A DNA stretch of 64,000 nucleotides from Mesostigma viride (Eukaryota; Streptophyta; Mesostigmatophyceae; Mesostigmatales; Mesostigmataceae): positions 217,657-281,656 of the forward strand of contig RPFO01001885.1 of NCBI GenBank assembly GCA_009746045.1. Reading direction: 5' to 3'. Positions 1-64,000 of this stretch are shown here, one piece after another (positions within the stretch are counted from its first letter, which is position 1; every line of letters begins with the position of its first letter). Under the pieces are notes generated by a model. The model worked only from the letters and a program-made list of their open reading frames with translations. It was not told where the DNA came from and made no database searches. The translations under genes and the position numbers were made by a program.

Positions 1-2689
1 AGTCGTTGTTGGGGCAGTTGTGCCGTGCGTGCCCTCGTTGGAAGCACCTCAGGCACCTTATGGACCCCCCAGGGTTGCCAGGCTGGTTGTTGTTGTGTTG
101 TTGTTGTTGTTGTTTCCCTGCTGGGACCGGTTCTGGCCCTGCTGGGACCTGTTGTTGTTGTTGTTTTGGCCCTGTTGGGACCTGTTGTTATTGTTGCCCT
201 GCTGGGACCTGTTGTTGTTGTTGTTGTTGTTGTTGTTGGGGTTGCCATGCAGGGGCACACGGTGCCACGTGTTGCCACGCCCCTGAGAGCCACTGCCCCC
301 TTGGTGGGAGGACTTGTGGGTCTTGGGTGCCCCCCCTGGCTGGCCTGCCCCTTGCGTTTGTGGCCTTGGACACCCTGGACCTTGGGGTCCTGGGCCTGGT
401 TGTTGCCAGTACCCAGGGGGTCCACTGCCTCCTCGATATAGAGCATGGCAGCTCTGAAGTTGTCCCAGAGGGACTTGAGGCCTGTAAGCAGGGTAGCCAG
501 GACAGAAGGTTGCAAATTAGCTTTTGTTAGCCAGGTGTGGATGAGATACCTTGGTTGGAGCTTGAGAAGCTCAAGGTCTTTCTCAATCATTACCCTGTAT
601 GTTTTTGCATCCCCAGAGAGGTTATTCTTGTTCACCTTATATGCAGCAAGCCAGTTGAAACGTTCTACTGCTTCCATGTGGTTATTGGTAAGCACTAGCT
701 GTTTCAGATCAGTGATAAAGGTAGGCCACTGTTCAATGGCTGCTTCAGGTGTCAGGGTACGTTCCTGATAGGTTTGAATCAATGCTCTGATTGCAGGAGA
801 TGATTGATGGAATGTGGAGGAGGCCCTGAGAGCCTTAAACTGATGTCTAAGGTTAAGACCTTCCATCCCATACTCCAAAGCAAAAACAAATTGCTTAGCT
901 TGTTCAACAGTGTGACCCTCAGGCAAGCCAGCAATATTGATTTTGGATTCCTTTTTATGAGGGTTAAACACACCTGTGAGAGGGGGGTTGGCCCTCAAGA
1001 AGCTGTCGGTTGCTTGTTGCAGGCGGGTGGGGTCCAGGTTGATGGTCCCCCGCTCATACCGCGACATCAGGGCGCGCAGGCCCTCGACAGTTTGCAGCTG
1101 GTTAGCTGTTAACTGCTGATCTTGCAACGAGGCCAGCTGGGCCTGGAGAATGGCGAGCTGTTCCAGGACATCCCCGCTCCTTGGGGGGGCCTCAGCAGGC
1201 CTGTTGGGTGCCTGTGGCACCTCTGCACCTCCCCCCAGGGCCTCCTGGGGTCCTGGCCACCCCCCCTGGTTTGGGAGGGGGCCCCAACCCACAGGGCGAA
1301 CCTGGGGTGGTGGGGGAGGGGGAGGGGGGTCATGGTGGCCCTGGGGGAGCCCGGGGGTGTCCGGGTAACCCCACTGGGTCCAGCCCCATCGGTGGAGGGG
1401 CGGGCAGGGGTGTCTGCCTCTGCTCTCCTCCTGGCCTCCTCCCGCATGAGACGCTTCATCTCCTTGCGTACCTCATGCTCCCGGAGGGCTGCCTGAAAAG
1501 CAGCCTCATCCTCGGGTATGTCAGGGAGTGGTTCTCCCATGATCATAGCAGGCCGGACTGGACAGTCCGCCTCTTTGCCCTTCCTCGCGCCCAGGGCCAG
1601 CAGTCCCTCCTTGTACTGCAGGGGTTGGGGGGGAGAGGGTTTCTTGCTGGTGGTTTCCAGCGGGGGGGCTTCTTCAGCTACCACCCCATGTTTGGCCAAG
1701 ATGGCCTCCGTGACCCTGGCTTGGGTGATGGAGGACATGGTTTTAAAGTGTGCTGACCGAGCAAGCTCGGCCAGGTCTTGACTGTCCGCATAGTGCATGG
1801 GATAGTCAGCATTTTTTAAGAGGTCACGTAACCGCTGGGTGGCCTCGCGGTACGCGTCCGCCATCGCCTGGTGGGTAGCCAGGCGACGGGCGGCTTCCTC
1901 TTCATATTCTTGCCGCTTAGCGGCGAGCCGAAAAGCCGCCTCTCGGCGGACCTCTCGGTCCCGCTGCCGCTCTCGGCGTTCTTCATTTGCCACCAGCGCG
2001 GCCTGCTCGACCGCCAGGAGCGCTGGGGTAAGATTGATCTCAGTCTCCCCATCGGGGAGACTGGCAGTGTCGGATACCTCATCGTCGGACATTGGTTGTC
2101 CGGCGATGGGTTCCACAGGTTTTCGCACCACCCGTGCGAGTTTAATACTCTCCATGTCCTTCTTCTTGCGAAGAAGGGACGCAGAGGGTCGCCCAAACGT
2201 TAGCTCAATGTGGTTATGTCCCTGGGCGAAAGGGACATTAAGGTTTGATGTGGCGGGACGAAAGGTAATCGTCCCGTCCGGTGCCACCGAGGCCGTCTGA
2301 CGGGGCATACGCTCCCGAAGAGATGGCAACGTGGGGCCGGACTGTGGAGCCTCAGTGGGGTTTACCACCGAGGTCTCCGCAGCCATGGCCGCGCCAGCCG
2401 TGGTTGCGGCTGGGGCGGCCGCCGGAGTCGAGGGTAAGCCGGTCTCCCCGGGGGGAGCCGTCTCGGCCTCCGGCCTCGCAGGGGAGGGGGGTAGGTCGGT
2501 CGGCTTTGCAGCCGCCGTCCCCTCGTCCTGGCAACCATTGTGAGTCTTTTTGTTCTTTTTCTTTTTCTTGGAAATGGCCGCATCGCCAGCCGGCTTCTTG
2601 TTGTTGTCTCTGGGCATCCGCCGATCCTGCCCATCATCATCCTCGTTGTAGGAAAGCTTCTTAGCGACAGTCTTGTTCGTGATAGCCAT
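1..2689 (-). pseudogene. Gag-like polyprotein with CCHC zinc knuckle, frameshifted, runs off left edge
   Basis: The minus-strand frame starts with an ATG at 2689 and runs to 1109. Its first half is lysine-rich, then Ala/Pro-rich, followed by an Arg/Glu/Ala coiled-coil stretch at about residues 215-300. Between about 1440 and 1300, in a proline-rich linker full of C runs, the coding signal moves to a second frame that stays open to base 1. That frame has a helical capsid-like stretch (about 1150-470), a Gln/Asn/Thr-rich linker encoded by a GTT repeat, and a CX2CX4HX4C zinc knuckle at 14-55 (C-L-R-C, H, C). The layout of basic N-terminus, helical core and CCHC knuckle is that of retrotransposon Gag, so protease and RT would lie left of the window. 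I see no obvious LTR or primer-binding site to the right of the ATG. The frame change may be decay, an assembly indel, or a real frameshift. Family (Copia or Gypsy) is unresolved. Confidence 0.6.
88..240. repeat. GTT/AAC trinucleotide repeat inside the Gag-like frame
   Basis: Runs of GTT, interrupted by GC-rich spacers containing CCCTGCTGGGACC, occupy this stretch. On the minus strand they encode homopolymeric Gln, Asn or Thr tracts depending on frame, just upstream of the zinc knuckle. Several open frames on both strands here are simply products of the repeat. Confidence 0.85.
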
Positions 2690-3115
2690 GGTAGCAAATA
2701 AAATTCAAGTTAGAATGCGGTGGGATATATTGCTTGAGAACACTGAAGGCTTGGAGCAATGAATTGCTTGGTTCATTAGAAAATAGGTTTACCCTTTATC
2801 AACGTTCCTCTCACCGGCTGCGCCGCCAGTGACCGTTGGGTGCAGACCGTTGGCCCGAGGCCGCACGATGACAGGTAGCTGCCTAGTCACTGCATCGTGC
2901 GATCACAAATCAATGCACGCTGCAGTACGGTCCCTATCTAGGATACTCTAGTACCGTCCAATGACAGGACACTACGTATACTGGGTACTGACATCTGTCA
3001 CGTACCTCAGTACCCAAAGTACCTATCTAGGGAAACGTATGCGACTCGACTAGCATCCCTATCTGCATAGCCCACGTGGTATTTATATTCACATACCAAC
3101 GTGGGTTTACAAGGC
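2690..3115. other. Non-coding stretch with hairpins between the Gag-like ORF and the virus-like block
   Basis: No ORF is supported here. A 9-bp perfect stem, CGCACGATG/CATCGTGCG, encloses a 22-base loop at 2862-2901. A second near-perfect inverted pair, CCCACGT..GGTAT against ATACC..ACGTGGG, lies at 3071-3105 just beyond the 3' end of the next minus-strand ORF, where it could act as a terminator-like hairpin. The segment CCTATCTAGG occurs twice (about 2931 and 3021). The stretch might hold the junction between the retroelement and the viral insertion, but I see no LTR ends or target duplication. Confidence 0.4.
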
Positions 3116-3529
3116 TTATTCATACGTTGTATTCACAATGCCTTTGAGACTTAGTCTACAGCAAAGCATGGAGACTAACTGGTAAGGTTCATTTAGAGTG
3201 AGATCGTCGACTAAAGTAGTCCCTGATTTAAAATAGGAATACCCATTCACGACGAGACTGTAAGCAAGTTCCGATGGGTCGCTTGCGGTCTCGTCGTCGT
3301 AATTGTCTCCGAGTCGCACATTTGTCGGCTGGCTCGGGTAGAAAATTTTGAATCCGTCGACAACGAGTGACTCATCGAATGGATGTGAAGTGCCAAGAAG
3401 TAACGTAACGCTAGCTTGAAGCCCATCTATGTCTGTTTCGATGTTAGAAACACGCTCCTCCATTTCAGGGTCGAGCGTTAACCCGGTGGCGAGATTGGTC
3501 GGTCTGCTCAATGTTGTTAGAACGACCAT
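3116..3529 (-). CDS. Hypothetical virus-like protein, 137 aa
   Basis: The ATG lies at 3529, back to back with the plus-strand ORF at 3554, leaving a 24-bp divergent gap. I do not recognise the protein. Residues about 20-45 form a short heptad-like segment (EMEERVSNIETDIDGLQ), of the sort seen at the trimerising base of fibre or tail proteins. The rest is rich in Asp, Ser, Tyr and Val with no catalytic motif. Its position next to the packaging ATPase module suggests a small structural protein of a polinton-like virus, but that is inference from context only. The ORF is intact. Confidence 0.5.
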   Translation of the reverse strand: MVVLTTLSRPTNLATGLTLDPEMEERVSNIETDIDGLQASVTLLLGTSHPFDESLVVDGFKIFYPSQPTNVRLGDNYDDETASDPSELAYSLVVNGYSYFKSGTTLVDDLTLNEPYQLVSMLCCRLSLKGIVNTTYE

Positions 3530-3553
3530 TTATTATCTACCTAGAATATAAAC
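3530..3553. promoter_or_regulatory. Divergent intergenic region
   Basis: The AT-rich 24-bp gap separates the two opposite start codons at 3529 and 3554 and contains ATTTATTATC and AATATAAAC. Any promoter serving both genes must sit in or overlap this gap. No motif matches the TCTGAACAT element found elsewhere in the block. Confidence 0.3.
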
Positions 3554-4081
3554 ATGGCCTCTGAGGCTTCAGAGACCCCAACGAGCTACCAAGACGAAAC
3601 CTTCGCCGAGACGCGGGAAGAGCAGGTTGACCTGGTCAAGACAATTCGAAAGGGACAACCGCTGAATGATGAACAGAAAAAAGCCCTTCGCGACAAAATG
3701 AGGGTTTACCAGCAACGCGCAAAAGCCGAGAGGGAGAAGAGACGAAACGAGGAAAAGGAGGCAGAGATAACGAAACGAAAGGTCCTTGCAAAGGAATTGG
3801 AGATTCAGCGGCAAAGGCTAGTCGAACTCGAGCTGCAAGAAGCCCGCAACAAATCGCGGATTGAACGCCTTCTCGCTGAAGATTCAGTCGCCTCAACCCC
3901 CGCCGACACGCCAAAACCAAGACGGGGTCGAAAGCCCAAGGAGACAGAGCCGGACTCTCCGCCACCCCCGATCAAGACCCGACAGCTCCCACCTCCACCA
4001 CCGCCACCTGTCGCGATGACGCCATACGAGATGCGCATGGCCGCCATCCGCGCGTCTCTCCTTGCTAGTCTGGACGATTAA
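3554..4081 (+). CDS. Coiled-coil, proline-rich hypothetical protein, 175 aa
   Basis: The ORF is intact from ATG to TAA and ends 12 bp before the ATPase ORF, consistent with a compact viral transcription unit. Residues about 20-105 are almost entirely Lys/Arg/Glu/Gln and predict a long charged coiled coil. They are followed by a basic AT-hook-like KPRRGRKPKE segment (about 123-132) and a polyproline tract (about 138-153). The C-terminus returns to a short helix (MTPYEMRMAAIRASLL). A similar PYEMR phrase appears near the C-terminal part of the replication gene at about 9660. No family is recognised; a DNA-binding scaffold or packaging partner is one guess from composition. Confidence 0.55.
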   Translation: MASEASETPTSYQDETFAETREEQVDLVKTIRKGQPLNDEQKKALRDKMRVYQQRAKAEREKRRNEEKEAEITKRKVLAKELEIQRQRLVELELQEARNKSRIERLLAEDSVASTPADTPKPRRGRKPKETEPDSPPPPIKTRQLPPPPPPPVAMTPYEMRMAAIRASLLASLDD

Positions 4082-4093
4082 AATGTCTTCAGA

Positions 4094-4978
4094 ATGATAA
4101 TGGCTATCATCGAAGAGCGACGAATTCATTCACTTGAGAACAAAGACATCAAGCAACGATACGCCCCACAGCGTACTGCTCCACCGAATATGCCGAGTCT
4201 TCATTTCATCGCAAACTTCTGCGGAGCTCGACGGTCTGGGAAAACTACATCGGCAGTCAACATGGCGAAGGCTTACTTTGCTAAAAACTCATTCGACAAG
4301 CTGTACCTCATTTCAGGGAGTGCCCACACGGAGCCAAAATACAATGAGCTCCCGGAACCAGCTATGACGATGGAAGTCTACTCTAACCTGGCATTCGATG
4401 GGATGATAGATCATATAAAGTCTGACCTCCACGAATACGAGAGGTACAAGGACAATCTCAAGGTCTGGGAAACGTTCAAACGCGAATACGTGGATGGGAA
4501 AAAAAACGCAGAACTCATGGACCTCTCCATGTACCTACGCCTTGATGCAATGAACTGGGATAAACCTGCGACAAGGTTCGAGCACGGTCCTCCTTCGTCG
4601 CTCATTCTGATAGACGACATGCAAGGCAGTGCCCTCTATCAGAGCTCTAGCAAAAACGCTGTTGCGGCTTTCGCGTTCAAACACAGACACTTCCTCACGA
4701 GCATGATTTTCCTGACACAGGCGTACACAAGCGGTGGCGTACCACGAGCAGTGCGAGCGAATATATCGTTTCTTGCGCTGTTCAGAACGAAGGACCATCG
4801 AGCCGCGCGACAGATCGCGGAAGAGAGCGCGGGGGCTGTGGCGCCGGACGAGTTTCTCGCGCTATGGGACCACGCCGTCAAGGACGATCCTCACGACTTC
4901 TTCGCTGTCGACTTCGACCAGCGCGACCCGAAAAAAATGTTTCGTCGAAACTTCAATACATTTCTCTCGATAAAATAA
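4094..4978 (+). CDS. A32-like DNA packaging ATPase, 294 aa
   Basis: This is an FtsK/HerA-superfamily P-loop ATPase of the type that drives DNA into capsids of polinton-like viruses, virophages and nucleocytoplasmic large DNA viruses. Residues 44-51 (GARRSGKT) form Walker A. Residues 170-175 (LILIDD) form Walker B. A downstream strand ending LTQ, near residue 208, is in the position of the sensor motif, followed by an Arg-rich segment. The length is normal for the family (about 220-300 aa) and the frame is uninterrupted. The ATG at 4094 has a second in-frame ATG two codons later, and either could be used. This is the strongest virus-hallmark gene in the window. Together with the recombinase and primase-helicase it marks an integrated virus-like element rather than a host gene. 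Confidence 0.85.
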   Translation: MIMAIIEERRIHSLENKDIKQRYAPQRTAPPNMPSLHFIANFCGARRSGKTTSAVNMAKAYFAKNSFDKLYLISGSAHTEPKYNELPEPAMTMEVYSNLAFDGMIDHIKSDLHEYERYKDNLKVWETFKREYVDGKKNAELMDLSMYLRLDAMNWDKPATRFEHGPPSSLILIDDMQGSALYQSSSKNAVAAFAFKHRHFLTSMIFLTQAYTSGGVPRAVRANISFLALFRTKDHRAARQIAEESAGAVAPDEFLALWDHAVKDDPHDFFAVDFDQRDPKKMFRRNFNTFLSIK

Positions 4979-5000
4979 TTTTCTCTGAACATGATATACT
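4979..5000 (+). promoter_or_regulatory. Candidate promoter motif TCTGAACAT-TATAC, copy 1
   Basis: TCTGAACAT (4984-4992) followed by GATATAC lies directly upstream of the ATG at 5001. The same arrangement occurs upstream of the primase ORF at 6756-6773. Two copies at two gene starts suggest a viral promoter element, not proven. Confidence 0.35.
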
Positions 5001-5495
5001 ATGGATATTCCGTCCATCAAACGATACGCAGGCGCCGAGAAGGAGTACGTGTTGGACACCCAAGCACTCCTCCGATATTGTTCGGGTTCTCGACTGGGGC
5101 AGAAAACTCTAGAACGTGTCGTCAGGATCCTTCAAGAAGCAGGCCACCACGACACGATTCCGTCCACCTGTCACGACATGAGCCCCGAAATCCGATTGGC
5201 CATCCTCGCCTTGGTGGGCGATCGCAGGCGTCCACGTGGGCGCTCACCCTCCAAAACGGAAAAACGACACGAACCGAAACGGCCTCGAGGGCGCCCAAGG
5301 ATCCACCCCGTAGGGTATAAAAAGCCTCGAGCCAAAAAATTGTCTCATGTTCAGTCATCAGATGACGGTGACCGTAGAGGAGCGTCGCGAGCAATGGCGA
5401 CGGGCCCAGGCGAAGAGGCGAGCAATCGCCCGCGACCAGACGAACTGCATCTCGGCGAAAAGCAAGGTCAAGAAGGGCGTCTGGAATCCCAGTGA
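5001..5495 (+). CDS. AT-hook-like hypothetical protein, 164 aa
   Basis: The ATG lies 8 bp after the TCTGAACAT-TATAC motif. Residues 1-75 look like a small helical domain, and residues about 75-115 are very basic and contain RPRGRPRIHP, an AT-hook-like minor-groove binding signature. The last roughly 50 residues overlap the recombinase ORF (5347-5495) in another frame and are low in complexity, so the true C-terminus may be near 5350. I do not know a family for it. From composition it should bind DNA, perhaps as a partner of the recombinase that follows. Confidence 0.5.
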   Translation: MDIPSIKRYAGAEKEYVLDTQALLRYCSGSRLGQKTLERVVRILQEAGHHDTIPSTCHDMSPEIRLAILALVGDRRRPRGRSPSKTEKRHEPKRPRGRPRIHPVGYKKPRAKKLSHVQSSDDGDRRGASRAMATGPGEEASNRPRPDELHLGEKQGQEGRLESQ

Positions 5496-6609
5496 TCGAT
5501 GGATCGCAAATAACCCCGAGTGTGCGGAAAAAATCGGCTTGCAGGCGACCTCTCCACCCTCGCCGGAGCCACCGCACCACGAGGAATCGCCTGCGCGAGC
5601 TGGAGGAGGGCGGTACTGGACCTTCGACGAGGCCGTCGCCGCAGCGGAAGCGCGACCAGAGCAGCACGAGCGTGGCAGGCCATCGAAGGAGCGCGGGGCG
5701 ACTCGCAAGACCGCTTTGGGATACATTGGCAGGATGCGGGTCCTGCTCGACAAACTGGGGTGCTCGCAGTACGAGTCCGTTGATTGCCTTGCCGACACAG
5801 CTCGTGTTCTTCGCGTGGTGCACGAGACATCAGAACCCAAGCGCAAGACCCAGCACTCGAAGGACGACGCCTGGAGGGAGAATGAGAAGCAGCTCCTCGG
5901 GGTCATCAACGGCGTGAACCGAATGATGCCGCCCGAGAAGAGGCTCCCAAGTCACGTTACGGACGCGTACACTGCTCGCGTCAGGGAGCTGAAGGTTGGT
6001 GACCTGGACAGACGGTTTGACCGTGCCGAGAACAAGCCGCTGAGGTACACGTACGAACAGCTCCAGAAGATCGCCAAAGCAGAGTACGAAGCCGATCCCA
6101 CGTCCGACGCCGCGCTCATGGGCTTGATCTATCTCTCGGGTGAAGATCTACCACCGACGCGTTACAATCACGACCAGATGCGCATCGTCGACTCGGTCGC
6201 TGAGCTAGGACCGCACGAGAACGGCTACATCCCGAGCGAGAGGAGATTCTACATCCAGAATTTCAAAACGCAGCACAGCATGCCAGTTTATGACGTCGTC
6301 ATCCCGAAGAAGTACGGAAAGCTCATCAAAGCGTTAGATGCCCGTGCTAAGGCTGGACAGAAATTCCTTTTCGAATCAGAGCCTGGCATTCCGATCAAAC
6401 ACGAGCTCTACAGCGCCCGTTACAACCGGATTTACGGAGGCATCGACGCCACGCGACAAGCATACATCACTCGTTTCCTGAAGGGCGCTTCATTTAAGAA
6501 ACGTAAATGGGCTGGCGACATGATGGGCCATGACGTACTGACAGGAGCCGTTTACGAGAGGCAGGGTGGCGAGACTGGCGGACGTCGGCTGAGGCCGAGG
6601 AAAAGGTAG
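5347..6609 (+). CDS. Tyrosine recombinase (integrase), 420 aa
   Basis: The C-terminal half carries the tyrosine recombinase signature. An Arg lies in PPTRYN (about 6151-6168), with a Lys in the following beta hairpin (NFKTQH). A second Arg is in ATRQAYIT (codon 6454), the His of MGH is at 6529-6531, and the nucleophile Tyr of AVYER is at 6553-6555. The N-terminal third is basic, with an AT-hook-like ERGRPSKERG segment and a helical core-binding domain. Such recombinases serve as integrases in several polinton-like viruses and virophages in place of a retroviral-type integrase. The start at 5347 overlaps the previous ORF by 149 bp. An in-frame ATG at 5362 is the alternative. The frame is intact with a normal length. 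Confidence 0.75.
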   Translation: MFSHQMTVTVEERREQWRRAQAKRRAIARDQTNCISAKSKVKKGVWNPSDRWIANNPECAEKIGLQATSPPSPEPPHHEESPARAGGGRYWTFDEAVAAAEARPEQHERGRPSKERGATRKTALGYIGRMRVLLDKLGCSQYESVDCLADTARVLRVVHETSEPKRKTQHSKDDAWRENEKQLLGVINGVNRMMPPEKRLPSHVTDAYTARVRELKVGDLDRRFDRAENKPLRYTYEQLQKIAKAEYEADPTSDAALMGLIYLSGEDLPPTRYNHDQMRIVDSVAELGPHENGYIPSERRFYIQNFKTQHSMPVYDVVIPKKYGKLIKALDARAKAGQKFLFESEPGIPIKHELYSARYNRIYGGIDATRQAYITRFLKGASFKKRKWAGDMMGHDVLTGAVYERQGGETGGRRLRPRKR

Positions 6610-6784
6610 ATAGTTTCCCGTGGGAAATTTTCATGAATGTCGAAAAGGGTATTCTAAACTGCATGCATTATACAGGGAATATAAAAGTTCCATGGGAACA
6701 TTTTTATCGAGGGTCGAGGTTCGAGGGGTTATTCTTTAATCGAAACTTTTTTTTTTCTGAACATACGGTATACAACCTTCCAGA
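6610..6784. promoter_or_regulatory. Intergenic region with candidate promoter motif, copy 2
   Basis: TCTGAACAT (6756-6764) plus GTATAC (6768-6773), behind a T-tract of about 10, precedes the primase ORF. Short dyads TTTCCC-GT-GGGAAA (about 6616-6629) and GTTCC..GGAAC lie just after the recombinase stop and could terminate or punctuate transcription. Confidence 0.35.
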
Positions 6785-8344
6785 ATGGTCTCGAACCTCA
6801 ACCTGCATGACGACACGGTCGCCCGACACGACGTAACCGACAAGCCGACACGATTCGATTCCTCGTGGGAGATCTCCCACGGGAATAAAGGCGGACTCTC
6901 CCACGACAATCCACACTCTTGCGCTCACACAACCTCTAAGATGTCGACCGCCGCGGAATTTGTTCCTCTGTGGTTCGCGTCGAAAGATACGCCTTTCTTT
7001 GCTCGGACGCCAGGGGTGATGTACTCGTACGAAGAGGAAAAACCCCAAGACGCTTCGGAGGCGTATGGTCGCTCTCGTGGGATGAAGTACATCATGGCGC
7101 TGAACACGTACAAAAAAACGAACATGTATGCCGCTTTCGGGTGCAGGGAGGACTTGATCAAGACCCACGCGGAGTTATCAACAAGCGATCCGCATTTGCT
7201 AGAAATTCTATCCCCCGACGTGAGCGTCGTCCCATATTTCGATTTTGACTGGGAAACGGAAGAACCCATCGACTACCAGCTGGAGAAGTACGCAAAAGCG
7301 GCCATATCCATGTTCTTCAACGACGTGTACGAGATAAATGTCGAGGAAGAGCGAGATATGCGGGTCCTTATTGGCCATCGCGTCAGGAGCGGCATTTTCA
7401 AGAACTCTGTTCATGTCACGGTGCCGACGATCTACATCCCGACAATGGAGGATCGTGTCAAGATGGGAGAGCTTTTTCAGTCGTTTCTTCTTCAGTGCGC
7501 GATGGATTTATCTTCAGGATATCAGTCTGAGGTGTGCCAGAGACTCGTCAAGTCCCAGCACTCGAAAGAGGATTGGGAGGACATGCACGCGAACGGGAAC
7601 CCGATTGTGGAGAAAACAACTGGCGTTTGGGCGCCTAAACACGACATCAAGTTTTGCTACGATAGAATGATCTATTCGAGGTACCGGGCCTTTCGCATGA
7701 TAGGGATGAAGAAGCGCGGAGACAGCGGCGAGGACGCGTACCTCCGCCCAGTCCCAGGGGGTAGTTCCGACGTCGGCGAATATTTGGTGACTGTCTTCAA
7801 CGAAGAGGGACTGACCCGGCTCCCCCATGTCGATGATGCGGAACTATCCGAAACGAGCCATACAGTGTTTCGAGGGTATGGGAAGACTATCCAACCACCT
7901 CAGGGCCTGGACATCTCGCCATCCATCGAAGCAATGAAAAAGTTTTCGCCTGGATGCAAGTTTATGCGCACAACCTGTAAAGAATCCGATCGAGGTGTCG
8001 CAACGTTCGTCAAGTACTCCGTCGACTCTGTGGATCCGTTATGCAGGATCTGCCTCAAGATACACGACAACAACGGGCCTTATAACCTGCTACTCCCTAA
8101 TGGCGCTGTACAGTACAGATGCCACCAGGACTCACAGCACCGATTCATCGAGATCTCCCCGCCCGTGATGAAGCTCGCGGACTCGGACAAAGTGCCGTTC
8201 ACTCACACGTACTCGTCCGAGAAAATCAGGCCTTTCAGCTGGGATGCGCTTTTAGAGGCCCGCACAAGAGCACCATCCTCGTCCAGTCCAACTGCGGGAC
8301 AGGTAAATCTGAGAGGATTCGTGAACTCGTCAACGAGGCGGTGA
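6785..8344 (+). pseudogene. Archaeo-eukaryotic primase (AEP) half of a viral primase-helicase
   Basis: The frame is open from 6785. An in-frame ATG at 6941 (MSTAAEF) begins the conserved part and is a likely alternative start, since 6785-6940 spans an 18-bp perfect palindrome. AEP catalytic motifs are visible: the DFD metal-binding pair at 7241-7249, an SVH motif (NSVHVTV, about 7405), and a third motif around CYDRMIYSRYRAFRM (about 7660). A Cys/His cluster (CRIC...H...CH...H, about 8043-8145) resembles the zinc ribbon of UL52-type primases. The protein should continue into the helicase, but between about 8255 and 8270 the coding signal jumps to frame 1, so the last roughly 28 codons of this frame are spurious. 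Primase fused to an OBP-type helicase is known from large eukaryotic DNA viruses. Confidence 0.65.
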
Positions 8345-9280
8345 GGAGGGATCCAGGTATTCGCGTGTGCTGCATGGTGGCTAACATCAGCCTGTCCAAG
8401 GAGGAGGATCGCAACTACAAGTCTCTTGGCGAGCGCGGGAGGACGATTGCATGGGAGGACAACGCGTTCCATATCTTGTCCAGTGACCCGAATTTCCGTC
8501 ACTACCTGAGCGGTCAGAAGGGGATGATGTCTGATGACAGGGTGCTGGTCGTTCTTAACAGCATCTTGCGCGTCACAGACCAACCGTTCGATCTCCTCAT
8601 CCTAGACGAAATATATAACACCCTCACCGCGATTTCGCAGGGCCACGTGAAATACAAGCGCGAGGTGTTGAGGAAGTTCATCAGGCTAATTGAGACGTCC
8701 AAGGTCGTGATTGCATTAGACGCTACCGTTACTCGAAAGGTATACGATTTCATAGCGGCCTATCGCGCGGCGGACACTATGGAGGTGGATTGCAACACCT
8801 TCAGGCGCCCTACCAACAGGACTCTGCGATGGGTGGATGTGACATCAGAAAAGAACTGGCGAAAGGTCTGCGTGGACAGGTTTGTTACTGAGTGTCAGAG
8901 GAGGATAGAGGCGGGGGAGAGGATCTTCTGCCCAATGTCTGGAAAAAAAGAGGCCGCCATGGCGTATGAGGTATTAAAAAAATCACGGAGCAGAAAAAGA
9001 GTGGTCGCCTTTACACTAGCCTGACAAGCAAAGAGGATCTAGAGGTTGGTGCGAATGCTGCGTGGGCTGACCTTGACTTTCTGATTTTCAGCCCAACGAT
9101 CACGGTTGGAGTCAGCTACACGGAGCACACGTTCGACAGCATGGTGGGGATGTTCATCAACGGGGATAACTACGCGAGCTACACGACAACCCTCCAGCAA
9201 ATTTTTAGGGTTCGCCATCTAGTCAAGGGAGAGATGGTAATCTTCTACCGAGACGATACTTCGCTCATTAACCGCCCCCA
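8260..9280 (+). pseudogene. UL9/OBP-type superfamily 2 helicase half, frameshifted
   Basis: Frame 1 carries Walker A (SNCGTGKSE, about 8285-8311), the DExx box as LILDEIYN (about 8596-8620) and the ALDAT motif (about 8713-8727). At an A7 run (about 8975-8982) the coding signal moves to frame 3. There IFSPTITVGVSY (about 9083-9120) and a QQIFRVRH motif (about 9197-9220) supply motifs V and VI of the origin-binding-protein helicase family. At about 9277-9286, after a C5 run, it moves again to frame 2. All core helicase motifs are present and in order, so the gene was functional recently or the breaks are sequence errors at homopolymers. Confidence 0.65.
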
Positions 9281-10368
9281 ACGGACTACGGCACGATCGT
9301 CGAGAACATGATCGCGGGGGACACTGCGCTCATCCAGCTGCTGTTCGACAACGCCGACGTAGTCTGCGACTGGAGCGCGGACAAGTCGCGTATCTATGAC
9401 AGAAATTGCCCCAAGTTCCGTCTCTTCTGCCGGAACCAGCAAGATCTCGCGGTGTCGAGGTCCCACTACAAGGGAAATCTCATCAAGATACTGACGGAGG
9501 ACTACGGCGTGGAGGTGTCGGCTGTGGAGGAGTTGGGGGACATCGACGCCCCCCGCTTCCGGTACTAGAAGATCCGGACAAGGACAGGGAGGTGGTGCTT
9601 CTGAGCGAGGAGGAGTACAAGGATCTAGAGGGGAGAATCGGCGGCACGGTTCCACTTTCACCGTACGAAATGCGTCTGAAGGCGGTGTACGAATTGACTC
9701 ATCGGTTGTATGAGATTCCGTATGATCTCATCGACGACGAGCTCCCTCAAATTCTGGACAAGGAGATGGGGAGGAAGGCGTACGTTGGCGTTCGGCAATA
9801 TTCGAAGTTGACGGGACTAGGAACCAAGGAGCATTTCAGAGACAATCTGTTGATTCTGCAGAAGTCAGAGTCCTTGTTTGATTTGAAGGCGTATTCTCGT
9901 TTTGGACTAGCACAGTCTCTGGCCATTACGCTCAAGCTACTAGAAGGGACGCCTATCATCGACTTCATCACGACGGCTGATCCGTCCAATCTCACAATGA
10001 AGTTGACGCGCGACGAGACGATTGCACTAGGGAATAGAATTGACGGCGAAATTGCCGACAAGGCCTGGTTCATGCGCTCAACATTTGGATACCAACGGCG
10101 AGCAGGCGAGGCTGGTAGGTTGTCTTTTGCACAGTGTAGCGGGCTCGTCAACAGGTTGTTAAGCCCAACTCTGGGAATTTCTGCCAAAGGGTCAAAGGGC
10201 AACAGCCGTGGCGGTGGTTGCTTGGAAATTTCGAAGGCGGACATGCATGCGTTTCTTGATAGGTATAAACCCTCGTGGTGGGGCGATGAGAAGGATTATT
10301 CGATCACGTCGTTGTCTGGCCTGTCGATGGATGAAATCGCTCCTTTCCTGCATGGAGCGGATAAGTAA
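9281..10368 (+). pseudogene. C-terminal region of the viral primase-helicase
   Basis: Frame 2 is open from about 9284 to a TAG at 9566. Just before it, at a C6 run near 9550, the signal shifts to frame 1, which stays open to the TAA at 10366-10368. The C-terminal 270 residues are helical, with no motif I recognise. By position they would be the accessory domain of the same large replication protein (roughly 1,150 residues in total). The final coding frame ends just before the AT-rich TTTTAATATTTTTAAT, after which the block stops, so I place the right edge of the virus-derived DNA near 10.38 kb. Confidence 0.55.
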
Positions 10369-10512
10369 TTTTAATATTTTTAATGGAACGCGTTTCTGCC
10401 ATGCATGTAGTCATCGTTGCCAGCGACAACTGCTTCCCATGCAAATCGGAGGCCCATCCGGTTCGGGTCACACCCCGCCGCGCGGCCCTCGCCGGCTCCC
10501 TCACCCTGCGAG
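10369..10512. other. Unassigned spacer between viral block and 110-bp array
   Basis: AT-rich for the first 20 bases, then GC-rich. No ORF of note, and no terminal inverted repeat matching the left side of the viral block could be found by eye. Confidence 0.4.
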
Positions 10513-11185
10513 GCCATGGCGAAAAATTGGGCGGTCTTTTCTTAAGAGTAAGTACGTGCAATTTTTCGCCACATCCAACAACCCACGCCACCTCAGCGCC
10601 GGCCAGTGGGGGAAGGTGGCGAAAAATTGGGCGTTCTTTATATAAGAGTAAGTACGTGCAATTTTTCGCCATCACTCTCACACCTTGACAAACACCTCCT
10701 ATACCCCGCGCCAAGGGGTGGCAGGGTGGCGAAAAATTGGGCGTTCTTTATATAAGAGTAAGTACGTGCAATTTTTCGCCATCACTCTCACACCTTGACA
10801 AACACCTCCTATGACCCGCGCCAAGGGGTGGCAGGGTGGCGAAAAATTGGGCGTTCTTTTCTTAAGAGTAAGTACGTGCAATTTTTCGCCATCCTTGTCA
10901 CACCTTGACAAACACCTCCTATGACCCGCGCCAAGGGGTGGCAGGGTGGCGAAAAATTGGGCGTTCTTTTCTTAAGAGTAAGTACGTGCAATTTTTCGCC
11001 ATCCTTGTCACACCTTGACAAACACCTCCTATGACCCGCGCCAAGGGGTGGCAGGGTGGCGAAAAATTGGGCGTTCTTTTCTTAAGAGTAAGTACGTGCA
11101 ATTTTTCGCCATCCTTGTCACACCTTGACAAACACCTCCTATGACCCGCGCCAAGGGGTGGCAGGGTGGCGAAAAATTGGGCGTT
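10513..11185. repeat. 110-bp tandem array, first part (about 7 units)
   Basis: Units begin with TGGCGAAAAATTGGGCG at about 10515, 10617, 10726, 10836, 10946, 11056 and 11166. Spacing is 110 bp except for the first, which is about 102. Each unit holds the exact inverted pair TGGCGAAAAATT / AATTTTTCGCCA (12 bp, about 33-base spacer) and the spliced-looking TAAGAGTAAGTACG between the arms. The minus-strand ORFs across the array (ending ..FRHPATPWRG) are repeat artefacts. The array resumes at 15224 after a 4-kb insertion. Confidence 0.9.
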
Positions 11186-14100
11186 TCTCAATCCGCACGC
11201 GGAAGCAAGAAGCCTCCAGGGTGGGAGGGAGGGGAAAGAAACAATTGCGGATCATTGCCTGCCTAGCTTGCTTAAGGCATGGCCCGCCGACACACAAGCT
11301 GACATCATCCTAAATGAATTAACACCGGCATGCGTCATGCACACACCGGCCTGAACAGTGCTGAAAACGCCACTACAAACAGCGTGGCCACGCACCCCCA
11401 GGCTAGTGCGTTAACCGTACAGGTAGTTGTACAAGGTTCCCAAGACTGACAAACATAAAACGCGCCCATCGACCCCTTGGGCCGGTCCGAATCCACTTTA
11501 CAATAATTAATCACGACTCACTAAATAACCCAAATCAGCCAAAGATTCGGTAACTCAACCAGCCGACCCTACAGGTCCCCACCTAACCTCAGCTGGTGCA
11601 ACCAAACACGAATCTTTGCAAGTGAAGTCGTATAAAACCTACAATTAATTTTCTCGGACCGCTAATTAATAGCCACCGACCCTTATAAACAACCGGGTCA
11701 TCCAAGGAAAATTCGGGCGAGCAGGAAACCCTTTGTACAAATCGAATTAGTCAGCCCATGTCGCAGACAGCCTTCCACATCCAGGCCAAGGCATGGCGGC
11801 CTTATCTTTCCCGCATGCGTTAATTAAACTATATTCAGAGAAAACCGATTAAGATCACTCAGCTCCCAAGAAGACCAGCATTTGATTGAATACAATAAGT
11901 GGAGCCCTGCCACAAATGCAGCAGTTAACAGTGGCCTTAAGGTTTCTCAATCCGCACGCGGAAGCAAGAAGCCTCCACCCAATTACCCCCCCCTGGCGCC
12001 AACCCCATTGCGCCGATTAAACTCATGACCACCGTGCGCGAAAGAGCGTGTCGCAACATCTTAAATGGCGACTCAGCCCGCGCTAGGCTATATTAACCCC
12101 CGCAGGGGCCTGCTGGTTACAATGCGACACAAGCCGGTGACCACCCCAAAAGCAAGCCCTCAAAAAGAGCCAGCATTTCGCAATTCCGGAACCGTCCAAA
12201 AAGGAAAGAGGTTTTCTATTCCCACTATTACCAATCCACCAACATTTGATTAAAACAAAAAGTGGGCAATTACAGAACCCATGAGTGAGCCTGCCACGCT
12301 GCACCCATTTCATGATTGATTGTAGTTCTCGTTACCCTAGAAACAAACACAAAAAGAGGGAGGGGGGGGGGGACAAGAAAAAGAGACCTAGAACATCGTG
12401 CAAATGGCACTTTAGGGCGGCGTAGCCCAGGCTCGCCTCATGAGCCGTCAGCAACAGTAACTTAATTGCTACTTAACTTAACGAACTAGAAATGGCCATA
12501 CAAAACTGGCCAACTAATTCTAACTCATGGAACCGGTCCAGCCCAAGGCCCACCGTCCCGTAGTACCACTCACATAGCGGCGTTCATTCTCATCTGTTAT
12601 AAAGAAACTACGTTCAGAGAACACCGATTCTATTCCCACTATTACCAATCCACCAACATTTGATTAAAACAATAAGTGGGCAATTACAGAACCCATGAGT
12701 GAGCCTGCCACGCTGCACCCATTTCATGATTGATTGTAGTTCTCGTTACCCAACCCCCCTTTCCTGGTGCTTTATCTCCAAAGCTCCGCCAACCACTTTC
12801 GCTCAGTGGCTCCCGAGGCTGCCCTGCCGCAACGGTCACGACCATTACAATCGCCGGCGGCTGTAGCGAGCCTCATGCACGATAACCCTTTGCAGGGCCC
12901 CCCCAGCCTTCCACCCTCGGCCAGTAAAAGAGGGTGTTGAATGTGCACGCAAAGACAAGGAAGAAGACGCCTCGTTTAACGATCACGGACCTCCCTCAAA
13001 GGCCAGTGCCGCCCTAACGTGACGACAACTTGTAGGACGTCACCCGATGCCACCATATCTCGATTACTGTCAACGTTGTCACCTGGGGGAGTAACTTTCC
13101 ATATTTCAGGTTTTAGTTGATGAGCAGGCTCTCATCACACACCCCAGCGGCCGATAAAGCGCAAGCGCAACTGGGCCGGCCAAAATATTTGGTCCTGCCC
13201 GGCCCAGGTCCGTCTGTTAAACTGGCCCCTTAAGTCTCGGTCTGAATCGAAATATTGCATAATTCCGGAATTCGTCCCCACCACATTCCCGAGACCTCAC
13301 GCACCCATAAGAGCGGATGCTGGTAAATATTTTTCTACTTACGCGAGGGCCGACAGACTTGTCGTCCATCACAATGCCCACTAAAAGTAACCCGACCACC
13401 CTTCCTTCGGCAGTCAGCAGTCAGGAACTGCAACCCTGCTGCGACATTCCGCAGCAAAGCGGTAGGCACTGCAGCGTGGCACGGAAATCTTACTCATGGC
13501 TTCAGAGTTCCGTACAGGTGCCACGCGCAGGCAAACGCGAAGTATTTTATAGTCTCTCGTCGGCCAAGAACCCAGCTGCGGGGAGAAAACCGACGAGGGT
13601 AATTTCAATTTCTTTTTCACAGTCACGTGACTGTTCAAGCTATGTCAGTCACGCGCCATCTCTAATCGGCCACCGCCAGCCAAAAGGCTGACGCGATTAG
13701 GGCAGCATTAAATTTCTTGTAATCCGCCATACCCATACCCCATACATCCGATTACAAGAAAAAGAGACCTAGAACATCGTGCAAATGGCACTTTAGGGCG
13801 GCGTAGCCCAGGCTCGCCTCATGAGCCGTCAGCAACAGTAACTTAATTGCTACTTAACTTAACGAACTAGAAATGGCCATACAAAACTGGCCAACTAATT
13901 CTAACTCATGGAACCGGTCCAGCCCAAGGCCCACCGTCCCGTAGTACCACTCACATAGCGGCGTTCATTCTCATCTGTTATAAAGAAACTACGTTCAGAG
14001 AACACCGATTACGACACCATAATAGACTGAGCCGCGCAGCAGGTGCTGAGACGAAAAGGAACGACAAAGGTCTGGCGTAGCCTCGCCTCCCTGAGACGCC

Positions 14101-15223
14101 CTCCCCAACTCGAGTCTCGCAATAGGGAAATTTCTAGCTTCGGAGCGCAACTCTCGCGCGGCTCCTATTGTCCCCAACCACCCCTCCTCGGCAGGGGCAG
14201 CTGGACAACTGACCTGCCGCCACAAAAAAATATTTTATGACAAAAAAAGTCGTTGCTGACAGGATCCTGGTTCGGGACCTTTAGAGTCCAGGTCACGTCC
14301 CACGCACCATCGCACGGTGGCAAGCCTGCGATGTGACACTAGAGCTGTTTTAGAAACTTATAAACAGCTCCGCCGAAGCTGGCCAAACCGCCGGAGTAGC
14401 GCCCCATCCTTCGCCCATGTCAAAAAGACCCGCAGCCGGGGAAAACGACATGGGGGTAAATTTAAATTTTCTTTCCGTTGCACGACCAACTATACTATGC
14501 TTGGTCGAACAACTTAGCGGTTGTGCCACCATCTGCCTCGGCTACAAGACAGATGCAACCCGCGCTAGAATGTGCAATTTTGCACAGGCGGCCATTGCCG
14601 CCATTGTGAAAGAAACAATTGCGGATCATTGCCTGCCTAGCTTGCTTAAGGCATGGCCCGCCGACACACAAGCTGACATCATCCTAAATGAATTAACACC
14701 GGCATGCGTCATGCACACACCGGCCTGAACAGTGCTGAAAACGCCACTACAAACAGCGTGGCCACGCACCCCCAGGCTAGTGCGTTAACCGTACAGGTAG
14801 TTGTACAAGGTTCCCAAGACTGACAAACATAAAACGCGCCCATCGACCCCTTGGGCCGGTCCGAATCCACTTTACAATAATTAATCACGACTCACTAAAT
14901 AACCCAAATCAGCCAAAGATTCGGTAAGCAACCAGCCGACCCTACAGGTCCCCACCTAACCTCAGCTGGTGCAACCAAACACGAATCTTTGCAAGTGAAG
15001 TCGTATAAAACCTACAATTAATTTTCTCGGACCGCTAATTAATAGCCACCGACCCTTATAAACAACCGGGTCATCCAAGGAAAATTCGGGCGAGCAGGAA
15101 ACCCTTTGTACAAATCGAATTAGTCAGCCCATGTCGCAGACAGCCTTCCACATCCAGGCCAAGGCATGGCGGCCTTATCTTTCCCGCATGCGTTAATTAA
15201 ACTATATTCAGAGAAAACCGATT
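11186..15223 (+). mobile_element. 4.04-kb composite of rolling-circle-like repeats inserted in the 110-bp array
   Basis: The left flank ends GGGCGTT and the right flank resumes CTTTTCTTAAG. Joined, they restore the array unit exactly, so the insertion limits are known to within the shared TT. No target duplication beyond that is seen. The insert contains an internally deleted copy (11186-11850) followed head-to-tail by a longer copy (11851-15223). Both end with TTCAGAGAAAACCGATT. The longer copy is interrupted by a second family (12216-14010). Lack of target duplication, TT target, conserved 3' terminus and head-to-tail tandems fit Helitron/Helentron-like non-autonomous elements, but no Rep/helicase gene is present and no clear 3' hairpin was identified. 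Copies recur at 38542-38631, 44037-44130 and 46035-47820. Confidence 0.6.
12216..14010 (+). mobile_element. Nested pair of rolling-circle-like repeats, second subfamily
   Basis: Compared with the uninterrupted copy at about 46967 (GAGGTTTT followed by ATAACACCATAATAG), this copy has extra DNA from 12216 to 14010. It comprises a 414-bp unit (12216-12629) and a 1,381-bp unit (12630-14010), in the same orientation. They share the 5' 120 bp (CTATTCCCACTATTACC...) and the 3' roughly 260 bp ending GTTCAGAGAACACCGATT. The short unit is thus an internal deletion of the long one. The 5' end contains CATTTGATTAAAACAATAAGTGG, similar to the 5' end of the first subfamily. Confidence 0.6.
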
Positions 15224-15382
15224 CTTTTCTTAAGAGTAAGTACGTGCAATTTTTCGCCATCCTTGTCACACCTTGACAAACACCTCCTATGACCCGCGCC
15301 AAGGGGTGGCAGGGTGGCGAAAAATTGGGCGTTCTTTTCTTAAGAGTAAGTACGTGCAATTTTTCGCCATCCTTGTCACACC
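15224..15382. repeat. 110-bp tandem array, resumed
   Basis: The array picks up in the middle of a unit (CTTTTCTTAAGAGTAAG), has one further full unit from about 15317, and fades out near 15382 into CACACCCCCAACACACC. Confidence 0.85.
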
Positions 15383-15486
15383 CCCAACACACCATCACAA
15401 CTGCCGGGGTGGTGACAGATGCCAGCCTAAATGTCACAACCTGGTGAGCAGTGGTGGCAGGGGGGCACTTCTGTTTTTGCAGGTGG

Positions 15487-15515
15487 TTTAGGGTTTTAGG
15501 GTTTAGGGCTTAGGG
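15487..15515 (+). repeat. Short interstitial telomere-like repeat (TTTAGGG)
   Basis: Four units of TTTAGGG, TTTTAGGG, TTTAGGG and CTTAGGG lie in tandem. TTTAGGG is the telomere repeat of plants and many green algae, and TTTTAGGG is that of some chlorophytes. With four degenerate units this is an interstitial remnant, not a chromosome end. Confidence 0.6.
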
Positions 15516-16705
15516 TGAGACCCCATCCTAGGCCGCGGTCACTATAGGGTCACTATAGGGGTGGCAGATGCCAGCATAAGGGTGGTGCACTTCTCCTAGT
15601 CGCGATGACGGAATGATGACGGAATGATGATGGAAGCTACTTAATTAATTAATATTCATTAATCTCGTGTCCCCGTTGGGGAACCACGGAGGCTAAACAG
15701 GTGGGGATGTGATAAGTAACTCACATATTCTCACCTTCCATACAACAACCTTGTTTTCCAGCAGGCTGAAGAGCATGACAGGCGTCTATGAGCTCGCCAG
15801 CTCCTTGCAACGGTGATGCCGCTCCCAGGCAGCTAGGGTCCTTGACTACGCAATATAGAATGTCTACCGTGTGAAAACCTCCATACAGGAAGCGTAGCAA
15901 AGCCAGATAACTGCCCGATCAATTCTGGGTAGCTTTAGGAAGCATGGCATACGCAGCGTAAGGAAAACCATTGAAAGCTGCGGAAAATCTGATAGCACAA
16001 CTGCAACAAGTGGAGAACAAAATAGCAAGAAAAACCCAGAAACGGCGCAAAAAGTTTCATGCCAGGTTCATTAAGAGCGCAAACAGACTGGGCGGTGACA
16101 TGCGGCAAATCAACGTACCACGGCCGGCATTATTTCCTACCCAGGCGCGCAAGAAAAGCCAGCCAGCCATGGATGGATTAACCGCGGATCGCGCAGGCCT
16201 GAACGAAATCATTTTAGAAATGACAGGAAATGGCCGCAGATCGAAGATGCTTAGGTTATTTTCATGGTGTCCGTTACTAAACGCCTCTTGCTGCATCAAA
16301 ATAACCCACGAATGTGGAGTTCTACCGTCGCAGGCACACATGCTAGATTATTCATCGCGGCCAAATTGACGTTGGATGAGACCCCCGTGCAAATCTGTAC
16401 CAACAAAGGCAGCGAATTTGCAAATAGTGCAGATCTTGCTATGAAACATCATAATAGAACATCACTTTTAACCATCGGCTTAATTTTTTCGCCTGTCGCC
16501 CGCCGGATTAGCCATATTTTAACGGAACGCACGTCGCCATGGCCACCTCCGCACGGTGCGCGCACTGTGCACCACAATGTCAAAATAAGATCGCGTCGAA
16601 TTGTGAAAGTTCAGACGGGTCAGTACTTATAGTAGAGATACGAAATCTGTGGCTTCAAATCGTTGCCCGGTCGTTCTGGCATCCTAGCCGCGCAAAACGT
16701 AAAAA
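15516..16705. other. No supported gene; short direct repeats
   Basis: Contains GGTCACTATA twice (15537-15560) and a GATGACGGAAT duplication (about 15605-15630). An open frame of 132 codons at 15971-16369 has no recognisable domain and a composition like its surroundings. I do not support it as a gene. Confidence 0.4.
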
Positions 16706-16711
16706 AAACGC

Positions 16712-16852
16712 GGAAAACACGGCATTATACGGTATTATACGGTATTATACGTCATTATGCGCTAAAACGTATTACGTATGAAAAATTATACGCTAAAAGC
16801 CAGCGTATTACGTATTATACCGTATTATACCGTATTATACGGCGTATGATCT
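16712..16852. repeat. AT-rich palindromic repeat, GGTATTATAC units in both orientations
   Basis: Tandem GGTATTATAC units on the left (about 16728-16752) are mirrored by GTATTATACC units on the right (about 16805-16845), around a centre with CGTATTACGTATG. Similar CGTATTATACGG motifs occur at 52190-52330 and 36935-37005, so this is a dispersed palindromic family. Confidence 0.7.
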
Positions 16853-16886
16853 CACACTGCTTGTGACATCGGTTGTGACACCCATG

Positions 16887-17154
16887 TCTCAACATGTTTG
16901 TAGTTGGTGTCTCGGTGTCTCAGAAACTCGTGGTCCGCATTGAGTGGGTGTCACGGTGTCACGACATCTGATTGGCCCGGTTCAGATTCGCCCCAAATTT
17001 TTTTAAAAAAAAACGAATTAAAAAAAAATTAAAAAAAACACGAATCTGAACCGGGCCAATCAGATGTCGTGACACCGTGACACCCACTCAATGCGGACCA
17101 CGAGTTTCTGAGACACCGAGACACCAACTACAAACCAACTACAAACATGTTGAG
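16887..17154. repeat. Foldback (long inverted repeat), arms of about 103-114 bp
   Basis: The left arm (16887-16989) and right arm (17041-17154) are reverse complements over their whole length, apart from an 11-bp tandem duplication (CCAACTACAAA) in the right arm. The 50-base centre is almost only A and T with short C runs. Both arms contain GGTGTCACGGTGTCAC, the unit of the 8-bp satellite 1 kb downstream. No protein is encoded. Confidence 0.9.
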
Positions 17155-17400
17155 ACACCGTGACACCGTGCGCTTTCACCCCGAATTCACGAGAGCGGCA
17201 GCGATGGTGATCGCTGCCAAATGAGGTAACATGGGCTAAACAACTCGGGCAGACCGGGCTGGCGTGACATCCCGGTCTGCCATGTTAGATTCCCCCCCCC
17301 ACATGGCGTGGGGATCTACGTTTGCCATCTGCCAACGTAGAAATAGATGGGGAGGGGGGGGGACAAATGATGTTTGCAACATTGCCCAGTTGACATAGCC

Positions 17401-17685
17401 ATGGCGAGACCCGGGTTTTTCATGGAGCCCAGTGCGGGGGCGCTGGGTTGGCAGGTTTTGGGAATGTTCTTCTTGCTATTACTCCTGGGCGTCGTCGTGT
17501 TCAATATGATGGCGAGGCGCGGGGTCCGGTTATCTGCAGCCGCCGTGTTGGCGAAATGCACCCAGGACTCGTCCTTGGCTGCGGCACTTTGCAGGGACTG
17601 GGACTGTGGTTGTGGCCGCCATTGTTTGAGAAGCGTGCATTTCGAGGACTCAGCTCAGGACGATGAGGACCGACATGTGGTCTAA
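17401..17685 (+). CDS. Possible small single-pass membrane protein, 94 aa
   Basis: An ATG at 17401 opens a frame with one strong hydrophobic segment, residues about 28-48 (VLGMFFLLLLLGVVVFNMMA). It is flanked by an Arg-rich cytosolic-type side (ARRGVR), then a Cys-rich stretch (C-x-C-x2-H-C) and an acidic tail. A further in-frame start lies at 17374. No homologue is recognised and there is no codon-use or splice evidence beyond the frame itself, so this may be fortuitous. Confidence 0.3.
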   Translation: MARPGFFMEPSAGALGWQVLGMFFLLLLLGVVVFNMMARRGVRLSAAAVLAKCTQDSSLAAALCRDWDCGCGRHCLRSVHFEDSAQDDEDRHVV

Positions 17686-18064
17686 GAAGCCTGCGGATCG
17701 GAAAGAGTTTATAAAGAACCAGCTTTTTCAGGCCGGCCAGCGAGAAACTGAAATCCCGGCAAGTGATTTCATGACAAAGTGATTTTGATGGTTGCTTGCA
17801 TGCACATTAAGTGAGACAACTATTCCTGGACGCATGGCGTGCCAACATATATAAGTTGTTACCAGATATTAATCACATGCCCTATTGAAGCGACGTTGGA
17901 CCGCATAAACGAGGAATGGCTGAACTTGTCATGACCCGGCAAGGTACCTACACGCACAACAAGAATACATCAACATGAGACGATATATGGTGAGATGACC
18001 GAGATGTATGGAGAAATGAATGTCTCTACTAGGATTATTATGAAGGTGTATACGTGGTATTTGC

Positions 18065-18119
18065 GGTGTCACGGTGTCACGGTGTCACGGTGTCACGGTG
18101 TCACGGTGTCACGGTGTCA
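18065..18119 (+). repeat. 8-bp satellite (GGTGTCAC)n, block 1
   Basis: About seven perfect tandem copies of the 8-mer CGGTGTCA. The ORF reading CHGVTVSRCHGV here is a repeat artefact. Confidence 0.9.
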
Positions 18120-18215
18120 GAAGCATAGGTAAAACTTGCAATGACCCATTGAATACATCATCCCCATTAATAATCACTGCATACCTGCAAAGATGTGTGT
18201 TTATATGCATTTTGA

Positions 18216-18257
18216 GGTGTCACGGTGTCACGGTGTCACGATGTCACGGTGTCACGG
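18216..18257 (+). repeat. 8-bp satellite (GGTGTCAC)n, block 2
   Basis: Five copies, one carrying an A in place of G (CGATGTCA). Same orientation as block 1, 97 bp away. Confidence 0.85.
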
Positions 18258-18355
18258 GTCCTATGAACTTCCCCTTCCTCAGAGACTTGAGTGGAAACTT
18301 TAAATTCAATAAAATACAACTTTTCAAAATGAACTACAAATTGCGTGTTCTAGTA

Positions 18356-19239
18356 CAAATCCAGACGAGCTTAGGGCTGAGGGCTGGCGCGCCGTCTGCG
18401 CCGAGTATGGCGTGCGGCAAGAGTTCTCGTCCCCCTATACGCCGGAGCAGAACGGCGTGGCGGAGCGATTCTGGGGCGTCGCAGTTAGCATGACCAGGAG
18501 CATGCTGGCGCATGCTGGCCTCGGCAAGGAGTTCTGGGCTCTATCCTTTGCATGCGCCATCTACATCATCAACAGGCTGCCCTGCCGCAGCAACCCGGAG
18601 CACGCAACGCCCTACTTCCTCATGTATGGGCGCCCTGCGGATTTATCCGGCATGCGTGTGTTTGGCTGCCCCTCCCACGTCTTGGTTGAGGGGGCAGCCC
18701 GTGAGAAGTTTGATTCTCGCGCTGAGGATGGCCTCTTCGTGGGATACAAGCTTGACTCCCCGGCCAACCTCGTATGGGTGCCCGACAAGGCGACGGGCGG
18801 CGGGCGTGTCATCGAGTGCAAGCACGTGCAGTTCGACGAGACGTGGCGCAACCGGGCCCCGCAGGCTGCGCAGTGGCTCCCGGCGGCCCCCTTTGCGGAG
18901 GCCGACCTCTTTCCCGCCGACATGCTGACTCCTGCCCCTTTGCAGTTACCCTCTGCCTGTGCCGCGGACTCTCGGGGGCAGGCAACGCCCTCCACCGCCT
19001 TGCCAGCAGGCCGTGAGGACAGCTATGTCAGCATCGGGGGGACTCCTGAGCGTTTCGTTCTCCCCCCGGCCGCCGCTGCGGCCATCCAGGCACTTGTGCG
19101 GAACGGCCCTGCTCCGACGGCTCCGGCTCCTACCTCGGCCCCGACATCTTACCTCACCGTGTCAGATGCTCGATCGACAGCATGCCCCTGTGTTGCGCGG
19201 GCAGGCCTCTGGCCACTCGCGTTCTGCGGCGTCATATGA
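18356..19239 (+). pseudogene. Copia-type integrase, 5' truncated
   Basis: The frame begins abruptly within the integrase core (DELRAEGWRAVCAEYG) and continues with PYTPEQNGVAERFW, whose Glu is the last residue of the DDE triad. This is followed by the typical Copia continuation: IINRLPC, TPYFLMYGR.PDLSGMRVFGC, and the GYK..S..LVW region. It runs on into a Pro/Ala-rich linker and stops at 19239. Upstream of about 18356 the frame is closed, so gag, protease and the first part of integrase are missing. Same element as the RT/RNase H fragment downstream. Confidence 0.85.
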
Positions 19240-19283
19240 ACACGCCGGGCCGGGGATGCCTCTGCCGCATTTGAGTACCTCAG

Positions 19284-21094
19284 TTGATCGACCTGGAGAG
19301 CACGGCTGACAGCACCGGCTATTCTCCTCCGGCGTCCCCTGGTGCATCTGCAGGTCTCCTCCCCGTGTGGGGTTCCCGTGGTGCTGCCTTGTGTGGCGAC
19401 CTTTCTCATGGCAGTAACACCCCCGCTCCCCCTGGTTTCGGGGGCGATGATGTATTGGATGACACGCTTTCTTCCTGGCCGGATCAACCTGTCACCAAGG
19501 CTGCACGGATCCACGCGCATCACTCACTTGTCGCCGACCTGTGCTTCGCTGCTGCTTTTCATAGCCAGCCTGCGTCCGTGCCCTCCTCTCCAGCTGCCGC
19601 CCTTGCCTCGCCGGAATGGGGCACGGCCATGGAGAGTGAGCTGGCCAGCCTCTAGGAGCACCAGGTTTACGAGCTTCTACATGTGCGTGATTTTCCGCGC
19701 GGTGCCAAGCTCCTGCCCACCAAGTGGGTCTTCGCCCAGAAAGCTGATGGGCGGTGCAAGGCCCGGTTCGTGTGCAAGGGGTTTGCACAGCGCGAGGGAA
19801 TTGATTTCGGTGAGACTTTTGCTCCCACCGTCCGTGCTGCCACCGTGCGCCTGGGCTTGGCTCGTGCTGGCACTGCTGGCCACCCCATCCGGCAGCTGGA
19901 TGTCCGCACCGCGTTCCTCTATGCTGCATGAGTTGGAGGAGGACGTGTATGTCCTTCCCCCCAAGGGCTTTGAGGAGCGCGACCCCACTGGCCAAACGTA
20001 CCTCTGGCGCCTCCGGCGGAGCCTCTATGGGCTCAAACAGGCGCCCCGGAACTGGCACCACACGCTCCGGGACTACCTCCTCCATGAGACTGGCGCTGTC
20101 CAGAGCACCACGGACACGTGTCTGTTCCTGTATGTTGGTGGTTTTGCCTTCGTCCATGTCGACGATCTCCTGGTATCCCACTCCTCGGCGGAGTGGCTAT
20201 CGCAGTGGACCCAACGGGTGTCCCAGCGCTTCCAGATCACCGAGACGGATGCCCCCTCCCTCTTTCTGGGGGTCTCCCTGGTCCTCGACCCGCCGACGCG
20301 CACAGTTTTTCTGCACCAAGGCCCGTAGCTGGAGGCCCTCGCTGAGCGCTTTGGGGTCTCCCCACGGGCGCGGTGAAGACGCCCATCGTCCCCAACACCC
20401 CCCGTGGTGAGGGGGGGCTTCTCAACGCGGACGACACTCGCGTCTACCAAGCGATCACCGGGGCACTCCTGTATGCGATGGGATGCACTCGGCCTGACCT
20501 GGCATTCGCAGTCAACCTGCTGACTCAGAATATGAAAAACCCTACTGTAAGCGACCTTGGGCTGGCACGCCGGGTGCTTCAGTACGCGGTACACACCAAG
20601 GACCTGGGTCTGTCCTTCACGGGGCAGGGGGGGCTGGTGGCCTACTCGGATGCCGACTGGGCAAACGATCCTGTGGACCGCAAGTCAATCACTGGCAACG
20701 TGGTCATGTACCGCGGTGCTGCGGTGGAGTGGACCAGCCGCAAGCAGCCCACTCCAGCCCTGTCCACCTGTGAGGCCGAGTACATGGCCCTGTGCGGTGT
20801 CACGCAGCAGGTGGTTCCCCTTCTCACCATCACCAAGGAGTTGGGTGATCCGGCCTCAGGGCCAATTCAGGTGTTTTGCGACAACACTGGTGCTGTGGCT
20901 CTGTCACGAGACCCTGTTCACCCTCGGCGTACCAAGCACATCGACGTCAAGTACCACTACATTCGCGCGAAGGTTGCGGATGGCACCGTTCAGGTGTCTC
21001 ACCTTCCTCGGGCAGCGATGATCGCCGACATGCTCACCAAGGCACTACCCGAGCCACGTTTTGTGGAGCTCAGACACAAGTTATTGGGTATTTG
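19284..21094 (+). pseudogene. Copia-type reverse transcriptase and RNase H, broken
   Basis: Segments in two frames make up the RT. KARFVCKGFAQREGIDFGET and QLDVRTAFLYA lie in frame 3 (about 19757-19931). VYVLPPKG, SLYGLKQAPRNW and the catalytic FVHVDDLLVS lie in frame 1 (to 20328, ending in TAG). RNase H resumes at 20373 with AYSDADWANDP.D.KS, LSTCEAEYMAL, VFCDNTGAVAL and KHIDVKYHYIR, to a TGA at 21092. An in-frame TAG at about 19653 and at least two frame changes make it inactive. The order integrase-RT-RNase H identifies Ty1/Copia. Confidence 0.9.
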
Positions 21095-21228
21095 AGTTAC
21101 TGGCAATTCGTGATGAGACAACATAAGGACACACTTGCTAGCCTGTGACAGGTGTCCCATACTACAGTTCTTTTATTTAGTGAACATTTGTTCTGGCTTG
21201 CTTGAGTTTGTTTTCCGGCCTGTGTGCC

Positions 21229-21240
21229 GAGTAAGGGGGG
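21229..21240 (+). other. Polypurine tract of the Copia element
   Basis: GAGTAAGGGGGG sits directly before the TG that opens the 3' LTR, as expected for the plus-strand primer of an LTR retrotransposon. Confidence 0.6.
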
Positions 21241-21595
21241 TGTCAGAAGTATCGACACACCTGCCTGAAACTAGTACTTATAGTTTAGTGCTAGCTCTGG
21301 ACTGCATGGACGGGCATCATGTGCCGCATGTTTAAGTTCTGTTCCATAAGTGACCCAGTCATTCTGTGACTGACCTTGAACTTTGGTTGTAGTGAATGGT
21401 TGGCTTGAGATCACGTTATGATTGTAACTGCCACACAGTCAGAAAAGACCCGGTTTGGTGTGGCCACGTTGTAGGAAGATCATAACTGCTACCCAGTAGC
21501 TGAGCCTGGAATTGTTTAAAAGGCGAAGCTACGCACCTTGTTTGCTCTCTCAGTACCTCACACCTCACACACTCCTGTGGTGGAACTAGTGTTCA
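21241..21595 (+). repeat. 3' LTR of the Copia element, about 355 bp
   Basis: Begins TGTCAGAAGT right after the polypurine tract and ends at a CA (GTGTTCA) near 21595. A TTTAAAAGG box near 21515 could be the promoter. No matching 5' LTR is in the window, so the end is chosen from TG...CA alone and could be off by tens of bases. Confidence 0.55.
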
Positions 21596-23197
21596 TGTTC
21601 CCAAGAAAAGTCCTTACTTGAGGACCAGTTTGAATTAAAAAATATATGTGCAAACATCAAATTTTGACCCTGGCATTTTTACCACTGACAGATAACACAC
21701 TTTTTGAATTTTGGACAAAAACCTGGGTTCAAATAATTACATTTAGTGCCTGAATGGACCCTGGCCCATGGCAGGCCTCAAACCGCGAATTTGGTCAAAA
21801 TGAGAATTTAGGACCAATAGGACCAATTAGTGTCAACGCATGACCATGCTATCCACACGGTCCCTTGAGCATCTTACAAGCGCTAGGGGACCCTACGAGG
21901 CCTTGGAATGGCGGGGCAGCGTATAACAAGGCCATACCCTGCTGTGGCTGCCTCTATATATACGCGTGATTAACGGTGTCACAGATGGTGCAGGTAATGC
22001 AATATACGGCTGCATGGTTGCTGAGGTTGCCCGGCTTGAACATGGCCCACCCCTTGCGGTAAACTTTCTCTAAGCATATGCCAAACCTTCTTTGACATCA
22101 CGGACATGCTGGCCACCACCCAGCGATGAAAAAACATTGCATTTGCATTGCAACTAACACATGAATGCAGCCAAATCAAGTTACAGAACAACGTTGTGCT
22201 AACATGCAACGCTTTGTGAGCGAATTCAGGGTGCATGTAACACGTAAACCATATTGTATATACTGTCTGAGAACACCCTGAACGACTGCAGGCCATAGGA
22301 CCATGGTTTATAACTAACACATGAGTAAAACTGCTCTTACGCATGTGTGTTTTAGCTGCAGCGGACGACGAAGATAGAGACGTAAAAAATTGTATGACGT
22401 AAACCAACTATGTGTGACAGTTATGTGCACAGAGAGCGTCCCCTCTTTTTAGGCATAGCTTACTGACTCAAAACACCACGACAGCGTTGCCAGTTACACT
22501 CATGATCTAGGGCACCCCGGCACGTACCTGCTACTTACGTCGCCTCATTCCAGATGGTTGCAAAAAAGTCGCTGAAATCCGCAGCGAGGTCAGCTTTCCG
22601 AGAGCTGAGCGCACCAAATCTGGCCAACCGGTTCGAAAATGATATAAACCACGCTTGTGCTGTGTTCTAGGTCCAAGAATAACCGAAAGTGAAGACCTAT
22701 AAGGTGCGCTCGCTGCCCAGCCTGAACGTCCCTAAAACATGGTCGACAATGGAAATCGGGCAAGAATATCACGGCCCAGGCGCTCCCATGTCAAATACTC
22801 CGTTTATAAACTCCAGACTATAATCAAAATCGTCCACAAAAATTTCCTGGCTTGATTCGCACCACCATTGCTAATACACTAACATGTTTGTGCCAAAATC
22901 GACCCTCCGCGAGCAGGCGATCTGCGACCCATTTGTGTTGTGCCGCTGTGCTACAGCGCTACATCCCCGTGGGAGGCGCTAGCAGCCGGCCAGCTGCCGA
23001 CTGAGACTTATTTTTATCTGAGTGAAATAAAGTAAAACTTTGTGGCAAACATTGTTTTCTCACTCCTAACAATAGCTCCACAAAATTTTTCTTCGCGCCG
23101 CCCTAAAATTTTCGACTGGAGTACACTCCGTCGCAAAAATTCTGCCGCCGGACACATTTTTGGAGTCCGCTCCACGTTTGGAGGTGCTGCGCCGGAC
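21596..23197. other. No supported gene
   Basis: Open frames on the minus strand at 21979-22407 and elsewhere lack any domain or coding bias. The stretch 23050-23197 has GCCGGACACA twice and ends at the hAT target site. Confidence 0.4.
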
Positions 23198-23205
23198 ACA
23201 CGAGT
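23198..23205. repeat. hAT target site duplication, left (ACACGAGT)
   Basis: Identical to 27326-27333. Eight-base duplications are the hallmark of hAT insertion. Confidence 0.9.
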
Positions 23206-26200
23206 CAGTGTTTTTTTTAAGGTTTTCGCTACTAGTGGCGCTAGGCCACTTGTGGCGTTTCGAACTATGAAAACTTCAGTTTACTCGGCCAATGTGTGGC
23301 TTTAAGCCAATTAAAATTGGGCTTGGCACGGCCACGTGTGGCGGGCTGGCTTTTTGGTGCAGCAAATGACCCTGCCGGCAGTGGGGTCAGCGCGGCGCGG
23401 CGCCGTACTGGCTGTACACAAGGCGGGCGAGCGTCTCCGTCTCAGGCATCGGCGCCGGGCGCCGGGCCGCCGGCTGCCCGGCCTGCTGGCGGGCAGCCCC
23501 ATTCTCATCATACTTCAATTGCACTTGTGTCTTCCTACTTAAATGAAAAGTATAAAAACCTATGAAGGTGTAGTGTTTACTAACGCGTTAAATAATGAGA
23601 CTAAGGATGCATTATAGTTACCTAATTAGTTTCAGTCTACTATGAAGTGAGGTTACTCAGTCAAAAGTCAACTGAAAGTTAGTCAGCTCATAAGCTTCAG
23701 TAAGCGGCCGTACTAAATTTATGAAATCACTACGTCACGCGAGAATAAATTCAAAAAAAAGCACTGTGTGCTTTGAACTTACTTAATTTGTTGTATTGGC
23801 GCAGTATTACTTCTCACGACCGACTTAGTAATGTTTGGCTTCCTAGTTTCCGTGATTCCGTCATGAACGAATAATAAGGATTATGGCTCATTCGCAATTG
23901 CTCATTGGTGGCCTCATCATTTTATTTAAAGTTCATTAATAATTACGCCCCTCTAAAAGCGAAGCCATGACTAGCTTGCACACTTGACTACATGCCGATG
24001 GCGGGGACAATGTAAGCAATTACGTTGTCGTCAGAAGGCCGGGCAACAAACTTGAAAACGCTAGCTGCCCAAAATTTGAGATTCCGCGGAAAGCACAGAA
24101 AATAAGAAAACTTAGTAGCTAGCAGCAAGGAATCATATAAGCAATTATGTATTTAAGTAAGAACACTGCCGGTTGCGCGGCGGCCCTTCTCCGCAGACCA
24201 CACTGCATATGCCGCCTGGATCGGCATGTCTTCGTATGAAGAGCTGCATGCAAAGATGCGGACCGCCACGTTCAGATGGCGCTCGAGAAGGCGGTTGCGA
24301 ATATCGCTCTTAATGAAATTCATGTGGCTGAACCTCCGCTCATTCTCCACGCTGGTAAGAGGGAGGAGCAGCATCAACTCTGCCAGCTGCAGATACGCCC
24401 CCACAAACTCGTGCATGAGCGGGTTGGTCAACAAAACCTTCCACAACGCCCTTGCGGACGTGTACTCCTGGCTGTTGCTCTTCATCATGAGCATAAAGGA
24501 GTCGAGCTGGTCATCCAGGAGGGACGGGGAAATCAGTGGGCCCACCTTCTTCCCATTCACCATGGTGACCCCCACAGCAAACTTGCGCTTGAGCACCTGA
24601 ACTTGTTTCTGCACCTCGGCCACGTCGCGCTCCTTCTCAGTCCACCAGCCTGGCTGCAAAATGGACATCGCGGAGAGCAGACCGTTTGGTGGGAATCGGA
24701 TATCGAAGTCGTCCAGCACCACCTTGGCCGCAGCGGTAGCCTGCTCCTGCGCAGCAATTACGCGGAGTCTGAACTCCTCCTCCGTGACACTTGCCACTGA
24801 AACGTAGCGAGCCCGAGAACCCGAGGCCTCGTGCACCGTTTGACATGTTACCGGGTGTTCCATTTCCTGGCAGTTGCGGAAAACCTCGCCGCGGTCGGTG
24901 AGAAAGGGTGACGTGTCGGCATCCAAGTCTATAAACCCCTTCCAGAGGGTCCCAGTGAACACCTTGGGCCCTTCCACATACTCATCACGGATTGTTGTCT
25001 TGCAGTCCTCGATCGCATGGGCAAGGGTGTCGAGCTGCAGGTCCTGCTGCTGGCACTGCTTGACCAAGAAATTCATGGCATCCAGCATGCGCGCGAACAC
25101 GACCACCCCGAGCTGGGTGTCAATGTCCAGCATGTTGGCTAGCAAGTCCTGTGCTGCTGCCATTTGCTCCACTTCCTTGTGTTGGTAGGTGGCCAAGCAC
25201 ATGGCGATCGCAGGATACTCAATGCGGAACGTGTTGAGGCACCCCTGCACGCTAAGCCAGCGTGTGTCGGACACGCGCTGCAGCTTCCGGCCACCCGTGC
25301 CCAGCATCCCCTGCCACATCTTCAGTTGCTCTGACTTCATGGCTGAGTGCGCCACCCAGTTGTGTGCTGACTTGAGGATTGACTCCACCCGCGCAAACAA
25401 GGAGTTCCCCTTGAGCTCGTTCGCTATCAGGCTGAGCTTGTGCGGCGCGCAGTGCATGGGCACGAGGAAGGGTGCATTGCTCATCAAGAGCTTCTTCCCG
25501 ACACCCTTCCGCTGCCCCATCATCACCGATGCCCCATCTGACCCGAAGCCAACCAGCTTCACCACGAGCTGATCGTCCGTGATTCCGAGCATGCCTCGCA
25601 TTACTATGCACAGCTCGTTGTGCAGGGAGAGGGCGTCCACCGCAGTCACCTTTTTTAGCGTGACAAACTCCTGCTGCTTTATTCCATCCTCCACAAAAGC
25701 CACCTCCACCGACATGAATTCTACGTTATCATTGGCCTTGGACTCATCGACGGTGACCGCGACATACCTAGCCGCGGCGACCCTTGCCTTAAGGTCAGCA
25801 AGCAACACGGCATCCAACGCCTCCGCCATCTCCCAACCTGAGCCGTCAGTCCAATGGTGGGAGGGGAGCGCGTCCCTCATCTCCTCGTATTCGCAAAGGA
25901 GCGTTGGCAGCGACTCATAATCAGTCATAGGCTTACCCTTCGCCAGGGTGTACGCCATCGCCTTGAACTGCTTGAGCTTAAGTCGGTCGGACTTGCTCAG
26001 CTGACCAGGGGGGGGGCAAACTCGCCCATGACCGTCTGCCTCTGCCGGCTCTGCGTGCTCCTCTCCTCCCCTGAATACACCCGCAGGCACTCGCTCTTCT
26101 CCTTCGCAATGGCGGCCACGTGAGAGTCAGCCACAACGTGTGTCTTGAAAGTGTCGATCTTGAAAACCTTGGTCCCCCTACCCAGCCCGATGGTGACCTT

Positions 26201-27325
26201 GGCATCACGGCAAGGGCCGCAGTATGCTTCGTCCTTCTCTTCGTCATAGCGCAACCATGGGAAACGCAGCCCCCATTCGGGTTTCCACTTCCTATTGGCA
26301 TCCGCGCCCTTCCAATCCCTCTTGGCAGGTGGCGCTACGAAAATGGAAAGCAGCACCAAGGAAATGAGGGGCGCATCACATCCATTCGAAGGCACATCGG
26401 ACCCCACTTCCCCGTCCATGACCTTAATGCTGACCTTGATGTAGTTCGCGTCTGCCCCTATCACCTCGGGATGTTCGGGCGCCCCCTCACTCTCTACCCG
26501 CCGAGCAGCAGCCCGCGTCTCCTTCGACCTAAGCCTTTTCGCCTCCTCGGGAGCGATCTCTACCGTCGCCTTGGTTTTCCCAACGACAATGGAGGCTCCA
26601 TTCGGACCTGGAAAGATTGGTTTGCATCGCATTCCGGCTGGGAGGGCCAAAGGCTTCCGGCCAAGCCCGGTGCCATAAAACACACTATTTCTTCTCTCTC
26701 CTCCCCTCACTACCTGCGGCGGCCCAGGTGGCCTAAACGGCCCAGCGTCTGCCATGGATTTTTCCTACTTGGTAAATTAACAACAACGATTACTAGTGCC
26801 GAAAGTCGAAACACATTAGTCAATGCAGTATGGCTGGCGAGTGACTTAATACTGAGGCGCCAGGCCGCCACTCGCCAGCTGTTATATGAGCCAGCTGTCG
26901 TGAAAATGCAGTTAATGAAATGCACACAAGCTGCAGTCTGCACAGTGCACTCTCCGTGCTCTGGTCTCGGGCAGCGGGCCACTTGCCACTTGGCACTTGG
27001 CCGCCGGCCGGGCTCTACGTACTGTACATGCACTATGCAGTCAGTCAGTCATAGTAGTACTCATAGTAGTAGTCTAGTACTAGGGAGGCTTGTGGCGGAA
27101 CGCCGACCGGAAGACCGGCTGACACCGCCAATTGTGGCGTAACCTGTACTAGAGTAAACTTCAGGCACGGCCACCCTGTGGCGAAACGAAACTACGAAGT
27201 AGAACAGCACGGCCAAATTGTGGCTTCTTGGGAGCCCTGTCAAAGTGGGTGGCAACGCCACATTTTGCCAAAAAAAGTGCCACACCGCCACATTTGGCGG
27301 TGTATCGCCACTAAAAAAAACACTG
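23206..27325 (-). mobile_element. hAT-superfamily DNA transposon, 4,120 bp
   Basis: Both ends begin CAGTG. The terminal inverted repeat CAGTGTTTTTTTTA is 14 bp and perfect. The flanking 8-bp duplication ACACGAGT is exact on both sides. Inside each end, multiple copies of the subterminal motif TGTGGCG (or CGCCACA) occur in both orientations (about 23240-23345 and 27090-27310), the usual transposase-binding landscape of hAT elements. The single gene is a minus-strand transposase at 24153-26755. Structure and ends suggest a recent insertion; the only visible lesion is one frameshift in a homopolymer. Confidence 0.93.
24153..26755 (-). pseudogene. hAT transposase with N-terminal TTF-type zinc finger, one frameshift
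   Basis: The ATG at 26755 opens a 252-codon frame. It contains a Cys/His finger (W..Y......YCGPC...FK.H....SH, about residues 165-215) like the TTF/ZMYM-type finger of this hAT branch. At a run of nine G (plus strand, about 26004-26013) the coding signal passes into the frame ending at 24153. There the RNase H-like core shows VTVDES (first Asp), GFGSDGASVMMG (second Asp) and HCAPHKLSLI. The C-terminal dimerisation domain (LPLTSVENERRFS...IRNRL) lies near 24300. Joined length would be about 860 residues, normal for the family. Beyond the one indel I see no stop, so a sequencing error at the G9 run would make this an intact autonomous element. Confidence 0.88.
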
Positions 27326-27333
27326 ACACGAGT
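27326..27333. repeat. hAT target site duplication, right (ACACGAGT)
   Basis: Matches the left copy exactly; host sequence resumes with GTCCTGAGTGAGC. Confidence 0.9.
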
Positions 27334-27679
27334 GTCCTGAGTGAGCTGTTTTGGCTGGATGTCCCCCCTCCTTTTCCCACGGTGAACCGACAAGACTGCG
27401 GCGGCGGGATGACTGCGGCGTGGGACACAACAACAACAACAACAACACCACCGTCAGCGCGAGCACGCTGACAGTTCCACTATTATCCACGGCCTCAGCG
27501 ACCGCCAAAGCGGCGCAGAAGCCATCGTACCGGAGGGGTGTGTTATCAATTATCATCCATTTTCCAGTAGAAGACGCGCCCTTCGCAAATTCCACGATTG
27601 GGGACGGAGCTCGCTGGAACGTCGGTCTCGCCTTTTGCTTTCCTGTCGCAAGCCTCGAAGATCGAGGCCTACGGAAATT

Positions 27680-27853
27680 ATGAGCAGCAGCTCGCAGACG
27701 ACTATGACATTCGCGGTTTGGATGGCCGCTTTCGCGGCAGGCATCTTGCTGCTTTCGTTACAGAGTGTTGGTGGCTCCGTGGCCGTCGCCCCGCAGTCGA
27801 AGTCAGCTGACGTCGGAGCTGTCAAGGTCGCAGGCAAGTTTTATGATCATTAA
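27680..27853 (+). CDS. Possible first exon of a secreted or membrane protein
   Basis: The ATG at 27680 is followed by a signal-peptide-like N-terminus: MSSSSQTTMT, then a hydrophobic core (FAVWMAAFAAGILLLSLQS) and small residues VGGSVAVA that would suit cleavage. The frame closes at 27853. A donor within GTCAAG|GTCGCA or the end of the ORF could be the real limit. No downstream exon could be assigned, so this is a candidate host gene start only. Confidence 0.3.
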   Translation: MSSSSQTTMTFAVWMAAFAAGILLLSLQSVGGSVAVAPQSKSADVGAVKVAGKFYDH

Positions 27854-28180
27854 GTAGATCCGGTAGGGGCCAAGCCCCTACCTACAGGTAACAAACCTTT
27901 TTACAGTCCGTCTCCCTAGTGGATATTGATGGCCTAAGGCGTTTGATTGGCTATTTGGTTGGGTGGGCAAGTGCAGCTCAGTAGCGGCTGTGGGGGATTT
28001 CGTAGCAAACCTTTTTGCAGCATAGGACTTGTAGACCATTGTACTGGACATGACAGATTACATAGAGTAGTACTTTCCCTTCCGCCATTTGGGGCCGATG
28101 ATTTATATGTCTCTGGTGCTCAGTTTGACCTGCTACTGTTGCGTAGTTCCACGTTTCATACGCGGATATGCGCATTAATA

Positions 28181-28635
28181 GACCCCTCCTGGAAAAACCT
28201 ACCCCGATTAAACTACCCCGACTAAATTAGTCGGGGTTCTTTGTCGGGGTACACCGGTCGAAACGGCACGTTTAGCCCCTTCCGAAAAATGGACACGGGT
28301 TGGACGGGCAGCAGTTATCATGTGCGCTCTCAGACCGTGCAAGTGGCCGAGTTATGCCACTGACGTAGATATTTGACCAATTATGAATCGATGAGGGGAG
28401 AGTACTTTTCAGTTCAGTTCCGTTTAGACCAGCAGGGTTGGTTTGCAATCCGGAACAGATGCCACCAGGGCCTCAGGCGCACACCGACTAAATTAGTCCG
28501 ACCCCGACTATTTTCCGACAAATGTGAAAATAGTCGGGGTAGATTAGTGGTGGCCTGACTATTTTCCCCAAAATGCGCCGCGCCAGGAATTTAGTCGGGG
28601 TAAATTGTGGGGGTTGGCAGTCTTCAGAAGGGGTC
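28181..28635. mobile_element. MITE, 455 bp, TAATA target duplication
   Basis: TAATA flanks both ends (28176-28180 and 28636-28640). The terminal inverted repeats are GACCCCTCCTG and GACCCCTTCTG. The interior is packed with CCCCGACTA / TAGTCGGGG in both orientations, including a 21-base palindrome at about 28211-28231. No coding capacity. The 5-bp duplication could be read as a 3-bp TTA/TAA if the ends are placed differently, so I do not name a superfamily. Confidence 0.6.
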
Positions 28636-28685
28636 TAATAGTTTACTAGAGTCTGACCTAGCTTCGCCCCGCCAAAAAAAGTAAG

Positions 28686-28742
28686 TAGAGGGAGTGCCCG
28701 CTGCCCGCTGCCGGCTGCCCGCTGCCCGCTGCCCGTTCCCCG
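28686..28742. repeat. GCCCGCT minisatellite
   Basis: Seven or so near-perfect copies of CTGCCCG, with one CTGCCGG variant. Confidence 0.8.
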
Positions 28743-29179
28743 TCCATAGCCCGCTACTTGGTTTTGCCCGTCGTACCTGTTTTACTCGCGACAGCATGAA
28801 AACTTGGTTCAATTGGCTACGTTTGTAACGGTTCCCGCCACGCCTTGAATTATTTGCGGGTCAAGTTGGGTCAAGCATTGGCTTTCTGCTCCAAGCGTAA
28901 AAATATCTAGCCTTCCGAGCGGGTTGCAACTTCCGGACGCACGAATGCTATTATCGCCGAGCTCTGAATGATCGCCATGTCAGCGGCCCGCGCGTTCGAC
29001 CCGAGTTACTGGATTAGTTAATAGGATGGAAAGTGCTCTGTGGCCTCTCAACGGAGGCACGTGTGTAATTAATTAATAAGTTGGGGTTAATGCTCCGTGA
29101 CTCCCCAACGGGAGCACGTGTTAAATTAATTAATTATTTAGGGGCTAGGGCAACTTCATCAGAACACAGCCATGAGCGG

Positions 29180-29825
29180 TTGCTTGGTCATTGGGTTGAA
29201 CGTAATGTGCTTGGTCAGTATGGGAAACCTGTGCTCAGACAGGGGGTTAAACCCGTGGTTGGTCAGTATAGGGAACCGGTGCTTGGTCAGTGGGTGGAAC
29301 CCATGCTTGGTCAGTATGGGGAAACCGTGCTTGGTCAGTGGATGGAACGTGTCCTTGGTCAGTGGCTGGAACCCGTGCTTGGTCAGTGGGTGGAACGTTT
29401 GCTTGGTCACTATGGGGAACCTGTGCTTGGTCAGTGGGTGGAATCTGTGCTTGGTCAGTGGGTGGAACGTTTGCTTGGTCAGTATGAGGAAGCTGTGCTT
29501 GGTCAGTGGGTGGAACGTGGGCTTGGTGAGTGGGTCGATCGTGTGCTTGGTCAGTATGGGGAACCCCCGCTTGGTCAGTGGGTTGAGCCCGTGCTTGGTC
29601 AGTGGGTGGAATGTAGGCTTGGTCAGGATGGGGAACCCGTGCTTGGTTAGTGGTAAGAGCCCGTGATTGGTCAGTGGGTTGAACGTGCTTGATCAGTATG
29701 GGGAAGCCGTGCTTGGTCACTGGTGGGTGGGTGGAACCTGTGATTGGTCTCTATGGGGAACCCGTGCTTGGTCAGTGCGCGGAACGTGGTCTTGGTCAGT
29801 CGGGAGTGAGCGGTTGCTTGGTCAA
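29180..29825 (+). repeat. 24-bp minisatellite, about 26 units
   Basis: Units are variants of CTTGGTCAGTGGGTGGAACC plus GTG, with a second type containing CTTGGTCAGTATGGGGAACC. Because 24 is divisible by 3, all frames stay open, giving an 8-residue repeat (VLGQWVEP) on the plus strand and a TDQA-type repeat on the minus strand. I regard these frames as products of the repeat. Confidence 0.9.
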
Positions 29826-29899
29826 CAGTGTAGGTGGGTGGATTACCATTCCAATGATGGCTTTTAAAAACATGAAAAAGGTAGAGACACTATCTCCTC

Positions 29900-32690
29900 T
29901 AATGCTTTAATATAGTGATAATCAAGAATTCGAAAAATGCCCGCCTGAAGGTCCATTATCATGCAATTGATAGTCAAAATTAAAATCAAGATTAAATTCT
30001 TCTCTCGTCACCATCCCCTTCCTTACTCTCCCATACCACTTGGGCAGCCTAAGGTGCACCATATGGGGTGGTCCCACGGAGAATGGGGTAGATTTTTGCT
30101 ACAAAAAAAATGGTAATATCAGCCTCTTTAAATTTTCATTCGGCCGATCGTGAAAAATCGTGCGAAATCGTGCGAAATCGCGCAAAATTTGCTGAAATTG
30201 ACCAAAACCTGGCCGAAAAAGTGCGTATTCATGCCAAAAAGTTTGTTTGTTATAAAAATTACGACGTGTAAAAAATGCGTGAATTCATGTGAAATTTTTC
30301 AAGGGTCTCTGTGCAGTTAGAGCCTTCGTGTAAAATTATGCGATTTAAATTTCAATCTTGTGTATTCGTGTGAAATTGTGCAAAAATCGTGCGAAAATCA
30401 CGCGAAATTGTGCAAAGTTTTGCGGGCGTTCTCAAATCGCCAGAAAAAAAATTCGAAATAAAAAGTCGAAAACAGTGTTTTTTTGTAGCAAAATGCGCGA
30501 AAAACAACTCGATTCTCCGCGGGACCACCCTATCCTATAGCACAACAGGGGCAACCGTTTTGTACGCTGCGTTTCTAGAACAACCCTGCAAAATGAGTGT
30601 CATAAAATGAAACGTCTTCAAGAACCTTAGGCACTCCCTCGAAACTGTTTCGAACAACCTTTGTCGTCAGAGCCCTTCTTGGCTCGCGTCGGCGTAGGCT
30701 TCTTGGTCCTCAGTGCCAGATGAGTTATCACTTATCAAATATCGATATTCTCCTTATGGTCGGGCAATCTGCGCCAGCTCGGGCATCCAGTTTTGTTACG
30801 GGGCGTCTGCTGCCGCGTTTGCTGCGAATGCGGACGCGTTTAGTGGTCATATTTGCATGGAACATGGACCTTGTAGTCATGGCAGATCATGCATTATGCA
30901 GCTATGGCGGGCTGTGCCTGTAGAGTATTAGGATGTGTGAGATATGAGGGTTCCGGCCAGCAGAATCTGGTAAGGTCGTGATAGAGGCAGGTATGGCAAC
31001 GTATGTCATTTGCACGAAAATCTGTCGCTATTTGTCTTCACTTGACGAGTGTATCAGTGCCTCTTGCAGCAGCTGTTTCCATGCCTGCTGTATGAGTGGT
31101 ATGGGCCCCAAATGTGCTCAGTGTATGGTGTTTCTTGGAGTATACCATGCTGTCAGTGCAGGTTTGGCACCTTTTATTGTATCCCAGCACTTTTGGCAGT
31201 CCTATGTGGCTGCATACAAAGCATTATACAGTGACAGTGGCATGGCATGGACGCGCGCGAAACCCACACGCGTTAGTGAGCGTTCAGATCGGCTATCTGT
31301 GCGCGGTCTGACCCAAGGAATGCATGTTTGCACTATCCAATGACATTGTCCAATTTTGATAGCGAGGTTCTTGACCCTCCCTATAGGTGTAATATATAAT
31401 GAAGGTGCTCTTGCTTGCCTAAAAATGATTAACTTTTCGCCAACTTTGGCAGCAAGTTATGTCTTGCAAACCACTTTACGGCCTCATGATATTATTGCAT
31501 CTATTCTGAAAGCTGTAGATAGATAGATCTGGCATCTTAGTTGGGGGTATTTGGACTTGTGACCTATGGTTTATGATTTTTTCCATTTTCAGGGGTCTAA
31601 AAATGAAAAAAAAACATTCCTGGAGTACAAGTTGAAGGCCCCCGCGACTGTACGCCATGCAATAGGACCCTACTCTATCAATCCCTTCCGTTCGACACCA
31701 AAGATATCGGCGTCTTTGGGCCAAGGTGAGCCGAAGGCCTACATCCAGACGATCTCCAAAAGGCGCCGACTTTTGCCCAACGGAAAAGTCGCAAAGGACA
31801 GGTGGCGACAACGAGGGTACCTGAAAAGACCGCCGGAAGTACGAAACCTTTGCCACAGGATCCTTCGAAGGGGGACCTTTTTATTAGCAGAATATGCAGT
31901 ACGTTCTTGTGTTGATCGGCATCATCATGGGGCACGTAATCGATTTGGTTTATTGACAGTAGGTTGACAGTAGGTTATCATGCGTTTCAGGACCTGAGTT
32001 CAGGGAAGTTTTCACTCACCATTACATGCTTGATGGTGCCATAGACCCTAGCCAACTGCCTCACACTCATGCACTACGTGTGTGGGAAATGTATCAGAAA
32101 CATATATGGAAACATACATGGAGACCTCCATGTACGTTTCTGATACAAACCTACACAGCCTCCTGTATTCAAACCTACACAGCCTCTAACAATCAGCATC
32201 ATCACACTATGGCAGGTCAACTGACTGAGGGATTCAAGCATCTAAGAAGGGTGTTTTAGGAAGGGGCCAAGCCATGGTCAAGAAAGAGCATGAATAATGC
32301 AAAAAGAATGTGCTGCACAAGCTGGAACGTATATATAAACGTCAGACATCGATAAGAAAACGATGCTTCAGCTTTACCTGGCATGGCTGGCGTTACCTTG
32401 GCCCAGGCGGTGGCAGCGAAATGGCGCATTGCGGCACACCAAAGTTGTGCAGCATGGTCACTCTAGAGATTCGGCAATTTCTGGCCCCACCCTCGCACGT
32501 TTACGAGAACAACCCTTTACTAATCCCTCAATAATTGTCGGAAAGATCATTGCTGTCAGTGTTCTATCATCCCGGCGGCCTGATCCCATTTTTTACCGGC
32601 AAGAACGCTGCCGACACATATCAAATGGCATTCCCGCCAAACAAAAATTGGGCTATGTCATCTTTAGGACGTATAAAGTCTATTCCCTAA
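29900..32690. other. No supported gene; AT-rich with degenerate CGTGCGAAATC repeats
   Basis: 30140-30420 holds imperfect CGTG(C/A)GAAATC units. A 133-codon frame at 31566-31967 has protein-like stretches (ISKRRRLLPNGKVAKDRW) but no recognised domain. Its upstream 190 bp recur in inverted orientation at about 49800-49990, so it lies in a dispersed repeat. 32010-32260 resembles (inverted) 53480-53640. I see nothing else. Confidence 0.4.
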
Positions 32691-32695
32691 GTTAA

Positions 32696-34414
32696 CACGT
32701 CGTTTGTACCGACTCAGTCCTCTGGAGAGGACTGAGTTGACCAACTTTGAGATCATGTAGCAGAAAGGGCAGGAGGGTACCCCATATGTTTGAGGTGCCT
32801 AATAGCAGTTAATATCTTGCTCTGTGTCTGGAATATGTGTAAAAAATCATACATGGACCGGATCATGTCGAATTTTACTCGGGTGTTGACCCTTACTCGC
32901 GATTTGGCACTTTTTGATGTATAGGTGTGTATGAAAAAAATAAATCAATTCCATATGCATGCACAAAAATCTTAAACATGTGCAAAATAAAGTTCTTGAA
33001 ACGTGGCAAAAAACTGGGCTCAATTTGGCCACTGCCACTGCCTGAAACACGCCAAAAACTGCCAGTCCTCTGGAGAGGACTGAGCCTTTGCTAGCAAAAT
33101 GCTAGCATGTAAGTGCGGTCATACTACACACCACCGTGGCCACCAACCATCCCAATCAACTCATTTCCCTTCAAGCATAACAGGACAACACACTTGCGTC
33201 ATCATATTGCAGTTATACTATATACCTTATCATGTGTGAGAGCCTATGCCTGCACGTAGGGAATGGGTTTGGATACCTACCAACAAAGGGTTATATTATA
33301 AGTGTCAACCACCAATATAATGGGTAGATTAAGCATAGTTCATTTGTTTCTAACATAGATATGGCTAAAACTGTTTTGCATTGCCATGGTGTGGCCAACA
33401 TAGTTGCTGGCACCTGATGGCAGTGGTTTATCACCAAGACTTTTCACTCACCCGCGTAAGCTTGAAAGCACCCTTGATGCAACCCATGGCCACATAACCA
33501 TGCAGTATAAACGAAGCATAGGAATAACTAACATCTATGAAGGTGTTCAAACCTGTACAGCTCCTAAAAACCTGCACAACTACACTGGGGTCAGGCAAAC
33601 GCCTGGTAACATCATCTGAAAATGGGGTTTTAGAGAGGGGCAGGCAACGGTCAAGAAAGAGCATCAAGACTTGAACCTGACAACTCCTTGCAAGCTTACA
33701 CTCATGTACAAACATTAAGAAGCGATGAGGCGACGATATTCCAGCTTTACCAGGCACGGACGGCGTTACCTTGGCCCAGGCGGTGCCCGCAAAACTGGCA
33801 CTTTGCGGTACACAAACCATGACGTGACAGAGAGGTCGAAATCATCAAATCTATGCTTGCCACTCAATTTATTCTAATACTATGCACGATAAAGGTAGAA
33901 AGAAACCTATAAACCCTCGAACTTGCGCTGGAACGCAATCACAGTCGTCAATTCCGTCGACCTGTCTGATCGCAGTTTTTTCTAGCAAGAACAGCGCCGA
34001 CACCTGCTTAATCGAATCCCCGCTAGCCAAAAGTTGAGTTGTATCATCTATAAGACATATAAAAGCTATTTACTGAGTTTGGCCAGCTAACTCTTCCGCA
34101 AACGTAAACTGCATGCATGGGCGCAAGCCGCCATGGCTAGGTCGTGCATTTCCGGAACGCACGTTTCACGGGAAAAAGTACCCTTACCACCTGTACTTTG
34201 ACTGTACATTTGACCGCTCATACCAAATCCAAAAAAATCCCAAAAATATGTCCAAGAAAGATCTTTTCACGTAGTATTTGAATAAATTTTGAGAGAATTT
34301 TTTTGTCAAACATTCTGACCGGGGCGAATTTTCTACGAAACCCAAAAACTCGATCCTCTGGAGAGGACTGAGTTCAACTCAGTCCTCTCCATAGGACCGG
34401 ATACAAACGACGTG
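32696..34414. mobile_element. piggyBac-type MITE, 1,719 bp, copy A
   Basis: TTAA flanks both ends (32692-32695 and 34415-34418). The 13-bp terminal inverted repeat CACGTCGTTTGTA is perfect. Just inside each end sits a CTCAGTCC/GGACTGAG palindrome (32713-32736; 34351-34385). The body matches, in reverse orientation, the element at 38639-40358, which has almost the same length, and the truncated copy from 58650. No ORF of significance. TTAA duplication is diagnostic of the piggyBac superfamily; the element must be mobilised in trans. Confidence 0.88.
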
Positions 34415-34418
34415 TTAA

Positions 34419-37342
34419 GCCAGCAAGTTCAAACGAAAACATTACTGCCATGCATGAATGCAAGCCGCCATGGCCAGGTCGTCGTTTTCCGGAATGCACG
34501 TTCGACGTGGAAAAGTACCCTGACGCCCTGTACTTTGACCGTTGAGTACACCTGTTAAACGTGGTCCAAATATAGCAAACGCTAGTATGGTGCTGATGAG
34601 CAACTTCATTCTTCTCAGCTAAACGTTTCCGAATTCCCAAAAGTATTCTTGGCATTTGGTCGCTCGAGAAGATGCTGATGCATCGCCTACAGCTGAAGTT
34701 TTTGCGAAAATGGGCAGCAAGACCATTAAGGGTTTTTAAAAATGTAACTTGTAACCCTACATCAGTTGTTGTCACAAATGCCCTAGTGCGGATCGCATTC
34801 AATCCGTCGACGGTTCCTACAGTCGCTAGGGTGCCCGCGGCGGGAAGTCGTGTTCCCTCTTATCTCTTTTCCAAACAGTTTTGATGAGCCTCTGCCTGGC
34901 TTTTAAGTACAGATTGACGGCCTTTAATACATGCTCTTGAGCAGATGTAATGTATGAATGCATGCTCTTGAGCAGATGACCATAACAAACGAGGAGGAGG
35001 AAGTTCTTTCTACCCCTTAAAGTTGGAGACAGCCAAAATTGATTTTGATTGTATTAAGAATATAGAACTTGACCAACCAACTATGGTTAGCACAACGCTG
35101 CCCACTGGGCAAAAAAGACCAACTAGGTCTTGATGTCACTTGGCCAATGAGACCAAGTTGCACAATCAACTAGATTGCGTCTTTAGGTTACCAACGTGGC
35201 AGACATGCCCTACCACTACATAGGGGACCAATGAGGCGAGGTAACAATTTCGTCCCTTTGCACTTACATTTGTGTATCACTACAGTAGTATGCATCACTG
35301 TCAATAACAGCCGTAGGATGTGACGGTGCTACCCTTGACTGTCTGATCATCACACACACATTTCCACATGCATCTGCATGCCCATCCAGCCTGTGGTCTA
35401 GCAATTATAGCTCCTTGGTTAACTTAACCAGTGAAGTTTTGCATGTCGAATGACCCACATACGCATGGCATGTAAAAATTGCCCTCATGGCAAACATCAA
35501 CGGCCGGCGCGGCGCGACGCCAAACTAAACGCCACAATTTGACTTTTGTTACTTTGTTGTCAAAACTTATGTTTTGCAACGATGTAGTCTAATTGCAAAA
35601 GGTCCATAGGCCTTGGCTACCAACGACTTAATAATTAACAATTCACCATCAACGCAATGTGCATGATGTATAGGAGTGTTGGTATCCCTGACACATTATA
35701 AGTAAAACAAAAGTTGGAATACAGCTGGCAATGCAGCTGTATCATCTTGCATGTGGCGGCATGCTTATCGGTTATGATACGTGGGTATAGTTTTTTCTTT
35801 CCGTCTGTTGTGGAAGCCACCGAGGTCATTCTTCCTAACTTTCCTAACGATTGGCATTGCAATGATCGATCGGACCTCTTGCATTTCTGCCCGGCATCCC
35901 ACGCTATCTTTGGCAACGGCATGGTCACGGTCCCACAGAGGAAGCTGAGGCTGGCAACTATTACGCTGATTTTGCCGTCCATTTGCGGGACACACCTCTC
36001 ATCGGCCACGTGAACAAAGGCGATCATGTTGATGATCTGACTGCGAGCGTGCAGGAAGCAGAAGCTGGAGGTGACTTGAAGGTGTGTCTCGAAACAGTCT
36101 TTAGGTAGCGGTAGAAACCTCGGTATATGTAATCAATCATGCAGTACGATTACATGCATATTTATTAGATCCACTAATGCAGTATATTTTATGCGGTAGA
36201 GCCCATTTTCAGAAGAACCAAAGGTTTGAAGAAGAGAGCGAAGCCAATTTTTTTGGAGCCAATTTATTTGTTTGGTGCGTGTTCGAAGAGCGGACGTGCT
36301 TCGAGCATTTCCATTGGCATCTACTATTTGGACGGTGGACCTGAGCGCAAAACTTAGAAATCTGCGGCTAATATGTGTTTTTCCAATGTCTCTCTGTTCA
36401 TGGTTTTCGATGATATCTCGATAACCTGCAAGGGCAAGCACATACGGGCAGCATGCTGCAAGCATTGCACGACACAAGACCTGTTAATCCCTCGACCGTC
36501 TCTGTCTGGTGCATAAAAACAGCCACGAATTGCACCATAAGCCACAAGAGCCCCCATCCAGGCTAATGGGTTTTTTCTAGGCCATACTAGGAACCAAGCA
36601 TGCACACAGGTACCTAGGGCGACTTGGGGGTCTAATGGGTGGTCCCAGTACAACGTCCCTCTGCTCTTTAAATGGCAGCCACCCTCAGGTGGGTACGGCG
36701 AGTGTGTGACACGTTTGTAGTGCACTGATGCATGCATGGGCCCCTTCCTCCATGAGCTGACCCTGGGATTGATTTCGTAGGCACATGTACTATCTAGAAT
36801 ACCTGCTTCACAATTTACTACCTACGATGACATCTTAGCACTTATATTTGTAACCCCAGGGACTCATCAGCTGGTGCTAAGTAAATATTACTGCTTTTTC
36901 GCTACCTGTACTCAGACAGCCGTGTTGGTCAGTACGGCACCGTGGGGTCAACAATACGGCCCGTACTGCCGTATTTTTGGCATTGCCGTATTTCGCCGTA
37001 CGAAAACATGCTTTCAGTTTGGGTTTTTGGCAATTTCGGGTTGTTACACTAAAGTGGGCGTAACTTTCACGTTACTCGTCAGAATTAACTCCTTTTGCCC
37101 AGGCTTAAAAAAAGCCAGTGAGATGCTTTACGAGATAGCATCCATAAAGCTGAAGTTTGTTGTCTTCATATAACTCAGAATTTACATGACACATGTATGT
37201 TGGGGGGTTGAATGGAAATGAACCCCGCCATACCCCCATGCACTCATGTAACTTGTAGGCTTAGAGATCGACAACCAACATCAACTCCGTTTGCGGTATC
37301 TTGTAGTGCATTTCAAGCTCTTTAATTTGAGCCAAAAAAGGG
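34419..37342. other. No supported gene
   Basis: Contains CATGCTCTTGAGCAGATG twice (about 34930 and 34962) and GTACGG-type palindromic repeats at 36935-37005. The minus-strand frame at 35635-36027 (130 codons) has no recognised domain. Nothing else stands out. Confidence 0.35.
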
Positions 37343-38541
37343 TTAACCCTTGGATCGTACTGTCCCCTATTCATAGTGGCCAGTTTAACTCGTCCCTACG
37401 AATAGGGGACAGATGGGAAGCGGCGCGGCGCTAATGCCAGTAGACATTTCTGTGATATTTTTAGGTCTGCTGCTAGAGCTAGATGTGTTCTACGCCCCAA
37501 TACCGGACATCACTATGTTCAGACCAGGTTTACAGAGACTAATTCAGGGCCAAAGTACAGGGGGTACCCAGATCCACCGGGACGAAAGTGAATGTAAAAT
37601 AATTACGTACATGCAAATTCGAGGCCATGGCGGTGCAGAAAACTGATTGGTGTAGGAGCATCGATGCATGGATTCGTTCCAAATTTTGTAAGCATGATAA
37701 CGACAGGCTCGAGCTACCATGGTCCGGATTCTCCCGATTTCTGGCCTGCGCTGGTTGTCTCTTTGATGATGTATACGTTATTAAGATGCTATTGCCGCAG
37801 TGGCGCAACAACTACTGCTTCGTTAAATCATCTTGGACTGGGTTTTACTGCGTCAATGCGCGTTTATTGTGACGGGAGTGACGATGAAGCTAGCACTTGT
37901 TACAAGCGGCTTGGTCACTGAATATTTCTCATTGAGTACATTTCTTACGATGTATTTTGAATATTTCATTAGTGTCGTGGGCCAGAAAAGTCTCAACGCA
38001 TTGGTCCTGTCGTCAGCTTGCTAGCTGTCTGTTAGCCTTATTTTTGCGGTTTGTACCTGGCGCAGTTTAGTGTCCCTGCGGTTACCGTCTACAAGGTAAA
38101 GTCGTCCTATAATTCGGTAAGTAATCTATGACTCATTGTTGAAGGTTTGGGATGTCAAAGTCGCTTCTTTACCACTTTTCTGTAATCTTTTGTGGTAGTG
38201 GTTGCGCAAAACAACCATTAAGGTCAGATTTTCATCCGTTTTGTTCATGATCGGCTGCGTCTGTGCCAAATATACTAGATTAAGGATAGTCGTTACACGT
38301 AAATAAGTTCTATATGGTATCAAGATGGTTTGTACAGCCTAAATTACTCAGTAAAGATGGTGTCCTGGCCAGTTTTTGGTTAGCCTTTTGGCTTTGTTTG
38401 TAATGCAGTTGTGCAGCCACCCCATCTGTCTTCATGTAACACCTGTGGAGGCCCCAGTGCCTTGCTTGCATACAAAAGAAGGTCAATGCAGTGTCTCTGT
38501 GTATTTTCACCTTAGGCAAGCATATGGAGGTCATTTCTTTT

Positions 38542-38631
38542 AAGATCACTGAGCTCCCAAGAAGACCAGCATTCGATTGAATACAATAAGTGGAGCCCTG
38601 CCACAAATGCAGCAGTTAACAGTGGCCTTAA
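38542..38631 (+). mobile_element. 5' end of rolling-circle-like repeat, split by piggyBac element
   Basis: Starts AAGATCACTGAGCTCCC and matches 11851-11940 and 46603-46692. It ends GGCCTTAA, where the 5.4-kb piggyBac element begins, and continues at 44033 with TTAAGGTTTCTCAATCC. Confidence 0.8.
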
Positions 38632-38638
38632 CCCTTAA

Positions 38639-40358
38639 CTCGTCGTCTGTCCCTGGTCCTCTACGGAGGACTGAGTTGAACTCAGTCCTCTCTAGAGGAC
38701 CGAGTTTTTGGGTTTCGTAGAAAATTCGCCCCGGTCAGAATGTTTGTCAAAAAAATCCTCTCAAAATTTATTCAAATACTACGTGAAAAGATCTTTCTTG
38801 GACATATTTTTGGGATTTTTTTGGATTGGGTATGAGCGGCTAAATGTACGGTCAAAGTACAGGTGGTAAGGGTACTTTTCCACGTGAAACGCGAGTTCCG
38901 GAAATGCACGACCTAGCCATGGCGGCTCGCGCCCATGCATGCAGTTTACGTTTGCGGACGAGTTAGCTGCCCAAACTCAGGAAATAGATTTAACATGCCC
39001 TAAAGATGATAAAAATCAATTTTTAGCTCGCGGGGATGCGATTTACCCGGTGTCGGCACTGTTCTTGCTGGAAAAAACTGCGATAAGGCAGGTCGACGGA
39101 ATTGATGACTGCGCTTGCTTTCCGGCGTAATTTCAATGGCTGATAGGTTTCTTTCTACATTTTAACATGCATTGTATAAGAATAAATTGAGTGACAGTAT
39201 AGATTTGATGATTTCGACCATTCTGTCACGTCATGGTCTATGTGCCGCAAAGTGCTACTTTTGCTGGCACCGCCTGGGCCAAGGTAACGCCAGCCATGCC
39301 AGGTAAAGCCGGATAATCGTTGCCTCTTCGTTTCTTGATGTTCGTACATGAGTTTAAGCTTGCGAGGCGTTGTCAGGTTCAAGTCTTGGTGCTCTTTCTT
39401 GACCGTTGCCTGCCCCTCTCTAAAACCCCCTTTTCAGATGATGTTAGCAGGCATTTGCCTTAACCCAGTGTAGTTGTGCAGGGTTTTAGGAGCTGTGCAG
39501 GTTTAAACACCTTCGTAGATGTTAGTTACTCTCTTGCTACGTTCATACTGCATGATTGTGTGGCCACGGGCTGCGTCAAGGGTGCATTCAAGCTTTTACG
39601 GGTGAGTGAAAAGTCTTGGTGACAAACCACTGCCATCATGTGCCAGCAACTATGTTGGCCACATCATGGCAAGGCAAAACAGTTATAGCCATATCTATTA
39701 TTGTTAGAAACAATGGAAATATGCTTAACCTACCCATTATATTGGTGGTTGACACTTATAACAAAACCCTTTGTTGGTAGGTATCCAAGCCCATTCCCTA
39801 CATGCATGCATGGGCTCTCACAACATGATAAGGTATGATATACCTGAAGTATGATGATGCAAGTGTGTTGTCCTGTAATGCTTGAAGGGAAATGAGTTGA
39901 TTGGGATGGTTGGTGGCCACGGTATTGTGTAGTATGACCGCGCTTACATGCTAGCAAAGTTAGCAAAAGCCCCATTCCTCTCCTGAGGACTGAGAGTTTT
40001 TTAATTGTTTCAGGCAGTTGCAGTGGCCAAAGTGAGCCCAGTTTTTTGCCACGTTTCAAGAACTATATTGTTTACATGCCTATATTTTTTCTTCATGCAC
40101 CAGGATTTGATTGAATTTTTCCCACTCGTTCTTATCCCGAAAAATGCAAATTCGCGAGGGGTGCCCAACGTCCGTATAATTTTCAGGTGTTCGGGTCAAG
40201 TTTTCACATATGCAGTATTTTTGCCAACAAAATGACATCTAGTACACCCCCGATCCACATCAAAACATTTGGGATGGACCCCCCACATAGTCGCAACACG
40301 CGGTTGAAAATTGTCAACTCAGTCCTCCTGTGAGGACTGAGTTGGGACAGACGACGAG
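38639..40358. mobile_element. piggyBac-type MITE, 1,720 bp, copy B, nested
   Basis: TTAA lies at 38635-38638 and 40359-40362, with the perfect 15-bp terminal inverted repeat CTCGTCGTCTGTCCC. The body is the reverse complement of copy A (32696-34414), with many substitutions. It sits at bases 4-7 of the left terminal repeat of the 5.4-kb element, separating CCC from the rest. Palindromes GGACTGAGTT-N-AACTCAGTCC (38668-38688) and CTCAGTCC...GGACTGAG (40318-40341) mark its two ends. Confidence 0.9.
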
Positions 40359-40720
40359 TTAAATGGTAGAAACTCAGTTCTACAAAACGAGTTGCACATC
40401 TTTGCACATTTCTTGTCTATGGCCTAAAAACAATTTCTGGCCACCCCTTGGTACCAAGCATGCATATATGTTGATTTTCATGGGGGATAGGTCACTGGTC
40501 CCAAATCAGTTACTTTTGGGTGCTATAAATAGCGCCAACCCCAGGGGCGTACGGAAAATCGGGATTTGACATGTATACAATGCAATATCTGTTGTGTTAC
40601 AATGTAGTTGGCCCTGGAATTTCAAAGGCAGATGAAAACAATCCTAGGAAGGCCATAGGAACACTGACTTCATGAAATGTTGCCGAGCTCTACACGCCAC
40701 GTAGCAAAAAGTCAATAATA

Positions 40721-40746
40721 ACTCAGTCCGTTTAAACGGACTGAGT
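40721..40746. repeat. Perfect 26-bp palindrome of the CTCAGTCC family
   Basis: ACTCAGTCC followed by a GTTTAAAC centre and GGACTGAGT; every base pairs. It is a subterminal hairpin of the 5.4-kb piggyBac element. Confidence 0.95.
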
Positions 40747-40974
40747 TTTTTTGCCACAATTTGCTAACAAACCAATGAAAAACTTTATTCCATATGGCAT
40801 AAACATGTGGCAAGACACACAAATGCACAAAATTGTCAAGCCCAGGTATTGGCACAAGACACCATGCCATAAAACACACGAACATGTGCCAGCATAAACA
40901 TGCGCGCGTGGCGGTATAGCCCAAGGTCTAACCCTATGCTAAGGTGACCTATACAGCTACTTGGCTACCATCTA

Positions 40975-41378
40975 CAGAGGAGTCTCACATCCGTGGGACA
41001 GCAGTGGGACAATTTCACGTAGGTGGGACACCCAAGCTCACGTAGGTGGGACACCCCATTTTCCCAAACTCACCTGGGTGGGACACCCCATTTCCCCAAA
41101 CTCACTTAGATGGAACACCCCATTTTACCAAACTCACATAGGTGGGACACCCCATCTTCCCAAACTCACGTGGGACACCCCGTTTCCCCAAACTCACCTA
41201 GGTGGAACACCCCAATTTCACGTAGGTGGGACACCCCAACTCACATAGGTGGGACACCCCGTTTTCCTAAACTCAGGTAGGTGGGACATGATTTCACCAA
41301 GGTGGGACGTCCCACCTTCGTGCATTTGTCCCAAGTCCGCCGGATTGGGATGCGTCCCACGGATGTGTGACTCCACTG
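40975..41378. mobile_element. Tc1/mariner-like MITE, 404 bp, inserted in the transposase stop codon
   Basis: Ends CAGAGGAGTC and CAGTGGAGTC continue as a 25-bp inverted repeat with two mismatches (shared core CACATCCGTGGGAC) and are flanked by TA (40973-40974; 41379-41380). The interior (41018-41330) is a minisatellite of about 27-30 bp built on GTGGGACACCCC, apparently grown from the inner end of the terminal repeat. Removing it and one TA restores TCA-TAG on the minus strand, the natural stop of the piggyBac transposase. Confidence 0.85.
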
Positions 41379-43581
41379 TATGACGCGCGCCTCTTGCTCT
41401 TCAGAGCACGCCGCCTCGCGGCCCCTGTCAGCAGCCCAGCACCCTCTGCAGCCCTTGTGGTGCGCCCGTTTGACTCAGCCCACTCCCTGCCAGCCGCGCT
41501 ACGGCGCGAGAGGGGCAGCTGGGCGCGCTGCTTCAGGTCGCCCCCGTCCAGGCCGGTCAGCAGCCCCGAGTGGTACACGTTCCAGCAGGAGCCCACGCAC
41601 AGCGCCGTGTCGCAGTCCCTGCACCAGAAGTTGGTGCGCTTGCGCACCTTCTCGACTGCGCACACCATGCACTGCGCCTGTTCCACGAAGGGGATGCGCT
41701 CTGGCTCCAGGTGGGTGCCGGTGAGGCGGTCGTCACGCCCGGGACGGTGGATATGTGGCTCAGCGAGGAGAGCCGCCATCCTGCCGCCTGTCCACTGATT
41801 GGTGCACAGCTCGTCGGCAAGCTTGCTCAAGAAGCCAGCATGGCTGAACACATCAGCGCGGCCAGTGTGGGTGAGCTTGTGCAGGATGAAGGCGTTGGTG
41901 ACCGAGTTGGCCAGGTGGCCAGTTGCAGCCCTGTGCCACCAAATGCGCGTCACGAGCGCATCCCGCACACGGTATTCAGCCATGAACTGGTCCTGCAGGT
42001 CCACTGCCTTGTAGGTCCCCCAGTAGATCGGCACCAGGCTGGGGGCAGGCACCGTGATGCGAATGTCGTGCCCCCCGTGGCGGCTGACCTCCACCTTGGT
42101 GAGGGGGATCCCCTTGGACGCGATCCACACCGTCTACCTGTCCTGCCACGCCACGAGGGTGAGCCCATCCTGATCGACAGCCCACGCGTAGTCCCCCTGC
42201 TCCGGCCTGCGCCCCAGCTGGTCCTTGACCTCCTTGAAGGGAAGCCCGCGCCGGTTGGGCATGATAGTGCCCACCACCTGGTGGCCCTGCAGGTCGTGGA
42301 GCTCCTCCAGCATGTGGCGGCTGGTGTAGAAGCGGTCGGTGGCGATCCTGCATGGGTGCGGCAGCTCGCCCGCCAGCATCTTGGTGATCTTGAACGTGTG
42401 CTGCTCCTCGGGCAGCTTGTCGTAGGTGTGCGCGTGGTAGAGGTAGCCCGATGGCCAGTCGCAGATGCAATACTGCTTGATGTGGAACGGGGACGGCTTG
42501 GTCGGGTTATAGCACCGGATAGGGCACAGCTTGTGCCGCGACGAGATGGATCGCTCGTCCATGGCAGCTTGCTCCCCTGGCACGAAGTACTTCTTGTATG
42601 CTGCATTCAGCAGCTCCTCCAGCCAGAGGAACTGGAAGAGCCTCCACTCGCGTGTCTGGCGGTTCTCAGGGCGGTCTGCGGTGTTCCTGAAATGGAGATA
42701 GCGGCAAATCTGGTCAAACCTCTGTTTAGCCATGACCTGCTGCAGGTTGACAGGAGCTGCAGCACCCATGGGCAGCCCAGTAAAGTAGTCTCCCCTTGCA
42801 GGAAGACGCTCCAGAGACATGGTGATGATGATGCCCAAGAACTTGCCGAGCTCGTGGATAGTCATCGGTGTCCATTCCCGAGCTCCAGGCTTGCCAGCAG
42901 CTTGCTGCTGTTCAGCATACGGGTTGGTCTCAGCAACGATGGGCTCGAGCACAGTCTTGGGATCCCAAAACAGAAGGAACAGCTCAAGAGGACCGAACCT
43001 GTGCGCACGGCCGGGAATGTTCTTGTATGTTGCCTTGCCGTCAAACGGCGCAGGTATCTCGGGCAGAATTCCATCCTCAGGCTTTCCTGACCCGAAAATC
43101 CAGTCACTATCCTCCTGAGCCGCACCGTCATCAGGCTGCTCCTCATCATCGGAATCGACCAGGTCTGGCACCTCGTCGGCCTGGTCCTCATCAGCGCTGC
43201 CTTCGGAGTTGTCATCGTCTGCAACCGGGGCTGGCTGCAGCCGACGCCTTCTGGGTGGATTCCGGAGTGCCGGTGCTCTGGCCGCAGGGCCAGTCTTGCG
43301 CTTGGCACGCTTCTTGACCGGGCTCTGCCAAATATCCTCACTGTCGCCATCGCCAGGCGAGGGGGGGTCAGATCCGTCGGCGGCACCCCCCTGCACCCCA
43401 CGTCGTCAACATCACCATGCACGGCGGCATCGCCATCATTCTCATCGCCACCGTCACCATCTACCGAGCCTGCAGCCTCGGCGACCTTCCACTGATAAAC
43501 CTGCGCCTTGGTGAAGTCGTATTTCTTCGGATCGCCCTCGAAAAGGCATTTCGCGATAGTGCATGCGCGGTTCAGCGACAA
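41294..43581 (-). pseudogene. piggyBac transposase (DDE), one frameshift and one in-frame TAG
   Basis: The N-terminal frame starts at 43581 (MSLNRACTIAKCLF, acidic tail) and passes at a G-run near 43385-43395 into the frame that carries the catalytic core. The core shows the first catalytic Asp in AMDERS (42557) followed by CYNPTKPSPFHIK. The second Asp is in ATDRFYTS (about 42337) and the third in YKAVDLQDQF (about 41990). A TAG at 42134-42136 interrupts between the second and third Asp; the frame continues unchanged after it. The C-terminal Cys-rich domain (C..C......C..C....C...C..YH, about 41570-41660) is the zinc-binding tail typical of piggyBac. The last roughly 28 codons (41294-41378) come from the inserted mariner-like MITE. 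Restored length would be about 720-730 aa, somewhat longer than the insect enzyme. Confidence 0.9.
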
Positions 43582-44036
43582 GTTACAGACCCAGAAATGC
43601 GCACGGTAGCATGATTTTCCCCGAAATTCTCGCGTGCCCAGCCAGCACCGAATATAGCCGGTGGTACCAAAAGCTTAATTTCACGTCTGAGCAAAAATCC
43701 TGACTGCGCGCCACCGGGAGGCGACGCCATGGCTGCCGTCGTTTCTCGCCATTTTCGCGGTCCTCATCGTTTTGGTCTTTTTTTTCCCGCGCGACGGTAC
43801 CTTTTGACCAGGGTACCCCCCTGGATATTTTAACTCATAGGTCCCTGACCAGATTTCCAAAAGTGGTAAACCAGGGGTGCACAAGATTCTACAAATCTAG
43901 ATCTCAACGCTGGTCTAGTCAGAATCTTAAAAAGTTTGCCAGAATCTGAGCTAGTTCTGCCACAAACTCAGTCCGTTTAATAGGACTGAGAAAAACTCAG
44001 TCCTACAAAACGGACCCAGTACCATTTAAGGGTTAA

Positions 44037-44130
44037 GGTTTCTCAATCCGCACGCGGAAGCAAGAAGCCTCCAGGGTGGGAGGGAGGGAAAAGAAACAAT
44101 TGCGGATCATTGCCTGCCTAGCTTGCTTAA
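44037..44130 (+). mobile_element. Middle fragment of the rolling-circle-like repeat
   Basis: GGTTTCTCAATCCGCACGCG through GCTTGCTTAA is identical to 11184-11274 apart from a few bases. It is cut at TTAA by the next insertion. Confidence 0.85.
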
Positions 44131-46034
44131 GGGGACTCGCGCGGCGAATATTTTCCGCGCCAAAAAAATTCCGCGGTACCCTCCGTACCGTGAAAAGTGG
44201 GTGCACGGTGCGCGCACCCCTTGCGGAAGTGGCCATGGTGACTGCTTTTAGACGAAACGTGACAAATCTGGCTCGCGGAAAGCAGAAAAAATGCTCGATT
44301 CTTGGAGAAAATTAGTTACTGATTCTAATTTATGGTGGGATAGTTGCGATCTATAATGTCGCGGGCTCTTTTTCTTTACCATCGGCAGGGGGGGTCCGGC
44401 CTGAATTTCTGTCGGGATGAATAAAGTATAATGGATGCCTGCCCGTGTGATTGTCGATTGTTGCCAGTTTTGATGGTCCTAATGGAAGCTAGTTTAAGAT
44501 GTTTCTAAAGCCGTAAAAATTCCCGCCGCTATCTTTACCTTTCCCGTCATTTTGCGGTAAGATAACATTAGGCCTGCGCGATGCGCGCCCGACCTCTCCA
44601 TGAAAGGGTGGCCTTTCTTGTGCGCCTGGGCACGAATAAATGCCCGTTATGGTACGTTCTTGTATTAAACGTCCTAAGATAGCGCTTTCCTGCTTTCTTA
44701 GCTCGTTGAGCGTAAGCTTTTTGCCTTCTTTCCGGCCAGATGCAGCCATGAACTTGCGGGTCCTGGCGCTGCATCGCTAGATTCCTGGATGTTTTTTAGC
44801 AAGTTCGTCTGTGACGTGGCTGGCTTGCTGCAGCGCGTGGCCCACAACCTGTCGGGAAGGTGTAATGCTTTTATTTCTATGCTTCTCTGAAATTTCTTTT
44901 GCTTTCTAGACAGTTGTGTTCGAGGAAATTCACGCGGTCTTCCTAAGCAGCGGCATCATTTTCCCCAGACACTGACGAGCTGGCACCTGTCTCCTAAAGA
45001 AAGTGGCTCGTGCTTGTTAGAAAGGAGGCAGTGTGCATTTTGCGGGACACAATGCTTTGGTGGCACATGCGTCAGGTAGGTTGTTCCAATAGTCTCTTCA
45101 CCTTTCCCACTGAGTAAATGATAGCCTTTGTCATGCTAACCAGAGCAGCTAGCCACTGGTTGGCTGGATAAAAAGTCAGCTTATTTTCTCTTTATATACT
45201 GCGTGTGTGGTCCTCCACATGTCCGGCTTGTTGGGCATTTTGGAACAGGTTTTTAAATGTGTTGTTGGGTGGAACAACTTGGTTGTTGGCACAAAATCAC
45301 ACATTATTAGCCAGAGATAGGCATGACATATGCTGCTCAGGCGTGTCGTCCTACCAGCCTTGTTGTTAAGGGTAGACTCACAAGGCTGGCTGTGCCGATG
45401 GAGGGGTGGGGCGTATGACGCTCCGGACATCCTCCTCACACTCCGTGATCAAAGTGGGCATGTTTTTGGGTGTCTAGGGTAGCAAAACAGATGTCATTTT
45501 GGCTCAGCACTAGCTCAATTCTCTTTTAGCGTCTACCCAGGTGGCATCACAGGAAAATCAATAACTTGAGCTACGCTTGTCAGAATGAGCTCAAACTTTA
45601 TGGTTGTGTTTCCCCCCACTCAGTGGAATATGCATGTATGGATGACCCAATCTGATGTGTTAATGATTTGATTTATTTTTTTTGGCTCAAAAAAGTACCC
45701 ATTTTGCGGGAAAATTAATAACTCAAACAAATGTGACCATTTTGGCCATGTAAATAGCCCAGCTTTTAAAAAAGTGGGGGAACTTTGCAGGTATGTATGG
45801 GCAGGTCATTTAGACAAGTGGTTTGTCTTGGGCAAAATATCTCATAAATAGCGTCTTTTTCTATTTTTAGCTCGCCACCGGTGCGTGGTTGGGGGTAGTA
45901 CCCCCAACAAGTGGTGGTATGAATGTCCAAACATCATATTTATGGTACCCAATCATCACTGGATGGTTCCCATGTGCATTGGAACTGATACTCACTAAAG
46001 TCTGTTTTTCAGGCTTTTGGACGTGCGAGTCCCC
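44131..46034. mobile_element. TTAA-flanked (piggyBac-type) non-autonomous element, 1.9 kb
   Basis: TTAA at 44127-44130 and 46035-46038 bound an insert with terminal inverted repeat GGGGACTCGC (10 bp, perfect). The empty site is seen at 11265-11285 and 14640-14660 (GCTTGCTTAAGGCATGG). The terminal repeat differs from those of the other TTAA elements here, so it is a separate family. A minus-strand 86-codon frame (44489-44749, starting MAASGRKEGKK) has no recognised domain. No transposase is encoded. Confidence 0.9.
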
Positions 46035-47820
46035 TTAAGGCATGGCCCGCCGACACACAAGCTGACATCATCCTAAATTAAGTAACACCGGCATGCGTCA
46101 CACGCCGGCCTGAACCGTGCTGAAAACACCACTACAAACAAGGTGGCCACGCACCCCCGGGCTAGTGCGTTAACCGTACAGGTAGTTGTACAAGGTTCCC
46201 AAGTGTAACAAACAATACACTCGCCCATCGACCCCTTGGGGCCGGTCCGAATCCACTATACAATAATTAATCACGACTCACTAAAGAAACCAAATCAGCA
46301 TTCGTTAAGCAACCAGCCGACCCTACAGGTCCCCACCTAACCTCAGCTGGTGCAACTAAACACGAATCTTTGCAAGCAAGTCGTATAGAACCTACAATTA
46401 ATTTTCTCGGACCACTAATTAATAGCCACGGACCCTTATAAACAACCGTGTCAACCAAGGAAAATTCGGGCGAACAGGAAACCCTTTCTACAGATCGAAT
46501 CAGTCAGCCCATGTCGCAGACAGCCTTCCACATCCAGGCCAAGGCATAGCGGCCCTATCTTTCCCGCATGCGTTAATTAAACTATGTTCAGAGAAAACCG
46601 ATCAAGATCACTGAGCTCCCAAGAAGACCAGCATATGATTGAATACATTAAGTGGAGCCCTGCCACAAATGCAGCAGTTAACAGTGGCCTTAAGGTTTCT
46701 CAATCCGTACGCGGAAGCAAGAAGCCTGCACCCAATTACCCCCCCCTGGCGCCAACCCCATTGCGCCGATTAAACTCATGACCATCATGCGCGAAAGAGC
46801 GTGCCGCAACATCTTAAATGGCGAGTCAGCCCGCGCTAGGCTATATTAACCCCGCAGGGGCCTGCTGGTTCAATGCGACACAAGCCGGTGACTACCCCAA
46901 AAGCAAGCCCCCAAAAAGAGCCAGCATTTGGCAATTCTGGAACCGTCCAAAAAGGAAAGAGGTTTTATAACACCATAATAGACTGAGCCGCGCAGCAGGT
47001 GCTGAGATGAAAAGGAACGACAAAGGTCTGGGGTAGCCTCGCCTCCCTAAGAAGCCCTTCCCAACTTGAGTCTCGCAATAGGGAAATTTCTAGCTACGGA
47101 GCGCAACTCTCGCGCGGCTCCTATTGTCCCCAACTACCCCTCCTCGGCAGGGGCAGCTGGACAACTGACCTGCCGCCACAAAAAATAATTTATGAAAAAA
47201 AACAGGCAGTTGCTGACAGGAACCTGGTTCAGGACCTAATGGGTCCAGGTCACTTCCCACGCACCATCGCAAGGTGGCAAGCCTGCGATGTGACACTGGA
47301 GCTGTTTTAGAAACTTACGAACAGCTCCGCCGAAGCTGGTCAAACCGCCGAAGTAGCGCCCCATCCTTCGCCCATGTCAAAAAGACCCGCAGCGGTGGAA
47401 AAACGCCATGGGGGTAAATTTAAATTTTCTTTCCGTTGCACGACCAACTATACTATGCTTGGTCGGACAACTTAGCGGTTGTGCCACCATCTGCCTCGGC
47501 TACAAGACCGATGCAACTCGCGCTAGAATGTGCAATTTTGCACAGGCGGGCATTGCCGCCATTGTAAAAGAAACAATTAATTTTCTCAGACCACTAATTA
47601 ACCACGGTTGTACAATTAGTTTTCTCGGACCACTAATTAATAGCCACTGACCCTTAAAAACAAACCGTGTCAACCAAGGAAAATTCGGGCGAACAGGAAA
47701 CCCTTTGTACAGATCGAATTAGTCAGCCCATGTCGCAGACAGCCTTCCACATCTAGGCCAAGGCATAGCGGCCCTATCTTTCCCGCATGCGTTAATTAAA
47801 CTATATTCAGAGAAAACCGA
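46035..47820 (+). mobile_element. Rolling-circle-like repeat, 3' part of one copy plus one longer copy
   Basis: Continues GGCATGGCCCGCCG to a first 3' terminus TTCAGAGAAAACCGAT (about 46601). A further copy then begins with AAGATCACTGAGC and runs uninterrupted to AGAGAAAACCGA at 47820. It lacks the 12216-14010 insertion and has a short rearranged AATTTTCTC duplication near 47580-47645. It provides the empty-site reference for the nested units at 12-14 kb. Confidence 0.75.
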
Positions 47821-49118
47821 ATGTTGTGGATGCATGGGTTACGTAGCCCCTTGCACACCCTTGCTATGCATGCATCTGGGCCTTGGCACAGTATACCTGC
47901 TAGTATGTAGACATTGGTAGCCACCACATGGTGGTGTTTTCTTTACAACATCATGAAGTATATAGTTAAAGCTGCGTGTTAGTGATCATTTTGAGCATTA
48001 CCCTGCAAGTCACAAGCACCATGTTCACACCTACCGTTGTAATGCCTCTTAGTGCCGAGCTGTCGCCCCATAGCCAGTTAGCAGCCAAAATGATGAAGCC
48101 CAGCATGTGAGGAGCTACAGTAGCATTGCCAATGATGTAGGCTTGCTTTACCTCATTTAGTCAAGCATTGGCATGTGAGAAAAACTGTGCATGTGGTAGG
48201 TTTGTGTGGTGGGTAGTCTTTGGCCTTCCCATGCCATGATACGCACGAATGTGACTGTGCATTGGCATGGCGACCTATGTTTAATCGCTGTTATGGATGT
48301 TCTGGAGGCTGAAATTGTTTACATAATGCATGTTTGATCATCAATGATGTTTTTTGTTGCTATGGGATAAGAATTCTGAGTTGTAATGTCACCAGCCAAA
48401 GTGGACCCTATTTGTAGTGGCCAGTTATTTTTAGATTGTGCAGCTGGGTCCCTGGGACAACCCATGATGTCAGTGTTCAGAAGCCATGCCTGGCTACCCA
48501 AGCAACTGCCTGAAAAATATTGGGAGCAATGGATCTGTTTTGAGGTGTAATAATGCATAATACATGTGTTTTTTTTTTTTCGCACTCTCGCACCCCCCTG
48601 AGGGTGGTGCTATATTTAGCACCCATAGGACATTGCAACATGACCAATGACATGACCCCCAAGTAACTCATTATATGTGTGTGCTTTGGTCCAAGTATGG
48701 ACACTAAAATTGTTTTTAGGGTGGTTTGTGGGCATTATCTTGCAAAGTGCAACTGGCCTCTATTTGTAGTGGCGAGTTGGACACGATCCAAGGGTTAATT
48801 CTGATAATTATTCAGGAAGTTTTACGTATTTCAACATACCCCAGTGACTTTGTGACTTTGTCTCGGGTATTCACCTGTTCTGATGGTTGACCAGCTATGA
48901 TCAGACAAGTGTGCGCTCAGCGCACTACGGGTCTAATTCTTGGCGCTGACCTAAAACTTTCCCACAAAAACCTTTGCAGTTCTGCGGTCTGCCACAAACT
49001 CATGCCAATTTTTGACCAGTTGAGCTCATCGTCCAAAATCGGCGTTAGGATGGTTTACAGGTTAAGCAAGGAGTGAATGAATGTCCATTGTGACCGTACA
49101 TGTGAGTCGACGTGGTCA

Positions 49119-49548
49119 ATGTTTGCTTTATGCTTTGTGAGCTTGCAGATCATGGGCCAAGTGGCACAAACACAACGGCGGCTTCTAACAACTACCGTAA
49201 ATGGTAAGTCTAAGAGTCATATAGTACACATTCACTTGGCATGGTGCTTGTACCCTTGTGCGTTTCAGTACATACTATTAGTGTAATCCTTACTTCTAAA
49301 TACTAATATTGCGATTGGTATTTGTATTAGCATATGGTCGCTTCCAGGTTCTATGAAAATTGACAAGCACCCCACGAGCTTATATGTAGGGGAGGGCATC
49401 TCGCGGGCTTATGAATTGCCACTAAGTATGTGGGAAGCCTGTGTAGAAACAAAGTCGTGCAGCACACCTTGCCTGGCTGGCGCCAGCGGCACCTCCTATG
49501 TAGGGAGTATGGGGGGAGACCGCCAATGCTCCCATGTCGTTGCCAGGT
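49119..49548 (+). CDS. Possible two-exon fragment of a secreted Cys-containing protein
   Basis: An ATG at 49119 starts a signal-peptide-like sequence (MFALCFVSLQIMGQVAQ). The first exon ends at 49201 before GTAAGT, a consensus donor. A second open stretch starts at 49349 after GCTTCCAG, a consensus acceptor. Phase agrees: exon 1 leaves one base (G), exon 2 supplies GT, giving Gly and an uninterrupted frame to a donor-like CCAG|GTGACA at 49548. Exon 2 has Cys residues in CVETKSCSTPC. No family is recognised and I could not place the next exon. Two matching splice signals in phase make this the best host-gene candidate in the TE-rich half, but chance is not excluded. Confidence 0.4.
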
Positions 49549-50076
49549 GACAAGGACATGCTGGAAGGACGGTTCTTTTTTCTGATTTCGATTACTCGGA
49601 TGGATGTCGCCCTTCAGTCCAGAAAGTCGCTTAGTTCAGCATTCAGCTTAGATAAGTCGTATTTACTAGACAATAGTCACAAGGGATAAGGATACATGTC
49701 GCACAGGAGTCCCTTAAAAAGGAGGGCAAGGTATGAAAAAAGGCGAGCTGTACGGAAAACTAGTCCACGAGCTTAAGTAGCTATCTATCTTAACCCATAG
49801 TCCGCTGACCCATTTTTGGCACTTTCATACCCCTGAAAATGAAAAAATCATAACTCACAGGCCACAACTCCAAATACCCCCAACCAAGATGCTAGGAGTA
49901 TCCACACTTCAAGGGCTTTCAGAATATGCAATAATACCATGGCTTTATCAAAGCATTTGGATGATAGCTCTAGTCAAAGTTGGCCAAAAGACGATCTTTT
50001 TTCCCCAAGGAAAAGTTTACCCCCCACTTTTTTCCCAGGGAGGGTAGGGAACCTCAATACCAACATAGGACACGTT

Positions 50077-50534
50077 CCGCGGCCTGGCACTGAACGCAAA
50101 TGGTTTTCACCTTAGCGGAGTGTCTGATCAGAATATACGCTTGGCTGATTTCGATAGTACCGGCTACGCCCCCTTCTACTAAAAGAAGGATTCAGCCGTG
50201 TTCAGCCCGTCTCACGGTGCGAGACTGAACAAGTCTCGCGTGCAGACACGTGTGTAGTACTCCTACACACAGATCTCGAGTGATTTATCTAGTACCAAAT
50301 CCGAAAAGCTTGCATCACTCCCCGGACAGGAGAACTTTTGCGGATGACTGTAGGTGTAAGTTGGCGATGCCATGGTAACCGGAGACGTCCGTCCTATAGT
50401 CAGCAAAATTGGTGCGAGAGGTCCCCAGTTCGATTCCGGTCGGATTCATTTGCAGATCGCGTTTTTCCGCGTTTTCCGCGGCCCGGCACTGAACGCAAAT
50501 GGTTTTCACCTTTGCGGAGTGTCTGATCAGAATA
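50077..50534. repeat. 59-bp direct repeat pair with tRNA-like B-box between
   Basis: GCACTGAACGCAAATGG and its surroundings occur at 50077-50136 and 50476-50534. Just before the second copy, 50425-50450 reads GTCCCCAGTTCGATTCCGG, which resembles a tRNA T-arm/B-box. Too little of a tRNA cloverleaf is present to call a gene; a tRNA-derived fragment is possible. Confidence 0.35.
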
Positions 50535-50559
50535 GGACAACTTAGTTGGATAGTCCAAT

Positions 50560-50939
50560 GGGGGCTTCCTTGGGTCAGACCATCCGGATAACCCATTACC
50601 TCTTCTTTGGGGACATGCCACTGGTCCCATATCTTTGACTTTAGGGTGCCATAAATAGCGCAAACCCCAGGGGGGTACGGAAAAATGGGGTTTGAGACAT
50701 ACATCATGCAATATGGACCGCTTATACAAATATATAGGCCCTGAAATTTCAAAGGCAGTTAGTTTATATCACAGGCATGCCATCAATGCATTCACAACAT
50801 GATATGCTACAGAACTGCACAAGCTAGCTAGCAAAAATCCCAGAATAGCTCAGTCCTAAAAATAGGACCAAGTTTTTTGGGGGTGGTTGGCTAGCACTAC
50901 CGTTTTGGTTTCCTTTCCCAATGTGGCACAAAACATCTT
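50560..50939 (+). repeat. piggyBac subterminal module (left arm of a 5.8-kb inverted pair)
   Basis: Matches 40480-40760 of the 5.4-kb piggyBac element in the same orientation and 56690-57050 in reverse. Contains CTCAGTCC-TAAAAATA-GGACCAAG (50849-50872), a slightly decayed member of the palindrome family. Confidence 0.7.
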
Positions 50940-51548
50940 CGTGTATCCATTGCTCCCACTCCACCAACTTCTTATTGAAAACATTAAGTGGTCGCTTAAA
51001 ATGGACAGCAAAATGGCGTCCCCTGCCATTTGCAGTTCTCCGAGCAAAGTTTGCGAATCCCCAAGACAACAAAACACAGGGAGGGTGGGTGGGCAAGAAA
51101 AAAGACCTTCCCCTTCCTCGCAAGGCCCCTAAAAAGACGACACAACACGCTACATGGCAACGCCCCTAAAAAAATCCCAGCCTTACTGACACAACTAATG
51201 TCAGACCGGCAACTACGAAATGTCAGCAAAATGATTCGAGTCATGAAACTTTTAACTACACTAGTCGCCAATCAAGAGCAGTTTCAGGCCAGCATACAAA
51301 ATTAAAAGGCCTTATAAATACGACCTTTTTAACCGCCTGAACAACAATGAAAACTGCCCGTAACTAATCACCCAGCTACAAAATCCAAACTGATTATCAT
51401 TTGCTAAAAACGGCCCTAGTCGCCGGCCATGCCAGCGAAACTGGAACCCCAAGAGCGTGCCACGTAATCTTTGCCGCCGTCAGGAACACTTCGATTGCGG
51501 CGTTCGTTCTCGCCCATTATAAGAAACTATTTTCAGAGAAATCCAATT
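50940..51548 (+). mobile_element. Rolling-circle-like repeat, third subfamily, 609 bp
   Basis: Starts CGTGTATCCATTGCTCCC, contains CACCAACTTCTTATTG and TTAAGTGG near its 5' end, like the other subfamilies, and ends TTTTCAGAGAAATCCAATT. It is followed at once by the 5' 117 bp of another copy (51549-51665), head-to-tail. It sits inside the piggyBac-like module at CAAAACATCTT. Confidence 0.65.
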
Positions 51549-51694
51549 CGTGTATCCATTGCTCCCACTCCACCAACTTCTTATTGAAAACATTTAGTGG
51601 TCGCTTAAAATGGACAGCAAAATGGCGTCCCCTGCCATTTGCAGTTCTCCGAGCAAAGTTTAGCGAATCCCCAACTCCCCCACGCCTGGCTGAC

Positions 51695-51991
51695 TCAAAG
51701 CCGCTCCCCTCTCTCCCAGGACCGCGTGTCCATCGAGAATGCCCTGCCGCAATGGACCCCGTTTTCAATGAACTCCCAAACGGCAGCCTTGGCCGGCTTT
51801 GAATCACCATCCCCCTCGTCCCCACTGTTGTCGGGGCCAGTAGGCTCCTCGTCCCCACCGTCATTGTTGTTGGCATCCTCATCTAACTCCAAGCCAGCAA
51901 GATGTCGTGCTCGGGCCTCTTCGTACTCCGACTCTGACATGTCATCGTAGTTTATTCCGAGGTCAGGTTCCTTGCCTCGACCGTGCGCCAT
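51695..51991 (-). CDS. Acidic protein N-terminus, fragment
   Basis: The ATG at 51991 opens MAHGRGKEPDLGINYDD followed by a strongly acidic, Asn/Gly-rich stretch (DEDANNNDGGDEEP). The acidic start resembles the N-terminal region of the piggyBac transposase at 43.4 kb in composition, but not in sequence I can align. The frame is cut at about 51690 where the repeat begins. Probably a captured or broken transposase or host-gene exon. Confidence 0.3.
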   Translation of the reverse strand: MAHGRGKEPDLGINYDDMSESEYEEARARHLAGLELDEDANNNDGGDEEPTGPDNSGDEGDGDSKPAKAAVWEFIENGVHCGRAFSMDTRSWERGERL

Positions 51992-52180
51992 CGCTCTACT
52001 TTCCAGGCAGCTAGTAAATGCCAGCACTGTGCTACTGCACGGTAGACAGGCGGCAGCACCTTTTGCATGTTTAGTGTTAGCGGCCTCAAGCCTCAGCTTC
52101 GGTAGCGGCGGTTACTTTGGGCGTGCAAGGCTGTCGGCTGCATGAGCTGCGCCAAAACTAGCTCTGGCGCCAAATTCCGG

Positions 52181-52335
52181 TGCCGGGCGCCGTATAATAC
52201 GCGAAAAATACGTATAATGCGCCGTATTTGCGTTGAGAACGCAATACGCCGTATTTCTAGTACGTTAGTACGCCAAACCCCGCCGTATTGTATAATACGG
52301 CGTATTTACCGTATTATACGGCGTATTGGCGTTCA
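52181..52335. repeat. Palindromic CGTATTATACGG repeats
   Basis: GCCGTATAATACG, GCGCCGTATTTGCG/CGCAATACGCCG and GTATAATACGGCGTATT form overlapping inverted repeats. Same family as 16712-16852. Confidence 0.7.
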
Positions 52336-52439
52336 CTGTAGTTAACGTAATTCATAGTTACGTTATGTGATAGACAATTTTATGGAATTTCTGTCGGCAC
52401 CAAGAGTGCCTGATTCGGGTAGGAAATGACAAAGTTGTT

Positions 52440-54320
52440 TTATTTTCAGGTTGAGTCCGTCGGTATACACTTTGACATATTTGTCACGTGTAGTAGTATG
52501 TACTGTACGGTGGACTGCAAGCCGGCAGGCTGGTACCGCGCGAGTCTACAGTAGGAATTCACAGGTGTCAGTCAGACTGTTTAGGACTTGGGCTGGATTC
52601 CACCGGAGTGCACTGACACACATTTTGACAGCTCTGAAGGAGAGCTGGCCCAAGTGGCATAAGAGGATGCACGTGGCATGTGAGCTCAGTTCCTTGCACC
52701 CGGTCCTGCGTGCTTGCCTAGCACCTGTTCATACGTCGACACTGATTGACGTGACCGTGAGGTCTGTGTTATTGTTATTATTTTTTTGCATAATAAAGAC
52801 AACCTTTGCTGCAAGGATGGTGTCCCGGCATTCTCTGCTATCTCAACTCGTATGTATTATACACGTTTCAACCATGCCGGACACTGAAAAATTTCGCGAG
52901 TCCACGGAAATATTCAACGCAGAGCGGAACGAGCCGAATTTTACGACGCTCTTCCAATTACGCGTGCACTGGGCAAACAGCCTCACCTCCGCCGGCGCTG
53001 CCAGACCCAGCTTTGCTACTGCCGACAGCGCCTGGGTGTGTAGTGGATTTCGAGGATGCTGTTTTTCATGCCAACGCGGCCAGTGGCATGGCTTCACGCC
53101 ATCGCCAATGAGCACCCGGGCGTACGCGTCCGCCGGTTGCATCTGATCTTTTGCAGCCCGTCTTTTTAGCTGGCGAACGGCTTCGGTCTTTTGTGTTGGG
53201 CTGCTGCGCCTCTGAGGTGCAGTCGATAACGAGGAACACACTGGACGGTACTGTTTCTGAGATTCAAGCAACGCTGGGGTGTCTTTCATGCGAATTGCTG
53301 AGGTAACAAGCATAGTAGTAAATTCTAGCAACTGGGCAGAAAAACACTCACCCTGAGTTGTTAAAGCAAGGGACGGCATCGTATGATCACACACATTTTC
53401 ACGAACGGTATCTGTCGGTACCATGATTAACGTTGTAGCATACGCTAAAAGCAATCAAATAGTATCTAGTGTGATGGTGCTGAGTTTTAGAGGCTGTATG
53501 GGTTTGAATACCTCCATGCATGTTTGTTATACATTCCCCACACACATCTTGCATGAGTGTGAGGCAGTTGGCTGGTATATGTGGCACCATCAAGCATGTA
53601 ACGGTGAGTAAAAACTTTCCATTTGTCAGCTTTTGCCAGCAGGTGTGCTGGCCAGCACCTGGACAGCAATAGCAGCTTAGGCCTAGCTTATCTTAGCTAG
53701 GGAAAGCTGAATTAGGCTTAAAACCGCACTAGTTTGTTGGTGGTTGTCTCCTAGAATGCATGCCTTGCGTAGGGTATCCGTACCGCGTCACCTGTGTGCA
53801 TGGACAAGGTGGCACCTGCACATAGGTGCCATGAAAGGGCAGAACTTTTGATGATGCAGCTATGTTTGCCCATGATCGTGGAAGGGAAATTTATTGTACA
53901 TGGCATGGTTGGTGGCCACCTTAGTAGGTAGTATACCCACCCCTACCCCCTTGGTTGCTATTTACCAACAGTACCCCTATAGGCTGGACTGGGTGTAACC
54001 AGCGTGCCCACCCAAATGATGACCCCAAGGGCCCCAACGGTTCACCAGCTGATTGTTCATCATCCCTGAAGTGGTAGGTGTCTAGGTCTTATTACATAAT
54101 TCAAAATGCACAATCTACAAGATTATGAGAGCGTGCGTCTTGAACTGCCTGACTTTGAAGCCAGTTTTATGGGCCTTCCCTGCTTGACCCCCCTTGACCC
54201 CCTTGGGTGGCCTACCTTGCTTGACGCCCAAGGACAGCCCCTGGATATTGGTAGGTTGGTGTTGGGTTGTTTTACAAGACAGTGACCTTGTAACAGCCTA
54301 TTTTTCGGCAGCATCTCAGC
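52440..54320. other. Decayed dispersed-repeat DNA, no supported gene
   Basis: Long overlapping frames on both strands (52451-53146 plus; 52843-53454 minus) have no domain. The minus frame from 53450 to 53330 and the plus strand at 56285-56440 encode related peptides (TMPSLALTTQGECFSA against TMLSLALATQGERFSA). The region is therefore a repeat shared by both places, possibly the remnant of a TE gene. 53480-53640 resembles 32010-32220 inverted. Confidence 0.4.
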
Positions 54321-54332
54321 CCATCTCAGGAT

Positions 54333-54550
54333 GAACCCGTAAACGGTACTTGGTCCGTTCTCAAGGACTGAGTGTTTCTCAGTCCTTTTTAACTGACCAA
54401 TTTGGTGGCAGAACTAGTTCAGATTCGAGATCTAGATTTGTACTTTCACGCGCACCCCTGGTTTACCACTTTTGGACAGTTGGTCAGGACCTACGGTCAA
54501 GCAAAGTAGGGGGTACATACCGATGTGGTCAAACGACGACGACGCGTGCA
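54333..54550 (+). repeat. Decayed end of a 5.4-kb-type piggyBac element
   Basis: CCCGTAAACGGTACTTGGTCCG followed by AAGGACTGAG-TGTTT-CTCAGTCCTT (54363-54387) and GGTGGCAGAACTAG aligns with the reverse complement of 43800-44032. The TTAA in the terminal repeat is degraded to TAAA. Further in it resembles 37550-37650. Confidence 0.65.
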
Positions 54551-55033
54551 AAAATTATTGATGTCCGCGGCTATGGTGGCGCACACAACTGACTGGGGCG
54601 AGAGCATGGCTCGACATATTGGACTGAAAATTTGTTGGCCAGCATCATCCCTTCGTCTTATAAATGCTATATCCCTAGCCATGCAACATTTTAAAGTGCG
54701 TAACTATGTGCTTACTACTGCCGCGTTGGCTTCATGTCCAATTTCCTAGTAGAACTTGACGCGAACAGTACTTTCCGCCAATCGTCCAGCTCTAGCCTAT
54801 CGTACCAAAAGGCCAAGGCTGACTGGTTATGTGTGTTAGCGTATGCCAGCTATGCTAATTGCTAGCCAGCCGGCAATGGAAGGTCGTTCAAGGCTGTCAA
54901 TATTATTGTGTTGCGCAATTTAGCGTCAGGCAATTTAGCGTCAGTTTATAGACCTTGAAGAACAAGGGGCTCGAGTGGGATTACATTAAAGAAACGACAG
55001 AAGTTTCGGGATGAGGTTAATATCAAGGTAGTT

Positions 55034-55369
55034 ATGCTCACGAAGTTCGACTGTGCTTTTTGCCAGAAAATGTTTGACAACAACGGGGGATGCATCAGCA
55101 TGACCCGAGCCCGACCACATTTTGCATGCATATCAGGCCAGGGGATCAGGATATGCGAGGATATTGCAGATGACAAGAGGGAAATGTTTCTGAAACTCTG
55201 GAAGGCAGGCGAGAAGCAGCTGGGAGCAAAGAAGCAGTTCGCGGTTAACAGGGCCGTGGCGGAGTTGGGAGGCCCTCCTGCCTCCTCGTCCACTCACGTG
55301 CATGTAGCAACAATAGGGACAGTGGCTGTGATGCTGTCAAAGGAAGCATGGTCATGTTGGCATAAATAA
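55034..55369 (+). CDS. Unrecognised ORF, 111 aa
   Basis: The frame reads MLTKFDCAFCQKMFDNNGG, then a basic, Lys/Glu-rich helical part (DDKREMFLKLWKAGEKQ). C-x2-C and balanced composition make it look more protein-like than its neighbours, but no family is recognised and no splice signals were found. Confidence 0.25.
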   Translation: MLTKFDCAFCQKMFDNNGGCISMTRARPHFACISGQGIRICEDIADDKREMFLKLWKAGEKQLGAKKQFAVNRAVAELGGPPASSSTHVHVATIGTVAVMLSKEAWSCWHK

Positions 55370-56680
55370 TTGCATGGAACCCGCAACAATCTGACAGGGG
55401 GTGCAGTTGCGCATTTTGTTTTCAATGAATGTGTGTGCAGTACGTGTGCACATATGTATATGGGCATGGAGCTTGTTGTGGGATCCTTGAGAGCAAGGTT
55501 CTTGTGTCTTATATACTCATGCATTATATAGTAGATGGCTCTACTTGCTTGGTGCTGCAGCCCCGATTCAACGAATCATAATCAGATAGAAATGCAGGAC
55601 ACAAATGGATGATGTTAATTAATAAGCACACATAATAGTTGTCTCACTTAGTAATAATACACCACATTCCAGTCAATAAAGCATGAGCATCATCAATGAG
55701 TGCTAATTGGGTAACTAACAATTGGAGCACGTGGGGAAATGACAAGCTTCGTTAATTACTATCAATGCCAGTGTTTTCCACGTGGATGGACCCCCTAAAA
55801 CCCTTTTTTTATATCGCGTATTTTAAGTAACTTATTTTAACTCAAACTCAAACGTATTTTAACGTATTTTAAACCCCGCCGTACTGTATGTACTCCCCGC
55901 TGTACTGGCCAACCCTGCGCCTGGTGATAGTACAAGCTCTACTTGTTGCTCGGCAAAGCATGTGCAGATATTTGAGCATGTTTGAGTTCGGTACGTCGTT
56001 CCTAGCATAGTTTATCATAAATTGCGGCCAGCACATGCTTGAGGCTACGTTTGTGAGGTGGGCATGCTAGCTCCAGCAAACAAGGTAATCTGCGGTTTCG
56101 ACCTGGTGCGTTTTAGCCTTTTAGCATGTCTCAGTGACCGCATATGTGTGATTTATTGTTTCTATATCAACACCAGGGTTGTAATAGAGGGTTTATGCAT
56201 GTCTTTGTGTTGCTTTGACGCTTCTGCGCATTGGCTTGTGATCATTGGGTAGCAATCCTACATTGGCCAGATTTTGGATGATATTTGATTGCTTTAAGCG
56301 TATGCTACAACATTAATGTTAGTATAATGACAGACATCTTTTGTAATGATGATAAGTGTGATAATACGATGCTTTCCCTTGCTTTAGCAACTCAGGGCGA
56401 GCGATTTTCCGCCCTGGCAGTTCCAAACATGCCTCTTCTCAGTTTGCTGGCCAAGTCCGCTTTGTTTCTTGCACGTTAGAGACATGGAGATGCCTGGGAT
56501 CTGCTTCCATTGAAGCGCCAGCAAGTTGCTACTTTTGTTTCTTTCCTTTTTGCTCGTATGCTGGAGTTGTTTAAAGCGTACAGGGTGCTTTGGTTGTGAG
56601 CTTCTTGCGAGTGCCTTCTACACGCGCTTTATGCCCAATGGCACTAGCTTACAATATTATATAGCAGGACCTGCTGTTGC
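55370..56680. other. No supported gene
   Basis: AT-rich, with repeated AACGTATTTTAA units (about 55850-55875). 56285-56440 is a diverged copy of 53330-53450 (inverted). Nothing else seen. Confidence 0.35.
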
Positions 56681-56689
56681 TGGAAATGT

Positions 56690-57170
56690 GTGGGACGATG
56701 CATGTCTGGCCAGCTATGATGTTTTGTGCCACATTGGGATATAAAACCTAGACGGTAGTGCTAGCCAACCACCCCCAAAAAACTTGGTCCTATCTTTTGG
56801 ACTGAGCTATTTTGGGCTTTTTGCTAGCTAGCTTGTGCAGGTCTGTGGCATGTCATGTTGTTGATGCATTGATGGGATGCCTGTGATATAAACTAACTGC
56901 CTTTGAAACTCCATGGCATAATGATTCATAAAAGTGGTCCATTTTGCACGATGTATGTCTCAAATCCCATTTCTCCGTGCCTCCCTAGGGGTGGCGCTAT
57001 TTATAGCACCCAAAAGCCATAGATATGGGACCAGTGGCATGTCCCCAAAGAAATTCAATATAAATGCATGCTTGGTACCAAGGGGTAGCCAGAAATTGTT
57101 TTTAGGCCATGGAGAAACATGTGTGCAAAGATGTGCTATTCAGTCCGTTTACATATTAGGACTGAGTGAA
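56690..57170 (-). repeat. piggyBac subterminal module (right arm of a 5.8-kb inverted pair)
   Basis: Reverse complement of 50560-50939 and of 40370-40760. Includes decayed palindromes at 56785-56806 and 57141-57166 (CAGTCC...GGACTG). The outer end has no TTAA, so the element is old. Confidence 0.7.
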
Positions 57171-57358
57171 CATATATGTTTTTATGGAGGAGACTTCCCA
57201 GATAGCCAGATTGCTTTCCTCTGGAGGGATGGTATTGTATACAATATTATATATACATTATTAGCTTTTTCTCCATCTTTGTGTTGTGTACCCCAGCAAC
57301 TGACGGACCTCTTGAAGGCGCTCCGTAATGGCTTGTGGTTGCGTTGCGACGTTCTGCA

Positions 57359-57511
57359 GCGGCTGACAGTGTAGTGCTGCAAGCTATGGTTTCAGCCTTC
57401 ACCAATGCGGCTGCTCTTCTTCCCCCTGGCACGGACTTTTGCAATTATCCTTGGACTGCACATATCATGTGCAATGCCGGCAATGGACGTGTTCTGAGTA
57501 TCAACTTCCAA
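57359..57511 (+). CDS. Possible LRR-protein N-terminal exon
   Basis: The open stretch after an acceptor-like TTCTGCAG ends at a donor-like AAGA|GTAAGT. Its translation (LQAMVSAFTN...PW....CNAGNGRVLSINF) resembles the cap of plant-type leucine-rich-repeat proteins, in which a helix is followed by W...C...GRV.SI. Without neighbouring exons this is only a candidate relic. Confidence 0.25.
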
Positions 57512-57589
57512 GAGTAAGTTGTTTCTAAAAATTGTTGGCAAATAGGCCGTACGGAGCTGCAAAAATATATAAATACACTTCATGTCCCG

Positions 57590-58380
57590 CGTAGCTCCTA
57601 CCATGCAAAACCAGCATCTTTATTATAACAATGAGTGGAAGCAGTAATGTGACACTAATGGCACATGCCCGGAAGCATGCCGTTCAAGGCCCTTCATGAA
57701 GTACGTTGCCCTAGAGCCAACCAAGACAAGGGTGGGTGGGTGGGGAGCAAAGAAAGAGACCGGCAACGCCAGCCTGAGCGGCTTTTGGTCTTAACACCTC
57801 CCTAGATTACTGAGGTCATCAAACCGTTATGTTGAGGGATGCTAGTAAGACGCTAACCGTTCAGGCCGAAAATAAAATAATCCCAAATCTGAAAGGCTGG
57901 TTTCAAATAATTAAATAATGCGTAGGTTGTTCTTATTTGGGGCACTACACCTCCCACTCCCATGCCATCCGGGTATTACATACCCCAAGCGCGGAACGCA
58001 AAATAAAATGCATTTTTCAACCCCGCACTATGTTGCATCTTCTTAACCACAAAAGCTCTAGCAAAAAATCTGCGAGAAAACACTTTGACATATAAACCGC
58101 CAATTAGCGTCCTCTTGTTCCCGCATTCACGCATAGAAGCAACTATGTTTGAAGAACCCCGATTTGTGGTTTCAAGAAAATACTCGTTTTTCCGTAAAAT
58201 GTGCCTTCTGGACTCGTGCAAAATTGCTGCGCTGTAACTAAGTAATATAATTAGTAAATTCACAAAACTTGTCAGAAAGTGCCCATTCTGGGCTCAAAAG
58301 AAATGTCGTGAGGTTTTCCACAACCTGCCATGGTTGTATTCGAAATCGGGGCTCTCTGAACATAGTTTCTTCATAGTGAT
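57590..58380. mobile_element. Decayed rolling-circle-like repeat
   Basis: CCAGCATCTTTATTATAACAATGAGTGG near 57610 resembles the 5' ends of the other copies. ACTATGTTTGAAGAACCCCGATT (58142-58165) and, in reverse, AAGAAACTATGTTCAGAG (58350-58367) resemble 3' ends. The structure is too decayed to delimit. Confidence 0.4.
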
Positions 58381-58649
58381 ATGGAAGGGGAGCCACTGAT
58401 GCGAGATGAAATAGAGCTTGGTGCTGTGATTGTAATCAGGTCGATTATGCCTCTAGCAGACAAGTATTATGGATGATATGGCCTAATTGTTGAGGCCCAG
58501 TTTGTGGCTGCGGAGTGAACCGTGACAGCTTTTGCGCTTGCCCTGAGAAGGTCTAGGCTCTCCTACCTAGGAGAGATCTGTGATTGTGGACGGTTCTGCA
58601 ACCAGCAATATCTGAAGTAAACTCGACAATGCCAAGAAAAGCTAGTTAA

Positions 58650-59926
58650 CACGTCATACGTGCAAACTCAGTCCTAAAAATAGGACTGAGTATGCCAACT
58701 TTGAGATCATGTAGCGGTTAGGGTAGGGCGGTACCCCATATGTTTGATATGCATAATAGCACTCAATATCATGCTAATGCTTGGGCATATGCAAAAAAAT
58801 CATACATTTACCAAATCATGTAAAATTTTACTAGGGTGTGGACCCTTGCTCGCGATTTTGCATTTTTTTGTGGAAGAACGATTGGGAAAAATTGAATAAA
58901 TTCCATATGCATGTTAAAAAAATAGGCATGTAAAAAATATAGTTGTTGACCTGTAGGAAAAAAACTGGACTCAATTTGGCCACAGGCACTGCCTGAAACA
59001 CACAAAATACTGCCAGTCCTATAATAGGACTGGGCCTTGCTAGCAAAATGCTAGCATGCAAGTGAGGTCATACTACACACCACCGTGGCAACCAACCATG
59101 CCAATCAAGTGATTTCCCTTCTAGCATAACAGGACAACATGATTGCATCATCATATCGCAGTTCTATGATACCTTAGTATGTGTGAGAGCCTATGCATGC
59201 ACGTAGGGAATGGGCATTGATACCTACCTACAAAGGGTTGTAGTATAAGTCTTAACCACCAATATGATGGGTAGGTTGAGCATATTTCAATTGTTTCTAA
59301 CAAGAATAGACATGGCTAAAGCTGTTTTGCTTTGCCATGACATGGCCAACATACTTGCTGGCACATTATGACAGTGGTTTATCACCAAGACTTTTCACTC
59401 ACAAGTGTAAGCTCGAAAGCACGCTTGATGCAGCCCATGGCCACACAATCATGCAGTATGAACGTAGCAAAAGAAGAACTAACACCTATGAAGGTATTTA
59501 AACCCATTAAGCGCCTAAAAACCTGCACAACTACACTAGGGTAAGGCAAATGCCTGGTAACATCATCAAAAAAGGGTGTTTTAGAGAGGGGCAGGCGACG
59601 GTCAAGAAAGTGCTTCAAGACTCGAAACTGACAACGCCTCACAAGCTTAAACTCATTCAAGAACATCAACAAACGATGAGGCAACGATATTTCAGCTTTA
59701 CCGTTCACGGATGGCGATACCTTGGCCCAGGCGGTGCCCGCAAAAGTGACACTTGCGGCACACAAACCACGACGTGACAGAGTGCTTGAAATCATCAAAT
59801 CTTTACTGCCACTGACTTCATTCTACGAAAACGCATGATAACTAGTAGAAAGAAGCATATAAACCCTTCGACCTGCGCCGGAAAGCAGTTTTAGTCATCA
59901 ATTCCGGCAACCTGCCTGATCGCAGT
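58650..59926. mobile_element. piggyBac-type MITE, copy C, truncated
   Basis: TTAA at 58646-58649 followed by CACGTCATACGTGC opens a copy of the 32696-34414 element, in the same orientation, with palindromes at 58667-58690 (TAAAAATA centre) and 59013-59033 (TATAATA centre). Similarity stops at about 59926 (CGCAGTTTC), where the sequence leading to the Ty3/gypsy element begins. Confidence 0.8.
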
Positions 59927-60077
59927 TTCCACCAACCTGCCAAAGAGAAGCAAATAGGGTGAGAAGTGAGCAAGCGAGTCCTGTGTGCTCATCCAATACA
60001 CCATGGTAATCCATGGGACTGCACGGTCCTACTCAGCAGCCTTGGTGCTGCGTAAGCCCACTTGCGTAGTGCCGGCT

Positions 60078-60545
60078 TCACGGTTTGCACAACTGTTTCG
60101 CTAGCCCGTTGGCTTGAGGGTGCTCCCGTGACGTGTGACGGTGATCAATGCAGCACTTGTCTAAGATCTGCTGGAATTGGCCGCGGAACTCCCCACCTTG
60201 GTCGGTGATGACCTCCGCTGGCGCACCATAGCGCTCCATGAGTACAAGAAATCTGGGCAGTGGTTGCAGCATGCTTGTCAGCTGAGCGGAATGAGTTCCA
60301 GCCACTTGCTTAAGGCCTCGACACACACCATGATGTAGCGATTGCCCCGGGTGCTGGTCTCAAATGGGCCACATAGGTCCACATGCCAGCGATAGAACCA
60401 CCCCCGAATGGGCAGGTTCATCAACTCTTTCACACCATGATCCACATGAAACCTGGCCTTGGCCCGCGCACACTCGGCGCACGAGGCAACATGCACGGCA
60501 ATGGACTTTCGCATGACAGCCCACCAATAAACACGGCGCACCATC
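60078..60545 (-). pseudogene. Ty3/gypsy integrase, frameshifted
   Basis: Minus-strand fragments in two frames give RRVYWWAVMRKSI..HV..C..CARAK (zinc-binding and linker region), WHVDLCGPFE (first Asp), VITDQGGEFRG (second Asp) and SREHPQANGLAKQ (Glu). This is the retroviral-type integrase that follows RNase H in Ty3/gypsy elements. It is broken at about 60300. Confidence 0.85.
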
Positions 60546-61270
60546 GCCTCGCGGTGCGCTGGCTCCCAAGATGACCAAAACGCTCATGGTACGGGGAAAT
60601 AATGCCCGCGCGTTGGGACGGTGAGGGCACCACCAAGCGGCGCCTGCCGAGGAGCCGGAAAAGCTGCTTGCCATCCAAGAGCAGTTCGCTACCCGTTGCT
60701 GGACACGGCTGCTCTCGGCCTGCACCTGCGCTGCGTTCCGATCCGCACGCGTAGCGGTGACTGGCAGGTCCTGCAGCCGATCAAGGACGTGGGCGTCCAA
60801 CCACACATTACCTGCGCAGCACTCCACCACCGCCGCGCCCAGGGCAACGGCCTGCACCACCACCCTGGCGATGTTAGGCGCAGCTTCGCTTGGCCATACA
60901 ACTGGTGGAGTGGAGCCCATGGGGGCCAAAGATTGGGAGGGGTTGAAGGCAGGAGGGCGCACGGGGTCCGTGTATGCACCGTAGTCAGCAACCCCATCCA
61001 TGATGGGCAGCCATTGGTCCTCGTCGCACCTGCCAGCCGCTCCCACAAACATAACGTGGCCCTGGGCCCCCTCCACGCCAAGCGCACAAGCGTCCGTCCT
61101 GTCCGCCGTGGTTGCAAGCGCGTATCGTGAGACCACACGTGTCGACATTGGAATGATCCACACCAGCGCGGTGGACGATGGTCATGTGGTACTCCTGCTG
61201 ATGATCATGGCCCAGCGGGCCGGTGAGCTTGTCATGGGTCATCAAGCAACGCAGGGGCTGATGGTCCGTG
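60546..61270 (-). pseudogene. Gypsy pol segment between RNase H and integrase
   Basis: The end of RNase H (EYHMTIVHRAGVDHSN, about 61170-61190) is recognisable. The rest is an Ala/Arg/Gly-rich connector readable in shifting frames, with no further motif. Confidence 0.5.
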
Positions 61271-61272
61271 AC

Positions 61273-62170
61273 CTATGTAAACTGGCGCCCATAGACGTAC
61301 GAGCAGAAGTGTTGCACTGCCCACACCACGGCTAGCGCCTCCCCCTGATACGAGCTGTACCGGGACTCAGCATCATTGTTGTTGCGGCTCGCATAGGCCA
61401 CAACGTGTTCCGGTCCACTGCCGACCAGCTGCGCCAGCACGGCACCAAGGCCCACCTTACTCCAATCCGTATAGAGGATGAAGGGCTGGCCATAGTTGGG
61501 TGCGCGCAGAATGGGTGCAGAGGTCAGCTCTTCCTTGAAGGTGGCGACGGCGCGCTGCTGCGCCGGTCCCCATGACCACACGGCTCCCTTTTTGAGTAGC
61601 TCGGTCAATGGCCGCACCTTAGTGCTGAAGTTGGGGATACAGCCACGATAATAACCGGCCAACCGGAGGTTGCTCGAACGCCAGAGACGTCCGTGGGTGC
61701 TGTGGCGTTGACAATGGCTTCCACCTTGGCCGTATGCGGCATGCGCCCACCGGGTACCAACTGGTGCCCCAGAAACTCCAGTAAGTGGTGCGCACACTTG
61801 CATTTCTCGGGGTGTAAGCGAATGTTGGCCCGATCCAACGCCACACGGACCTGCTCGAGATGTTGCAGGTGCTCCACGAACGTGTTGCTGAATACAAACA
61901 CATCATCGATGTAACATGCAGCGTGTGGGATGCGCTTGAGCACCTGGTCCATGGCGCTTTGAAATACTGCGCTGGCGTTGCGGTGGCCAAAAGGCATGCG
62001 GACGCACTCGTATAGTTGATGACCCCCCCGAAACGCCAATTTGTGCTGGTCCGCGTTCTCCACGGGGATCTGGTGGAACCCGCTCCTCAGGTCCAGGGAT
62101 GAGATGAACTTCACACCGGGACTGATGCGATCAAAGAGGTCATCCACCCGCGGCATCGGATAGTGGTCCG

Positions 62171-62225
<55 letters not shown>

Positions 62226-62600
62226 GAGCACCCGCAGATCCGTCGCCATGCGCATGCCTCCATGCCCCGGTAACCGGATCCTTTTTGGGAGCCACCACGG
62301 TGGCCCCTGCATAGCTGGAGTTTGAAGGCCGGACGAGGCCACGCGCTTCCAACTCGGCGCAAGTTGGATCGGTCGGTGCTGCACGAACTCGATTTCGGCT
62401 TGGCTGAGTCGGTGCTGCTTGCGGAATAAAGCTTGGTCCGTACCCAGGGGAACTCGCATCTTGCCACCGTTGTACAGTAACAGCCGAGCTCCTCGTTGCT
62501 GAGCGCAAACATCCCGCGCTCGCCCGCTAGCCACTGCTGCAGCTGCACACACTGCTCGGGTGTCAACTGGTCACCGATGTTCAATTGGTGCTCGCGGGCG
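61273..62600 (-). pseudogene. Ty3/gypsy reverse transcriptase and RNase H, frameshifted
   Basis: RT starts near 62590 with QLTPEQCVQLQQWLAGERG, the usual leader. It continues in shifting frames with SNSSYAGATVVAPKKD (about 62320), DLRVLN, ADHYPMPRVDDLFD, FISSLDLRSGFHQI and MPFG..NA.A.FQ. The catalytic YIDD is about 61910. LKKGAVWSWGPAQQ.A and the RNase H signature ILYTDWSKVGLGAVLAQ follow in another frame, with YSSYQGEALAV. A long (GT)n microsatellite lies inside the palm coding part. At least four frame changes make the copy inactive. Confidence 0.9.
62172..62225. repeat. (GT)n microsatellite within the RT coding region
   Basis: About 27 uninterrupted GT units; on the minus strand it encodes a Thr-His run between RVLN and ADHYPMPRVDD. 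An even number of dinucleotides that keeps the frame would be needed in an active copy. Confidence 0.95.
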
Positions 62601-62961
62601 CTGGCGTTGTAGGCCCGCACCGCTGGTCCGCTTACGACCGCCGCGCGAAATAAGCTGTAGGCTGCCGCTCTTGGTGTGACTGCGCCTGCCGAGGCTGCGC
62701 GCGCCAACACCATCCGGAACGCCGGCGTTGCCGCCATGATGCAGCTCGTGAGTAAGGCGGTCATCAGCACCACCGACCACACTTGGCGCCATGACCGGGA
62801 CCACTCTGTGCCATACCTCGATAGCAGCCCACGCGGTGTGGCGCGCCCCCGTGTAATGTGTGCAAGCCCTGCCCCTTGGGCAGGGCAGCCTGCGCGTCCA
62901 AGCTTGGTTGCCGGGATCGAGGTTCTCGCACCTGTTGCGCTGCCAGCAGCAGATACCCTAC

Positions 62962-63925
62962 CTAACGCACCGACATCGCTTGTCCAATAAGCGACCATCC
63001 TGATCCGCCTCAAGCACGCCGGATGCTGCGGAGGCTCCTTCCATGAAGCCAATGCTGAGCTCGTCAAACTCCGAGGGAGGTTGCACCAAATTTCCCGTGT
63101 TGCGGTCTAGCACCAGGCCCCTGCCGCGGTCGCAATAGGCGGCGGACCCTTGGTAGCTGTCAAGGGTGCGTACTGCAAGCATGGGTGCGCCCTCCTTGTT
63201 GACCTGAGCGCCGGGCGCACGATCATCATGCTCAACCTGTTGGGATGTGAGGTGACTGGGGAGCAAGACATCCACTGGTGGCAACTCCACCGGTTTCGTG
63301 TGTGTGAGCACTTGCCATGCAGTGGTGCTTGGTTGGCAAGGTTGGTCCACCATGCGCGTATTCGATGTGAGTGTCCACCCAGCCCGGCATTGTCGGTCAC
63401 CACAGGTTCCCGCAGGATTCCCGTGATGGTTTGCCAATCTTTGCGCACAGCGGCCACCGGGTGACCCGCCGCCACCACATTCTCGAAGAGGTATGCGACC
63501 GGTGATGCTTGGAGCTGCTGCAGTTCCCCCACTACCCGTAGCATCTCCCAGAAGAGTCCACCGCAGCTATCTGCCAGCTCGCAACCCTTCCCAGCCTGAC
63601 TTATGCCCTTGCACTCCCAGCCTGCAATAACCAAGCCAATATGCCCGTGCCTCTCCACCATGCAGCTGGCTGAGCTCTTCGTGGCCCAGCATGTGCACAT
63701 CCTGCACGTACTGGCTAAACGGGTTCCCTGGGCAGGCCGCTCGGGAAACTGAGTTGCGTGATGCTTGGACAACATCGCGCAGTTGTGGAGGTAAACCCGT
63801 TGTGCCATCAATGGCTCAACCGTGATGATCCTCTTGCACAAGTCACTCGCGCTGAGAAAGCCCCCGCCCATGCCCGAAGAGCTTGAGGATGGTGGTCCCC
63901 GTGGTGAAGTCGGGAACATTGTGTC
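62962..63925 (-). pseudogene. DNMT3-like cytosine-5 DNA methyltransferase carried by the gypsy element
   Basis: Reading the minus strand towards RT, and allowing frame changes, the C5-methyltransferase motifs appear in order. Motif I is ILKLFG.G.G (about 63873-63896), followed by an acidic VEP (63811-63819). Motif IV is AGWECKGISQAGKG, with the candidate catalytic Cys codon at 63611-63613. Motif VI is FENV (63476-63487). HSHRIRAWWTNL is motif VIII-like (63340-63372). A target-recognition-sized gap is followed by FDELSIGF (motif IX region, about 63045-63071) and LIGQAMSV (motif X, about 62965-62990), ending in TAG at 62962-62964. The FENVVAxG phrase points to the DNMT3/DRM side of the family. 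Motif IV has Glu where the family usually has Pro before the Cys. At least three frame changes are needed. Position directly upstream of RT on the same strand indicates it belongs to the retrotransposon. Confidence 0.75.
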
Positions 63926-64000
63926 AAATGTTCTGTCAATGCGGTGGAGGAGGAAGATCTTAAGCCTTCGACTTTGGAATTAATTAATGTATCACCAACA
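63926..64000. other. Right edge, element continues outside the window
   Basis: AT-rich end with no assignable feature. The 5' part of the minus-strand gypsy element (LTR, Gag) would lie beyond 64000. Confidence 0.4.

Follow-up and report, generated by a model that had tools for sequence, protein, structure and literature searches.

A decayed DNMT3-type cytosine methyltransferase in a Ty3/gypsy retrotransposon of Mesostigma viride and its intact relatives with split repeats

The window (the whole stretch of 64,000 nucleotides of Mesostigma viride DNA analysed here) holds, on its minus strand, one dead, 3'-truncated gypsy locus with a decayed cytosine methyltransferase (MTase). An earlier note on this DNA had placed C5-methyltransferase motifs I, IV, VI, VIII, IX, and X in this order on the minus strand at 62,962–63,925. 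Using the intact Pol of a related element (family A, see below) as a tblastn query, we located all six motifs in order, and the proposed span proved correct to about 30 bp (motif places 62,930–63,893; Table 1). The copy is frameshifted as the note had said, with its motifs retained over three frames and motif I itself split by a frameshift; it should therefore make no enzyme. Frame 63107–63979 (-) matches PF00145 with an E-value of 1.1e-5 and 25.4 bits over profile positions 63–112 (curated cut-off, 22 bits), and its best solved relative in a PDB search is DNMT3A (E 2.1e-4). With the family-A query, Pol residues 121–1422 appear in order over window 63,859–59,936 in three frames, and the piece bearing the MTase scores 280 bits; when the interval 59,000–64,000 was put through 20 single-base shuffles, no match exceeded 30 bits.

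Table 1. Features of the gypsy locus in the window (numbering of the 64,000-nucleotide stretch).
Feature	Position	Strand	Evidence
Methyltransferase domain of the family C copy (C5-cytosine, DNMT3-type), decayed; motifs I–X spread over three frames	62930–63893	-	Pfam PF00145, PDB, tblastn with intact Pol A
Motif I, AdoMet site; a frameshift separates TILKLF from SGMGGG	63860–63893	-	tblastn
Motif IV, GWECKGIS, including the catalytic Cys (GWECQG[ML]S in families A and B)	63599–63622	-	tblastn
Motif VI, YLFENVVA	63470–63493	-	tblastn
Motif VIII, HRIRAWWTNL	63338–63367	-	tblastn
Motif IX region, another frame	63135–63179	-	tblastn
Motif X region, two frames: ELSIGF (63,045–63,062) and VGYLLLAAQ (62,935–62,961)	62935–63062	-	tblastn
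(AC)n run interrupting the reverse transcriptase	~62,172–62,225		read in the sequence
Reverse transcriptase (YIDD at 61,890–61,913)	61758–62264	-	RVT_1 E 1.9e-27, residues 103–271 of ORF 61605–62570; tblastn
RNase H	61276–61572	-	RT_RNaseH_2 E 1.1e-32, residues 111–209 of ORF 61273–61902
Integrase zinc-binding (H2C2) region, two frames	60452–60675	-	tblastn to Pol A 1176–1216; Integrase_H2C2 E 3.4e-7 in ORF 60278–60583
Core of the integrase with a portion of its C-terminal region	59936–60451	-	tblastn to Pol A 1218–1422; rve matches below cut-off
Another repeat of the window, adjoining the cut 3' end of the element	58644–59928		self-comparison: copies at 32,690–33,978 and 39,075–40,158

The pieces behind the MTase follow the Ty3/gypsy Pol order, reverse transcriptase (RT), RNase H, and integrase, which is also that of the intact families A and B. 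The window copy is truncated at about 59,936, in the C-terminal region of the integrase, and has neither a PHD finger nor repeats; since the window stops at the end of the contig (length 281,656), the gag side lies outside it. DNA of this copy occurs at three places in the assembly, in contigs C280 (the window), C1, and C1572, at 99–100% identity, and the next matches are only 67–71% identical. We dropped the idea that C1 and C1572 carry further retrotransposition copies, because collinearity between C1 and the window is still seen 12 kb further along (C1:9463000–9463700 matches window 51,470–52,171 at 99.4%) and C1572 overlaps the end of the C280 contig. The simplest and more likely reading is that the three copies are alleles or duplicate contigs of one locus, the alternative being a segmental duplication.

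Intact relatives of the decayed element are present in the same genome. A search of the 439.9-Mb assembly with the window MTase scored 135 of 438 candidates, each with E < 1e-48. The nearest proteins found with this MTase, P0001 and P0002, bear M. viride names and resemble family A by eye. Family B has a single ORF of 2,074 residues, in which Pfam recognizes the MTase (residues 550–690), RT (1079–1243), RNase H (1306–1435), H2C2 (1625–1681), rve (1702–1794), and a PHD finger (2005–2049). In family A, a gag ORF of 1,081 residues lies ahead of a pol ORF of 1,642 residues with the MTase (107–249), RT (648–812), RNase H (900–1004), H2C2 (1192–1249), rve (1269–1361), and PHD finger (1572–1616). The ranges are those of Pfam, and the family-A MTase domain itself extends to about residue 425. 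All of these domains exceed their cut-offs in the intact A and B ORFs, PF00145 with 42.1 bits in B and 40.8 bits in A (cut-off 22). The N-terminal side of the family-B ORF contains a zinc knuckle below the cut-off and a weak protease match. No aspartic protease exceeds the cut-off in either family (the best E-value in B is 0.1, and A has no listed match), and we infer its place before the MTase from the weak match in B and by eye in A. In another family, E/F, the MTase and RT are within one ORF of 1,247 residues in the stretch examined.

The MTase is located at most 1.5 kb upstream of 28 of the 40 scored family-A RTs and within 13 kb of six more, which argues that it belongs to the element. 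The remaining six RTs have no MTase in the scored list, and for at least two of them (in C998 and C876) a same-strand PF00145 match lies 4–10 kb away. At three of four further Mesostigma loci (L064–L066), the MTase precedes the RT on the same strand; the stretch of the fourth (L067) contains no visible RT motif. Had the window copy been the only one available, broken as it is and with its parts in differing frames, an MTase brought beside a gypsy element by chance, through nested insertion or as a host gene fragment, might have been entertained. The intact copies with the MTase and RT in one ORF refute this explanation, and together with the co-occurrence and the order and strand at the three further loci they make it exceedingly improbable. 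The proposal that a C5 methyltransferase resides inside a Ty3/gypsy pol gene is borne out by these observations, and the intact copies of the element recovered from the same genome keep the segment.

Families A and B appear to have spread recently, as indicated by identical MTase copies and near-identical paired repeats. Of 314 candidates for the family-A MTase, 40 were scored and 18 of these are identical over the whole query; for family B, all 40 scored of 315 candidates are identical (the query is included in both counts). The two repeats of single copies are 99.8–100% alike in C2100, C1690, and C133. Part of the identical copies may be duplicate contigs.

Divergence among the families suggests that the MTase domain is under purifying selection. 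Families A and B are 67% identical over this domain, 38.5% over the linker behind it, and 50.5% over the segment that separates RNase H from integrase; the values for RT, the integrase core, and the PHD finger are 82%, 73%, and 73.5%, respectively. Among families A, B, and F, the MTase dN is 0.19–0.30, and dN/dS is 0.10 in the one pair for which it could be computed, the synonymous sites of the other two pairs being saturated. Families A and B retain the motif I glycines, the catalytic Cys, Glu-Asn in motif VI, and R-x-R in motif VIII, and the Cys is present in the aligned rows that span motif IV.

The residue before the catalytic Cys is unusual. A Pro at this position is usual in C5-cytosine methyltransferases, though not needed for a PF00145 match. 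Families A, B, E/F, and C and the metagenomic protein P0007 have Glu instead, the motif reading ECQ, or ECK in the window copy; Pro is kept in P0003–P0006, P0008, and most metagenomic rows. The presence of ECQ (ECK in the window), and not PCQ or PCN, means that catalysis may be altered. This raises the alternative that the MTase persists in the element because it does something besides methylating DNA, such as binding of nucleic acid or AdoMet in the particle or methylation of the element RNA, with ECQ marking lost or changed catalysis. The Glu substitution, the lack of a clear CpG depletion in the elements (see below), and the missing signal of a related MTase in yeast (also below) are in favor of such a role, whereas the retained catalytic and AdoMet-site residues and the conservation of the domain along its length speak against it. 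We regard it as unlikely, though worth keeping in mind.

Profile, tree, and structural comparisons agree with the earlier description of the enzyme as DNMT3-like, and support its assignment to the DNMT3 type, which it resembles more than it does DNMT2, DRM, or bacterial enzymes. A profile of the MTase searched against PDB gave E-values of 1.9e-25 for DNMT3A, 5.8e-16 for a DRM-type enzyme, and 4.8e-11 for M.HhaI. In the phylogenetic tree, DNMT3A, the gypsy-type MTases, and three further rows lie on one side of a branch with support of 95/96; the seven Mesostigma rows group together (100/100), and the gypsy-type MTases, 17 in number, make up a single group (90/91) separate from DNMT3A and the phage and bacterial rows. 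The tree includes a single cellular DNMT3 (human), DNMT1 and native algal DNMT3 being absent from it. The structure model of a metagenomic relative, not itself a Mesostigma protein, fits DNMT3A/3B best, with M.HhaI about 2 Z units lower. The Mesostigma enzymes share with the DNMT3A/DNMT3B catalytic domain the un-permuted motif order and a similar motif VIII (HR-R-FW-N), in addition to the best profile and fold match. They differ from it in having ECQ in place of PCN and in lying within a Pol polyprotein, where a PHD finger at the C-terminal end takes the place of PWWP-ADD, and the modelled relative is 19–24% identical to DNMT3A/DNMT3B in the rows shown.

The profile search found 56 proteins at E ≤ 1e-5 among the best 7,994 candidates (those with the most shared words). 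One of them, P0041 of Klebsormidium nitens (E 1.5e-27), has a tail that resembles the start of an RT by eye. P0041 groups with P0008–P0011 (100/100), apart from the Mesostigma rows (100/100), and thus belongs to a different MTase subclade; in P0008, a weak protease match is followed by the MTase. P0007 is a gypsy Pol with a PHD finger in which the MTase, whose PF00145 match alone is below the cut-off, is located between RNase H and integrase, showing that the position of the MTase within Pol can change. P0039, a 159-residue EukProt entry under the name of the dinoflagellate Prorocentrum lima, matches the end of the family-B MTase at 98% identity, with 27% of the query covered, and reflects either contamination or horizontal transfer. 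A viral origin of the MTase was considered and rejected: the 19 IMG/VR loci found have phage-type motifs by eye, and the seven of them included in the tree fall outside the gypsy-type group. With P0007 as the IMG/VR query, no loci were found. The Mesostigma genome also contains another C5-MTase ORF in ten equal-scoring copies (161.1 bits; C35, C47, C64, C79, C340, C389, C815, C1517, C1809, and C1935, seven of which are L002–L008), and the tree places L002 among the bacterial and phage sequences. Further repeated C5-MTase classes score at about 140–149 bits.

The repeats of families A and B are split. Family A is composed of A1 (1,127 bp), the coding region, a purine tract, B1 (136 bp), A2 (1,127 bp), and B2 (136 bp), and the corresponding repeats of family B are 1,139 and 143 bp long; both families have the plan A-coding-B-A-B, which is DIRS-like. 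The ends of integrated family-A copies read TGTCGCG...CGCGACA, and the junction of B with A falls in the palindrome CGCGACAGCTGTCGCG, of which the genome has 179 occurrences. Two integrated forms were observed, a long one (A-coding-B-A-B) and a short one (A-coding-B). Among 17 copies looked at, all seven in which both ends were found are flanked by 4-bp target duplications, CTTG, TCTC, AGTT, and GGCC for the long form and AACC, CGGA, and TACT for the short form; in the case of CGGA and TACT, the left flank had served to predict the duplication ahead of retrieving the right end. The other ten copies are truncated, in tandem, or not at the predicted place, and one of them (B_C133) has the structure BA-coding-BA and no visible target duplication. 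Rechecking seven family-A copies at the right end gave two short forms with the predicted duplication, one B-then-A structure, and four copies with no end there. The joint of A2 and B2 differs by a few bases among copies, in the manner of joined cDNA ends.

The Mesostigma families thus resemble DIRS/PAT retrotransposons in their split direct repeats and A-coding-B-A-B plan, and differ from them in their DDE integrase, TG...CA ends, and 4-bp target duplications. DIRS elements use a tyrosine recombinase and are not known to make target duplications. The 4-bp duplications around two integrated forms suggest that elements of families A and B integrate from circular DNA; linear cDNA with the same ends as the substrate is an alternative reading. 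If circles are used, the canonical cDNA would be BA-coding-BA, and circles with one or two repeats would be opened by the integrase at the palindrome where B meets A. HIV-1 integrase is reported to cleave a retroviral palindrome (PMC1905944), and a spumavirus integrase to cleave 2-LTR circles (PMC1180852). The end structures provide unusually clear genomic evidence on integration by a gypsy element with DIRS-like repeats.

An element of this kind is already known. According to the text available to us of PMC5890265 (de Mendoza et al. 2018), KnitGypsy-Dnmt3 of Klebsormidium nitens has a gypsy pol gene with a conserved DNMT3-type MTase, occurs in intronless multiple copies, and has the repeats of a DIRS element; its MTase gave no methylation signal in yeast, a test that the authors call inconclusive. 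The K. nitens protein P0041 is within our gypsy-type tree group. Families A and B have the same plan, an MTase in gypsy Pol together with split repeats, and family C shows only the MTase–Pol part of it. P0041 belongs to another MTase subclade than the Mesostigma families. These families carry ECQ and a PHD finger, and the term PHD does not occur in the main text of PMC5890265. The same text describes SymbioDIRS-Dnmt3 and SymbioLINE-Dnmt of Symbiodinium, which are likewise retrotransposon-borne cytosine MTases, those of SymbioDIRS being of DNMT3 type and methylating CG in yeast; their carriers are a DIRS element with a tyrosine recombinase and a LINE, not a gypsy element with a DDE integrase. 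Retrotransposon-borne DNMTs are also mentioned in the accessible parts of PMC6338049 and PMC12344493. No account of the Mesostigma elements was found in a literature search that mostly covered papers available without subscription, and the word gypsy does not occur in the available text of the Mesostigma genome paper (PMC6947507). What is new here is the Mesostigma families themselves, their PHD finger, the ECQ catalytic motif, and the 4-bp target duplications around two integrated forms. With them, the known range of transposon-borne DNA methyltransferases reaches a streptophyte alga that branches early, where the families are intact and occur in many identical copies. In a host reported to be CG-methylated, they constitute a living system for asking whether and why a transposon methylates itself.

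The likeness between the Mesostigma and Klebsormidium elements may have arisen by parallel capture of similar host DNMT3 genes. Independent capture was proposed for dinoflagellates versus charophytes in the part of PMC5890265 available to us, and two of our observations fit it, namely the differing motif signatures (GWECQG/FENV in Mesostigma and SSPCQGLSRANR/FEMVDA in the P0041 group) and the position of the MTase in P0007, which does not precede the RT; the tree, with its single cellular DNMT3, also leaves room for it. On the other hand, the 17 gypsy-type MTases form one group, and split repeats are common to the Mesostigma families and the published KnitGypsy. Independent capture is thus a possibility that we take seriously but consider the less probable course of events.

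M. viride DNA is reported to carry 5mC, mostly at CG (PMC6947507, in the text available). The elements display no clear CpG depletion as a footprint of self-methylation, with CpG observed/expected ratios of 0.78 (A), 0.85 (B), and 0.82 (C) compared with 0.84 in the rest of the window. Changes of CG to TG/CA amount to 17 of 80, and those of GC to AC/GT to 26 of 177. The TG+CA values are 1.50 (A), 1.36 (B), and 1.48 (C) versus 1.18, an increase that could hint at deamination or reflect base make-up. When the three contigs carrying the window locus are compared with one another, 6 of 21, 1 of 11, and 4 of 9 substitutions are CpG transitions. These transitions and the TG+CA values could hint at methylated, deaminating CpGs, although methylation by the host would look alike.

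By sequence, the PHD finger has its nearest counterparts in BAZ2B, CHD4, BAZ2A, and KDM5D. Several of these PHD fingers read unmodified H3K4, as does the ADD domain of DNMT3. A plausible course is that the MTase would be produced within Pol, between protease and RT, and carried with the RT in the particle, where it might methylate the new double-stranded cDNA of the element before integration. The new copy would then enter the genome resembling host-methylated DNA, and the PHD finger could tether the integrase, and perhaps the MTase as well, to chromatin of a given histone H3 state. Taken as a whole, we favor, with some reservation, the reading that the window contains a dead family-C copy of a gypsy group with a DNMT3-type MTase in Pol, that this MTase probably methylates the cDNA, and that the group is of the same kind as KnitGypsy-Dnmt3.

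A more far-reaching scenario joins these elements in one old streptophyte-algal gypsy lineage that would have taken up DNMT3 before the split of Mesostigma and Klebsormidium. One- or two-LTR circles, marked by the element's own MTase, would be opened at a 16-bp palindrome inside the repeat (between CGCGACAG and CTGTCGCG in family A), giving TG...CA ends and 4-bp duplications, and a PHD finger of the type that reads unmodified H3K4 would pick the chromatin. So many parts would have to hold together that we offer this scenario as speculative and, in its entirety, rather improbable.

Other mobile and virus-like sequences are present in the window. On the plus strand, 3545–10368 is an ORF cluster like that of an endogenous DNA virus, with a Pox_A32-type ATPase just below the cut-off at 4082–4978 (E 1.2e-4) and a Herpes_ori_bp-type helicase at 8101–9024 (E 3e-15); the other ORFs scanned in this cluster gave no match. 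Copia-like integrase and RT pieces lie at 18313–21095 (+) (SH3_retrovirus E 4e-16; RT by eye), and a piggyBac-type transposase at 42134–43405 (-) (DDE_Tnp_1_7, E 8.7e-41). The stretch 29069–29750 is a tandem peptide-like repeat with several frames open.
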